From contig LGRX02035111.1 of the NCBI GenBank assembly GCA_001247695.2, positions 62,001-126,000 of the forward strand: a stretch of 64,000 nucleotides of DNA. Reading direction: 5' to 3'. A program made the position numbers and the translations under genes. The notes beneath the pieces were generated by a model. That model searched no databases, was not told where the DNA came from, and worked only from the letters and a program-made list of their open reading frames with translations. Shown here piece after piece: positions 1 through 64,000 of this stretch. The number at the start of each line of letters is the position of its first letter. The first letter of the stretch is position 1. The stretch comes from Cymbomonas tetramitiformis. Taxonomy: Eukaryota > Chlorophyta > Pyramimonadophyceae > Pyramimonadales > Pyramimonadaceae.

Positions 1-3000
1 GCAGCTCACAATGGCACCAGCCCATTCGTCGTACAGACGGACGCTAGTGCGGTGGCACTGGCTGGGGTACTGATGCACGCAGGACCTGGGGAAGGGCCTG
101 CAGCCGATCGCCTTCGAGAGCAAGCAGTTCTCATCAGCGGAACAAAACTACCATGCAGGGGAACGGGAGTTAGCAGCGATTCACCACTGCACGACTCAAA
201 CGTGGAGGCATTACCTTATCTTCACGGAGTTCCGACTCATGGGAGACCATGCGCCGCTGAAGTGGCTCTTCGCTCCAGGCCGGGAACTCAGCAGGCGACA
301 GGCGAGGTGGTACGAGGACCTGGTGGAGGTGGGCGTGCATGCGATGGAGCACGTGCCAGGGCGCACACTGGTGGTGCCGGACGCGGCCTCTCGCCGACCG
401 GACTATGCGCAGACGACAGCGCGAGAAGGGCTTAAGGAGGCGGGGTATGTGGACCCGAGCACCGACCAGCCTGTATCTGCGGAGGAGGGCCGAAGAGCAG
501 CGGGAGCTAAGGGGAACCCAGCAGAAGTAACCAAAGCTAAGGCTGAGGTGAATGCAGCGGTAAAGGAGAAGAAGGTGGGGAAGGAGGACCCTAGCTCTCC
601 GTTGGATGCGGGGTTCAGTTCAGCAGACGAGGAGGACGAGGAATACCCTCCAGTGAACCCTCCTGTGGTGACTGGGAAGCTGACGCAGCTTAATGGACTG
701 TGGTGGGCGGAGACCCCCGACCTGTGGCGCGACGCCATGGACACAGTGGCCACGATGGCGGCAGCCTCTGCCCTTGCGGGAGTAACTACTAGAGCGGCAG
801 CAGCAGGGCAATCAGCAACAGGTGATGACCCAGCGTCTCCCTTGGATGCAGAAGCCGTTCTGTCAGAGACACCCCCAGCACAGCCGCCTGCAACAGTAGC
901 TCAGAAGCCAGCAGCGGAGCAGCAGCAGCCATCAGCAGCAGCACAGCAACCAGCAGCACAACCGCCAGCGACAGCAGCAGAGCGACAGCAAGCAAGTCCA
1001 AGGATCCGACCCGGAGGACCGCTGGTGGACAAGCAGGATTGGAAGCTGATCTCCTCGGAGTTCGCTAGGCTGCAGAGCAGGTACTCTCGAGCACTGGGAG
1101 GACCGTTCCAGGTGGATGCGTGCTGTGATGCTATGGGCCAGAACCGACAGGTGAGCACATTCTGGACTGATTGCTTGAACGAGCAGTGGAGGGGCCGTAT
1201 CGTCTGGTGCAACCCCCCCTTCTCAGACCCCAACGTGAGCATTGAGGACATTCTGCGACACTATGCATCTGAGGCAAAGCAGGACCCGTGCCACACAGCC
1301 GCCTTGTTCTTATTGCCCGACTTCCCTCAGGCGAGTTGGCGACCGTTGCTACGCGAGTTTGGCCTGGAGATCGTAGAGGTCATTCCAAGGGTGAACGAGC
1401 ATGGTGAACCCAACAGACTGTTTACCTCACCTGGAGAGGAGAGGGGTCACCGCTCGGCTCTGCAGGAACTGCCAGTCCCATGGCCAGTGCTAGTAGTGAT
1501 AGCCAGGCCGCAGAAACCATCCAGCAAGTTGGCCCCACGCGAGAGACCCACAGCGCAACCAGCAGTCACGCTCTCCGGAGCAGCAGCCAAGGTCAGAGAC
1601 AAGTCGGGAACAGTGGAGCCAGGGGTGTTCTTGCGAGCGCTGAGAGCTGAGCACAGACGCAGCGAATATCTCAGGACCCTGAAGCAGGAGCTGCTAAATA
1701 CCCAGCATCATCGCACAGAGCATTTCCGGTTGGTAAGCGACATCATCTGGAGAGTGGCTGAAGGGCGCTATCAGGTGGTACTGGCGCCGGACTCGCCCTT
1801 GCGGGAGCTAGTGTTGAGAGAAGCTCACGAGGCACCATCCGCAGGCCACACCGGCAGAGACAAGACGCTGGAGCGGGTCCGAAGACGTTTCTGGTGGCCG
1901 CGAATGGACCTAGACATAGCGGAATGGGTAAAGACGTGCGTGACGTGCCAGCAGACCCAGCCGCGACAAGGGTATCCCATGGGACTGTTGCAAACGCATC
2001 GAGTGCCAAGCAGGCTCTGGGAGGTTGTCAGCATCGATTTCGTAACCGGGCTTCCGATGACTCAGCGAGGGGTAGACGCCTTCACCACCTTCACCTGCAA
2101 GCTGAGCAAAATGGTACACGTGGTGCCAATGACCTACAACGACAGCTCTGCAGAAGTAGTGGTGAGATTGTTCATGGACGCAGTATGGCGATTGCACGGA
2201 GCTCCAATGAAGATAGTGTGTGACCGAGACCCCCGCTTTCGCGACGCCATGACTCAGGAGTTCATGCGACTGATGGGCGTCAAGGTAGCTAGCACCACTC
2301 CCTACCACCCTCAGAGCGATGGGCAAGCGGAACGCAGCAACCACACCGTGGAGCGTATGCTGCGCTGCTACGTTGCTGAGAACCAGGAGGACTGGGACCT
2401 CTGGGTGACACCTGTGGAGTACGCGATCAATGACTCCACGTCAGCAGCGACTGGATTCTCTCCCTTTGAGTTGGTGTACGGACACGCTCCCGCAACACAG
2501 CTGGACTTCTTCATGGACGCAGCCTTAGAAGGTGGGTCAAGACAAAGAAAAGGTGGGCGAGTAGCGGCGGATAAGAGAGGAACTGCGCACGCGCTGGCCA
2601 AGCAGTTCGCGCGGCAATTACAGGCAGCGCGGGTGAACCTGCGGATGGCCCAGCAGCGCATGATGGAGCAGTTCGACGCACGACACCGGCTACAGCACAT
2701 TAAGGTGAATGATCAAGTATGGGTGGATGGTCAGCACCTGACTCTGCCTGGAGATCGGGGAATGAAGCCGAAGCTGCGCAAGCTCAGGCACGGCCCCTTA
2801 CGTGTAGTAGAATGCCTGTACAGCGACAGGCAGCAAGAGCTGCCAGAGCAGGACCGTGGAGCTCCGTCAGCGTACAGGTTAGAGCTACCCGTGCACTGGA
2901 AGGTGCACGACGTGTTCACAGCGGATCGGCTCACCCCAGTTCAGTCGGGAGCCGAGCACTTCGTGAGTAGGCGGGAGGAAGTGGCACCACCGCCAGTAAT

Positions 3001-3839
3001 GGTAGAGGGTCAGAAGGAGCGCGAGGTGGAGCGCATCATTCGTACGCGTTTCAGAAAGCTAGGCGGGAAAACTGGCGGGTCAGTACAGGAGTGGTTGACC
3101 AAGTGGAAGGGATTACCACACAGTCACAGCCAGTGGCGGACCCGAGAAGACCTGGAGGGCAAAGGAGGCAGGCTGGAACCCCTAAGGGCTTTTGAGGCCG
3201 ATGAGGAGAAGCAGAGGAGGGCCCCAGAGAAGAGGCGTAGGGAGACGCACGGTCAGCAGCTGGAGCAGAGGGCTCAGCTCATGGCTATGAGAGCCCCCAC
3301 CCCGAAGGTTTACAGTAAGGGTGCCAGTCAGGTCTATCAGCCGCATCTTACGAAGGTGCAACATCCTGTGAGGATCCTCGTCCTCTTCTGTGGGACTGGG
3401 TCTGTAGAACAGCAGTTCCAACGACAGTTCGACGGCTGCGAAGTGGTGACTGTGGATATTCTTCCTAAGTGGCAAGCAACATGCACCGAGGACATTCTCC
3501 ACTGGAACTACAGGCTGTACCCCCGACACTATTTCGACGTGATCTGGGCGAGCCCACCATGTAAGGAGTACAGCAAGGCCAAGACTGTGGGAGTACCGGA
3601 CCTGGAGCTGGCTGATCGGCGAGTGAAGCGTACTCGGCAGATCATCGAGTACTACGACCCAGCATACTACTTCATTGAGAACCCAGCGGGAGATGCTCTG
3701 CGAGGGCTGCACACGCGATCTGTGATGAAGGGTTTGCCCGCTCCTCACCCCGTCTCCTACTGTAGGTATGGGACACCCTACATGAAACCTACACATATCT
3801 GGACGAACGCCGTGCTACCCGTACCCCTGCTGCAGTGTA
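1..3839 (+). pseudogene. Gypsy pol: RNase H, NPPF methyltransferase-like, integrase, chromodomain, C5-methyltransferase (5' part)
   Basis: The protein is open on the left and broken twice. Frame 1 (1-78) holds the RNase H start with a TDAS motif; the domain continues in frame 2 from about 80, so one extra base lies at 76-80. From 239 the frame is open to 3883. Domains by residue of that frame: end of RNase H (1-60); Pro/Ala/Gln-rich linker; a methyltransferase-like domain at about 265-430 with NPPF at 1211-1222; integrase zinc-binding region (530-575, H..H..CxxC); integrase core with D600, D662 and E698 (DD35E); chromodomain-like segment (about 920-976, ending in a WKGL motif); cytosine C5-methyltransferase from about 1043 with motif I FCGTG, motif IV SPPC (3551-3562) and motif VI ENP (3677-3685). 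The last codons before the stop at 3883 belong to CACTA-A, not to this gene. Confidence 0.9.
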
Positions 3840-3862
3840 CCCTACCAAATAAGGCCGGGTCC

Positions 3863-5442
3863 ATGCGGTCCCGGGACCAATAGGGACCCATCATGGACCC
3901 CATATGGACCCGTATGGACCATATGGACCCCACATGGACCCGTGAAAAATGGATCACATGGACCCGTCGATGACGCCTTCGGGCTTTTACCACTAGATTG
4001 GTCCAAAAGTTCCTATCGGTCCGGGGTGGGTCCCACACTTGGTACCACTGATTTCTCGGTCCATGCGACATTTCACCATGGGTCCATGCGGTGTTTCGTC
4101 GGTCCATGTGGGGTCCATGTGTCCATCGAAATCTCACCACGGATTCCTCGCCGCTGGCGTGGGGGACCTCGCATGGACCCGTATGGCCATGCTTTAAGGC
4201 AGCATGTGGTGCATGGACCGACCCTGGACCGACCCCGGGCCGACCCTGGACCGACCCCGGACCGACCCTGGACCAAACATGATCGCTCGGACCCAGGTTG
4301 GACCAGCACGGACCAAACCTCCGATAGGCGCCCAACCGTACGGACCATATATGGACCTCGCGTGGACCCCGCGTGGACCCCGCATGGACCCATGGGTGGA
4401 GCACTCGAGATGGACTGCACGGGGGAGGCGATGCGTGGACCTCGCATGGACCTCGCATGGACCCGGGAGTGGCGCACCCAAGATGGGGTGCGTGGTGAAG
4501 GCGATGCGTGGACCTCGCATGGACCCAGCATGGGCCCCGCATGGACCCGTAGGGTGGCACACCCGAGATAAACTGCGCGGGGAAGGCGATGCGTGGACCT
4601 CGCATGGACCCGTGGTGTGGCGCACCCAGCATGGGTTGCGTGGTGAAGGCGATGCGTGGACCCCGCATGGACCCCGCATGGACCAGTGGGGGCGCACCCA
4701 AGATGGACTGCACGGGGAAGGCGATGCGTGGACCTCGCATGGACCCGTGGGGTGGCGCACCCGAGATGGGGTGCGCGGGGAAGGCGATGTGTGGACCTCG
4801 CATGGACCCGTGGGGTGGCGCACCCGGCATGTGTTGCGTGGTGAATGCGATGCGTGGACCTCGCATGGACCCCGCATGGACCCGTGGGGTGGAGCACCCG
4901 AGATGGACTGCACGGGGGAGACGATGCGTGGACCTCGCATGGACCCGTGGGGTGGAGCACCCGAGATGGGGTGCGCGGGGAAGGTGATGCGTGGACCTCG
5001 CATGGACCCGTGGGGTGGCGCACCCGGCATGGGTTGCGTGGTGAAGGCGATGCGTGGACCTCGCATGGACCCCGCATGGACCAGTGGGTGGCGCACCCGA
5101 GATGTACTACACGGGGGAGGCGATACGTGGACCCCGCATGGACCCGTGGGGTGGCGCGCGATCAGAAATACGGTCTGACTGCTGGGTCAGCGACAGCGGC
5201 CTCAGCGGAAATCGAGTCCATGCGATTATTCGCCGGGGCCATGCGCTTATTAAGTGGAGTCCATGTAATTATTAAGCGGGTCCGTATGCTTATCTTGCGG
5301 GTCCATACGATTATTCCGCCGGTCCATGTGGGTGGTAATAAGCGGGTCCATGCGACTATTGTGTGGGTCCATACGGTTATTCAGCGGGTCCGTGTGGTTA
5401 TTTTGGGGGTCCATACGATTATTCGACGGGTCCATGCGGTCA
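3863..5442. repeat. CACTA-A left subterminal array
   Basis: Dense copies of a CATGGACC/GGTCCATG motif. Three zones can be seen: scattered copies at 3880-4350; higher-order units of roughly 60-80 bp around GATGCGTGGACCTCGCATGG at 4380-5150; and about 30-bp units with GGGTCCATACGATTATTC-like sequence at 5190-5440. Arrays of this kind are where the TNPA protein binds in plant En/Spm. Long low-complexity ORFs here (rich in MDP, WTPHGP or GPRM repeats) arise from the repeat and are not treated as genes. Confidence 0.9.
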
Positions 5443-5446
5443 TTAA

Positions 5447-5686
5447 CCCCTAAGCCGGTGTTTGGGTCATTTTTGACCCAAAGGGCGTTTGACCCAAAGG
5501 GCAATATGTGCATATATAAGTGGATATAATGAACAAGATGGTGGATGTTCGTATCAAACTGTCGGGTCAATCGACACCTCTCACATGATGACTTTATTTG
5601 ACATGTTTCCACAAGAAATATTGCATATATGCAACGAAATGCACAACGACCCGAACATTCCCAAAAAAATAAAACCGGCTTAGGGG
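5447..5686. mobile_element. 240-bp MITE with TTAA target duplication inside CACTA-A
   Basis: Terminal inverted repeats CCCCTAAGCCGGT are perfect on both sides and flanked by TTAA (5443-5446 and 5687-5690). TTAA duplication plus C-rich termini suggests piggyBac-type mobilisation, which is an inference. The interior is AT-rich with an inverted TTTGGGTCA/TGACCCAAA pair near the left end. Subterminal motifs of CACTA-A resume to its right at 5700-5770, so the MITE landed in the array. Confidence 0.85.
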
Positions 5687-5943
5687 TTAAGGAAGTGCAT
5701 GTGACAAAATGACCGCACGGGGAAGGTGATGCGTGGACCTCGCATGGACCCCGCACGGACCCGTAAAAATATTTACACTGTACATATGTTACACATTTGT
5801 CAGTAAGAAACGGTTGGGTTGGTAGCATACTAATATTATCATACATCGAAAATAGGGGTATACAAAAGGTCCCCGATAGGTCCAGTACGGGTCCGCAATG
5901 GGTCCGGAACGGGTCCAGGGTGGGTACGCTCGAGGTCCATGCT

Positions 5944-8900
5944 TCAAGCGGCGTGATCATCTTCATCGTCAGCAACTTCACCAACAAAGTCAACGGTCCG
6001 GTCCAGAACCACCGCCAATATACCGGGCGTCTCTCTGATTCCCATAGGCAGTCGGCGGCGGTTCAAGGGTGTGATTGCTAAGCGCTTAGGCAGCCACGGT
6101 ATTGGCACGATGCAAACCTGGGACTCGATTTCTTCGGCTCGGATAATAGAATCCTTCGTGGCCCATGGCAAGTCGGTACGTAGAAATACGGTCTGGCTGA
6201 TGGGATCAGCGACAGCGGCCTCTTGAGGAAACCACCTGACTTTCACCAAAATGAATGGGTCGTGGCCGTGGATCGACATCTTGAAGACATCCAGCAACTC
6301 CGCGTACCTGATTGATCAGTATAATTCTGGGTAAAATTTGAGATCGCCTAACTCAACTGAACGAATACAACGAGGGCAACATGTCGTCCCCATTAGACCG
6401 GGATGTGGGCGGGATGGGGGCACGCACCAGTCCTGATTTTCGTATTGGGGAGTGCGAATGCCGTCAACCATTTTGTGTCCAACGAATATATCTCTGAACT
6501 TCACAAGCATGTATCGCTGAATACTCTCCTTATGAAGGTCTTTATCACGAGCTCTGAACATGCTACGTCCAACCTTTACATAACTGTATCGTAAAAGTCG
6601 TGGCGGTGGCGAGGTAATGAAGTTGATCTCTTCCGTGGTAAACTGCTTGACGACCATTCCTTCGCCATTGGGGTTCGGCTCCTTCCTCCACGTGCTGGCG
6701 TTGTCGAAGGTAGGGTCTACAAGACGCAACGGGGCAATCCACGGGTTTCCAGCAAGTCGTTGCCGACGGACACGTTGTTGATGCATCCTGTTTTGAGAAT
6801 CAGGTGAAGACATTAGTCCGATGCGGGTCCCATGCCGGTCCTAGGTCCCGCCCCCATGGGGACATCGTTTCCGATGGTTCCAAAGGACGACTAGCGAGTG
6901 CGACTGACTATAAAAGTGATGCAAGTGTGGGTACAAACCGTCGAGATCGCTGATTTTCCGCCCTGATGTGTGCTGCAGCCAATTCAAACTGATCTCGAAG
7001 TTCGGCAAACCAATCGAAATGAAGGTACAGCCAGGATTTGATGTCCTTAATGGTATCTGAAGCCCAAAATATCGAACTTTATTTGAAGAACACGATATCG
7101 AAATGCAATACATGGGGCGGGGTCGGGGCGGGGTGTGGGACCGATGGGTCCGATATGTTGACTCAACAGGGGCGGCACGGTATCACATACCTTCTGATAG
7201 CAGCGTGCTCTTGCCTTGACGCTCCACCCCGGATTTGAGCATCATTGAAACCCGCAAAGGTTCGGGGAGTGGATATACAGGTGGCTTCGATCCTCGCGCC
7301 AAATCGCTCAACCCGCGACAAAGGTTTACGAGGCGCTCCAGCTCTATATTCTTCATGATGCTGGCCACCGGACTCGATCGCGTTTTGACCGCCCGTTTCA
7401 TTCGGCCAAAGTAGTCCTCGAAGCAAAACATCCATAGCTCACGTGCTGGACCGTACATCATGAGCTGCGGCACGACATGAGTAAGGAGATGTTGCATCAT
7501 CACCAAATCGGCTGGTGACATGTGATCTTCACCAAGCTTTAGGACCACTTTCACTCTCTCAATGAGACCTGGCATTTCCTGGAAAAGGCAAATAGCAGAT
7601 CTCAAAAGGAAATAGTATGGGTACAATATAGGTGCATGCGGACCTACAATGCCCACGTGGGTACTAAATCAGGGAGACGATCCGCCCCCATCGGGGCGGG
7701 GCCCCGGACCAAGATTGCTGCTAAACTAGGCAATGATGCTTTACCTTCAAAAGAATTGTAGGGCTGACAACCTCACGAACGATGGAGCATATCTCCCCAA
7801 CATAATCCGCGTGCAAAGGCCTTTCCACGAGCCCATCCGGACCAGGCCAGCTCGACAGAACAGGCAAAATTCCTGAAGTCATCGCCGTGATACCCAATGC
7901 CGCCTTTAATCTTCGAGGAATGAAATTCTCGTTAGCCTTCAGTTGCATAAGCTTCTGGGGCAGTGGGCCCCATGATTTTGGTGCGCCCAGAACGTCACGT
8001 AACCACTCGGTCATGGCAATTCTCGACGGCTTCGACGGTGCCCACGGAGATGGTTTACCTGCAGTGGGCACAAAGCGACAGGTCAAGATTGTGCCCCTAC
8101 TTGGGGCCCAGCTCCGTACCCGTTGGGGCTAGTGTGGGTCGGGACGGGTCCCACGCGTGGTACCCCTCGACTCTAGCAACTTACCAGCAAGTCGCTGAGC
8201 TGCTGTTCGAACACGTGTAGCATTGCGAGGTTGCGGAGGCGCAACAAGCCAGCCCCGATTGACCTTAAACTCTCTTGCAAAATTCCGACAATGCGCTGAC
8301 CAGTTGCCACCACAAATCGATTTGTGTAAGCGTTGGACCAAGTTGCTCAATATGTGCATCAAGTCCAAAAGGTACATGTATATGACGTTGAAGTACACCA
8401 ATCTGGAGAACGCGCAAGGAGTTTTCACACCAAACTTCTTGAAACTATCTTGTAACTGCTCTTTGGAAGCGCCGTTCTTCGCCATGCCTTTGTGCAACTG
8501 CTGTATTTGTCGGACACGTTCATCGGTGTGGAGGTCAGTCTCGGTATCGCCACCTGGGTAAGTAAGTGTACAATCCATAATGAATTGGGGCAGATTGGGG
8601 GCGGGCTGTTGGCGGTACGGGGGCGACTTATGGGCGGGACAGGGGCGAGGCCAGGGCGGGACTCGGACAGTGCTTAGTAAGCACCAACGCTCCTATCACA
8701 AACTTCTCGGTAAACGAGTATAAGACGGTGGCGGGATGGAGGCCGCACGCCGGACCGACATGGGACCAGCATAGGACCGATCTATATGAGTATGATTGTA
8801 CATCCAAGAATGGGCGGACCTCGTCGCTTTTGGAACTTCTCCAGAAATATCGTTTTCCCCATCTTGCTTTTCCCCCTTCCAATGCCGTTGATCAGGCACT

Positions 8901-10737
8901 TCAAGCATCCCATAATGGCAGTCGCAGCCATTCGTCGGGATGCGTCCACAAGGCCAACGTAATCCATGAGTACCGCGTACACCATGCATCGAACTGTAAA
9001 TGGTTCTTTCTCGATGACGTCGAAAACCGTATGACCAGTGGACCACAGTACCTCTAGCTCATCCACCAGGTGGTCGTAAAAGAGCGAAGTGTCCTTGGGC
9101 TTGCCCTCCGCAATCCCATACGTGAACACGTGCTTGTGTCGTTCTTCCCCGGGCATGTTGCCAATCGTGAAGCAAATGGGCATGATGCTGGATAGCTGAT
9201 CGTTGAACGGGTTGATTCCATCCGCGCAAAGAATAATCCATAGATTCCGGCGGTCCGCGAAGAATCTGGGGAACTTCTGGACCAAAGCTCGGAGAGCAGG
9301 AGAATCTGCATTCGCAAGGCCGGGTCCAATGTCATTTCCCCATGGGTCCGGCAATTCGCCCTCAAATGTACCACATACCGAACCAACTATAATATCAAAC
9401 TAATCGCTGATTGAGCTAGGATGACGAGAGATGGGTCCCACAGGTTTCCCTATACAGGGCGGGATAAGGGACCGATAGGGACGGGAAAGGTACTATGGGA
9501 CACTCAACAGGGCTGAGCAATTTTACATGATTCGCACCATGTATCCCGGTGACTTTGTCTGGTTGTTCGTCAGGAAGCTTGGTCGCATCGAAGCTCCGCA
9601 CCATCGCGGCATATTCTGGACAGAGGAAGATGTACTCCAGCAGTGATTCCAAAGGCCAGTATCTGAAAATAGATCTTGCTCGACCGTTCGTTCTCACCCC
9701 GTCGTGTTCTTTTCCCAACCGATACCTCGAAGTCTTACACTTTGGACATTTGTCGAGCTCGCTGTGTTCACCCTTGTACATGATGCAGCCCTTGATGCAC
9801 ACGTGCACCTCATTGTACGCTCCGTAGAAGGGTTTAAACCGCTTCAATGTCTCGGGGTACGTGCGAGGAAGGACTTGCCGTTCTTCGTTGTTAAGGAGCC
9901 TTCCCCGGACGATGTCGAGAATAGATGCAAAGATGGACTGAGTCCCGTTGTGCTCGACCTGCATCTCCAAAAGGTCAAGTAACAGTCCGTTGATCTTGGA
10001 AATGTCCTGCAGGGCGCCAACACTTCATCAGTCCATCCGCGCTTGGTACTAGAAGGATGCATGTGTAAAGTCATGGGGCAATATGGGTCCCCATCCGGTA
10101 CCATACATGGGACCGGGCCGTTCACACAGGTCCCGTATCGGTCCCATGTGGGTACCTTAACTTGCAAGCAGCACTCACTACTGTAACCGTACGAGGCGGT
10201 ATGTACTGGTCCTAGACCGGTACCACGTCCCGTACCGATAGTTCCCCCACATGTTCCCAATGGGTACCACATCCTGAACACCGCACTCACCACATCGCCT
10301 TCGCCATCGGAATCATCCGCAGAGTCGTCGGTAAGCTCTTCGGCATCTTCATCCTCCTCGCCACCGCCTTCCCCGTCGCCGCTGTCGTCTCCGGATGACG
10401 ATTCGCCATCATCATCACGTAGTTGTTTCCCAAACCCCAAGTCCTCGATGTGTTTCGCCAACGCTTCAAAGTTGGATATCACCTCGGCTTCCCGAGGGGT
10501 ATGGTCACGATCCGCACCGCCCATCTCATCATCTCGGGGAGATGATCGCTCATTCTCTTCTTCGAACTCCTGTTGCGGAATGAATACACCATATTGTTTG
10601 ACATGTCGGAGAATTTGACGGCGGCCAAGTTCACGTGTCGTAAGCCCTCGGTGGTGGCATTGATTACACGGACAAATGCCATACTCTGAAACGTAGCGTC
10701 CAGGGCGGCTTCCTTGTATGCCCTGTGGAGTCGCCAT
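5944..10737 (-). CDS. TNP2-type CACTA transposase (TNPD-like), multi-exon
   Basis: This is the catalytic transposase of CACTA-A. Coding blocks on the minus strand: 10737-10291 (N-terminal Cys-rich CPCxxC region then an acidic stretch, donor GTGAGT); 10006 to ~9534 (CPKC zinc-binding segment); ~9362 to ~8790 (TNP2 core, with a CADGxxPFND motif and a GLxxASRR segment); ~8578-8185; ~8080-7745; ~7600-7190 (DUF4218-like, GPARELWMFCFEDYFG); ~7070-6890; 6813 to ~6430; 6297-5944 (C-terminus). Each block has a collinear counterpart in the CACTA-B transposase. Introns carry GGTACC/GGTCCATG-like motifs resembling the element's own ends. Exact borders of the middle exons are approximate. Introns and frame are compatible with an intact gene, but this is not proven. 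Confidence 0.85.
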
Positions 10738-12282
10738 CTATCGTCACATAGACAAGTGCCAAACCATTTTATCCAGCATGTTGCAGGTAGAACGCCTGCA
10801 AAAGGTCGTACACGCTGGGGTGAGTAAGTGTTTAAAGCGAGCAGTACTATACGGGGGCGGGGTCTCGGACCGATAGGAATCACTCAGTCCATAACCGGTC
10901 CCGAACCCCGGACCCGTAGGAACCATGCCTTGGACCCCACACGGACCCGTCGGTACCATGTCTGGGACCCCACATGGACCCGTCGGTACCATGCCTTGGA
11001 CCCCACACGGACCCCACACGGACCCGTTCGGAATCCACCGCAGCAAGACGCCGCAACCCTAATAAACCCTATGGTCCCATAGGTGGAACACAGCCCGCCC
11101 CTATGGGGTAAAGTAAAAAACAACCGGGTCTAGGGCGTGGGTCCAGGTCCATGTGGTCTAAAAATGTCTGACCATGCATGGACCTCGCATGGACTTGCCA
11201 AATAACCCGTTGAACCACTGTGGGACCGACGGCATGGACCCGTAATGAAGCCTATGGGACCGACGCACAGGTGTTTTTGCCTTTTTTTGCTTAAAAAAGT
11301 GCATTTTGGGGTTACGCGTTACACATGGACCTCGCTTGGACCGACCAGTGTTAAAGGCTCGCTCTCACCCTGCCCCCGTGAGGATTAGCGGGTCCCCGAG
11401 ATTTTACAAAAAAAACAACTGGGTCTAGGCGTGGGTCCGGGTCCATGTGGTGCAAAAATGTCTGACCATGCATGGACCTCGCATGGACTTGCGTCGGACC
11501 ACTGTGGGACCGACGGCATGGACCCGTAATGAAGCCTATGGGACCGACGCACAGTTTCACATTTTTGGGGATTCGAGTCACATGGACCTCACGTGGACCT
11601 ATCTAAAGAACGTCGGCGAGGCAAGCAGCGGTGTAAAGAATTCCTCGTTGAGAGATAGCGAAAATCGACCCAAAAATCGAAAAAAACAAAATTTGGGCAC
11701 TAAAAGGGGCAGGTTGATTGCAATATATCCTGCCAAACAAAAAAGCAAAAATGTTTTTTTCCCGTGAGATATCGGCATTTTTGTGCGTGCGATTTTTTCA
11801 AATCGAACTAAAGGGAAAAAATCGAAGAACAGGTGCTCTGTGGGAATGCTTTCCTGTTCCAGCGAACGGTGCAATTGACGGACCAGATGAACCCCCCAGT
11901 CTTAATCGGACGGTCTCCATGAGTTACTGAAACTCAAAATGGCATGAAGGCGTGGGTGGGCACCCATAACGCCCCTTGTGCACTACCCGCGTCGTTGGCG
12001 GCAATCGCCCATCGTGCCACATGCACGGGGAACTGCCAGTAGAACACAAGGGGAATCGTGGGTGCCCATGCCTCCAAGGGGATTCGAACCCCTCACCCTC
12101 ACGTGAAACGCGTTCGGCTTATCAACATTTGACCACTCGGCCAAGCACCCACGATGATGGAAATTCGCCGCACGGCAGCAATTATATTCATAAAACCGCA
12201 TGCCCTACCGAGAGCACTCTGAAACGAACTAGAAAAGAAAAAAAGAAATTGAGACCTGCAAATTTGAAATCGCAGCCCACCA
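10738..12282. other. CACTA-A divergent intergenic region
   Basis: Lies between the transposase (minus) and the accessory gene (plus), so it probably holds both promoters. It includes repeated GGACCCCACACGGACCCGT-like units at 10900-11030. A direct duplication of roughly 150 bp follows (about 11111-11270 and 11404-11550), each copy containing AAAATGTCTGACCATGCATG. The tRNA-like/hairpin block is at about 11940-12170. No other gene is supported. Confidence 0.7.
11945..12160 (-). other. tRNA-like sequence plus adjacent hairpin, conserved between the two CACTA elements
   Basis: On the minus strand there is an A-box-like TGGCCGAGTGG and a B-box GGTTCGAATCC inside a class-II-like (long variable arm) tRNA shape. 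The best anticodon-loop reading is AAG (Leu-like). The acceptor stem does not pair as in a normal tRNA: instead ATCGTGGGTGC pairs with GGCACCCACGAT, giving an extended outer stem. A second hairpin with CCCCTTGTG/CACAAGGGG arms follows. A homologous block occurs at 22619-22790 in CACTA-B. Probably a tRNA-derived element rather than a working tRNA gene. Confidence 0.65.
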
Positions 12283-14601
12283 TGTACCGATACAGAGACA
12301 GTCCCATGCGAGTTGACTCGATCGCGTGGACCGACGTTGGACCTCGATGGAACCAATGCTGTCCACCTTGGTACAATGCCTCGCCTGGCGGCGCAGAAAG
12401 TCAAAGAACTTTGAATTCTTTGAAGACCTTCGTTCCTCGCACTACCGCCTCACAACCTCAGTCCTCACAGCCTCACGCACAACCTCCGTCCGTCCACGCA
12501 GCACAGACATCGATGGGACCTTCACGCAAGACACGCAGCAAAGACGAGAAGAAACTGTCTTCCCGGCAGACGACCCTCCCTCAGTCTGGAAACACCCAGC
12601 TGGGGGAGCTCATGCGCCAGTTTGCAGCCCAGCAGCAAGAAATGCAGGGTCTCCGGCAGCAGCTGGCAGCAGGGCTTGCTGGTGCTGCTGCTGTGCCTGC
12701 GCAGCACCCGGCCGTCAAGGTGGAAGCGGGTGCTACAGGCAGCGCGCCTGGCGATGCGGGGGGGGTCTTCCACACGACAAAGGAAGCCCCCCAGCATCTC
12801 GTGAAGTCATTGCAGCGGTCGACAAATTTAGTTTGCGGAAATAATTTAAGAAGTGGAGTATGGGCCCCTGGATGCACCATCTCCACGCTGGAGGAAGAGA
12901 GCCTGGACGAAGCCGTTGAGGCGATCAAAACGGCGACGCCAGGCTTCTCGTACGAATGCGTGCGGGATTACATAAAAAACCGACTGACATATATGAAATG
13001 TCAGACCACCACCTTGGGGAGGTGGAAGCTAAAGACCACAAAAGAATGCCCGACGGGTTTTTTCCAGCGTTTTGACGGCCCGGCCCGCGGCGTCCGGGTG
13101 GCATCGGACGCCACCGGCGAGCTGCCCGGCAAGAAGACCACCGAGACGGTGCTGAATTACTTCGACGCCGGGCAGCCCACGGAGGGGCCCCTCTTTGAAG
13201 CCTTCTGGGCACTGGAGGGGGTGCAGTACGTCAAGCCCGCCGACGTGCAGCCCGCCAACTTGGGGAAGCCCGCCGCCGGGCTGGACAAGGATCAAGGGGA
13301 GAAGATCCCTGCCCCAGTCGCGCCCGAGAAGCAGGGCAAGGAGAAGAAGAGTTCGTTCGTGTGGCCACTGGTAAGCAAACATACCTGTTATGTTTTTTTA
13401 CCCTGGACCCCTTTGTTTTAAGAGGGACGGTACAGGGGCCACGTTTAGCCCTCGTACCGAACCCACGCTGGACCGACCCACAGTGTGGTAGGGCCGCTCC
13501 AGCTGAACTGCAGTGTGTGAGTGTGGGTACGATGTCGCTGACTGCTATTGGTTTGGGGCTGGGTCGCAGGCGGATGACTCCACACTGGTGCTCGGGTCAT
13601 TCGTCGCCGTGCACCGCATCCGCTCCAAATCCGTTACCCCCTTCCCCGAGGAGTTCGCCTCCTCACTCCTCGACTACGACAACGATCGGTTCGAGTTGTG
13701 TTACGGGGTGGTGGAGGGGGTCCCCGGGGGGAGCAGTGTGAATATTGCCAAGGGGGGCAAAATCCCCAAGGACGTCGTGGAGGTTTTGCTCAAGTTCGGA
13801 GTAAAACCTTCCCCCCACGACGAGAACGACGAGGCCGGGGACCATCACGACCGCATCCTTGCGATGCACGAGTTATCCATCACGAAGTTGCTCGCTCTCC
13901 CCTCCAACTCAGAAAAAAAAATAAACAAAACAGAACTCCAGCACGACGCCAAGTCGATAATGGAGGCAGGCATCCTGGTGTGGTGAGTAACCCTTCAGTT
14001 CACACGTTTTGCCCTCTGTAAACCTGGGCCCGTTTACCTCTGTAAACCTGGGTCCCGCACGGTCCGGTGTTCTGCCCGCACCCCGCCCCCGTATGTCCTG
14101 TATGGTCCCACGTGTCGCCCCAACCCCGCCCCAGTATACTCTGTGTACTGTATTGAGGTGTGGTGTGTCTACGTATGCAGGTTGCCAGTCAGTAACGTCA
14201 AGCTCAGCAAAAATGCCTCTAAGGTATTTGCTGGTATGAAGGTGCAGAGCGCCAAGGAAGCTTCCGAACGAAGTACTGCCAGCCACGCCGCCAAGGAGGC
14301 CCGCAAAAAGGCGGCAAAGGAGATGCTCGGCAAGGCCAAGAGGAAAGCGGATGGGGGCGACGAAGCCGAGAAAAAGAAGAGGAAAAAGGGCAAGGCAGCT
14401 GTAACGGAGGAGGCCGAGGAGGCCGAGCAGGCCGAGCAGGCCGGGGAGGTGGTGGAGGACATGGAGGCGTCCGGGGATGGCGGGGATGGTGATGAGAATG
14501 GTGATGGGCCCTCGGATGGGAATGGAGAGGATACGCAAGACGAAGATGCGCAAGACGAGGAGGGGGCAAGGGCAGGGTATGATAGTGGTGACGAAGAATA
14601 G
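12283..14601 (+). CDS. CACTA accessory protein (TNPA-like second gene), three exons
   Basis: Exon 1 ends at donor GTAAGC near 13369. Exon 2 runs from about 13570 (acceptor CGCAG) to about 13985 (donor GTGAGT). Exon 3 starts near 14180 and ends at TAG 14599-14601. The start may be 12283 or, by comparison with the CACTA-B protein, the Met near 12511. The protein has a Gln-rich coiled-coil-like stretch, then a conserved block with a LGRWKLK motif and FDGPA, and ends in Lys-rich then Glu/Asp-rich sequence. The CACTA-B counterpart has GRWKWK and YKGPA at the same place. I do not recognise a named domain. The position divergent to the transposase, together with the subterminal arrays, suggests the array-binding partner, like plant TNPA. 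Confidence 0.75.
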
Positions 14602-14696
14602 CAATCATTTTGTGTAGAACTGCCGTACTGTTTTTGCCGTCCTGACCACTTCACTTGTAAATATTGTTTATAATTGCATTGTATACTAAAATAATC

Positions 14697-15800
14697 ATAT
14701 GGACCCGCTGAATAACCATATGGACCCACAAAATAATCGCATGGACCCGCTTGTTGATCACATGGACCCGTTTTACAATCGTATGGACCCGCTTAATACC
14801 CACACGAACCCGCCGAATAATCGTATGGACCCACAAAATGATCACATGGACCCGCTGAATAACCGTATGGGCCCACAAAATAATCGAATGGACCCGCTTG
14901 CAGAGCACATGGACCCGTTTTACAATCGCATGGACCCGCTTAATACCCACACGAACCCGCCGAATAATCGTATGGACCCACAAAATGATCACATGGACCC
15001 GCTGAATAACCGTATGGACCCACAAAATAATCGAATGGACCCGCTTGCAGAGCACATGGACCCGTTTTACAATCGCATGGACCCGCTTAATACCCACACG
15101 GACCCGCGAATAATCGTATGGACCCACAAAATAATCACACGGACCCTCTGAATAACCATATGGACCCACATAATAATCGCATGGACCCGCTTGCAGAGCA
15201 CATGGACCCGTTTTACAATCGCATGGACCCGCTTAATACCCGCACGGACCCGCCGAATAATCGTATGGACCCACAAAATGATCACATGGACCCGCTGAAT
15301 AACCGTATGGACCCACATCATAATCGAATGGACCCGCTTGCAGAGCACATGGACCCGTTTTACAATCGCATGGACCCGCTTAATACCCACATGGACCCGC
15401 CGAAGAATCATATGGACCAACAAAATAATCATATGGACCCGCTGAATAACCGTATGGACCCACAAAATAATCGTATGGACCCACAAAATAATCACATGGA
15501 CCCGCTAAATAACCGTATGGACCCGCTTGCAGAGCACATGGACCCGTTTTACAAACGCATGGACCCGCTTAATACCCACATGGACCCGCCGAAGAATCGT
15601 ATGGACCCACAAAATAATCACATGGACCCGCAGAATAATCGCATAGACCCACATACTAATCACATGGACCCGCTTAATGCCCACGTGGACCCGCCGGATA
15701 ATCATACGGACCCGCTTAATACTCACACGGACCCGCTAGATCATCGCTTGGACCCGCCTAAATACCACATGGACCTGCCGGGTAATCATATGAACCCATC
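14697..15800. repeat. CACTA-A right array of ~30-bp units
   Basis: Regular units of about 30 bp with a constant ATGGACCCGC or ATGGACCCAC core alternating with AATAATCG/AATACCCAC-type spacers. The units form higher-order blocks of about 180 bp: the run of CAGAGCACATGGACCCG plus TTTTACAATCGCATGG recurs at 14900, 15040, 15195, 15345 and 15530. Unit length is a multiple of three, so long MDPLNN-type reading frames appear on both strands; they are artefacts of the array. Confidence 0.9.
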
Positions 15801-16315
15801 GAGCGAGGGGTCCATGCTGGGTCCATGTGATGCATTCCCTACGGGTCCATGCGAGGTCCATGCGTCGCATGGACCCGTAGGAATGTCTGACCATCGGACC
15901 CATGTGGCCCTCACCGGTCCATGTGGGGTCCATGTGATGATAACTGAGTGGTCCCCGCGAAGTCCATGTGATTGTACCTACCGGTCCATGCGGGGTCCAT
16001 GTGGGGTCCATGCGTCGCATGGACCCGTAGGAATGTCTGACCATCGGACCCATGTGGCCCTCACCGGTCCATGTCGGGTCCACATGCTACGTACACACTA
16101 AGAGGTATCACATGGACCCCACATGGACCCGTAGGGAGGGTCCATGTGAGGTCCATGTGACTGAAAACCGTATGGACCCCACATGGACCTTCAGTGGACC
16201 CCATATGGACCCCTAGGGAGAAATGTCTGACCATTTGGGGCATGCGAGGTCCATTCCAAGTCCACGGGGGTCCACGTGAGGTCCATGCGGGGTCCATGTG
16301 ATTTATGAATCACAT
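15801..16315. repeat. CACTA-A outer right subterminal repeats
   Basis: GGTCCATGYG motifs in both orientations up to the terminal inverted repeat. A block of about 130 bp containing GTCGCATGGACCCGTAGG and GACCATCGGACCCATGTGG occurs twice (about 15860-15925 and 16005-16075). No coding potential. Confidence 0.85.
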
Positions 16316-16341
16316 GGACCCGTCCCTATTTGGTAGGGGTA

Positions 16342-16610
16342 CCCAAGCAACACCATGTCCCGCGAGAGCTGTGCTGGGAAAGCACGAGACTTCATCGCAG
16401 GCAGGAGTTTCAGCGTCCAGAACACGAGGCATGGGGTCAGCGCAAGCAGTGTACGCGATTCCCCGCACCTTGTTGCACCATCTGTTCTGTGGACTGAAGT
16501 TGGGGAAGCGCATGAGCGAGGAGAGCGCAGCAGCAGTCATGGACATCATCGCCACTCTGACAGCGCAGACGGACGAGATCCCGATGCAGGAACAAGATAC
16601 TGAGGTCTAA
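16342..16610 (+). pseudogene. C5-methyltransferase C-terminal part of the gypsy pol, displaced by CACTA-A
   Basis: Removing CACTA-A plus one GTA copy joins the split codon A(3839)+CC(16342-16343), and the reading frame continues without a stop to TAA at 16608-16610. The downstream peptide (about 89 residues) contains a CPxRAxxGKH stretch and an AIPRTLL segment. These resemble the end of bacterial-type and retroelement cytosine methyltransferases, where a Cys/His-containing strand and an 'IP..L' helix follow the RYG-like motif VIII (CRYGTP at about 3762). I infer that this is the missing end of the enzyme. On its own it has no start and no catalytic motif. Confidence 0.8.
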
Positions 16611-16940
16611 GACCCTCAGGGCGCAAAGCAGCGCAAGACCCGCAGAGCGAGAGGAGTACCAGGGCGACAGAACTTGGCAGCGTAATTCGGGGACGGAGCC
16701 TCGGGAAACCTCCAGCGCGGAAGGGGACTCAGACCCAAGGACTGAGGGGCACGGGACCCAAGAACCCGAGGCTTAGAAGCCAGGGGGACTCAGACCCGAG
16801 GACTGAGGGGCACGGGACCCGAGAACCCGAGGCTTAACAGCCAGCATCACTGTGCATGTTTGTTGATCCCCAGACAATGTAAATGCAGGCGAACACTAAA
16901 CGCTAGCGAGGACGTAAGCGCGCGCCAAAGGGGGGGAGAG
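16611..16940 (+). other. Gypsy 3' untranslated region with ~60-bp tandem duplication and polypurine tract
   Basis: No ORF is supported. Two near-identical ~60-bp units (about 16723-16842) both contain GGACTCAGACCC and end in CCCGAGGCTTA followed by GCCAG. The purine run AAAGGGGGGGAGAG at 16927-16940 sits immediately before the presumed LTR start, as expected for a plus-strand primer. Confidence 0.7.
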
Positions 16941-16941
16941 T

Positions 16942-17698
16942 TGTGCTAGGGTAAGTCACGAGACAGAATGACGACGTGTCAGAATGGCGAGTGACGGGTA
17001 CTATGACAGTCACCAATGACAGGCATTTATATGACCAGATGACGAGAGGTCTGACAGAAATGACTGACAGAAATGCCTGACCCGAAAGTGAGTTTTGAAG
17101 GTTGAGAGAATTGGTGGAAACCATCCCAGAAATGGTGGGAACCATTTCATATTCAAACAGCCACACAGAACTGGAGGGAAACCAGGAGAGCCCCAGTTCT
17201 TGCCACATCATCAGATCTATGACCATTCAGTAATTCAGAGCAGAGATCATTGTATGACTGGCAGCTGCAGCCCAAATGCCAAATGACAAGACCTGTCATA
17301 GGATATGTGAACATGAAGTGACTGAGCACTGTGACTGTCGAATTCGGATGAGATCTGAGGGAATTCGAGTCGACATGTTACTACTTAAAGAGCTGAACAA
17401 GCTCTCATGCTAGTTTTTTAATTAGTTACACATTGGCACTGACCTCTGGTGTCTTGTAACTTCAAACAGTGAAAGTTCATCTAAGTATAAAGAAATATCC
17501 GACAGTATACAAAGCATTCCGATATCAAACTATGGTCCTAGTACCATATTCCCTGTAAGTGTTACTTGCACCCTTGTGAGACTGGTTCAGTCCTCACAAC
17601 CGAACAGTTTTACAGTTCAGTGAATTTATAGTGAATTTATATTACATATTACAATTTCGACTACACAAAAAACCGCCCGTGCGATGTTCCTAGTCACA
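16942..17698 (+). repeat. Probable 3' LTR of the gypsy element (right limit uncertain)
   Basis: It starts TGTGCTAGGG directly after the polypurine tract. The sequence is non-coding. The right end at CCTAGTCACA is chosen only because it forms an imperfect terminal inverted match with the start. No second LTR is available in the window to confirm it, and other ends a few tens of bases upstream are possible. Confidence 0.5.
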
Positions 17699-17726
17699 GG
17701 GGGGCTTTCATCGCACGGGCGGTTTT
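17669..17726. repeat. Perfect 18-bp inverted repeat (hairpin)
   Basis: The arm AAAACCGCCCGTGCGATG (17669-17686) is exactly complementary to 17709-17726, with a 22-base loop. It lies at the presumed junction between the gypsy LTR and the zinc-finger/dioxygenase gene. Function unknown. The T-run after the second arm would suit a terminator-like structure, but that is speculation. Confidence 0.8.
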
Positions 17727-17798
17727 ACAGTAACTTTTCACATTCACACCAGAGTTCACCACGCGCGACTCAAATTGCAACGGTTCAATTACCTAGGT

Positions 17799-18011
17799 AT
17801 GCCTCGATTCGTGCGTGAGTGTGAATTCTGTTTAGGAGGCAACAAGAACAAAGCACAAGTGCGTTGCTGGTGGGGGCCAGATTGCGATTTGTGGGTTATC
17901 ACAGAGTACTCAGAGCATTGGGCGTGTTATCCTTGTGCTCAAACAACCTTCATAGATCAAGAGTCGTTGGACGACACCCCTGGTGTCAACTGGGAACTGA
18001 TCGATAGTTGA
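17799..18011 (+). CDS. Small cysteine/tryptophan-rich ORF upstream of the dioxygenase gene
   Basis: About 70 codons from the ATG at 17799 (an upstream non-ATG start at 17775 is possible) to TGA 18009-18011. Pairs CEFC, a CxxxxxC around a WWGPD stretch and CYPC are spaced like a small zinc-binding fold. The next ORF starts at ATG 18014, two bases after this stop, in another frame. That closeness is unusual for a nuclear gene: it may be an upstream ORF, a frame-broken 5' part of the same protein, or an exon with unrecognised splice sites. I do not recognise a family. Confidence 0.45.
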   Translation: MPRFVRECEFCLGGNKNKAQVRCWWGPDCDLWVITEYSEHWACYPCAQTTFIDQESLDDTPGVNWELIDS

Positions 18012-18799
18012 ACATGTCGCGCCGCGGTAATACTAAGTCGTCAGGGACCCAACAACCTACGAAGAGATCCCAGCTAGCGCGTGGGAGCGCTTTGGTGGAC
18101 CAGGGGGCTAAGATTTCAGAAGCCTCCAAGTCAAGAAAGCAGCTAACATTTCCAACCTTGGAAATGTTACAGGCTAACAATATCTGCCAAGTGGCTTACT
18201 GCTCGCACTCTCGGGTTCCTGGAAGGGTGCCAGTATTGGACAAGAATTGCCGAGTTTGTGGGGCTTACTTTCACCGGGCATGTGGTGCGGGCGCAACCTA
18301 CCCCAAGGAATGCGGACATTGCGGAAGTTGGGTTGCCGACTTCTGTCTGTTTTGCGCCAAGGGTAAGGTGGATGGCTCACCACCCGGGCATGCATGCCGC
18401 AACTGCAAGCGCTGCTTCCATGGGGTATGCGCCTTTGGCTTCAAGAACAACCCCGACGAGTCCTGGTGCCACCGCTCGGGTTGCGACGGCAAGAGTGGGT
18501 TTCAGAGCAGGTGCAGGCCTCGCAAATATCCTGCTGGGCTGATGGACGAGCTGAAGCAGCGCAACCGGGGCGGGTTTGTGCGTGGATGGGCTGCTGAAGC
18601 TGCAGTTGCTGCTGGGCAGCAGGAGACCGAGGGGGTTCAGCAGGCTGTTGGTGAAGTTCTTGCAGAAGCTGTGGCTGCAATAGTTGCTGCAGCTGGGCAG
18701 AAGGAGATCGTGGAGGAGGAGCAGGCTGCTGGCGAAGTTGCTGCAGTAGCTGTGGCTGCTGGAGCTGCGGCAGCTGGCCCTACAAATTATTGCCCCATT

Positions 18800-19960
18800 C
18801 ATCCGTGTGGATTTGCATATGGACAGCGTATGGACATCGCAAGGACCCATATGGACAACCGTATGGACGGTCTGGACAGATTTCTGGCGAAACCTTGATG
18901 CATATGTAAGAACCATACGGACGACGCGTAATTGTGGTGTCCATATGAAAATGTCCCATGGACACCGTAAGGATTTCGTAAGGACACCGTATGGACGGCC
19001 GTATGGACACCGTATGGACAGAACACATGTCCACATGGTGTCCATACGCATGGACAGAGGCACTATCCAACCGCACGACAGCGCAGGGACACCGTATGGA
19101 AACCCGTATGGATAGCATATGGACGTCGTAACCGGACGTGCGGACAACGTATGGACTACCGTAAGGACAGCGTATGGATAGCGTATGAACATCACAGTCG
19201 CACGTGCGGACACCGTATGTAATGCCGCAAGGACGGCATATGGACGGCGCATGGACATCGTAAACGTGCGTGCGGACGGCATATGGACTCCCATAAGGAC
19301 AACGTATGGACGTCGCATGGACATCGTAACCGGACGTGCGGACAACGTATGGACCACCGTAAGGACAGCGTATGGATAGCGCATGGACCTCATAATCGCA
19401 CGTGCGGACACCGTATGTAATCCCGTAAGGACGGCATATGGACGACGCATGGACATCGTAAACGTGCGTGCGGGCGGTATATGGACTCCCATATGGACGA
19501 CGTATGGAGGACGCATGGACATCATAATCGCACGTACGGACATCGTATGGACCACCGTAAGGACAGCGTATGGATAGCGCATGGACATTATAATCGCACG
19601 TGCGGACACCGTATGTAAATCCGTAAGGATAGCATATGGACGACGCATGGACATCGTAAACGTGCGTGCGGACGGCATATGTACTCCCATATGGACAACG
19701 TATGGACGACGCATGTACATCATAATCACACGTACGGACACCGTGTGGACTACCATATGGACATCGTAAACGTGCGTGCGGACGGCATATGGACACCCAT
19801 AAGGACGGTCAATAATAGATAGTCCACACGCATGGACATCGGTGTCCGTACGTGTGGATAGCTTGTGTTTATAGATATCAATGCGTATGGACGATGCAGT
19901 CCACGCGTACGGACATCGGTGTCCGTGCGCGTGGATAGCTTATGATACACAAAATATTTA
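18800..19960. repeat. CACTA-B left subterminal array with 198-bp higher-order unit
   Basis: Basic motif CGTATGGAC/CGCATGGAC with CGTGCGGAC variants. A higher-order unit of about 198 bp, starting GCGTATGGATAGCG, recurs near 19171, 19369 and 19567. The unit is a multiple of three, which produces long VRTAYG/VHTVSAR-type reading frames that I do not count as genes. Confidence 0.9.
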
Positions 19961-20016
19961 CAAGGTACAGGGATACACAAAATATTTACAAAAATGTTTA
20001 CAAAATGTTTTCTAGC

Positions 20017-22304
20017 CTAGCTTCTCGGCTTCTTTGCTGGCTTTTCACCTTCTTCCTTTTTTCTGTCAACTTTTCTCTTTGGAATTTGGAATTTGGAATT
20101 GGGAGCGGAACCGCCCTTAACCTTCTCATCCTTCTTCCCATCCTTCTTGTCCTCCTCATCCTCCTCAGAGTTGGTTTGCTCCTCGTCCTCGTCCTTCTCG
20201 TCGACGCCCTCGCCCCTCTCCTCATCCTCCACAGTCTCTCCGTCATTAGCAGCGGCGGGATCCTCGACAGCCTCAACAACAGCATCATTAGCATCACCAT
20301 CGGCCGCGTTCTCCTCTTCAACTTCCGATTCTTGTGCATCTTGCTTCTGACACCCCCGCACGTCCTGGAACCAGTGACGGCTCGTTCCTCTCGTATGGAA
20401 CTGCAAGTGAATGCAACCTAAGTAAGTGCATTAAGAGCAACGACAACAATTGACAAGCTAAATGCCACTAGAACAATACAAGCAAACACACCGTGACGGG
20501 GGGGTATCCACGGTCCCGTTCCGATACCTCAGCAGGCTCCAACTTCAGGCCGGCCAGTTTTCTCGCTGTCAGCCTCTCGGGATACAGCTTCTCCGTGTTG
20601 GCGTGCCTCAAGTAGGCCTTGTGTATCCTGCGTACATAAACCACTTGTTAGACGGCGTCCTTACGTATGTACACCGTCTTCCACCCGTATGGACGGCACA
20701 ATAAATGGTGTCCACGCGTATGGACAGCAAAACAACACCACGCACACATGTACACATGGACGTTCGCGTAAGTGCAAAAGGTAAAAATGTGAACGTTGCA
20801 GGGGAAGGCAGGGAGGGAGGGAGGACTTGCCAGATAACATTTTTTCTTACTATAACTGACTGGAGGTTGTGCTCCAGCATCTCCATCGTTTTATTAGCCG
20901 TCCCGGTGCGGAGTTGCTCGGCACTCACGAGCTCGTCCACCATCGACATGTGGTGGGAAAGAATCCGCTCCACGGGGTAAACCTCCCCCTTATCTGGAAG
21001 GTGAACGACGAATTCAACGTACAGCTCGTAGGTATCTTTGGGCAAAATCATTGGTTTCTCGTTCAATGAATTTCCCGGCCCGATGGCGGCGACGGTAGCC
21101 CGACCAATGACAAGGTTCGGGAGGCCAGATTTGGTGGCCTTTCCGGTGTCGTAACCGGTACCGATACGACCCACGTCCGCCTGGGGGGTGGCGAAGACGT
21201 CCACCTGGTCCCCTACGGCCAAGGGGCCCCCGAGGTTGGGGGAGTGCTTCTCTGCCTGCGGAACCGGCTCTTCGGGGACCGTCTGTTGAGGCGCTTCCAC
21301 CTGGACACCGTGCGGACGACGTGTGGACTAAGTCGTTCGTACGGGCGACACACGCGTGGAAACATATAAGAAAAACAGTGAAGAACTGGCGCTCACTGGC
21401 CAAAACGTACACCCCTGTGGACAACGTGCAAACTACGTGGTTCATAAGGGTGGAAACAATCAAGCGGCACAAGTTGAAAAAAGGTTCACATAACCACGAG
21501 CTTGGACACCGTTGCACAACGTGTGGACACCGGCGCTCACAGGCGGAAGAGCACAAAAGTTACCTTTACTTCCGGTTTCTTTTCAGGGGCTTCAGGGGCT
21601 TTGGCACCAAGCGCTGTGAAGATCTCAAAGTGCTTCCCTTCAGTGAGTGGCTTGCCAGCAGCAATTGCCAGAGCCACCTGCAGGCACGCCTCTGTCTCCT
21701 CCGGGTCCGGCGCATCCCTGTGCCCGTATACCTTGTACCCGGCCGCTGGACCCTTGTACCGGATGTGAAAACCGTCGGGGAAGTCCTGGGTGACCTTCCA
21801 CTTCCAGCGACCGGGCCCCTCCGAGTTATTTTTCAAATAACTCAACCGGTTGGTGACGTATGTTTTCACCATCCGCAAGGGCACCTGCGGGTGGCGGGAC
21901 TGGATATGCTTGGCGATTTTGGTGTGCTTGGCCGCCCCAATGACGGCGACCGTCCCAGGGGGTATCAGGCCTTTTTCCTGCCAGTCGTCGATGACCTCCC
22001 GGGCGTCTTCCTTCATGTCATTTAAGACTTGGGCGCCCGGGTCCACCACCAACCGCGCTGTATTTGCGGCCTGCGCAGCCTCTGCAGGTTGCGCTGCACC
22101 CCCTGCCCCGGCAGCCCCTGCAAACAGCAGCATTTGCTGCTGCATGCTTTGCATCTGCTGAAACATCTGCTGCATGGTGGTGTTTGACGCGGCCGCCTCC
22201 ACCAAGCTGGTTTGGCGACGCTGGTTTGGCGAGGGAGTGGGGGCGGTGGGTGGTGATTTCGGGATCTGTGCGCGTTGTCTACTGGGCTGAACTCGTCTGG
22301 CCAT
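20017..22304 (-). CDS. CACTA-B accessory protein (TNPA-like), about four exons
   Basis: Start ATG at 22304, MARRVQPS. Exon 1 to about 21566 (donor GTAACT); exon 2 about 21304-20853 (donor GTAAGA); exon 3 about 20631-20527 (acceptor CAG, donor GTATCG); exon 4 about 20412-20017. Exon 1 has a Met/Gln-rich coiled-coil stretch, then the block TNRLSYLK...GRWKWK...YKGPA that aligns with the CACTA-A protein. Exon 2 contains a small beta-rich segment (LAVGDQVDVFATPQADVG). The last exon is acidic, then Lys/Arg-rich, ending KKPRS, which looks like a nuclear-localisation tail. By position and homology this is the second CACTA gene. No named domain is recognised. Confidence 0.75.
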
Positions 22305-23702
22305 GTTGGGAACTTACGAAACAAAATTTGCGAGGAGGTTCGTTTGCTGGAGGACTGTGGGCGTTTGTGGGCGTTTTGGCGGCGATGGGATGAAAACGGT
22401 ACTCACGGGCGTGGACAGCGCTGACTTCGTGGCGTTCATCCGTACAGTACGGGCATGAACGTATGGACGTTTGACCGTTGAGCTGGTGCATGAGACAGCA
22501 TCTTTTGAAAATGCATGTCTCAATTTCTTTTTTCTCTTTCAAATTGGTATCAGAGTCCTCTCTGTAGGGAAACGCGGTTTTATGAATATAATTTTTGCCG
22601 TGCGGCGGTTTTTCATCATCGTGGGTGCATGGCCGAGTGGTCAAATGTTGGTAAGCCGAACGCGTTCTCGCGAGGGTGAGGGGTTCGAATCCCCTTGGAG
22701 GCATTGGCATCCACGATACCCCTTGTGTTCTAGCGATAAGAGGCGCCGCTAGTGCACAAGGGGTGTCGTGGGTGCCAACCCACGCCTCCATGCCATTTTC
22801 AGTTTCTGTAACTCATGAAGACCGTCCGATTAAGACGGGGGGGTTCATCTGGGCCGTCGATTGCACTGTCCGCTGGGAAACAATCCCACTGAGTGCCTGT
22901 TCTGGGGTAAATCGCAAGCAGCGAGAGGGCGCCTAACCCCCCTCTCACTTTTTTTTTTTTTGTCCCCACGCTCCGATTTTAGCCCTCCATCGACCTTTTT
23001 TAGGGGTGTTTTGTTTTTTGCCATTTTTTCGCTAAGTATTTCTACCCAAATGTCCACACGTGTGGTAAAGTGTGCTGTCCGTACGTTGTCCATACGGTTT
23101 TTATGTTTTTAGTTTCCGTGAGGTCAGCTTTTTTTTGCGTCCGTGCGTGTAAAAAAACCGTCCATGGGACATGAATCATACGGACAGTCAAGGCTAACTC
23201 GAATGGACAGCGTATGGACTGCTAACTGACGTTTCCACGCGTGTGGACAGTTTTCAACAAAAAACGTACAAACACTATAGAGTCGTACGAAAACACGTAA
23301 TTCACCGTGTGCTTTTGCTATCCATCCATGCGGACTGCTCAAAATGTGTGGTTATTTCCAACCACATGGACAGACCGTCCATGGGACATGCAGACGTACG
23401 AAAAATGTGCCATTTCATACGAAATTCGTACAAAACCCACATGGACAGCTAACTGACGTTTCCACGCGTGTGGACAACCGATCTCATGGAACCGTATGGA
23501 CTAGAATGCTTGCGGCATCCACACGGACAACGCATAGCGTCCATCCATAATCTAACGTGTGGACGACGAGTTTACAACCTTGACGTAAGTGTTGGTGCAT
23601 GCGCGCAGATGTGACATGGAACGTATGAACATCGTTGTCCATACGCTGGAAACCTAAGCCGGGCGTACGGACACCGTACGGACGACGCACGGACGACCAA
23701 AT
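22305..23702. other. CACTA-B divergent intergenic region
   Basis: Contains the tRNA-like/hairpin block (22619-22790) and, downstream, scattered GTCCACACG/GTCCATACG motifs. The sequence GACGTTTCCACGCGTGTGGACA occurs twice (about 23229 and 23456). It likely carries both promoters. No ORF is supported. Confidence 0.7.
22619..22790 (+). other. tRNA-like sequence plus hairpin, CACTA-B copy
   Basis: Homologous to the CACTA-A block at 11945-12160. It has A-box TGGCCGAGTGG, B-box GGTTCGAATCC, a long variable arm (CGCGTTCTCGCG) and an AAG-like anticodon loop, enclosed by ATCGTGGGTGC and GCATCCACGAT. The following hairpin has ACCCCTTGTG and CACAAGGGGT arms. The similarity extends upstream (CTCAATTTCTTTTTTCT, GCGGTTTTATGAATATAAT) and downstream (CCGTCCGATTAAGAC), so a block of some 400 bp is shared. 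Confidence 0.7.
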
Positions 23703-26700
23703 ATGCCATTTTGTCCCTGCGTTGAATGCAATGGTGAAAGGTGGTTATCCAGTAAGCAAACTCTCCGGCACGTGCGTGCCAATGGACTTCATGGTGATCG
23801 ATCGCCGTCACCAGAGCGACAACAAGATGAGGAGGAGACACAAGAACGCAGTGATGAGGAGGAATTCCCAGAAGATGTTGCCATCCACGAGGCAGCAAAT
23901 GCGACGATCGAAAAAATCAATCGGCTCTTCTTGGGACCTCAAGAGGACCCAAGCGCAGAGGTAGGTCCTCCTTATCAGCTAAGTCAGCAATTCAGCATTC
24001 ATCACATTCATGTGTTCTTTGAGGATGTGTGTGTGTGTGTGTGAGCAGGAAAGTGTAGAAAACGTCCAAGCGTCCGCTAACGTCGTGGCGAACAATTTCG
24101 TGTTGGATCTTCTCGTCTCCCACAACCACCACAACAGCTCGCAGGCCTACTTCGATGCGATTCTGAACATTCTGCGTGTTCACTACATCGACAATGTAGC
24201 CGATAGTGCACATACTCTTATCGCAGAGGTTCCATCTACATATGCACAAGTGATGCAGAAGTGGAAGGAGATGTTCAAGGGATACAACGAAGTGGACGTT
24301 TGCCCCGAGTGCTCCGAATTCTTTCAGGACGAGCACGCCAACTGCGACAAGTGTCCGAAATGCCTGGAACCGAGATACGAGGACGGAAAGACGGTGAACG
24401 GGGTATACATTCCAGGTCGAGCTCGCTGTATTTTTCGATGGTGGCCGCTCGAAACGCTGTTCACCGTATTCTTCCTGACGCCGGAGTTAGCCATGCTAGC
24501 GCGTACGTGGTGGAAAGAAGGCATGTTGGACAAAGACCCCCGAGCGGAAATACATGGTATACTCGGTGAGTTTACTCCGAAATTTCAATCCATGACTGTG
24601 TACACCGCATGGACGTAAGGGCAGTACGTCGTCCGTAGGTACGATTGGCATCGTCCGCCCGTGTGGACAAAGCAAGTGCGGAATTCGTATGTCGTATTTC
24701 CCACTGCTCGTGCAAGCTCGTCCATGTAGGTGAACACCATATGGATGGTATGCACGTACGCCGTCCGTACGCACGGACAATGTTACCCACCCATGTGAAC
24801 AGTTTAATTGCGGAAATCTTAGGTCTCATTTCCCAGAGCTCGTGTAAACCTGTCCATGACTGTGAACACCGCATGGACAATACGTTCATTCGTTGTCCGT
24901 ACGTGTGTAAGTAGTTATCCACCCGTGTGGACAGTGAGTGTAAGGAATTCTTATGTATCGTTTCCCAATGCTCGTGCAGACTCGCCAGGATTTCTCAACT
25001 TCGTTCGCAACAAGTGGGACATATTTAAAGACCCGAGGAACATTGCCATTATGGCGTGTGCAGATGGCGTCCAATCCTTCAACGACGGCATTCGCACGGT
25101 GACTCCGCTGTGTTTTACGATTGTCAACTTCCCGGGAGAAATTCGCTGCAAACGAGAATACGTGATGACTTGGGGAATCTGGGATGGAAAACCGAAAGTC
25201 AGCAGCAAGTTCTACGACATGTTCACCTTGGAGGTTAACAGACTGACTAACGGCGTACGCATGTTCGATGTGATTACCAACACGGTTTTCACGTTCAAGC
25301 TCGTGCTGTACAAAATGCTCGAAGATTACATTGGCTTGAGCGACGCGGCGAGACGATTCGGAGCTAATTCGTACTACGCTTGCCTGAAATGCTGGATCCG
25401 GGGTACCGAGAAATCTACAACTGGTCTAACGAAAATCATATATTCCTCACTACACCAAGGACTGCAACCAGGTAAACGCATGACCCCGTCGCTTGTCCCC
25501 TTTCCTTCTTCGGCCGTACGTACGGAGTATGTGTGCCCACCGTGTGGACACCCCACGGACAGCTCGTGGATTTTAGCTTAAATTATGTGTTAAAGAACAC
25601 CCTGTCCGGGCTTGTGGATACCGGCGTCCGCACGCGTGGACGCCTGGAGTCCGATGTGTTCCGTACGCGTGATTCACCGTCTAAGCGTGTCGTGTTGATT
25701 TTCGCCGTCATTGAGCAGGTGAACCAATCCCTTTTCGCACCAACAGCGAAGTCCGTGAAACCCAACAGCTCCACGCCAAGATGATCAGAGAGGGACGAGT
25801 GCCTAAACAAATCGTCGAGGAATTCATGAAGCAGAGCGGGGTTAAGGAACCATGCCCGATGTCAATCATTCCTGATTTTGACGTTGTACGGGACTACCTT
25901 CTCGACCTGATGCACATCTTGTACAACCTGATTCACGGCGTCCACTGCGTGATTTTTGGTGATGGTTGGGGACCGAACACACGCAACTATGCGCGGAAGA
26001 TGAAGGTCCATCGATCGTGGGTTATCGCACCCCCACCCAGAAATGTAAACGATCGAAGATCTGCTGCGAAGCGACTGGCAGGTAAGCTTGTAGGTCGTTT
26101 GCGAGTTTCTGCTGTTCCACACGGATGAACACCGTGTTGCCGCCGGACGGACGGCGCATGTAACCGTACGGACGACGTATGGACCATCCACTGTATGCCT
26201 AACAATGTAAAGTCTTTGCAGACAAACCATCACCGTGGGGACTGTCACCGATCGCAAAGACCGGTGCAATCAAGTGGGTACGAGGTCTGAAGCTCGCGAC
26301 AAATATGGGACCTCTAGCTAAGAAACTTCTGCAGGAAAAGTACAAGAACCCGAAAAAGGTGCGGAAGATGAAGGCCGCGGAGCTGGTGGTATCCCTCACT
26401 TCTGGGATACTGGGCGTTATTGCATCCTGGCAAAATGCTGACGGGCAAGTTCTCCGACCACAATACGCGAGGTTCGTTGGTGAATTTTCGGTGGTGGTTC
26501 GAGAATTAACCGCCCCCTCAATTCATCCAGAGGTACGTTAAGCCTAATCAACCCGTGTGCTTCCGTGTGGATGTTCTCGGACACCGTACGGACGCCGCAC
26601 GGACGGCGTATGAAGCCGTTGTCCATCCGGTTGTTCCTCCACCATTCACACCTGGCATGTCCCGGTTCGAGATTAAGGTTGCCTCTCATTATTTTGCCTT

Positions 26701-29573
26701 TCAGGAAATGAACAAGCTGCAGAGCCGAGTCATGCAGTTGAGAGATGAGATGGAGCGGAACAACTCCCCTGAGGCGTTGGTGATTATGTCGCATCTTCTC
26801 GTGCACATTGTCGACCAGCTGAAGGACAACGGCCCTGCACGGGAAATCTGGATGTATGTCTTCGAAGACTATTTCGGGTTGTTGAAGCTGTCCATCAAGA
26901 CCCGCTCACAACCCGTCGCCAGCATGATGAAAGGACTGGAGTTGCGGCGAACGGTTTCCATGGTTGCTGGCATCAAGCGAATGCATCGAAGTGGTCGAGC
27001 TCCCCAGTATCGACCTCCTGCAAAGCAGAACATCTTTACAACGAAATCAAGCACTGTGCGGCCAACCGCTGGTGAGCACATCCCTAAGTATCATGTGTGC
27101 CATGCATGTTAGTCTTTCCATGCGTGTGGATGCTTTTTAAGTACGTGTGCACGTAGTCGTTCACACGTGTGGCCAGCGATCCATACGCACGGACGGTACT
27201 TTACTATTGTCCGTTTGGTCAATACCACCTGTCCAAGCGCGTGGACGAAGAGGGGGATTAGTATCGGTCCACTCCGTCCGTCCGTCCGTCCGTCCGTCCA
27301 CGTCCGTCCACTGTGGACGGACGGACGGACGGACGGACAGTGGACCAAACATTCTTAACATTCTAACATTTCGCAAAATAGGGCTCCCATACTTAAGCCC
27401 ATACTTAAGGAGGGTAACGCGTCGGCCCGCGTCGACGCCTGCGTTTTCCCATACTTAAGAAAAATTAAATTTTTTCTTCATACTTAAGGAATAGACACTG
27501 GCTCCCCCCTCCCCCCCTAACCAGGGACTCAGGGGGTATAACCCAGTCGCATGCGAGTGTCAAACGTGCGTCAGAGAGACGAACCCAACGACAGAGCTTG
27601 ACAACCGTATACGAATGTCACACGTGAGTCTGGGTGTCAGGTGTTTTTTCTTTTTTTTTTTCTTTTTTTTTTTGGGTGTCGGACCTAGTGCACCTGCTTG
27701 ACAATCGTATACGATTGTCAAGCAGGTGAGTCTTGGTGTCAGGTGTGCTGCACATAGACATATCGGGACGTCTAAGGTTCAGGGTTTTAGGATATATGTT
27801 GGATATATATATTGGAGGAGTTGTAACCGGAGGTCATTTCATCACACCTGCGTTCGTCACATAGAACCACAACCCGCCCCTTAGACTACCTCACCATTAT
27901 GCCCAGTATTGGAATATTGCAGTATTGGATATGGCCTTTCGATGCTTTTACGTTTCGCGACTGCCAGTTACAACAAGCCCAATGGGTTCCTGAAGACCGT
28001 TTAATTCTCCGCTTGTGGCGGCGAGCGCGGCAACAAGCTGAAGAAGACTGGGAGGACTTCGGGCAACATGCAGTTAATCTCAGGACCTATCACTGGTGGA
28101 GTTTTTGGCCGATGTACGTCCACGGCCGTAGATCCAGCGAAAGGTTCGGGGTGAGGCATCTCGTGTACTGGTATGAGGGCGGGTGGATCTACCACCGATA
28201 CTCAGATTTGGAGTGGCAGTGTCTATTCCTTAAGTATGAAGAAAAAATTTAATTTTTCTTAAGTATGGGAAAACGCAGGCGTCGACGCGGGCCGACGCGT
28301 TACACTCCTTAAGTATGGGCTTAAGTATGGGCGCCCTATTTTGCGAAATGTTAGAATGTTAAGAATGTTTGGTCCATTGTCCGTCCGTCCGTCCGTCCGT
28401 CCACAGTGGACGGACAGTGGACGGACGGACGGACGGACGACTTTCGTGGACCAATACCACCTCTCGACGAAGAGCCCACCGTGCGGACGACGTCGTCCAC
28501 ACGTGTGGAATACCTGTCCGTACGTACGGATGAGTTTTCACTATTGTCCGTTTTTTTTTCTCTTCAGTCTTCTTATGAGACAACTAATTCGCTTGCGCGG
28601 CGTCAATCGCAACAGATGACAGAGAAAAGATTCAAGTCTACCTTCGTACCGAGTTCCCCGAGTACGACAATCTGTGCAAAAAGTTCGACGACACACTCGA
28701 CTCATTCAACAGGTACCAACTTATGTGCATGTCTGTAAATTGTGCGAACGCCACGTGGACGGCGTACGGACGGCGTACGGCCACCGTATGGCAACGTACG
28801 GAACATTGAGTCCACCCGTGTGTACTTGCGAATGCAGGAACGTTCGACAACGGGATCGTCGCAACCGACGGGCGGGTCGTCGAAGGCCGATGACGAATGA
28901 CGTGGTTCCGGTGTTTCTACAACCAGACACGTGGAGAAGGTGCCCAAGAACTTTGCAGATTCAGCCTTTCACCGAGGAGGAGCAGACCTTCGCCTTGGCC
29001 GGGATCGCCCCGTGGACGGAGTATCCTAGCATCAAGATTGGGCGTGAAGATTTTCGAGTGCACGACAGCGACATTGGTTTGAAGAGTTGTCAACGGTATT
29101 TCAAGAGCATCTTTCGAAGTCCGGGAGTGCCAACTCCAGCTCAACTTCTTACAGGCGAGATACCGGACGATGACGTTGAAGATAGGTATGGGGAAATCAT
29201 GAAGATCGTCAAGCTTGATCTTCCCGGTCACGAGATCTTTCTGTTGAAGGCCCGTTGGTACCCAAAGGCGGCTGCGCTTGCGGACGATATCAGCAAGAAC
29301 ATTTACCTGCGCAAAGACATGCCATGGGACGTGTCTCAGCCATTCGTTCGCGCAAACAGCATTGAGAATCAAGTGGTAATTCAGGATGTTCCTTTCATGC
29401 CGGCTTGGCTTGCCCGGTACAAAGGAAATGTTGTCCCTTTGACCATTCGACGACGAACTGATTGCTTGCAAGTTGTGTTGGATCGCAAGGCGGATTTCTT
29501 CCGTGAAATCGATGATAACAGTAGTAGCGAGGATGACCGTAGTAGTTCATCTGATTCAGATGATTGCGGATGA
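23703..29573 (+). CDS. TNP2-type CACTA transposase (TNPD-like), eight exons
   Basis: Proposed exons from visible splice sites: 23703-23960, 24049-24565, 24980-25471, 25719-26081, 26222-26532, 26705-27071, 28567-28710, 28838-29573. N-terminus has CPCVEC; exon 2 a zinc-binding CPEC/CDKCPKC region; exon 3 the TNP2 core (ACADGVQSFND, TPLCFTIVNFPGE, a GLSDAARRFGA segment); exon 4 YLLDLMHILYNL; exon 6 DUF4218-like (GPAREIWMYVFEDYFG); exon 8 the C-terminus ending in Ser/Asp repeats. The reading frame is open through all these exons, so this copy may be intact. Introns are filled with GTCCGTACG/GTCCACACG motifs like the element's ends, and the sixth intron holds a nested palindromic element. Confidence 0.88.
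27691..27728. repeat. Perfect 38-bp palindrome
   Basis: The half-site CACCTGCTTGACAATCGTA is followed directly by its exact reverse complement, with no spacer. Degenerate relatives (CTTGACAACCGTATACG at about 27597, GTCGCATGCGAGTGTCAA at about 27546) lie just upstream. Confidence 0.9.
27899..28252 (+). CDS. Tryptophan-rich ORF of the nested element, 117 aa
   Basis: ATG at 27899 (MPSIGILQYW) to TAA at 28250-28252. It is the only sizeable ORF in the nested element, and its stop codon falls inside the right inverted arm. The protein is rich in Trp, Tyr and Arg (WRRARQQAEEDWEDF, WWSFWPMYVHGRR). I recognise no family. It may be a chance ORF, but the composition is not low-complexity. Confidence 0.35.
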   Translation: MPSIGILQYWIWPFDAFTFRDCQLQQAQWVPEDRLILRLWRRARQQAEEDWEDFGQHAVNLRTYHWWSFWPMYVHGRRSSERFGVRHLVYWYEGGWIYHRYSDLEWQCLFLKYEEKI

Positions 29574-29599
29574 TACACGATGTATTATATATGCAAATA

Positions 29600-31045
29600 A
29601 ACCGTATGTGCGCGGACACCTGTATTCACACGCATGATTCCGCTAATCCATACGGGTAAACCCTTATCCACACGCGCGGATGTATGTGTCCACACGCGTG
29701 TTTCAACAAACTCCAATTTTGACGTCCATACGTATGGATTGGCGAATTCCGATCGTCCATACGTCTGTCCACACGTCGTCCGTACGCATGAGTTCGTTCG
29801 TTGACACGCCCCCGTGGTGCCCATATATGGCTGATGAAGGGGCAAGCAACGCTCGGGCACACCCAGGCCCGGGTGCAATGGCTGTCCACACGTGCGGACA
29901 AGCGCAAACGAGTGGCACGGCACGGGCCTCACACTGTCCATACGCCCGTCCACACGTCGTTCGTACGCGTCGGTACGACCCAGGGACACGCCCCCATGGT
30001 GTCCATGTGGCTGATGAAGGGGAAGGAAATGCTTGGGTACACCCAGGCCTGGGTGCAATGGGTGTCCACACGTGCGGACACGCGCAAACGAGTGGCACGG
30101 CACGGGCCTCACACTGTCCATACGCCCGTCCACACGTCGTCCGTACGCGTCGGTACGACCCAGGGACACGCCCCCATGGTGTCCATGTGGCTGATGAAGG
30201 GGAAGGAAATGCTTGGGTACACCCAGGCCCGGGTGCAATGGCTGTCCACACGTGCGGACAAGCGCAAACGAGTGGCACGGCACGGGCCTCACACTGTCCA
30301 TACGCCCGTCCACACGTCGTCCGTACGCGTCGGTACGACCCAGGGACACGTCCCCATGGTGTCCATGTGGCTGATGAAGGGGAAGGAAATGCTCGGGTAC
30401 ACCCAGGCCTGGGTGCAATGGGTGTCCACACGTGCGGACAAGCGCAAAAGAGTGGCACGGCACGGGCCTCACACTGTCCATACGCCCGTCCACACGTCGT
30501 CCGTACGCATCAGTACGTCCAGGGACACGTCCACATGGTGTCCACATGGCTGAGGAGGGGGCAAGCAGTGCTCGGGTACACCCAGGCCCGGGTGCAATGG
30601 CTGTCCACACGTGCGGACAAGCGCAAACGAGTGGCACGGCACGGGCCTCACACTGTCCATACGCCCGTCCACACGTCGTCCGTACGCGTGGGTACGGTCC
30701 AGGGACACGTCCCCATGGTGTCCATATGGCCGAGGAGGGGTAGAAGCGGCATTTCTCGCAGTCCGCACGTGTGGACAACATTTTCCAGTGGTTCATGCGT
30801 ATGGACGGCACCTATCCATACGGTCGGAGCGTCCACACGCGTAATAAAATCAGGTAAACTAGCATACGTCGTCCACACGGATGCGCACGTACGGACGACG
30901 TATGGATTTATCGTATGGACACCGTATGAACATCACTTTTACAAATTAGACAATTTCACACGTGTGGATTTAGCAAAAAAAGCGTCCATAGGGTGTCCGT
31001 ACGCTGTCCACGCGTCGGACGGACGGTTTTCCACGCGTGTAAAAA
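29600..31045. repeat. CACTA-B right subterminal array with 180-bp higher-order unit
   Basis: Five consecutive copies of an exact 180-bp period begin near 29821, 30001, 30181, 30361 and 30541. Each contains GCTGATGAAGGGG, TGTCCACACGTGCGGACA and CGTCCACACGTCGTCCGTACG. Flanking copies of GTCCATACG/GTCCACACG continue to the terminal repeat. Because 180 is a multiple of three, a 502-codon frame spans the array; it is not considered a gene. Confidence 0.92.
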
Positions 31046-31273
31046 GGCCAATAATTTGTAGGGTGGGGGGCAGCAGGAGATCGTGGAGGCTGGTGGTGAA
31101 GACGCTGGGGGGCAGGATGGCAACGAGGTGGCGGAGGAGCAGCAGGGTCCGGGTGCTGCTCTGGATGCCAAGTCTCAGGCGATCCTGACAGAAGCGCTCG
31201 GAACCTTTGGCGATTTGTCGGAGGTGGAGAAGGAGATGGTGGCACAGCTGTCTGGAACAGAAGACATGCCAGG

Positions 31274-31640
31274 TGAGGATACAGTCGACCAGGCACATGC
31301 GCCAGTCCTACTGTCTCTGCTCGCATTCTTTTAGGAAGAGCTTGAAACTGTTGAAAATACTGAAAAACACATAAGTTATTTTGGCTGCAGGAGCAACTGT
31401 TCATGTTCCTGTTGCTGAGGAGCAGCCGGAGATGGAGATCGCGGTGGATCAGCATGGTGTGGCAGCTGGAGGTGCTGCTGCCGTATCAGCACCTTGCCCT
31501 TCAGAAGACCTGCAAGGTGAGGCTACTTGCGACCACCGGACATACTCTGCTCGCATTCTTTTAGGAGGGAAAGAGTAACAGCACGAAACGAAAAAAAAAA
31601 ACTGAAAAAGTGTAGTTTGTCTTGGCTGCAGGAGCAGCTG
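31274..31640 (+). repeat. Tandem exon-intron duplication in the dioxygenase gene
   Basis: Two consecutive units each have a GTGAGG donor, an ACTCTGCTCGCATTCTTTTAGG block, a GGCTGCAG acceptor, and an exon starting GAGCARCTGTTC and encoding EEQPEME. Both the intron and the exon are repeated, so a genomic segment of about 240 bp was duplicated. Confidence 0.75.
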
Positions 31641-34276
31641 TTCTTGTAGCTGTTACTGAGGAGCAGCCTGAGATGGAGAACGCGGAGGAGGCGCAGGGTG
31701 TGGCATCTGGAGGTGCTGTTGCCGTGGGGGGGGGGAGGAGGGCGCGGGTGCAGCGGCGCAGCCCGAGGGGGAGGCGGATGCGGAGTGGGGTTTCGCATGT
31801 CCCCGGGACTGGCGTGAGCAGCTGGCGGAAAACGGGTTTTTTTGCGGACACCTGGAGGACCCGATTCCCGTGGCCGATCTCGTGAAGGAGTTCCACGCCG
31901 GGTACGTGAGCAAGGACGTGAAGTACAACTTCTCCAGCTTCAAGCAAGATGGTATTAAGGTGAACACGGTGAAGGACGAGAAGCGGCTCATCGGGAACAT
32001 CGTGGAGGGCAGCCAGCTGGGGAAGCGGGTGGAATATATTGGTGGGGAGTTGTTGAAGCGTCTGGAAGGCGAGGGGGGGTCGGGCAATCCCCTATATGCA
32101 AAGGGGGAGCTGGAACTACGGCAGGGGAACATGGCCAAGACCGTATTGATCACGCAATACGGTGCAGGCAGGCAGGCGAACCACCGCGACCACGGTGCGT
32201 ATGGGGTGCTGTTTGTCATGTCCGACTGCTACCAGTTTCGGGCGTACCCTGGTTCGCACTTGGCGGCGAACAAGACGAGGGTGGCGTCCATTGAGTCGAT
32301 CACCCTCCACCTACCGGCGAAGAGCGTGATCGTCTTCAACGGGAAGCTGATACACGGTGCGGTGGAGTACGTGTCCTCCGGCTGGGCTCGGCTATCAGCC
32401 CACTTGTACGTGGACAAGAAGGGGGTGCCGATGCCGGAGGATACCACCTGGCCCGTGAAGGGTACTTTCGGCTTGGATGTGTCGATCACCCCCGTGGACT
32501 CCCGGCTATTACTCCAAACTCCCCCTCCCCAGCCGTATTGGCTGACGGCGCTGTTTGCGGAGAAGGAGTTCAGCGCCGCGTGTCCCCAGGGCTGTCACGC
32601 CGTGGGGCCTGAACTGGAGGCGCGCCTCACGCTCCGCAACATCACGCGTGGGGACACTGCGTTCGGCCGGGTGGTTGTGCATGAGAAGCACACCACCCTG
32701 TTTTGGATTGCGGGCTGTCCGGTGAAGCCACGGGGGGCACGTGCGGGCAATGGCCTGTGGGTATACGGCCCATGGGAGGTGGCTCCAGTGGAAGACGCAT
32801 GGGGGCACGGCCCCCCCAACCGCAGGTTGGTTTTATTCGGGGCTGGGTGCATGAACAACAAGACGCCCACCCTGAATAAGAGCCTGAGCGTTGAGGCGGA
32901 TCGCGAGGACATGGGCACGCTGTTGCTGGAGGCGGTGGCTGCTTTGGAGAAGGGCGTGCGCGGGTTGACGATTGCCCCGGTTGAGGCCCTAAAACACCAC
33001 ACGAAAAGCTGTGAGGGGAAGTTCGAAGGGGAGATGCAGCCCCTGCCTCTCTCCGCCCCTGCAGAACCTCCCCTCAACAAGCGGAAGGCGCAATCTCCAC
33101 CGGCACCCCCAACCTCTCTCCGCCCGAGGCTGCCACGGGGGGCATCTTCCGCCTCCGCCCCCAAGGCACCTCCCGCCTCCGCCCCCAAGGCACCTCCCGC
33201 CCCCAAGGCACCTCCCGCCCCCAAGGCTGACAGCCGCCCCACCAGCAGGCTACCTCTGGTGGGGAACAAGCCTCCTGGGAGGCCAGCCGGCAGAGCGGCA
33301 AGCCTGGTGACCACCCCGTGGGAACCGGCTCCCGAGCCAACACCCCGTGCCCCAAAGAGGGCACGGTCGGGTGTCAGCAGTGAGCACACTGCTGGGTCGC
33401 CGGAGGTGTCCACATCGCCGCAACTCAAGTTGCCCAGGGAGGAGGTTCGGAGGCCGATCGAGCCTCTGCCTGTGGACTTGTGGACCCCCCCCAGGTGCAG
33501 ACTACTTCCGTGGCGGACGGCTCGGGGAGCCAGTCAACAGGGAGTCAGCAGCTCGGGATGCCAGCAGCATCACTTGCTGGTGACACTCAGTTGCCAGCTG
33601 CAGGGGATGCGACGCTGCACAAGCGTCTGGCAGACCTCAAGCTGCAGCTCGAGATACAAAAACTCGAGGAGCGGCTACAACAGCGGGAGGGGACAGCGGG
33701 CGGTGACAGCTGTGGAGCTCCAATGGGAGGGAGCATGGCAGCGGTTCCTTCTCTCGTTGAGCTCGTGCAGCAGGAGCCGCAGACGCAAGAGCAACAGGAA
33801 CAGGCACAAACCCCTGAGCAGCAACCCTTGCCGGTGCTCCAGCAGCTCCAACAGCTCCAGCAGCTCCAGCAGCTCCAGCGGCTGCAACCCCTACTGCTGG
33901 AAGCTCCCCAGCCCCAGCTCCAGCAGCTGCAAGCTCCCCAGCCCCAGCTCCAGCAGCTGCAAGCTCCCCAGCCCCAACTCCAGCAGCTGCAAGCTCCCAA
34001 GCCCCAGCTCCAGCAGCTCCAACAGCTCCAACAGACCCAGCAGCTGCAACCCCTTCTGCTGCAAGCTCCCCAGGCTTTGCAATTGCAGCAGTCGCAGCCC
34101 ATGCTCCTTCAGCCGCCGATCCAGCCCATGCTCCTCCCGCCCCAGCTCCAGCAGCTCCAGCAGCTCCAGCAGAAGCAGCTCCAGAACTCCAGCAACTTCA
34201 GCAACTCCAGCAACTCCAGCAGACCCAGCCATTGAATACCTCGGACTTGGGTAGGGCCTCGGGCGTCTCCATAGAG

Positions 34277-34532
34277 TGCTGAGATTCAGTAGTTCAGTAT
34301 CACGTATGACGTATGACAGTGACAGTGACAGTACAGTGACTTCCTACCTGTACTCAGTAGTTCGACTTCGGTAGCTTAGACTGTGACACACGATATGATT
34401 GCCTAGTGACGGCCTCAGAGCTTAGATAGCCTGAGAGTCGTGTATTCATTTCTATCTTTTGATATACCCGATTGCCTCGCTCAAACCCTACGGCGTTCAG
34501 CGTTTTCACTGTGTCACTAGGACATTCTAGTA
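34277..34532 (+). repeat. Copia 5' LTR
   Basis: 256 bp, starting TGCTGAGATTCAG and ending GACATTCTAGTA; preceded by TAGAG. One visible mismatch to the 3' LTR. Contains short CAGTGA/ACAGT direct repeats. Confidence 0.95.
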
Positions 34533-35202
34533 GGCTATAGGCCCACCACTTGCCTAAAGTGGTTTTGATTCAAAGCCACTAAATGGCTGGCTAAAGCTGT
34601 AGAGGGGCGAGCGTGGCTGAGTAGGTAGAATGTTGCGGGGTGCCGCGTTTTCACGGCACGACTGACTGTGTAGATGGAGGGGTAAGCGCGACGAGTGGCG
34701 GAGGAAAGTACGGAGAGGATGGGTCAGGGAGCGCTGGGGCCCCCGATGGTATGCAGCATTGCGCAGAGTTTGGTACTGAGTGCTTCGCGACACGTTAAAA
34801 AGACCATGACCTCGGACATCGACAAGCGCGGAGACCTCGACTCTACTCTCCTACCTTCCGCCCACCCCCGCCGCTCCGCATTTTTCCTCACTGCTCTATA
34901 CATCTTTACCCGTATCATTTTACCTTAATTTGCCACGCTTGCCGCTTGTTTGTGAACTTTGAGCGGATCTTCGAATCTTGCGGGCGACTTGGCCGTTTTT
35001 GACCGTTTATAACTTACGTTCTACTTGGGCTCGGGCATTTTCCTTTGGAGAGTGTTTTTACTTCGCCATTACCGGCCGTGTTACCGAGTTTCGTGGGCAT
35101 CGGAGCAGATTTTGAATTTATCTTGGATTTGGCCCCTTCCTTGAAGGGGGCTCACCCTTATCGTTAGGGTTTCATCCCTTCGGTGCTTCGCCTGCAGCTG
35201 TC
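34533..35202 (+). promoter_or_regulatory. Copia leader with possible primer-binding site
   Basis: Immediately after the LTR comes GGCTATAGGCCCACC, similar to GGTTATGGCCCGCACC at the same place in the gag-only element (47420). This shared sequence may be the primer-binding site, but it is not the common initiator-Met type starting TGGTA. The rest of the 670-bp leader shows no supported ORF. Confidence 0.5.
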
Positions 35203-37998
35203 ATGGCTGCCATGGATCCTTCTGATGGGTTCACCACTCCAGTTCCGGCTGGGATCGACACGCGGAGGGCGCTTCCCTTCAGCGACGGCCCTGAAGAGCC
35301 TGTGCCCCCTACACCTGTAAAGCGTCGCCCGCTTGACAGTGATGACACGGACGGTGCTTTGGTTCTCAGGGAGTTCCTCAAGGACTGCCAGACAATTCTC
35401 CGCGAGCCTGGTCACCGGGCCAGCATTATTCAGCAAGTTCGTGACCAGTGCCGGCCCACTCACATCAAGGCTTCGGAGTGGGTTTTTGACATCGACAAGA
35501 TCAAAGGCCAAGTGCCTCGGGAAATTGCACTAGACCGCTTCACTAAAGCGGTACAGACCCAACTAACCGACTTCAATCTTCAGTTTGACACGGTATTCCA
35601 CCCGACTGACCTCACGACGGCTGTTCTTCCTGAGGCCACTCGCATTCTCTATCGCATCTTGACGTCGCTGGTGCGTGGGTCATGCCTTCGGCTCATTGAG
35701 GAGTCGGCTACGGTGTCTCCGGATGATGGGCGCCGTGCGTGGCTGGTCGTCTGCCGGGCCGTTGCCAGGCGACGCAGGCCGTGGGTTTCCCATGGTTACC
35801 TGTTCGAGACAGCTCCTGCGATCGAGCTGCTGGAGGATGTAGACCCCGAGCCCTATATTAAGGGTTTCATGCAGCACCACACCGCTATCCGTTCTGAGCT
35901 CAGACCTGGTGTAGAGCCTGACGATGTGTGGGGTGTGGGGTTCGCCTTGGACCTCCTCACCCTTCGCATGTGCCCTCTGTATTATAAGGACCTTCTACAG
36001 GAGTGGAATTCTAAGACGGCCGAGGGCAGGGAGAAGCGGGCTCTCGGCATTCAACAGTTCACGTTGGCTGTGAAGGCCTTCCACCAACAGAAAACAGAGG
36101 AAAAGAAGCTGCTTAAAGAGAAGAAGAAAAAGGATGGGGTCTCCGCATTGGCGGCCTCACTTCTCTCTGGGGAGTCCCCTTCTGCCGCCCTTCTGGCCCG
36201 TGCGGGCATCCCGCAGACTCGCATTGTTGGTGGCCGCAGGCGTGACGAGCCCAGGCACCCGCCACAGACTCGGGATGCTCAGCCGCAGGCGGCCGGACAG
36301 GGTGCTCACCGGTCTGGGGGCGACAGGGGTACGGCTCCCCGCGCCAGACCGGCCCGCGGTGGGAAGAATCGACAACAGAACATGAAGGGACACGGGAAGG
36401 GCTCTCACCCTTCCCCTCATGCCCCTCCGCCGCGGACTCAGGGGCAGCGGCAGCCTGCATCCGGTGGTTCACCGACTGCCTTGCGGGTGACGCGGGATGC
36501 GCAGGGCCGCCACTCGGTCCAGTGCTGGGACTGCGGCGGCCCTCACTTCCGCCGTGACTGCCCTGGAGGGGTGCAGAGTGCTCATGTGGCGGGGTTTCAC
36601 CCCGAGGGCACGCCCATTGCGGACATCCTGTCAGAGTTGGATGCGGCTTTCCTCGATCCGGAGGAGGAGGTGTATGAGTCGTGCCTATACTCTTACTCAT
36701 TGGAGCTCGGGGAGGCACCACTTGACCTCCCCGCGGCTCAGGCGGCTGCCGTTGTGCCGCACTCTGCCGTTGACAGTGAGGAGCCGTGGACTGAGTCGGA
36801 GTGGGCTATCTGGGACTCATGTGGCCGCTCGGAGGAGCAGTACTATGACGCTGTCAACCGCTTCAACACGTACCAGGACCCTGGCGATGGGGACGGACCC
36901 GACGGTGAGATGACACCTGCTCAGCTCCATGTTGCCGTGCACCAGCCTTCGGACCCTGCCATGTCTATGCAGCACTTCAGTGTTGAGCCGCAGCAGCCAG
37001 CGGTGCCGGCAGCCGACGTGCAGATCACAACAACCAACACCGAATTCCCTGGAGCTGTGCAGCTGGTGAGCACGGCACCGCCGTCCCGACCCAGGGGTCC
37101 GGGTGGCCCGGGCCGCGGGCCCTATGGGGCGGGTCGTTTCATGTACATGAGTCTGCTGTGCATCCTGGCATTCTCTGGCGCGGCAGATGCGGTGCAGTCT
37201 GGTGGTGCCTCCGGTGCTGTGCTGGAGGTGCACCCACGAGCTCTGGTGCTTTGGCATGCTGTCACCTGGGGTCTGGCTATCTCGGCTTGTCTTCCTGCCG
37301 TTGGTGCCAGGACTCCCGTGCGCACCTGGCGACACCTTGTCAACCGGCGGTCGCCAGCGGGCGGGCCCCAGCCCTCAACAACCCAGCCTCCGGCGGGTGA
37401 GCCCCGTACCTCTCGCCGCTCCTCACCGGTCTGGACTGCTATTCTGGTTATCTGTGGCCTGGCCCTGTGTACCTCGGCACTACTGTTTGGGTATTCTCTG
37501 GGTCTGCGGCAGTCAGTCAGACAGTCAGTCAGTCAGTCAGTCAGCTTACCCCGCCAGCAGGGGGGTCCGTCGGCCGTTCTGCTGGTCAGCTTTTCTCAGC
37601 TGATGGACTGGCTACCGGTGATACCGGCTTATGTCTGGTCTCTGGTTATGCTGTGGGTACTTATGCTTCTGTGGAGCTTGGTGTACTGTCTGGTCAGCTT
37701 GGGTCAGTTACAGTGGTCTACCCTCTGGTACCTGCTGGCTATACTGGTATTCTGGTTTATGGCAGTGCAGAGTCAGTTCCGTTGTATGTGCCCGACGAGG
37801 AGTGGGCTTCTTCTGGATTCAGTTCTCTGGCCAGTGCTGTCCCTGCACCCGTCCGGGTTGACAGAGGCATCGTGTGTGACTCTGGAGCCACATGTGTCAT
37901 GTGCGGGGACCTGTCGGCCTGCACCGACGTGGACTACACCCGTACGGTGGCCTTCACCATGGTCACGGCTGGGTCTCACAGGACGGATGCTACTGTGA
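35203..37998 (+). CDS. Copia gag polyprotein
   Basis: ATG at 35203 (MAAMDPSDG). An N-terminal alpha-helical capsid-like region of about 300 residues is followed by a Lys-rich stretch and Arg/Gly/Pro-rich sequence. A zinc knuckle follows (CWDCGGPHFRRDC, 36523-36561; CX2CX3HX4C, one residue shorter than the standard CX2CX4HX4C). The C-terminal third is acidic and then has hydrophobic segments, MYMSLLCILAFSGAADAV (37141-37194) and VWTAILVICGLALCTSALLF (about 37432-37491), which look like membrane anchors and are unusual in Gag. The frame runs on to 37998, overlapping pol. The true end of the protein and the site of the switch to the pol frame are not resolved. Confidence 0.8.
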   Translation: MAAMDPSDGFTTPVPAGIDTRRALPFSDGPEEPVPPTPVKRRPLDSDDTDGALVLREFLKDCQTILREPGHRASIIQQVRDQCRPTHIKASEWVFDIDKIKGQVPREIALDRFTKAVQTQLTDFNLQFDTVFHPTDLTTAVLPEATRILYRILTSLVRGSCLRLIEESATVSPDDGRRAWLVVCRAVARRRRPWVSHGYLFETAPAIELLEDVDPEPYIKGFMQHHTAIRSELRPGVEPDDVWGVGFALDLLTLRMCPLYYKDLLQEWNSKTAEGREKRALGIQQFTLAVKAFHQQKTEEKKLLKEKKKKDGVSALAASLLSGESPSAALLARAGIPQTRIVGGRRRDEPRHPPQTRDAQPQAAGQGAHRSGGDRGTAPRARPARGGKNRQQNMKGHGKGSHPSPHAPPPRTQGQRQPASGGSPTALRVTRDAQGRHSVQCWDCGGPHFRRDCPGGVQSAHVAGFHPEGTPIADILSELDAAFLDPEEEVYESCLYSYSLELGEAPLDLPAAQAAAVVPHSAVDSEEPWTESEWAIWDSCGRSEEQYYDAVNRFNTYQDPGDGDGPDGEMTPAQLHVAVHQPSDPAMSMQHFSVEPQQPAVPAADVQITTTNTEFPGAVQLVSTAPPSRPRGPGGPGRGPYGAGRFMYMSLLCILAFSGAADAVQSGGASGAVLEVHPRALVLWHAVTWGLAISACLPAVGARTPVRTWRHLVNRRSPAGGPQPSTTQPPAGEPRTSRRSSPVWTAILVICGLALCTSALLFGYSLGLRQSVRQSVSQSVSLPRQQGGPSAVLLVSFSQLMDWLPVIPAYVWSLVMLWVLMLLWSLVYCLVSLGQLQWSTLWYLLAILVFWFMAVQSQFRCMCPTRSGLLLDSVLWPVLSLHPSGLTEASCVTLEPHVSCAGTCRPAPTWTTPVRWPSPWSRLGLTGRMLL

Positions 37999-40163
37999 CA
38001 TTCCACCTGTATGGGGTCTGTGTCCAGGACGGCGCCATCGACCACTTCGTTCTCCCAAACTCACACTATAAGGCCGGCTGCCGCACTCTGCTGTCTTCTC
38101 GGGTTATGCTATCCCTCGGCTTCGGGTCCCCTGACCTTGTGTCCCTCACTTACACCCACCTGCCTACTGGCCGTGTCTATCGGATCATTGACTCTGGCAC
38201 GGACTATATGTGGGCGGAGGTCCCTGAGGGGGCAGCCAGTGCACTCACCCAGACTGTCTCACGTGTCCGCACCGGTGAGATCTGTGACTGGATGTGGGCA
38301 CGCTCAGAGTATGCCAAGTGGGCTTTCCTGAAGGGCTCGCCCGCTGCCCTGGCCAAGACCGGGGAACACAACTTTGACATCTCCCTCTTCGGAGACGACC
38401 TCCCCCCCGGCGTGGGTAACAACCAGACCTGCCCAGTCAGGTATTCACTGTCTGATTCCTGCTGGGGTCACCTCTGGGCCGGTGCCTATATATATGGCAA
38501 CCCGCCCTTTGACAGACTCACCTGTGAGCGGATGCTCAAGAAGGCCAACCGGGACTTTGCAACCGACCCCGAGCACACGGTATTCCTCTTCTTGATCCCC
38601 CAGTCACACCTCAGCACCTTCAGGCAGCACCTTATTCACTGGGAGGTGCTGCATGTGTATCCGGCTGGCACAGAGGGCATATTCAGCTACCGTCGGGAGC
38701 ACACCTATGCTGGACGGCCCCTTCAGTCGGCTGGCTCGGAGGGCGGGGGGGACCGTGTCTTCATTGCTGGTACCCCGTTCCCGGTGGCTATCATCTACCG
38801 TGATCAGTACACGTCCATGAGGTTCACCCCTGAGAGGTGGTGCCATTCCGCATATGCTCATGCTCATGGTCTCAGGCTGGCTCAGCTCATGGACCTTGGT
38901 GTTGACATCGCCCGACCTGGCACTACGGTTACTCGGGAGCAGCTGCTGGCTCACAGGACCTGTGCTGAGGCCTGTGCTGTGTGTGCCCGTATGCGGACAG
39001 TGCAGCCGAGTCCGAAGCACCCTCCGGCTGACAGATACAGGGCTCAGAAGCCTGGATCTATGTGGGCTGCTGATGCTACAGGCCCGATCACGCCTATTGG
39101 CTATGACGGGTCGAGGTACCGCTGGACCTTTGTGGAGTTCACTGTGAGGTTTACACTTTGCTACTTCTCTGCTGAGAAGTCGGCATACAGCTTCATCCTG
39201 GCTCAGTTCCTGGCAGATGTTGTTCATCACGGCTTTGCCTGCACTGGCCTAGTCCTCCGCACTGACTGTGCCCCGGAGCTGTGTGACCCTGCGGCACAGG
39301 CTCTGTACAAACACCATGGAATCAAACACCTGCAGTCGTCACCCACCCTGCACTGGCAGAACTTCATGGCTGAATATGTGATTGGTAAGGTCTCGTCGGT
39401 CTCCCGTGCACTCCTGGAGACAGCCGGTATGGACCTCACCTACTGGCCTCTTGCGGACAGTCATGCCTGCCTGCTATGGGATATCCTGCCTCATGGGCGG
39501 GACGCCGTGGTGCCATTCTATCACCTTATGGGCTATCACTTTACCTACTCCCGTATCGAGATATTCGGCACCCTGTGCACTGTGGCCATGGATGCTCAGC
39601 AGATGCGGGCCCGCCATCCGGGGGTCTCCAAGAAGCGGACCCCCCGGGCCTGGCAGGGGCGGTTTGTGGGCATCAGCCTCAGGTCCTCGGCCTACAAGGT
39701 ACTGGACCTGGAGAGAAACAAAGTTGTCTCCGAGGGCCGGCCAGACTTCATCAGAAACTACTCAGAGTTCGGGCAGGTGATGTCATCGTTCCCTGCCCCC
39801 GCTCCCGACGAGCAGCACTCCGCACCCGTGCCCAGTGACAGGCCGGAGCCGTGGAGGGACTACACCACTGACATGGTGGTGACAGTCCATCGGTGGCTGC
39901 CTATTATGACACCCGGGACGGTGAGACCTATGCCACCGTGCAGTTGCTTGACACTGGTTCAGCAGACACTTTCTGGACCACCGCCCAGCAGTATGTCATG
40001 GCTGACCCTGCGGGCACTGCTTGGTTTGACTTGGTCCACTGGCTGGACCGCCGCAGGGTCATTGACTGTGTCAATCAACACTACCCGCTCTGGACTCTGG
40101 CTAAGGCTCAGGAGGCCCGCGGTGATCCGCTGTATCCGGCACTCATTGTGTCCACGGACATGA
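37467..40163 (+). CDS. Copia pol 1: protease, NPPF methyltransferase-like domain, integrase
   Basis: The frame is -1 relative to gag and overlaps it by about 530 bp. The protease active site reads CDSGAT (37875-37892). Next comes a domain with GNPPF (NPPF at 38499-38510) followed by a VFLFLIP strand, typical of class-I adenine methyltransferase-like folds. Integrase zinc-binding residues (H..H, CAVC) precede a core with WAADATGP, LRTDCAPEL and a Glu in NFMAEYV. A WQGRFVGIS stretch marks the usual integrase C-terminal region. A copia pol normally has no domain between protease and integrase, so the NPPF module is an acquisition. Overlap with the reverse transcriptase frame begins at 39893. Starts near 37467 are nominal, because translation probably arrives by frameshift. 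Confidence 0.85.
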   Translation: MYLGTTVWVFSGSAAVSQTVSQSVSQLTPPAGGSVGRSAGQLFSADGLATGDTGLCLVSGYAVGTYASVELGVLSGQLGSVTVVYPLVPAGYTGILVYGSAESVPLYVPDEEWASSGFSSLASAVPAPVRVDRGIVCDSGATCVMCGDLSACTDVDYTRTVAFTMVTAGSHRTDATVTFHLYGVCVQDGAIDHFVLPNSHYKAGCRTLLSSRVMLSLGFGSPDLVSLTYTHLPTGRVYRIIDSGTDYMWAEVPEGAASALTQTVSRVRTGEICDWMWARSEYAKWAFLKGSPAALAKTGEHNFDISLFGDDLPPGVGNNQTCPVRYSLSDSCWGHLWAGAYIYGNPPFDRLTCERMLKKANRDFATDPEHTVFLFLIPQSHLSTFRQHLIHWEVLHVYPAGTEGIFSYRREHTYAGRPLQSAGSEGGGDRVFIAGTPFPVAIIYRDQYTSMRFTPERWCHSAYAHAHGLRLAQLMDLGVDIARPGTTVTREQLLAHRTCAEACAVCARMRTVQPSPKHPPADRYRAQKPGSMWAADATGPITPIGYDGSRYRWTFVEFTVRFTLCYFSAEKSAYSFILAQFLADVVHHGFACTGLVLRTDCAPELCDPAAQALYKHHGIKHLQSSPTLHWQNFMAEYVIGKVSSVSRALLETAGMDLTYWPLADSHACLLWDILPHGRDAVVPFYHLMGYHFTYSRIEIFGTLCTVAMDAQQMRARHPGVSKKRTPRAWQGRFVGISLRSSAYKVLDLERNKVVSEGRPDFIRNYSEFGQVMSSFPAPAPDEQHSAPVPSDRPEPWRDYTTDMVVTVHRWLPIMTPGTVRPMPPCSCLTLVQQTLSGPPPSSMSWLTLRALLGLTWSTGWTAAGSLTVSINTTRSGLWLRLRRPAVIRCIRHSLCPRT

Positions 40164-42127
40164 GGCGGTCCAGGTCCTATGGGGTGCTCTTCCGGCCTAT
40201 GGCCTACGGTGATGTGACTGCCCCACGTGCCTATGCCATGGACCTCCGTGCCAGTCTGGTGGTGTTCCCTGATACCCACAGTGCTTGCCACCTTCCCTTC
40301 TCCGACCACCCGGAGCAGGACCAGTGGCTCCTTCCGCACTATGTGGTCCCACCAGAGGACACGGTCGGTACATTGCCAGCCAGCGGCACACTCAGCTTCA
40401 GTCATATCTCTGCTGACCTCGCCGAGCGCCTGTACCACACTGCAGCTCCTGATCTGCCACTGCCGGGTGGGTACCGCCAGGCACTGTCTATGCCTGATGG
40501 GGCTCAGTGGGAGGAGGCTATTACCGGTGGGGAGGTGCAGCCTCTGATTGACCAGGGTAAGATAGAACCGGTGGAGGTGCTACCCGACGGTGAGATCGCC
40601 ACCAGCACCATCTTTGTGCTGAATAAGCCCTGGAAGCCACGGGATGGTCTACCGCCCGTCCAAATTCATAAAGCTCGGATGGCCGTGGCTGCCACATGGC
40701 ACTGGGGCTACACCCAAGCTGAGACCGCATGCACGGTAGCAGACCTGCCCACCTTCCGCCTTCTCTTCATCCTGTCTATTATCTTTGCTGGTATGGGGGT
40801 TATGGTCTATCACTTTGACGTCAGTCAGGCCTTTGTTCATGCCCGTCTGGAGGTTCCTATATATGTGCGGTTCCCCTCTGGGTATATGTATAAGGGCAGA
40901 TATGGCTATGCCAAGCTGCTCTATGCTCTCTACGGGCTACGGACGGCTGGTGCTTCCTGGCAGAAGCTGGCCAACAAATTCATGAAGTCCTTCACCTATC
41001 AGGGAATGCACTTCACCCAGTCCACATATGACCCGTGCCTATACTATATTGTGACCTCTGTGTTCGTGGCCTTCGTGGCTGTCTACGTGGATGACTTCGG
41101 GCTGACATGTGATGATGCCTTCCACCAGGCTTTCTGGGCAGCTTTCCAGGCGGCATTCAAGAGCAAGAATCTTGGCCGTATGACAGCCGTCCTGCAGCTT
41201 GCGGTTGACTATGATCGGTGGGGCATTGCATTGTCCCAAACCAGGCAGATCAAGGAGCTCATGTCCAAGTTCAAGCTTCCGGCCAAAACCTATCACAATC
41301 CGATGGATGTGAACCTCGTTATCCAGAAGCCGGAGCACCCTGATCTCACCCTTGTCACCCCGTATCTCTCACTGCTTGGGTCCCTGCTGTGGATTGCACG
41401 GTGCACCAGGCCAGATATCTATTACTCAGTCATATATCTGGCACAGTTCTCCTCATGCCCCTCGGCTCAGGCCTGGGAGGCACTTCAGAGAGTGGCTCAG
41501 TATCTGTACTTCACACGGCACTACCGTATCCGTTATGCTTACCCCAGTGCACCGCTTTCTGTGCTCACAATACAGGTGTATTCAGATGCTGACCATGCTC
41601 GTGACAAACTCAACGGGTGTCTCTCCTACTCGGGAGGCATTGTATTCCTCAACGGCATGGTCCTTCATTGGGTATGTGCCCGCCAGACTGATGCTGAGAT
41701 GTCCTCCACTGGATCTGAGTATGTGGCCGCCTCTGTGGTTGGGCAGCGGGCCATGTCTGCTATCCATATGATTGTGGAGATGTTCGGCTTTATCAGAATT
41801 ACGCAGCAGGAGCCGGGTGTGTCTGCTCTGGCTCTGTCTACGGCCTTCCCTGCAGCTGACACTTCTTGGATGCAGAGGGCGGCCGCGTTCTTCGAGAATC
41901 ATGCTATGGGTCATGGTCAGATGGGCCCCGCCTCCCCCCTACACTACCGGGAGGCTGAGCCTGTTCCTGACAGCAGCCTGTATGCCCTGCCTCACGCCGT
42001 GCCAGTACCATATTTGCACGGGCTACGAGGACGGTCCGCGGGAGTACCACTCTCAGCGGTCTGGCATGTATGGTACCTCTGGACCCTTCATTCCCAGGCT
42101 GGAGCTCCCGGTGGCTGTCATGATTGA
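39860..42127 (+). CDS. Copia pol 2: reverse transcriptase and RNase H (frame -1 to pol 1)
   Basis: Reverse transcriptase motifs: STIFVLNKPWKPRDG, FDVSQAFVHARLEVPIYVRFPSG, the catalytic YVDD (41084-41095), and LLGSLLWIARCTRPDI. RNase H begins with VYSDADHARD and has SSTGSEYVAAS, where copia RNase H usually shows SSTEAEY, so a conserved acidic residue reads Gly here. The frame drifts into non-conserved sequence after about 41960, while the RNase H end is found in another frame. The first in-frame ATG-type start near 39893 is arbitrary. Confidence 0.88.
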
Positions 42128-42389
42128 CAACCAGGCGGCCTCCTCCATTCTGAGGAATGTCATGCTATCCACCAAGATTAAGCATGTGTTGATCCGTTTT
42201 CACTGCTTTCGGGGGTGGGTGTGTGCTGGGTACCTAGTGCCTGTTTACATCAACACTTTACTCAACCTGGCTGATATCTTCACCAAACCTCTTCCTGGGC
42301 TCAAGGACAAGGTGCGGGTGATCATCAGCATGATCGAGTCCTTCATGGACGTGATCCGCCCGCACCCCAGTGGTGCGGGTGACTCCTAG
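41980..42389 (+). pseudogene. Copia RNase H C-terminal part, frame-shifted (+1)
   Basis: In frame 3 from about 42000-42080 the sequence reads a typical RNase H ending: VMIDNQAASSIL, STKIKHVLIRFH and ADIFTKPLP, stopping at TAG 42387-42389. The upstream half is in frame 2. A single base change in length between about 41960 and 42080 therefore separates the halves, so this copy's RNase H is probably broken unless the switch is programmed or a sequence error. Confidence 0.75.
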
Positions 42390-42474
42390 GTTCTCTGGTC
42401 CTCTGTCCGGCTGAGCTGCAGGCCTATGAGCCGGCAGCGGTCGGGCAAGGGGTCTTTCTGGTCTGACTGGATTG

Positions 42475-42690
42475 ATGCCCTTTGACGTGGTGCCCTTCTG
42501 GACTGGACTTTGTGTTCGTGGACAGACTGGTACCTATGACCTGCCCTATGAGACCTTAGACACCGACAGCTCTACTCTGACCTTAAGCACATCTGACTGG
42601 ATTCTGGCCTTTGACTACATCCTGTACCTCTTTGACATCTTCTATGACCTCGAGTACTGGTTGACCGTCGAGCTGAGCAGCATCAGATGA
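42475..42690 (+). CDS. Small ORF downstream of copia pol, function unknown
   Basis: ATG 42475 to TGA 42688-42690, about 71 codons. The second half is hydrophobic and acidic (FDYILYLFDIFYDLEYW). It lies between pol and the 3' LTR, where some retroelements carry an extra ORF. It may be accidental; nothing recognisable. Confidence 0.25.
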   Translation: MPFDVVPFWTGLCVRGQTGTYDLPYETLDTDSSTLTLSTSDWILAFDYILYLFDIFYDLEYWLTVELSSIR

Positions 42691-42913
42691 GAGTATCTAT
42701 CGGGGAGCGAGATCTGGCAGAGACCAGTTGCTATTTTCATATCCTTGTGGCAGTCCACCTAGTTGGCATGCATATACTAGTACTTTAGCATTCGGTTTAG
42801 AGGGTTAGCCGGAAGCGGGGATGGCGGCAGGTCGGCCCTTTGGTTGATGTTGTTCTGATCCGTGGACGGGGACCTCTTAGTTTGCATTAGCTACCTGTTT
42901 CACATTCTTGTGC

Positions 42914-42932
42914 CACCTCAGCCGAGGTGGTG
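42914..42932 (+). promoter_or_regulatory. Hairpin immediately upstream of the copia 3' LTR
   Basis: CCACCTC-AGCC-GAGGTGG, a perfect 7-bp stem, is followed by TG and then the LTR. No long purine run is present where the polypurine tract would be expected, apart from the short GAGGTGG arm. The gag-only element has a similar small inverted sequence (CACCC-AC-GGGTG) at the same place. Confidence 0.6.
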
Positions 42933-43188
42933 TGCTGAGATTCAGTAGTTCAGTATCACGTATGACGTATGACAGTGACAGTGACAGTACAGTGACTTCC
43001 TACCTGTACTCAGTAGTTCGACTTCGGTAGCTTAGACTGTGACACACGATATGATTGCCTAGTGACGGCCTCAGAGCTTAGATAGCCTGAGAGTCGTGTA
43101 TTCATTTCGATCTTTTGATATACCCGATTGCCTCGCTCAAACCCTACGGCGTTCAGCGTTTTCACTGTGTCACTAGGACATTCTAGTA
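42933..43188 (+). repeat. Copia 3' LTR
   Basis: 256 bp, one difference from the 5' LTR; followed by TAGAG, matching the duplication at 34272. Confidence 0.95.
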
Positions 43189-43193
43189 TAGAG

Positions 43194-44217
43194 GAGTTGC
43201 AGAATTTGAGCATTCCTAGGTCTTAGGCGTAGTGTACATATTGTACACATTGTAAATATCATTTTCTCTTTTGCCTTGTCTTCATATTTAAATTGCCTTG
43301 CCAATTTTTAGTGTAACACATGCATTCTGAATTTGCACACTTGCATAATTTGCAAGAAATCATTCATAATAAGTTTCGAAAAAAGCACTAGGTTGGGAGT
43401 ATTTGCACAACATTATCTATCACACATATATCATACCCCCAAGCGTGCCTGGAAAAATACTCAAAACGACACAGCTACAAGTGATTGTTTGTTTGTACAC
43501 GGTAGGAAAAAGTTCTTCACAAATAGCATTCAACCATTAATTTGTTTCAATGTGGTCTATAAATCTTCATCATGTGTACTTTTCATTCCACTCCATACCC
43601 CAAAGCCTTCCGCACCTCATATGTGCTCAAAACCAAGATTTTTTCGTAAATACTAGCTCTTATGATATTTTTTCTAAAATCCAAAATTGCGACGTTCATT
43701 AATAAAGTCGTGGTGCGGTTTGGAGACCTTCAAAACATGGGTATTACATACCCCACAACCACCCGCTAAGCGAACACAGCCCAAAAACAGCGATTTCCAG
43801 CCCGTTCAGATGAAAAAAATCTCCAAAAATCTCAAAATATATAAAAAAAATATTTTTTTTACTAATTTTACCTCTTACAAGGTCTAGTGACATTATAAAC
43901 CTTAAAAAATGGTCATTATCACCCATTATGCATTTTCCGACGCGGGGGTATGCGACGGCTCTACCCTTTCGATGGTCGCGCACTCCTTCTCCGCCTACAT
44001 TTCGACGTGGAAGGTGTGCAACGTGGTGACAAGGGCAAGTTCATGGTGAAGATGCGTGCTTTGCGCATCGACGACCGCGTTTGTTACGGATCGAAGGATG
44101 ACAAATGCCCGCAGTCGCGATGTTGGTACGTCATCGTCGATGTCACGATTCATCTTCGATTTGTAAGCGTCTGAGCTGTGCGAGTACCACGGAAATGCGC
44201 GAAGATATCATCAATAG
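43194..44217. other. AT-richer stretch without a supported gene
   Basis: The first part continues the 3' flank of the dioxygenase gene after the copia insertion. A CATTGTAAATATC stretch near 43247 could serve as an algal-type TGTAA polyadenylation signal. The rest has only short ORFs (e.g. 43333-43656, 43950-44174) of ordinary composition without motifs. Confidence 0.5.
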
Positions 44218-44291
44218 CTTCGCGTAGCTCAGTTGGTTAGAGCGTCGCACTAGAGAAGCGAACGTCACGGGTTCAAATCCCATCGTGGAGC
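44218..44291 (+). tRNA. tRNA-like gene, anticodon loop CTAGAGA (AGA by position)
   Basis: Folds as a 74-nt cloverleaf. Acceptor CTTCGCG/CGTGGAG (two G-U pairs), D-arm GCTC..GAGC with A-box TAGCTCAGTTGG, anticodon stem TCGCA/AGCGA (one A-A mismatch), T-arm ACGGG-TTCAAAT-CCCAT (one mismatch) with B-box GGTTCAAATCC. By position the anticodon is AGA (Ser), yet the body has a short variable loop and resembles a tRNA-Ile scaffold. It is therefore either a mutated pseudo-tRNA, a tRNA-derived repeat, or a tRNA with an unusual identity. Confidence 0.6.
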
Positions 44292-44334
44292 AATTTCGCC
44301 CCACGACGATATATGATTCGACCCGGCTGGTACA

Positions 44335-45207
44335 GTGAAAATCCCCGCACCGTTTTCAGACCCTAACAACGTTGACCCCAACCCTCTTCTGCAGTCCTTT
44401 CGCACTCTGGCTGACGAGCACCGTCGCTACCACGCTGACTTCGACGACACCGCCCGCGTGGAGATCATGTTGGTGGTGCTCGAGACGTCCGCCGATGCCT
44501 CCCCGTACGAGGTCCCCTTGTACCAGGGCATCATCTCCGAACTCTACGGCATCTACAAACCGTCGTTCGACACGGTCCTCCTCCACCGTATCCATCGTAT
44601 CTGGTTGCGTGAGGGTGTTAGCCGCCTCGCCCGCTTCCCCCCCCCTGCGCCTGACTCTGGTGGTGTGGGGGATTCACCTCCGCCTTCTGGTGGTGGCAGT
44701 GTGATGGCCTTGCGGTCTCGCACTGTCTTCGCCGCTAAGGGGAAATGGGAAGACACTTGCGGCCCGTACCGCATTTGGAACGGGCAGGGTCGCCCCTGCG
44801 TGGTGTGCTTCCGCGCCTCTACGCCCCCACCGACGTCCACGCCGACACCAACGGCCTTTGCCCGTGGGCGTGTACCGCGATGCATTCTCCAGGCAGCCCC
44901 CCTCGATCGAGCGACCCGCTTTGCCATCGAGTGGCTGGCATGAGAATGTTCCGCAGCAGCCTTCCGCCACGACCCCTTTCGTCGGCAGGTGCCGCCGTCT
45001 CCGATCCCTGACGATGTGCCGCCGGCAGATGAGCCTTTTCCAGGTGCCGATGCCCCCAACACGGATGAGGAGGAAGCCGACCCGCCGACACTCGCAATGA
45101 TTGCTGGCTATGAGAGCGAGCAGGAGGATTGGCCTGCCCTTAGAGATGGGCCGTTGTGGACCCCGCCCGCGACAGCTGCTAACCTTGCATCGGACCCAAC
45201 TGCTTAA
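44335..45207 (+). pseudogene. Hypothetical protein region in two or more frames
   Basis: Frame 2 (44335-44943) encodes a Pro/Ser-rich protein after a helical start (LLQSFRTLADEHRRY). From about 44860 a second frame gives a proline-rich segment (YRDAFSRQPPSIERP), then a third (44989-45207) an acidic Pro-rich tail (DVPPADEPFPGADAP). GC-rich composition and codon-like patterning suggest a once-coding region with frame breaks, possibly the gag of a decayed retroelement. I recognise no domain. Confidence 0.35.
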
Positions 45208-46260
45208 CATTTTCAAAAACCCTATCGTATCGGAAACTGTGAAATGTACATCTTCAGCAGTACCGCCAACGCAGGCGGATGCCGTACTAGCTGAGCTGTA
45301 AAAGGCTCCTTAGGGTCAGTGATGTACGTGGCCGGCAGGCCTAGGATTACAATTTGCACATTGTGCCGTGGCACTCCTCTCCTTCGGGAGGAGGTAGCCA
45401 CCATAAGGTGGGGGTCTGTCTCATGCTTCCCCCCCTCGGAGTGCAGTGCATCATGTGTCACCTGCCGTGACTTGCCGATCCGTCCGTCTCCGATAGCTAA
45501 AACCTAAATTAGGTTTTACTTATTTATCTTAGACTTCCGAGAGTACCGTGTCACTGCCCGTGCCTGCCTGACCCGAATATATATATATTCATTATATATA
45601 TATATAAATATATCTTCCGACCCGTCACGGTATTACACTTCACGTGAACGAGGTAACATTTATCGCATTCTTTATCGCATCCAAACGCATATCGCATTCT
45701 TTAGGAGCGGTTGTCCTCAACCATAACGATAAAACCGTACCGGTCAGTGGCGGCGAGTGGATATTTGGAGTACTATTTGGTCGTCGGTCTCTCTATCCAG
45801 TTTGCAGGCGAGCACGAGCATTGTCCTCTACAGTATGTCTTGATGATTGGCGCGGTACACGACACCGTGCGGATTACCTTGTAGTAACATTTTATTTTTC
45901 TTATATACAACTTGGGGACGACCTACGCATCTACGCAGGATGATGTAAAGAGTGATATATATATGACATATAATATCACTGGAATACAGGAAACACAAGT
46001 GGTGATCCGGTCGGACTAAAACTGCATAAGATAAAATACTTAGGTGTTTTATCGGGCGCGCGGTGCGGAACGAACGGTCGGTCGGTCGGAGCGAGAGCAG
46101 CAGAGAACATAGCCTTATTTTTTCCCAACGGCCCGCATTCGCTATTTTCATAGGCCAGCCATCGGCCAAGCCGGCCTACGGCCGGCAATTCATCGGCCGG
46201 CCTTCGGCCGAAGTGGCCAAGCTTTCACCTCGCTTCCTCATGGTCGCTTGCGACGGCCAA
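45208..46260. other. Intergenic region with AT microsatellite and palindromes
   Basis: Includes an AAAACCTAA/TTAGGTTTT inverted repeat (about 45498-45516), an (AT)n tract at 45577-45612 between inverted TACCGTG/CACGGTA sequences, and a cluster of CGGCC-containing motifs at 46150-46270. No gene is supported. Confidence 0.5.
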
Positions 46261-46728
46261 CTATCGGCCAACCTTTTTTTTTTGTATCACTATTATTTGC
46301 GTGTCATCGCACTGGGTTTGGGGATTGCTCACATGCCGCACTCTCGGGTGCCGTCGCCTGCCGTATAAGTGTGCTCCTAGAGGTTTTGATGTATGCGCAA
46401 TCGATCTAAGAAGGTGGCTAGACCAAATTCGAATGATGTCGCCACCAAAACGACCCAAAACTATTTTCCAGAAAGTACGGACAGCCGCCCAATTTTGGGG
46501 ATTGTTCACATGCCGCACTATCCGGTGCATAACGTAATAGATGCGAGGACTGCCCTCTGAGTTGGGATCCACAGTGCTGTTATCATGGGAATAAGACGAG
46601 CACGGGTCAGAGGTGGCACACGCGCCCTGATTAGACAAACTAGTAGGATCCGAACCCCACTGAAAGGGTGCACAACGAGCTACACATAACAAAGTGAGGA
46701 GCACACCCAGCATACTGTAAAGTCCCAT
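46261..46728 (-). CDS. Possible secreted-protein first exon (signal peptide)
   Basis: On the minus strand from ATG 46728 the start MGLYSMLGVLLTLLCVARC is a convincing signal peptide, followed by a Ser/Cys-containing mature start (ATSDPCSSYSHDNS). The reading frame stays open to 46261. A ~34-bp direct repeat (46318-46352 and 46496-46529, core GGGGATTG..CACATGCCGCACT) lies in its distal half and makes the downstream part doubtful as coding sequence. No family is recognised. Confidence 0.3.
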   Translation of the reverse strand: MGLYSMLGVLLTLLCVARCAPFQWGSDPTSLSNQGACATSDPCSSYSHDNSTVDPNSEGSPRIYYVMHRIVRHVNNPQNWAAVRTFWKIVLGRFGGDIIRIWSSHLLRSIAHTSKPLGAHLYGRRRHPRVRHVSNPQTQCDDTQIIVIQKKKVGR

Positions 46729-46739
46729 TTTTTCGTTTC

Positions 46740-47172
46740 AGAAATTCGTTTGTGTTCGTTCGTTCTGCGTGGCGACGGAGTTTGAAGATGTTGGACGGTG
46801 TGAAAACAAGTGGTCGATGGTGTTCTTGCGGTGTGTAAGACTGTTAGATGTCGATGTCGTTGTGCGCGAATTATCGAATCCAGCGGCCACACATCGGCCA
46901 ACCCGGCCTAGGTCGAAGATCGATCGGCTCAAGCAGCGGCCACCTGTCGGCCAGGGTGGCCGAGACCCATTATCCCTCATTTACCCTTTGGCGGGCGTCG
47001 GCCCAGAGCAGGGTAAAGCATCGGCCCGCCAGCGGCCCGGAGCGGTGTCGAGCGGCCCCGGGCCGGCCCGCCACGGTATGCAATGTACCCTGGAGAGCAG
47101 ATGACAAATGACAAGGCCACTCAAGGCAAGGGGTGAAACTAGGAGGAGCTAGACCCCCCCATACAGTGGGGA
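46740..47172. other. Non-coding stretch with CGGCC-rich motifs
   Basis: Repeated CGGCCA/TCGGCC motifs at 46885-47060 mirror the cluster at 46150-46270 on the other side of the signal-peptide ORF. They could be subterminal motifs of an unrecognised element. No terminal repeats were identified. Confidence 0.4.
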
Positions 47173-47177
47173 AAAGT

Positions 47178-47419
47178 TGCTGGACTTCGGGTTTAGGCTT
47201 AGTTATTATGGGCTCTGACTAGCCCCTAGCCTGACCCTGCTTCCGTATCGTGTCCGTGACATCCTAGCACTGTACTGTACAGTAGTACAGTACAGTAGTA
47301 CAGTCTTGCTTCACTGTCTGGGTTTCCGAGAGCATAAAGCCTCGGCCAGACACTGTTTATGTGATGATCAGTTTGATGCTCAGCGAGCTTAGCCGGACAG
47401 CGTATCTGTCTTCCTCGCA
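47178..47419 (+). repeat. 5' LTR of the gag-only element
   Basis: 242 bp. Contains a GTACTGTACAGTAGTACAGTAC palindrome-like core near 47272-47295. Followed by GGTTATGGCCCGC, resembling the copia leader start. Confidence 0.92.
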
Positions 47420-48984
47420 GGTTATGGCCCGCACCGGCTTTCCGGTGATTCTGATGATGGCGCAGCGCCTTGCTGTTGCCATGTTCGGCTAAGTAGGACG
47501 TAGGAGGGGTTGAGCGCCCACTTGGGCGGTGGTGTGTCATTCTCGCGGTATGGCCTTTTGACATGGCAGTGATGGCGGCACGCGTTGTGCTCGCCTTCGC
47601 TGCGCAGGAGATCAGTTTGTGACGGATTGTTTTTTATTTATTTTACAGCAGTATCGTCGCAGCGAGAGTTGATCCGCATCGTGCGCCACTGGCCCTGGCA
47701 AGGACGCTCCACACGTTGTGAATTTTGGCCGCTCTCAATCTTCCGCTTACGACCTGTAATTTTCAGTCTGTCATGCTGAGACTTCTACAGAGTATCTGGC
47801 CGCCGTGACGATTCTTACACCACCACCCTGCTTAGCTCAGCCTTTCCACTGTCTCTCCATCATGGTTGCCACAGCAAACAGAATGACGCGGTCTCGCGTC
47901 CGTAGATTAGAAACGATTTTTGATGATGTGGGTGCACAGCACGCTGCGACACCGCACACGCCGCAGCTGCCAGCTCCGACCACCGCAGCTGCGAAAGAGG
48001 TTCTTGAGAAATGTCAGCGGCTTGCTCGGGAAAATTTTGACAGAAAGGTTGCGAAGCCCGTTGCCACTAAAATTCTTGGAGACAAGTCTGGACGCTTCGC
48101 TGGGACCGAGACAGATGCAGTCGACATTTTTTCACAGGTCATGCATGAGCTACGCACGCAGTTTCTGCTGCAGTCACAGGCATTTGCTCCCCTGTTTGAC
48201 TTGACCGACATGGCTGTTGAGGCTAGGCATGAGGCCAATGAGTTGCTGCTTTCGGCTCTGACGTTTCTGGCTCGCCCTGGCTCGCCTGCTCGTGACTGGC
48301 TTGAGGCCTCTGGGTCTGACGTTGGTAGCGGGTCATTTTTGTCGCACCGATGGTCATTTTTGTCGCTGTCGCAAGAATATTCCTTTGTCGCAGGCTGCGA
48401 CGAAAATGACCAAACGGTCATTTTTGTCGCAGCTTGCGACGAAAATGATAAAATGGTCATTTTTGTCGTAAAAATTTAGGAAAATTTTTAGAAAATTTTT
48501 CTTACCCGTGGTGAACAACACAGGTCGATAACGGGTCTATTGTTTCACACAGGAATTTGACACAGTTTAAACATGGCCTATTATTACAATATCTAGGCAC
48601 ATTCAATGCATGGACACTGAAGGATGCAAGCAGGATTGTGCTATACTCTAACATATAATATTATTACAATATTAAAGCATGTAAATGGAACGAGACAGCA
48701 AACAAAAACTACGTATCGATCAATAAATTAAAACAGTTCATCTATCCTAAAGTAAGCAATAGCAGTCTTGGAAATCGGCAGAGTTGCCTACAGCTCCTTC
48801 CAGTGCTACAGGCGGCCAAAAATCGCAGAGTTCCTGCAGGCACAGATCTGTAAATAAGTACAATTTAGGATAGTCAAAACAATAGCATGCACATCGTAAC
48901 AGCAACGCACGAAAATAAAAAAGACAGCAATGTTGACGCCGAAAACGCATGCTAACCTGCAAAAAAACAGCGCGCCAGTCAGCA

Positions 48985-49060
48985 GAGGTGTTGGGAATCG
49001 AACCCAACCCGATAGGCAAGATGCCCAACGGGCTCCAAGCACTCCCAGCGTAAAAACAAA
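48985..49060 (-). other. tRNA-like T-arm/B-box sequence
   Basis: On the minus strand TTGGG-TTCGATT-CCCAA forms a perfect T-arm with B-box GGTTCGATTCC. An anticodon-arm-like CCCG..CGGG pair lies upstream. Degenerate relatives follow at about 49130-49200 and 49270-49350. Probably tRNA-derived repeat remnants, not a functional tRNA. Confidence 0.35.
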
Positions 49061-49613
49061 CTCCGGAAAGGGAGGCAATGCGTCAGTCACCGACAGCGCA
49101 CGAGATTCTGCAAATAACTGCACGCTAAAGAGCAGAGATGGGAGTCGGCGTGCAAGATTCCCGGCGGACGGAATTCAAGCACTGCCAACGAAATCAAACC
49201 GAAATGCTAAAAGGGAGCTAGCAGCCAAGTTTTCTGTTGCCTTCGTTCAACGCACTAGATCCTGCAAAAAGAACAGCGCGCTATACAAGGCATGCGTGTT
49301 GGGGATAAGAAAAATGTCTAGGGGCTCCAAGGGCGCAATCCCAGCGCAGAAACAAAGTACAAAAAAGGGCGGAGTAAACAACACTGTAGGGAACAGTGCG
49401 CTAGTCAGAAACTAAAATAGTCAAACAAAAAAAACAAACGAAGAATCAATACGCCGCGGAGGTCGGTTGGTCGTTGTCGGCGCCTGGTAATTACAATACA
49501 GGTTGTCGGTCGCTTAAGATTAAAGGATACTGTAGTTGTTCAAGATGTGGTGACGGTGACCTTGGGAAGATGGGACCGTGACGCGGACTGTGACGCGGAC
49601 ACGCGGTCGGAAA

Positions 49614-50050
49614 ACAGTCGACTGGACTCTGGAGGGCTGCTGTACTGGATCTTCTACATCCTAGATCCTTGCGACAGTCTTGCGACACTTCTTGTGACAG
49701 CCCCAAGATTCGATTTCCGATGCGGATTTCTGATCGATCGAGCGGATTTCTGTATTTTTACTGATCGGGCGGTCTGTCGACGGTTAGATCGTTCGGTCGA
49801 CAAACAGTCGACTGGAGGGCTGCTGTATCTTCGACATCCTAGCGACACAAACTAGATTCGGTTTCCGATGCGGATTTCATTTTTTTCTGATCGAGCGGTC
49901 GTTCGACGGTTTGATCCGTCGGTAAGTAAACAGTCGACGGAGGGCTGCTGTATCTTCTACATGCTTGCGACAAAATTTAGATTCGGTTTCCGAGTCAGAT
50001 TTCATTTTGACTGATCTAGCGGTCGGTCGAAGGTCCGATCCGTCGGTTGA
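49614..50050. repeat. ~120-bp tandem repeat inside the TIR element
   Basis: Units share AACAGTCGACTGGAGGGCTG, GATTCGGTTTCCGATGCGG and GATCGAGCGGTCG-like blocks; about three and a half imperfect copies starting near 49614, 49803 and 49929. Confidence 0.75.
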
Positions 50051-52223
50051 CAGACAGTTGCGACAACCTGAAGTTTAAAATTTTGGATGGCGAAATTTTT
50101 TGGGGCACCTTGACACTGTTCGAACGACGATGTCGAATTCATGTCTCCATTTATTTTCTGAAAACCTGCTTTACCCCTCTAAGGGAACGAACAGAATTCA
50201 CTGTTTTTTTGAGAAGATTCTGTGCGGTGGTCTCGCGACAAAAGAATATTCTGCGACAGCGACAAAAATGACCAGTGGTGCGACAAAAAGGACCAGGTAC
50301 CTTTGACGTTCCTGGAGATGGCAAGCGCGCTGCCCTTGAGGTGGTGCGCATGCTCCAGGAACGCTCAGAACCCTTTGACTCTTTTGAGTCGCTGCTGGCG
50401 GTTCGCATCCCCAGCGGCGAAGATCCTGACCGTGGCATCCGTGAGTTCAATGGCCTGTTGCGGGACGTTCAACGTTCCCACAACTTGCCAGAGGACGCGG
50501 TGAAGCGGCAGTTTCTCAAGGCTCTCGGCAATGCGGCTCTTTACCGTGACTTGGCTAATTCCTTGGCTCGAGCTGACCAGCGGCAGGGCGTGTCTCTTCT
50601 GACTATTCAGGCTCGTGTGCGGGAGCAGTTCCGCCACGGCCTGAAAGTCTCTGGCACCCCTATTTCGGCTCTGTCATTCGGCGATGGCGCGTCTGACCTG
50701 GCTGCGGCGTTGTCCAGTCTGCAGAAGCAGCTGGAGCGCATGCAGCAGGACATTCGTGACCTGAAGCGGCAGAAGCGGGAAGGTGCCCCGCCTGCGGGCA
50801 AGCACCTTACCCGCTCTGCTGCTAAGCATCATCGTGCTGGTGTTAAGCCACTTGGCACCGCTCCTCCTGTCTCGTTTGACAAGAAGAGTGGTGCCTTCGT
50901 GCCTCACTGCAGAAATGCGGAGTGTGCACAAAGTGGTTTGAAGCACTGGCATGCTGAATGCCCCAACGGCGGTCCTCAGTCTGCCCACTACTGTGGTGCA
51001 GTTGAGGACTATGAGACTGACTGCTTGGCTGTTCGTTTCCAGCGTTTCTATGACGCTGGGGATGAGCATGCCTTCGAGTCGCTCTGCACGATGGAGGGTC
51101 GCCCAGAGGTGTGCGAGCTGTCGGCATGTTCTTTTGTGACGGCTGAGCCCACATCTCTGCGGCACTTTCAGGATGCGGCGGCTTCCGCTCAGGATGCGGC
51201 GGCTGACGATGACGGCATGGCTCAGTTTGGTCTGGCCACATTCCACTCGGATGCACGGGGCTCGATTCCGCCACCGCCTGCGGTTCGGCATCCCTCTGCA
51301 CTCGTGGCTGGTGGTGTGCCTGCGGCTCAAGACCCGCCAGTGGTTGTCCCTGGCTCTCTCGGCTTGCCTGGCTCTGTCCCGTCACTCCAGCTTGGCGACT
51401 CTGCGCCGGCTCCGTTGTTTGCTGGCATGAGGATTGAGGCTTTTGACATTGGCTCTGAGGTCTCTGACAATGACCAAGGCTCTGACAATGACTCTGACGG
51501 CGGGCAGCGAGTGGCTTTTGGCTCCTTCGGCACTCTTGGGCATGGCTCCGACCCTGACCTTGCTGACGGGGGAGCATCGCCAGCAGCAGCTCCGGTGTAC
51601 CGTCCGCGGGCTCCGCCGAGCTTTCTCCGGTGTGCATTGATGTCTTCGGTGCTTTGCTGTTCTCTACTGGCCAGCGCTACGGCATCTCTGGTTGCCGTGG
51701 GCGGTGGTGACAGGGGCCTGGTTGAGCCCGGAGTCACCGTCCGTCGGTTTACTGGAGATCTCTCTGCTTCGATTCCACCACTTGGTGCTGCAGACATCCG
51801 TGATTGGCCGCTAGACGATGGAGTTCTCATGCGTGCTTCTTCAATGCTCAAACCGCCGTGGGAGTCTGCTTGTTTAAGTTCTTCTGTTGCTTTACTTTCT
51901 GCTGTGGATCCACCTTGCCCACTTGGGCCTGGTGGTGCTCAAATTGACACGGACAACTTACAATTCACTCCGGGATTCTTCTGTGCTTGCATCCCGACTG
52001 CTGAACTCAGCCTTGCTGACCAGCCTCAAAGTGGCTGAGTTTACTTCAGTTATCCTGGCAGCTTGATTAGCTTTAGCCCAGTAGTGGGATGACCGGGTCA
52101 AGACCCCGGCACCCAGCTAGAAGTGATCGGTTTCCACCGAAGTGAATGTTAGGTGTTTGTTTATTATCTCGTGGTTGTATATCCTGTACCTGCTTTGCTA
52201 GGTAGTCACACCCACGGGTGGTG

Positions 52224-52464
52224 TGCTGGACTTCGGGTTTAGGCTTAGTTATTATGGGCTCTGACTAGCCCCTAGCCTGACCCTGCTTCCGTATCGTGTC
52301 CGTGACATCCTAGCACTGTACTGTACAGTAGTACAGTACAGTTGTACAGTCTTACTTCACTGTCTGGGTTTCCGAGAGCATAAAGCCTCGGCCAGACACT
52401 GTTTATGGATTATCAGTTTGATGCTCAGCGAGCTTAGCCGGACAGCGTATCTGTCTTCCTCGCA
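52224..52464 (+). repeat. 3' LTR of the gag-only element
   Basis: 241 bp; differs from the 5' LTR by a few substitutions and a short indel. Preceded by CACCCACGGGTGGTG and followed by AAAGT. Confidence 0.92.
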
Positions 52465-52469
52465 AAAGT

Positions 52470-53775
52470 CAGCTTCCCCGTGACAGGACCTCATCAATCT
52501 TATACCTGCGAATTAGCGAATATCGACAACCCTAAAAATATCGGCCAAACGATTTCATCTCACGTGACCCTCCGGCGTTAAAATCTTGAAGTGCGAATAA
52601 ACGTGCATTTAATTTCGTCTTCCATAGTATTTGATAATTCGTCGCGCACGCGAACGATTATATTACCAAGCATACCCGATATATCGACACAAAACAACAT
52701 ATACATACACTGTTGTGACATGCACCAACATTGTTGTGAAATTGCAAGTCATACTCAAGTTGCCACTAAAGACTAAGCTTGCCTAAGCACCAAAGTGCAA
52801 GTTTCGCATGCAAAACCTTTTTGTTCGACTTCTAACATGTTGGGTTTCTTCACTCACCCGGAACCGTTTCCAGAAGCGAGCGCATCGCAATGGAGGAAGT
52901 GGTGTCGCGACCTATGGGAACTTATGCTGCCATATCGTGCGTTTTCCTTCTGCAAGCTATATTCCCATATCTTCACTTTCAACGAACTTGGAAGTTGTGA
53001 ATTTGTGGTAGGCCCGAAAGAAAGTCTCTATGGCAGACGCCTTATTCTTCACTCGGCTTAAAGTACTTCTGATCGATGAGATACGTCCCCTTTGCGAATC
53101 TAATCGCCCATGTTCTCATGGGTCGCCGATCAACCACCCTGTCAACACGCCAAACCAAAATTCTAAACACAAGCCGCCACACAAACGCAAGTGGGTATAT
53201 TCGATATTTTGTGCACAGCATCAAATACTCTGCGCATTCAAGCCACACGCGTGGTGTATGCTGTCGAAATCGCTAGAAAAAGTGCTCCCAAAACATAAGC
53301 TCGTACACTCGCCTTTGCAAAATACCAAGATAGCCACAACATACAAGCTTACGAAACGGTCAAGTGAAACCCTCGTAAGCGGATGTTCTCCCATTATTAA
53401 GGAATGGACAACACTTGGCAACTTGGATCTTGCTCAGTTAATCCTCTTTATGCCGTGTGCACTCTAAATAATCTGTCCAGTTTTATAGATCCGCCACCTA
53501 TAAACTATTGAGAGTTCGTACAGCATCGATGTGCAGTAACTCGGTTGAGAGCTGCTCGACGCGCACTCTTTCAAACCACCAAGCGCGGGAAGTTCATAAG
53601 TGTCTCAAACAAAACGGAATCACTGTTTAATTTCTAAGACCGACCTTAGAGCTATCGAGCAGTGAATTTCCGGAGGGATAATGTATGAAAGTACAAATAT
53701 TGAATATTTTCATACATAGAAGGACACATACGCGAAGGTTCAACGGGTTTTCCACGAAGCGCACGATAGAATTAC
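52470..53775. other. Low-GC stretch with no supported gene
   Basis: Short ORFs only (for example 53030-53467 on plus), without recognisable motifs or convincing splice signals. A minus-strand gene ending here cannot be excluded. Confidence 0.4.
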
Positions 53776-54168
53776 CTTCCAGGCTCCCCAAGGCTGAGTA
53801 TGTCGCCGGGCCGAAGGGATGGCATAGCTTCTGCGGTCTTAACGAACGGCGGGACTTCGATGATCTCAACTTCGTCTCCGGTACGAAGGCTGCTGTAATC
53901 GATATCCTGAGAGTTGAGTTCACCGAGGACGCTCAAGCGTTGGCCCCTACCTGTCCAAAGCCCATCAAACGTGACCTTCAAGTTATTCGAATACTGGCAA
54001 GGGGGCTCACGCTCGTGCTCCTTGAAAGATGGGGTGCCGCAACAATTACTTACCACACCTATTCCTGCATTCGTTGCGCCGGAGCTTGACTTCGCTGGAA
54101 CGAGAGCGAATCAGTTGAGCCGGGAGTGACGTTTTTGTGTGCCGAGTTTTGAGTGCCGAATTGGACAT
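53776..54168 (-). CDS. Possible two-exon gene fragment, minus strand
   Basis: The segment 53993-53776 reads NLKVTFDGLWTGRG..LRTGDEVEIIEVPPF, with coding-like composition, and ends at a GTAATT donor. Upstream (54168-54054) a basic Ser/Arg-rich start (MSNSALKTRHTK) looks like an organelle-targeting peptide and ends at a consensus donor GTAAGT. A CAG acceptor lies at 53994-53996. The phases of the two pieces do not join cleanly with these exact sites, so the model is uncertain. No family recognised. Confidence 0.3.
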
Positions 54169-54458
54169 CGTCGCACAGCTTACTCTGCGGTGACCGAAAA
54201 CTGGAAACGTTGGAGAAAAAGAACGCGTTGTCTGCTTGGCCAATGCTTCCGAGGGTGTTAAGTGAACGACCATGTCTTGTGAGTTAAGAGTCCAATGACA
54301 GCTAGCAAATTCCGTTGCGTTTGGTGAATGCACAATACAGTATTATACCAAACGGTACAGTATTGGATGTCGAAGTGTTCTCAAACTCTCGCGGGTCAGA
54401 ATCAGAATCAATCTACAGATAAAGCATGTTCATCACATGATTGCATCAACAGATATTA

Positions 54459-54953
54459 CCCGTAATTTTAACGAGGAAATTACCTCTGTACTGTACTGTC
54501 GTTTGGTCTGTACTGCCTCGTCTTTGTACTGCGTCCGTGACAGCATGTCAATTTCCGCGTCTCTGGTTGGAGGTCCACCGTTTTTCGTCGACGGCAGTAC
54601 AATGCAGACAAAAAGGACGGCAGTATAGAGGCGGAGGCGTGGATGTCGCCAAAATGAAATTAAGTATGGTGCGGAACGGCCGGTACATGCTACAGTACAC
54701 TCGACAGTATACGGAGTACAGCCGACAGTACAGACTACAGTACCGACGACAGTATACGACAGTACAGACGACAGTACAAAACGTGGTGGAAAATACTGCA
54801 TGCCCCTCTCTCGATAATATTTCGCTTAAACCTTCGGGCTGTACTGTACTGTCGCACGGCTGCCACGTCGGCACATAATTCCCCAAAATCGACAGTACAG
54901 TACAGAAAACCGACAGTACAGTACAGAGGTAATTTCCTCGCTAATATACCGGG
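54459..54953. mobile_element. 495-bp MITE with TTA target duplication
   Basis: Inverted termini (left CCCGTAATTTTAACGAGG, right mirror with a few changes) lead into a perfect AGGAAATTACCTCTGTACTG/TACTGTCG block on both sides. Flanked by TTA (54456-54458 and 54954-54956), as in PIF/Harbinger-derived MITEs (inference). The interior is full of GACAGTAC/GTACTGTC motifs, so it can fold extensively. No coding capacity. Confidence 0.82.
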
Positions 54954-54956
54954 TTA

Positions 54957-56297
54957 GATAAGCATAACTCCATTTCAAGGCGAGAGCTTGGTTTTCGCTC
55001 CTCGCTCCCGTCCGGCGCGGCTCAGGCGAGGGGGTCCGATGGATGATCTGACTGTCTGTAGCAGCCCAACTGCCCATGTCTCAGGCAGACAGGCACTGTG
55101 TCACACTATAAAAACCGTTGGATCTATCGAAACCTGACGTGATGCGGTACATATACCATTCGATCTATCGAAATCCTCTGTAGTTCCTCTGAGAGTCCTC
55201 TGAGTGTCAGTGTTAGTGTCTATGTCCAAGTGCATACGATGCTAGTCATCACAGTCGAGTGACATGACATCTAGATCTTCACATTTGGTTTTGGTAGATG
55301 AGCTCTCTCTCGTCTATTGATCTGTCTCTCGTCTGTGCTCTCATCGGCTCAACGCAATGAAATGAAATGAAAGCCCGCTGAGGTCAGGTATCATGGAGTA
55401 TGATACGGTATCATGATGCCTTCGAGCAATAAAGTTTAGTGTAGGAATGAATAGTTGCCGGCACAAACAAAACAACAGTGATTATGTGCTGGCTGTTCTG
55501 TTCAGAGCCGAGACTGCAGAGGTAAAACTTGAACAATAAGACGACTATCTTTTTGACATTTCCCGTGAGAAAAGGTGCAGGTGATAGGTGACCGTCTCAG
55601 TGCCTCTTTGAACCCGCTGATGAGAGATTCCTTCGATAAGATTTGCCTGAATAAATGCCCAACCTGCTTCGAAAATGATAGATGGTAAGCCTGTCTTTTC
55701 ACAAAACGCAGGCTTTTAAAAGGAAACGTCACGAAGTTTGAAGTCTGAAATGTAGGTGAATCGTAGTATTTTATAAGGAGAAGAGCTTACATTTATGAAG
55801 GGCAACAGAAAGACTGCATTGCGTATGAATTCGCTGTTGAAGTTTCAGACCCCTTTGCAATAATTATTTTGCGACTCTGGGACAAGCAACTCTGTTTGAA
55901 TACGTCTTCATCAGCCTGAAATGTACACGTCGAATCCGTTTTCAGCAGCTGATATTGTGAACGTTTTCACTGGCTCAGCGCGTGCTGCGCGTTTAAATGC
56001 CTACTTCCCCGGTAAATTCAGTGTTCTTTCCCCTTTCCGCTTACTCTGTCAGAGTGCGCCCTCTCCTCATGACATTTCTAGACGGTTCGAGTTCGATGAG
56101 TATTCTCGTAGTACTGTGCCGTGGATAATAAATCCCATTCCATGAATTGAATACTGTTCAATTTTCGAGCTCAAGTTTTTGAAGTAAGCATGATGCATTC
56201 GTGCACCTCGTTCTCGTCTTGACTGTCAACATGTGAAGCAGGGATACTGTGGTATATCATCGTATCTTCAATATTGCTTCCCTTTTCTGCTCCCCAG
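54957..56297. other. Region upstream of the propeller/LamG gene
   Basis: No firm gene. An ORF at 55921-56145 (MYTSNPFSAADIVNVF) could be a first exon of the downstream gene but has no motif. A GATCTATCGAAA(C/T)C motif occurs twice near 55120-55175, and an AATGA-repeat is at 55357. Confidence 0.4.
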
Positions 56298-59200
56298 TCT
56301 GAACTCGAGTTCACTGGGCTGGAATGGGAAGAAGTAACACATCCGACTGTGGTTGGACTCAACGACCTTATCTTCATCGATGTCGAGGTCCGCCCTTCTG
56401 AGATTCCTGTATTGGAATGGTTAGTTCAGGAGGTCAACACTTTTCAGCATCGCGCCCTGTATTTGTGTCGTGGTATGCTCTGAGAGTGAAGCGCACTTAG
56501 AAATCAGATAATAGTCGCCTTAGAACAGTGAAATCAGTGCAATACATTGCTCAACAACCGGCGTTGCCTCGCTCAACAACCCGCGAATGCTTCAGTTGCG
56601 CCGAAGCCGCCGTTTGTGTCGCTGTAGGTTCTCTGGGCGGCTGGCGATAAGGACACAGTCGCAAAGAGCGAAGATGGCGGTCGTACTTGGACAACCAAAA
56701 CCACGGGGGGACAAAGGAGGTAAGGGCTGGGTTCGCCTCTTCTTCTTCCGTTTTTCTCGTTGTCAACATCTTTCAAAGACTCCTGGCAACCGCCCTTCAT
56801 GAATAGTCGGCGGGAGCGCGCGGTGCGAGAAGACGCCATTGTCGTGGTAAGCCTTTGTCGCGTTGTCTCTCAGAGTTCTTCGACATTCGTTGGCGAAGAC
56901 TGAACTCCGAGTAATCCTCCGCTGGGGAGAATGGTTTCCGTGGCCGGTCGGTCGCATATGTTCAGGATTGACTGCCTGGGTGCGGAGGTGTTTTCCAGGG
57001 TCAATTGGAATGGGCTGAGTTTTTCAAGCCCCGAGAGAGGCTGGGTGGTTGGAAGCTATGGTAGTATCAGAGTACGTCCACAGCGCGATGCCTTAGTGCC
57101 GGCCCCGAGCTCCATAGTGCTAAGGCTGCGCGCGTGGCCCTGAAACTCCAAGTGCAGTAGGCTACGTGTTCGGTGGTGCTCTCAAGTTTACGACCGCGCG
57201 TGACGCCGACTGGGGTGCATTGCCCTCATTACGGAGCTCCACATCATTCTTGTGACAGAGCCTCTACTCGCTGGATCTGACTCGCTCCTATGTCGTCGTC
57301 CGCAGCGCACTATCAACGGAGGGGCTGTCTGGAACGACGCGCCAGCAGGACTGGAAAGTACCGTCACGCTGTACGGGATTTTCGCCTTAAACTCCCAGGT
57401 TGGGATTTCCAGAGCTCTCGCAGTTCATCCCTGAAGGCGCAATTCCTCAAAGGACTCCCCAGAAGCTCCTCCTTTCGTGAGGGGGCCGTGAAAGTCAGCA
57501 GGCCATCCTCCTACGGATTGTAGTGCCGACATCTGACCCAAGCAATCGCATCCTGCACAGTTCACAGCTCTAAAACTTTGTGTTGTTCGTTGGATATCGA
57601 CTCCCCGCGCCCTCTCACACAACCTCCGGCTGCAGGTTGTGTGGGTGGTGGGGACCGATGGCCTGGTGGTGAAAACTGTGGATGAAGGTGCCACCTGGCA
57701 AACACAGGTATCTCCCGACCACAGTTACCGCTCACAGTCTACTGCTTCTCCCATACCGCCCATACCCCTTGCATACACCAGCCCGGCCTGCATCCTTTCC
57801 TCTCGTGTGCCGTGTGGCTCACACTCCGAGTGACCCAAGAGGATGCACCACTGAGGCGGTCTGCCGGGAGCGCCGGCTCACGAGTGACCCAAGAGGATGC
57901 ACCACTGAGGCGGTCTGCCGGGACCGCCGGCTCACGAGTGCCCCAAGAGGATGCACCACTGAGGCGGTCTTGCCGGGAGCGCCGGCTCAGGAGTGCCCCA
58001 AGAGGATGCACCACTGAGGCGGTCTTGCCGGGAACGCCGGCTCACGAGTGCCCCAAGAGGATGCACGACTGAGGCGGTCTTGCCGGGAACGCCGGCTCAC
58101 GAGTGCCCCAAGAGGATGCACCACTGAGGCGGTCTGCCGGGAGCGCCGGCTCACGAGTGACCCAAGAGGATGCACCACTGAGGCGGTCTGCCGGGAGCGC
58201 CGGCTCACGAGTGACCCAAGAGGATGCACCACTGAGGCGGTCTGCCGGGAGCGCCGGCTCACGAGTGCCCCAAGAGGATGCACCACTGAGGCGGTCTGCC
58301 GGGAGCGCCGGCTCACGAGTGCCCCAAGAGGATGCACCACTGAGGCGGTCTTGCCGGGGGCGCCGGCTCACGAATGCCCCAAGAGGATGCACCACTGAGG
58401 CGGTTTTGCCGGGAGCGCCGGCTCAGGAGTGCCCCAAGAGGATGCACCACTGAGGCGGTCTGCCGGGAGCGCCGGCTCACGAGTGCCTCAAGAGGATGCA
58501 CCAGTGTGGCCTGTGAGGGTGGTGAGCTAAGAGTGGGCGAGGGGGGGAGGGGCTCTTGGGGCATGCAGCAACAAGTGGCGCTCCTAGATATTCTGCATAG
58601 GGTGCACTTCGTGAACACAGAGGTTGGATGGGCGGTTGGGGAGAACGGACGGCTTCTGAAGAGCGATGACGGGGGCACCTCGTGGCATAATCAGGCCAAT
58701 CCGATTCGCACAGGTGACTCGCCTCCGCTGGAAGCCTCACAGGATGCAAACCGCGCCGCGTGTAGCGTACGTGTACGGCTAGCACGCAAACCGCGCCGCG
58801 TGGAGCGTACGTGCACGGCTAGGATGCATACCGCGATTTGCCGATGTCAGTACGTGGCAGATGCTATGCAGCGACTGAGTGAGGAGCATACGGATTGCCG
58901 GGAGATGAGCCTGTGCTTACCGTGTTGCAGATACGAGCTGACGTGCGGGTCTGTTGGGACGCTGCAGCCACGGACTACAACCTGTACCAGACGAGTGATC
59001 TCCGGGGGTTGCATTTCTTCACCGATGGAATGCGAGGTTACGTTTGCGGCGAGGATGGCGTAATCTTTTGGACCAACACGTCTGGGGCGGAATGGCACGA
59101 GGTGTACTGCACCACTGCGCACCTGTACGCCCTCATGGTGGACGAGGCGAGTGGCTTTGGCTGGGCCGTCGGGCAGGGCGGTGCAAAGTGCGTCACGACT

Positions 59201-62200
59201 GACTTCGGCCGAAGCTGGCAGGTAGCTTCTGAGTCGACGCTGCTCCAGCGCACATTGTCCCTGACACCCCTCATAGGCGACTAGTGCGCGTTCTGCACAC
59301 GCACCATCACTGCGGGTGGGCAGCCATGTTATTATCCTGCACGCATCCTGTGTGAGTGCCTTGCGCGCGGCACTCTTAAGCTATTCCCCTGCGCGCGGCA
59401 CTCTTAAGCTAATCCCCTGCGTCTTGAGCTTTTTCTTTTAGAATTCAGCAAGGCAATATCACAAAACGCACTGAGCGTGTTTCATTGACATATCTAATAA
59501 CCGTTCACACGACGAAACGCTGCCAAGTACACGCCAAATCATCACTATACGGCTGTGATTGGCAATATTTGGTGGAAGTTCTTGAACTAAGATCACATGT
59601 CACTCACATATCCTACTAGCTATTGCAACACCCAGGTCCGTCTCATAGTCACTGCCCAAACACAGAGAAAGATGCCAACTCCTCGGACGGAACTCCTGAA
59701 GTAAACAGTATATCGATCTCAAAAAGGAAACACTGGAAAAGGTTAGCCTAGATCTAAAAGTCTAGGAAACAAAGCTCGATGCTGTGATTTACCCCTAAAA
59801 TCTTGTGGATGATTTTTTCCAGGAGACAGAGACCGCACTACCAGGCACATCAGCGCTGCGGGGGATTGGCCGCTGGGAGGGCGATATCACTGTGGCCGTC
59901 GGGGACTCCTTTAAAGTGGAGATCAACACAAGACGCGTGCCCCCTCCACCCCCTCCCTCCTCCGCTTCCACCCCCACCCCCCCTCCGCTCCCACCCCCAC
60001 CCCCACCGCCCCCACCTCCTCCTCGCCACCCTCCATTGCCTCCCCCTCCTCCCCGCCCCCTCCTTTCTCCAGGTGATCCCCTACTTGTGGCACTTGCATA
60101 TGCTTCACCCGCGCGGACTGCGTTGATCATGACTCGGTCTCTTGGCATGGCGAGGAGGAATGCGGAGCATGGAATGCGGCGCAAGTGCCTACTGGGAGCT
60201 GTTGCCGGGCTCGCGCTGCCTTGCAACCCGCCATGTGCCATGCGGGCTCACAATCAAATGGAATTGGGCCTGTGCCGCCGATGACTGATGCTCCTCGGGT
60301 ATATATCGTGGGGGTGTGAGCTCTTTTCTCAAGCTGTTTTCGGGGGGTTGCAGGTTCTGTGTCGAATTTGACGGCCTGGACGATCACATGCTGCTGCCTC
60401 ACATCAATGATATCGTCACCATGTCATTCTGGCTGTGGATGGACTCCGAGCAGGCGTACGCCTGGCCTAGCCAGGTGGCTTGCTGTTGCCATGTTGAATA
60501 TTACACGCTGTCTTGACCTCTCCTCTTGCTTTTGAAACCCAGGTCTTTGCTGTCCGCGCTTAATGGGTTGTCCTTGCACTGCCCCAGCAATAGGCGACGC
60601 AACACCTCTTGTCGCATATGCTGTAGTGCACGCGGCCTCCTTGCTGGGCGCTGTGGGCCCTGCCTGCAGCGTGCATGGTGCCCTCTCGCCATGTGCCGCA
60701 GCCCCCTGTCTTCAGCGTGTATGGTGCCCTCTCGCCAGGTGTTTTAGCCCCTGCCTGCAGCGTGTATGGTGCCCTCTCGCCAGGTGTTGTAGCCCCTGTC
60801 TGCAACGTGCGTGGTGCCCTCTCGCCAGGTGTCGTAGCCCCTGTCTTCAGCGTGCATGGTGCCCTCTCGCCAGGTGTCGTAGCCCTGCCTGCAGCGTGCA
60901 TGGTGCCCTCTCGCCAGGTGTTGTAGCCCCTGCCTGCAGCGTGCATGGTGCCCTCTCGCCAGGTGTCGTAGCCCTGCCTGCAGCGTGCATGGTGTCCTCT
61001 CGCCAGGTGTCGTAGTCCCTGCCTGCAGCGTGCATGGTGTCCTCTCGCCAGGTGTCGTAGTCCCTGCCTGCAGCGTGCATGGTGTCCTCTCGCCAGGTGT
61101 CGTAGCCCCTGTCTTCAGCGTGTATGGTACCCTCTCGCCAGGTGTCGTGGGCACTGACTGCAGCGTGCTTCTGGGCCGACTGGCAGTACCTTCTCGATGC
61201 CAGGACCGGGGAGCCGGAAGGCTACATATCCACTTTCACAGTCGGTGAGTTCCAATGCTAGTCTCCTGATCACCTAGTAGGCACCAGATGGATTTTGCGA
61301 CACTGCTATGAGCACGGTTCATCTCAAGATCTCTCGGCCATGGCGAATGTAGTATCGTGTGGTGTGGACACAAGCCGGTGGCTCCGAGCATTCAGCGTGG
61401 AAGCAAGCGATAACCGTCATTTTCTCTGTGGCCTCCGGCCCGCGTGTTGCAGCAAACATGCCGGGGTTGATATATACAGATTTGAATAGAGGATGCGCTC
61501 TTACCCGGATAGCTTTGTGGTGCCGTACTTTTGCAATTGTGGAAGGTCATTCGCAGGCTGTCCGCCTTAGCACGTTTCAAATCTGATCACTGGGTCAACT
61601 CCGAGTCTCCGACCTGTTGGAGAGTGTAAGCGATGTATTTGCACAGGTTGAGGTTTGTAAAAAGCTCTTCCCATTTGACATGACGAGCGCTGAAGGAAAG
61701 GAAGCGGAGCCTGGGAAGGGACGTGTTGCTCGGTTGGAATGGAAGCGGCGGTGTTCTTTGGTTGGTTCTGGATGTGGCCTCCGGACATTGATAGACAGTG
61801 ACTTTTGATACGCTGTTTGTGCGGTGCGGGCACAGGCCTGGATTGGCGCCGTCTTCTCATCAACGGCGCAGGTGCCCCGATCGAGTGGGCAAGCCTCCCG
61901 ACCGACGCGTGGACACATATCAACTTGGAGACGGAGAACAGCTTCGAAGATAATCTCAACTTCATGGCTAAGCACTCCGAGCACGAAGTCGTCCAAGGGA
62001 ACCTGAAAGTATGTGGCAGCCGCAGCACCCGGCTGGGCTCCCCAGCGCCAGGCTCCATGACCACGCATCGATGAACTCGGTGGTCGGGGGGACTGGGCAG
62101 TGATGGGGTCCTTCGGTGATCGGGGGGACTGGGCAGTGATGGGGTCCTTCGATGATCGGGGGACTGGGCAGTGATGGGGTCCTTCGATGATCGGGGGACT

Positions 62201-64000
62201 GGGCAGTGATGGGGTCCTTCGATGATCGGGGGACTGGGCAGTGATGGGGTCCTTCGATGATCGGGGGACTGGGCAGTGATGGGGTCCTTCGGTGGTCGGG
62301 GGACTGAGCAGTGATGGGGTCCTTCGGTGATCGGGGGACTGGGCAGTGATGGGGTCCTTAGGTGCCTGAATGAAAGGTGTCGAGCTCAACCAACTGTGCG
62401 TCGCGCCGGTTGATAACGAGCCCCCTCTCTCGAGCGGCGTGTACCCGGCTCAAACCGCCGTGACATCTGCGCCTGAGGGATCCAAAGCTGTGCGCTGGAA
62501 TGAGTCTGGAATCACTGCCGGCATGAGCAAGGGAAAGGTGATCCATGTCCGTGGGATCGCGGTGGGGACGGACAGGGGAAATTGGCTGAGATTTTTTTGT
62601 GGGCACGGAGCCTGGAGGTATCCCCCTCCCGGTAGGCTTTTCGAGGTTGAGGGGGTCTGTTGCCGCATGCAACTCGATGTCAGTACTTATTGGAGCTAGT
62701 TGGCAGGAGTTTGTACCTGGGCTAGGGCATTGGTACCTGGTGTGCCTCTCACTTCTTTTGCGACGTTTCGCCTCTGTCACTGCTGTGCGGTGCCACTCGT
62801 TGACGCTGGGAGCTGACTCCAGGCACCGCCCGGCGCCGGGCAAAGTGTGCGTGCGTGTGTCGGCATCCCCGTGATGCATCTCGCAGTGCCGACTGGGCTG
62901 ACCTGGCTTGCTCGCACCGCTGGGACGGTGTGTGCTTCTTCTAGGCTGCGCATGGTGTGGGGTCGAGGCCCACTTGCCACCTGCCTTCGGCCCACATCCC
63001 CGATTCGGTGCGTCGTGCGCATGTGCTGGGGCCCTGGCCCTGTCGTGGGCTCGGAAGGAAGTTGTGTAGGCGTGTTTGGAAATCGGTCCATACTCGCTGT
63101 CCCGCACCAACGAGGTTATCCGCTGCTCGCCAGCTGACTCGGGCGTACGCACCTCCGCCGCCAGGATTGGGAAGTGATCAAGATCTCACGCGGGTTCAAC
63201 ATATACCCTCAAACAGCGATGATCGCCTACTACAGGTATGCCTCGTGCAGCCGGCCCTCGCCGTTGCGTTGAGGAGGAATCCCCGGCGGGCAGTGTGCGG
63301 CACTCCACAATTGTGCACAGCTTGCAGCAGCGAAACGTCGCATATGCCTGCGTTGTGAGAGGACAGTCCAACGGCAGTTTTCTATTGGCTGCCTGAGAGA
63401 TCCTCGTTCGCAAAGCCGGTTCTTAAGCTTGCCCGCTGAGATATTGGCCTCCCTGATGTCCCGGGATGCGCCTCGCCTCGTATGCAGCTTGGAAGAGGGC
63501 AGCGGCATGTTTTGTCGAGATTTCCTAGAGCTACAGGAACCCGCGACGCTCATCAATGGCCCAATATGGCGGTGGGAGGTGAATGCACCATTTTCCGGGT
63601 GGCACCCCCCTGGGATCCTGCCGTCGCCTCCATCGCCGCCGCCTCCTCCACCCCCCCCACCTCCACTTCCTCCTCCTCCGAACCCCTTCCCCAACCCCTT
63701 GTTGCCCCCGCCGCCATGGCCCTCTCCACCTCCGCCGCGACCTCCTCCGCCGAGCCCTCCGCTGCCCCTTTTACCACCGCCTTATTTCTGGATGTCGCCT
63801 CCGCACCCTCCCGCTCCACCACCGAGACCTCCTCCGAGTCCATTCCTCCCCCCGCCTTGGCCGCCCATCCCAGAAATACCACCCCCCTATCCTCCGAGGC
63901 CCTCTCCTCCCCCACCGCATCCGTGCCCGCCACCAAACTTGCCACACCTTCCGCCATTCCCGATATCTCCTCCGCTTATGCCTCCGAATCCCCCTTACAG
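56298..64000 (+). CDS. Ycf48/HCF136-like propeller and LamG-domain protein, multi-exon, partial at right edge
   Basis: Exons supported by splice signals and sense: 56298-56388, 56628-56719, 56999-57071, 57306-57398, 57636-57707, 58601-58713, 58931-59220, 59823-60072, 60354-60455, 61164-61244, 61836-62008, 63165-63235, about 63324 onward. The first seven encode BNR/Ycf48-type blades (LWAAGDKDTVAKSEDGG, GWVVGSYGSIR, VVGTDGLVVKTVDEGATW, GWAVGENGRLLKSDDGGTSW, GYVCGEDGVIFW, GWAVGQGGAKCVTTDFG). Exon 8 ends in a long polyproline run. Exons 9-12 form a LamG/concanavalin-like fold (FDGLDDHMLLP, YLLDARTGEPEGYI, LLINGAGAP). The last exon starts a similar domain (LEEGSGMFCRDF) and runs into another proline-rich linker. 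HCF136 itself is a plastid photosystem II assembly factor, but the LamG and polyproline parts point rather to a secreted or cell-surface protein. The start lies upstream and was not found. Confidence 0.75.
57826..58500. repeat. 54-55-bp minisatellite in an intron
   Basis: About twelve copies of a unit containing CCAAGAGGATGCACCACTG, AGGCGGTCTGCCGGG and CGCCGGCTCACGAGTG. It lies between the exons ending 57707 and starting 58601. The unit of 54 bp keeps reading frames open on both strands, so the ORFs here are spurious. Confidence 0.92.
59940..60072 (+). repeat. Polyproline-encoding CCN/CCT run
   Basis: Coding repeat in exon 8: a run of proline codons with occasional Ser, Leu, His and Arg, typical of the hydroxyproline-rich linkers of algal extracellular proteins. 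It ends exactly at a GTGATC donor. Confidence 0.7.
60660..61160. repeat. 44-45-bp minisatellite in an intron
   Basis: About eleven copies of a unit with CTGCAGCGTGCATGGTG and CCCTCTCGCCAGGTGTCGTAG. Each unit carries a CCAGGTGT sequence resembling joined splice acceptor/donor signals. Lies between the exons ending 60455 and starting 61164. Confidence 0.92.
62075..62365. repeat. 35-bp minisatellite in an intron
   Basis: About eight copies of a unit GATCGGGGGACTGGGCAGTG followed by ATGGGGTCCTTC. Lies between the exons ending 62008 and starting 63165. Confidence 0.92.
63590..64000 (+). repeat. Second polyproline-encoding region
   Basis: CCN-rich coding run in the last visible exon, interrupted by Trp, Phe, Leu and Asn residues; it continues to the window end. 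The reverse-strand Glu/Gly/Ala-rich ORFs over it are shadows. Confidence 0.7.

What the first reader, a model, noticed from the sequence alone, without database searches (positions are those of the whole stretch)
1031..16610. One gypsy retrotransposon encodes both an NPPF-type and a cytosine-C5 methyltransferase
The sequence shows an NPPF motif (1211-1222) in a DxCx..W..VWCNPPF context like phage Dam-type adenine methyltransferases, placed between RNase H and integrase. After the chromodomain it shows a C5-methyltransferase with FCGTG, SPPC and ENP motifs. Cytosine methyltransferases captured by retrotransposons are known from some algae and dinoflagellates; carrying both chemistries in one polyprotein is, as far as I know, not commonly described. 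The element might write its own chromatin marks on integration.
Basis: partly seen in the sequence, partly recalled or inferred. Interest (0 to 1): 0.88.

Follow-up and report, generated by a model that had tools for sequence, protein, structure and literature searches.

The report
Jumping gene with two DNA methylases
An abundant jumping gene of what is very probably a marine green alga carries, fused to its own replication enzymes, two different virus-like DNA-methylating enzymes (one of the adenine type, one of the cytosine type), a pairing we did not find described, which may let each new copy chemically mark itself.

Summary
Window 1-17,606 is the 3' part of a 28.45-kb Ty3/gypsy chromovirus (665-bp LTRs, GTTTT target duplication) in an 852-Mb assembly, very probably Cymbomonas tetramitiformis. 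Pol reads PR-RT-RNaseH-Dam-integrase-chromodomain-C5. The NPPF domain just passes Pfam's Dam cut-off (28.5 vs 28.1 bits); the C5 domain matches phage C5 enzymes (phrog_757, E 4e-14) but fails PF00145's cut-off. Both models have class-I methyltransferase folds. This copy is damaged: a frame break in RNase H and a 12,496-bp nested insert in the C5 domain. Other copies are open over both domains; of 15 sampled Dam hits, 12 of 13 testable carry C5 at the expected spacing. dN/dS is low in both domains, but also in most linkers. Related polyproteins, and a marine contig labelled bacterial, have the same architecture. Retroelement Dam domains group apart from 36 phage ones. Dam in DIRS and C5 enzymes in several retroelement classes were known; both in one gypsy polyprotein I did not find in ten searches of open-licence papers. 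Activity, substrate and purpose are untested.

The parts
1..70 (+). end of the PR-RT ORF that starts upstream of the window (L010 7337..); frame break near here, inside RNase H
   Evidence: pieces left apart
89..325 (+). RNase H, rest (P0001 residues 6-84)
   Evidence: PF17917 E 1.2e-18
1025..1543 (+). Dam-like N6-adenine methyltransferase domain (residues 318-490 as modelled; Pfam match 343-391)
   Evidence: PF05869 28.5 bits vs cut-off 28.1; phrog_111 E 1.9e-11; AF2 model pLDDT 89.3
1211..1222 (+). NPPF catalytic-type motif
1790..2311 (+). integrase: H2C2 zinc finger and DDE core
   Evidence: PF17921 E 4.7e-23; PF00665 E 2.8e-7 (31.2 bits, just under its cut-off of 32.6); Ty3 polyprotein match in PDB, E 8e-45
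3023..3163 (+). chromodomain
   Evidence: PF00385 32.4 bits vs cut-off 25.1
3365..3842 (+). C5-type methyltransferase, first piece (motifs FCGTGSVE, ASPPC, IENP, IWTN)
3837..3842 (+). left copy of the 6-bp target duplication (GTACCC) of the nested insert
3843..16338 (.). 12,496-bp nested insert inside the C5 domain; ends roughly inverted (TACCAAATA..TATTTGGTA); contains tandem arrays rich in ATGGACC
   Evidence: flanks contiguous in L031; arrays
16339..16344 (+). right copy of the 6-bp target duplication (GTACCC)
16344..16610 (+). C5-type methyltransferase, C-terminal piece, to the stop codon
   Evidence: HMM match 16344-16502, E 4e-7
16927..16940 (+). polypurine-tract-like AAAGGGGGGGAGAG before the 3' LTR
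   Evidence: sequence
16942..17606 (+). 3' LTR (TG..CA); the 5' LTR lies upstream on the contig at 51,154-52,578, split by about 748 bp
   Evidence: 133/133 and 99.45% of 545 columns
17607..17611 (+). target duplication GTTTT, same as the 5 bases before the 5' LTR

Best explanation
SHOWN: a high-copy Ty3/gypsy chromovirus family whose pol polyprotein is PR-RT-RNaseH-[Dam-like N6-adenine MTase]-integrase-chromodomain-[phage-type C5 MTase], both MTase domains conserved along with the rest of pol. INFERRED: both domains are active DNA methyltransferases that travel with the integrase in the particle or pre-integration complex and methylate the element's own newly made double-stranded cDNA (adenine and cytosine) before or at integration. 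The incoming DNA so carries marks that protect it from nucleases or early silencing. Shown: architecture, conservation, modelled fold, many copies. Inferred: activity, substrate, timing, benefit.
For: Dam above Pfam cut-off and stronger in relatives (P0013, P0014, P0017: E 4e-9 to 5e-11). C5 matches phage C5 MTases (tblastn 28-36% identity in 16 records, 12 covering at least 80% of the query); PF00145 above cut-off in P0013. Class-I folds for both. Long open frames with PR-RT-RNH-Dam-IN-C5 in L013, L014, L020, L025. 12 of 13 testable sampled Dam hits have C5 at the expected spacing. dN/dS: Dam 0.07 in group B and 7.2 synonymous vs 0.0 non-synonymous differences (mean pairwise) in A2; C5 0.08 (A2), 0.08 (A1-A2), 0.14 (B); integrase 0.04 (A2), 0.13 (B). 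Same architecture in a distant contig. CpG is below expectation in pol (240 vs 333.5) more than in the rest of the window (3036 vs 3433), with TG and CA in excess. Fusion to integrase puts the enzymes where the cDNA is (inference). cDNA methylation was discussed for cytosine MTases of other retroelements in PMC5890265 (passages seen).
Confidence: 0.5

Rival explanations
1. The domains methylate RNA: the Dam-like domain acts on adenosine of the element's (perhaps capped) RNA as PCIF1 does, and the C5 domain on a tRNA such as the primer.
Against: Sequence similarity of the Dam domain is to phage DNA MTases (PF05869, phrog_111, TIGR01712 below its cut-off), only E 0.3 to PCIF1. C5 matches phage DNA MTases at 28-36% identity.
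Confidence: 0.15
2. The enzymes modify host chromatin around the insertion site, the chromodomain or PHD finger choosing the place and the MTases marking it.
For: Chromodomain here; PHD fingers in P0005, P0012, P0013; integrase fusion.
Against: No methylation data; at most a slight CpG signal in copies. Chromodomains are common in gypsy elements without MTases (recalled).
Confidence: 0.2
3. The domains have lost catalysis and serve as nucleic-acid-binding or structural modules, or are passengers.
For: Fusions of inactive MTase-like domains exist in other systems (recalled); the window copy's C5 is split; dN/dS is as low in most linkers as in the MTases; P0010 has a changed motif.
Against: Motifs invariant in the 9 Dam and 5 C5 sequences aligned; all four C5 motifs searched in 11 of 13 sampled copies.
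Confidence: 0.1
4. Assembly chimera or chance neighbourhood of two genes.
For: The window copy has a frame break and nested inserts; the published assembly is a long-read hybrid (PMC10675990, passages seen).
Against: Open frames of 2494-3016 aa with all domains; protein records P0005, P0012, P0013, P0014, P0017; a contig from another source.
Confidence: 0.01

Closest known systems
KnitGypsy-Dnmt3 (Klebsormidium nitens; de Mendoza 2018, PMC5890265, passages seen)
   Same: Ty3/gypsy with a cytosine MTase in pol, Ka/Ks under 0.2 there
   Different: Its MTase is Dnmt3, and the passages seen mention adenine MTases only for DIRS. Here the C5 domain resembles small phage MTases by sequence (no DNMT3 chain among PDB sequence matches at E<=1; no DNMT3 tree was made), and a Dam domain is added.
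DIRS retrotransposons with a Dam (MT) domain (PMC3783388, passages seen)
   Same: PF05869 domain with RT and RNase H in pol; the Dam domains here group with DIRS-like ones against phage
   Different: DIRS use a tyrosine recombinase and lack DDE integrase and aspartic protease; the element here has both, plus LTRs, a chromodomain and a C5 domain.
SymbioDIRS-Dnmt3 / SymbioLINE-Dnmt (PMC5890265), DNMT3 in LTR copia and DIRS elements (PMC12344493; passages seen)
   Same: Retroelements carrying cytosine MTases
   Different: Other element classes; cytosine chemistry only in the passages seen.
Chlamyvir-related chromoviral pol genes and the >10,000x-coverage scaffolds of Cymbomonas (PMC10675990, PMC5741210; passages seen)
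   Same: Possibly the same or sister elements: chromodomain, RNase H and cytosine MTase at very high coverage (my inference)
   Different: No adenine MTase and no polyprotein architecture in the passages seen; the word methyltransferase does not occur in PMC10675990.
ParB + N4/N6 MTase accessory protein of a Sola1 DNA transposon (Ectocarpus; PMC12477816, passage seen)
   Same: Transposon-encoded DNA MTase thought to mark the element
   Different: DNA transposon, separate gene.

Membership tests
Ty3/gypsy LTR retrotransposon (chromovirus) | direct LTRs with TG..CA and a short target duplication | tested here: met
   665 bp, 5-bp GTTTT
Ty3/gypsy LTR retrotransposon (chromovirus) | order PR-RT-RNaseH-integrase | tested here: met
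   (over two ORFs in this copy; one open frame in L013, L014, L020, L025)
Ty3/gypsy LTR retrotransposon (chromovirus) | chromodomain after integrase | tested here: met
   PF00385 32.4 bits vs 25.1
Ty3/gypsy LTR retrotransposon (chromovirus) | gag with CCHC knuckle | tested here: inconclusive
   ORF of 1682 aa upstream, zf-CCHC 20.4 bits vs cut-off 20.8
PF05869 Dam N6-adenine MTase | family score over cut-off | tested here: met
   28.5 vs 28.1
PF05869 Dam N6-adenine MTase | NPP[FY] motif and class-I MTase fold | tested here: met
PF05869 Dam N6-adenine MTase | methylates adenine in DNA | not testable with these tools
   no assay or methylation data
NCBIfam TIGR01712 phage_N6A_met (equivalog) | score over curated cut-off | tested here: not met
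   20.7 vs 97.05 bits
C5 cytosine DNA MTase (PF00145) | family score over cut-off | tested here: not met
   window copy 12.5 vs 22 bits; the relative P0013 meets it, 23.5
C5 cytosine DNA MTase (PF00145) | motifs I, IV (PPC) and VI (EN) and fold | tested here: met
   the names of the motifs are recalled
DNMT3-type retrotransposon MTase | DNMT3 class by sequence | tested here: inconclusive
   DNMT2 and DNMT1 but no DNMT3 among PDB sequence matches at E<=1; fold best DNMT3A
DIRS element | tyrosine recombinase instead of DDE integrase | tested here: not met
   DDE integrase domains found in pol

The most novel reading that the evidence does not exclude
The element carries a complete two-chemistry DNA-modification kit of phage type (6mA plus 5mC) and uses it as phages do, to pass its cDNA through nuclease defences, in an alga whose genome holds an integrated giant virus and many polinton-like viruses (PMC10675990): an anti-restriction retrotransposon, its Dam module passed around between gypsy, copia and DIRS elements.
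Probability: 0.15. Interest if true: 0.9.

Novelty: new variant of a known kind. Interest (0 to 1): 0.75.

Why it matters
Retrotransposons are usually seen as targets of DNA methylation. Here one large family encodes candidate enzymes for both adenine and cytosine methylation in its polyprotein and has kept both. It gives a natural test of whether mobile elements methylate their own DNA, and which base matters, in an alga (if the host is rightly named) for which Nanopore reads were made (PMC10675990). It also points to a phage-type adenine MTase module shared by gypsy, copia and DIRS-like retroelements.

Tried and rejected
Assembly chimera or chance: rejected.

5mC decay footprint: mixed and weak. 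C<->T differences among copies by context: group B CG 282 of 15,071, CHG 224 of 12,775, CHH 534 of 32,316; A2 43 of 1,776, 42 of 2,582, 115 of 5,332; A1 2 of 2,098, 6 of 2,542, 27 of 5,310. So CpG is at most slightly ahead in A2 and B and behind in A1. CpG in pol is 0.72 of expectation (0.88 in window 18,001-64,000, 0.93 in the insert), with TG and CA in excess everywhere; codon bias could do this. GATC is not depleted in pol.

The genome-contig scan with C5 gave 2 of 40. No single donor can be named.

Is P0012 (with PHD finger) from this alga? Its C5 finds nothing above 56% identity among 150 scored of 7563 candidate places in G000, so probably from another organism.

Dropped rows: near-copies P0014, P0015, P0016, P0018, gene models P0004 and P0009, and rows under 38 bits were left out of the Dam tree; P0021 (37.5 bits) was put in by hand. 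P0004, P0019 and L108 were left out of the C5 tree. L029 was left out of dN/dS because its C5 continues in another frame. Two of 15 sampled places had no sequence at the C5 position.

Literature: ten searches of an open-licence PMC library. The listings are capped (20 of 52, 15 of 26, 10 of 25; all shown in the others). No title or abstract start listed names a gypsy element with both MTases. 'PF05869' with 'retrotransposon' gave one paper, on DIRS. Of seven papers (PMC5890265, PMC6338049, PMC12344493, PMC10675990, PMC5741210, PMC12477816, PMC3783388) I saw passages found by word, no whole text.
Full report
WHAT IS THERE. ORF 74-3883 (P0001, 1269 aa) contains RNase H, a PF05869 Dam domain (residues 343-391 matched, 28.5 bits against a cut-off of 28.1, E 1.4e-6), integrase H2C2 and core, a chromodomain and, weakly by Pfam (E 0.099, below cut-off) but clearly by PHROG (phrog_757, E 4.3e-14), a C5-type methyltransferase.

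THE WHOLE ELEMENT. The window is G000:C24931:62001-126000. Upstream DNA shows a 1682-aa gag-like ORF with a near-threshold zinc knuckle and an ORF with aspartic protease and RT that runs into the window. LTRs: window 16,942-17,606 matches contig 51,154-51,285 and 52,034-52,578 (100% and 99.45%), the 5' LTR being split by about 748 bp. There is a target duplication GTTTT on both sides, a PBS-like TGGTATCAG 2 bases behind the 5' LTR and a purine tract before the 3' LTR. Total 28.45 kb with nested inserts. The LTR identity suggests a recent insertion.

DAMAGE IN THIS COPY. Frame break in RNase H near window 70. A 12,496-bp insert (3843-16338, 6-bp duplication GTACCC) splits the C5 domain; in L031 window 3300-3842 and 16339 onward are contiguous (100% and 98.6%). 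So this copy is not expected to make the whole polyprotein.

HOST. The contig carrying L001 has 223,047 bases, the same as the longest contig listed for Cymbomonas protein CYMTET_41060 (P0009), and the genome size (851.7 Mb) is near the published 914.3 Mb (PMC10675990, passage seen). The identification is an inference; lineage.

COPIES. In its own genome PF05869 had 7257 first-look candidates; the 150 scored were all over the cut-off. The window's Dam: 8467 candidates, 150 scored, 97-100% identical, 145 of 150 without a stop. The window's C5: 7595 candidates, 150 scored, 97-100%, 149 of 150 without a stop; 56 of 150 in frames of 1000 aa or more. First-look candidates are not confirmed copies. 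At least eleven places appear in both lists on one strand 2340-2352 bases apart (read off by hand). For a sample not chosen by frame length I took every tenth of the 150 Dam hits (15): 2 lie too near a contig end; of 13 testable, 12 carry C5 at the expected place and 11 keep all four motifs searched; one (L137) has no C5 there. This sample is from the best-scoring 150, not from all candidates. Of the 10 contigs fetched for a Dam in a long frame, all 10 have C5 in the same frame, one only partly; of 7 fetched for C5 in a long frame, all 7 have Dam. Both of these sets were chosen for long frames.

SELECTION. Nei-Gojobori counts on codon alignments of 17 copies: Dam dN/dS 0.07 (group B, 36 pairs), and 7.2 synonymous against 0.0 non-synonymous differences (A2, 6 pairs); C5 0.14 (B), 0.08 (A2), 0.08 (A1-A2); integrase 0.13 (B), 0.04 (A2). 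The linkers are a control that limits this: Dam-to-integrase 0.00 (A2) but 0.69 (B); integrase-to-C5, which holds the chromodomain, 0.01 (A2) and 0.14 (B). So pol as a whole is conserved, and only in B does a linker stand out as relaxed. In A1 (window, L031, L032, L035) differences are few and ratios higher (C5 0.35, integrase 0.45; Dam 0 synonymous and 1.0 non-synonymous), so A1 alone says little. Copies were chosen for long frames, which selects against stops, not directly against amino-acid changes. Between A1 and A2 the C5 domain (dS 0.24) is far closer than Dam or integrase (saturated), and in 11 of the 12 sampled copies with C5 that domain is only 84-86% like the window's although their Dam is 98-99% like it: the C5 end seems to have been exchanged between subfamilies.

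OTHER ORGANISMS. P0012 (2192 aa), P0013 (2166) and P0005 (1457) have Dam, a PHD finger and C5 in one polyprotein. P0012's C5 is at most 56% identical to anything scored in G000. A 13,451-bp contig binned as Verrucomicrobiaceae (NHEN01000032.1) holds RNaseH-Dam-integrase-C5 in an open frame of 1325 aa; it looks like a misbinned eukaryotic element. Identities to the window: Dam 42%, integrase 49%, C5 50%. Over six elements Dam and C5 identities track integrase (r 0.92 and 0.80) and each other less well (r 0.65; 15 pairs that share members), roughly as expected if the two domains have been together since a common ancestor, with some exchange.

WHERE THE DOMAINS COME FROM. In a tree of 54 Dam rows the 18 retroelement or own-genome rows (gypsy, copia, DIRS-like and five unclassified) lie on one side of a branch with support 100/99 against 36 phage rows. 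The phage rows were found by similarity, several forks are open and the root is unknown, so one capture is not proven. The window's second, copia-type element (37,401-42,127) also has a Dam-like domain (E 5e-10). C5: 7 retroelement rows against 6 phage or bacterial rows, support 89/93. 'DIRS-like' rests on RT-RNaseH-Dam order without DDE integrase; no recombinase was looked for.

HOW IT MIGHT WORK. With both enzymes tied to integrase, the simplest use is on the element's cDNA in the pre-integration complex (inferred). RNA substrates and marking of the host site are live rivals. The mutation data are weak either way: CpG is low in pol but recent differences are hardly enriched at CpG.

NOVELTY. 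Known: Dam in DIRS (PMC3783388, PMC5890265), cytosine MTases in LINE, DIRS, gypsy and copia (PMC5890265, PMC12344493), a cytosine MTase on very-high-coverage Cymbomonas scaffolds together with chromodomain and RNase H (PMC5741210). Not found in the searches listed: a Dam domain in a gypsy element, or both chemistries in one polyprotein. [quoted passage not shown] Most subscription papers were not searchable.

Noticed in passing
window 37401-42127: A copia-type element (integrase core, SH3, RVT_2) with a divergent Dam-like domain with NPPF upstream of its integrase core (HMM E 5e-10; not found by Pfam).
   Followed up: partly
window 3843-16338: 12.5-kb nested insert with 6-bp duplication, near-inverted ends, tandem arrays of 21-bp and 63-bp periods and an ORF (11970-13421) without a Pfam match.
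   Followed up: partly
window 4531-5157, 14688-15797, 19105-19768: Tandem arrays whose units contain ATGGACC (or ATGGAC) recur in separate places; the origin of this motif is unexplained.
   Followed up: no
L011 9100-9149 and window 17673-17722: A hairpin-like palindrome (CCGCCCGTGCGATG..CATCGCACGGGCGG) lies on both sides of the element, on the left touching the target duplication.
   Followed up: no
L119, L125 (NHEN01000032.1): Contig of a 'Verrucomicrobiaceae' MAG that holds a gypsy polyprotein, so probably misbinned.
   Followed up: yes
L031-L037, L126-L138: The C5 end of pol seems to have been exchanged between subfamilies: Dam 98-99% identical with C5 only 84-86% in 11 of 12 sampled copies, and C5 much closer than Dam between A1 and A2.
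   Followed up: partly
P0005, P0012, P0013: PHD finger between Dam and integrase in related elements; none was found by Pfam in the window's protein.
   Followed up: no
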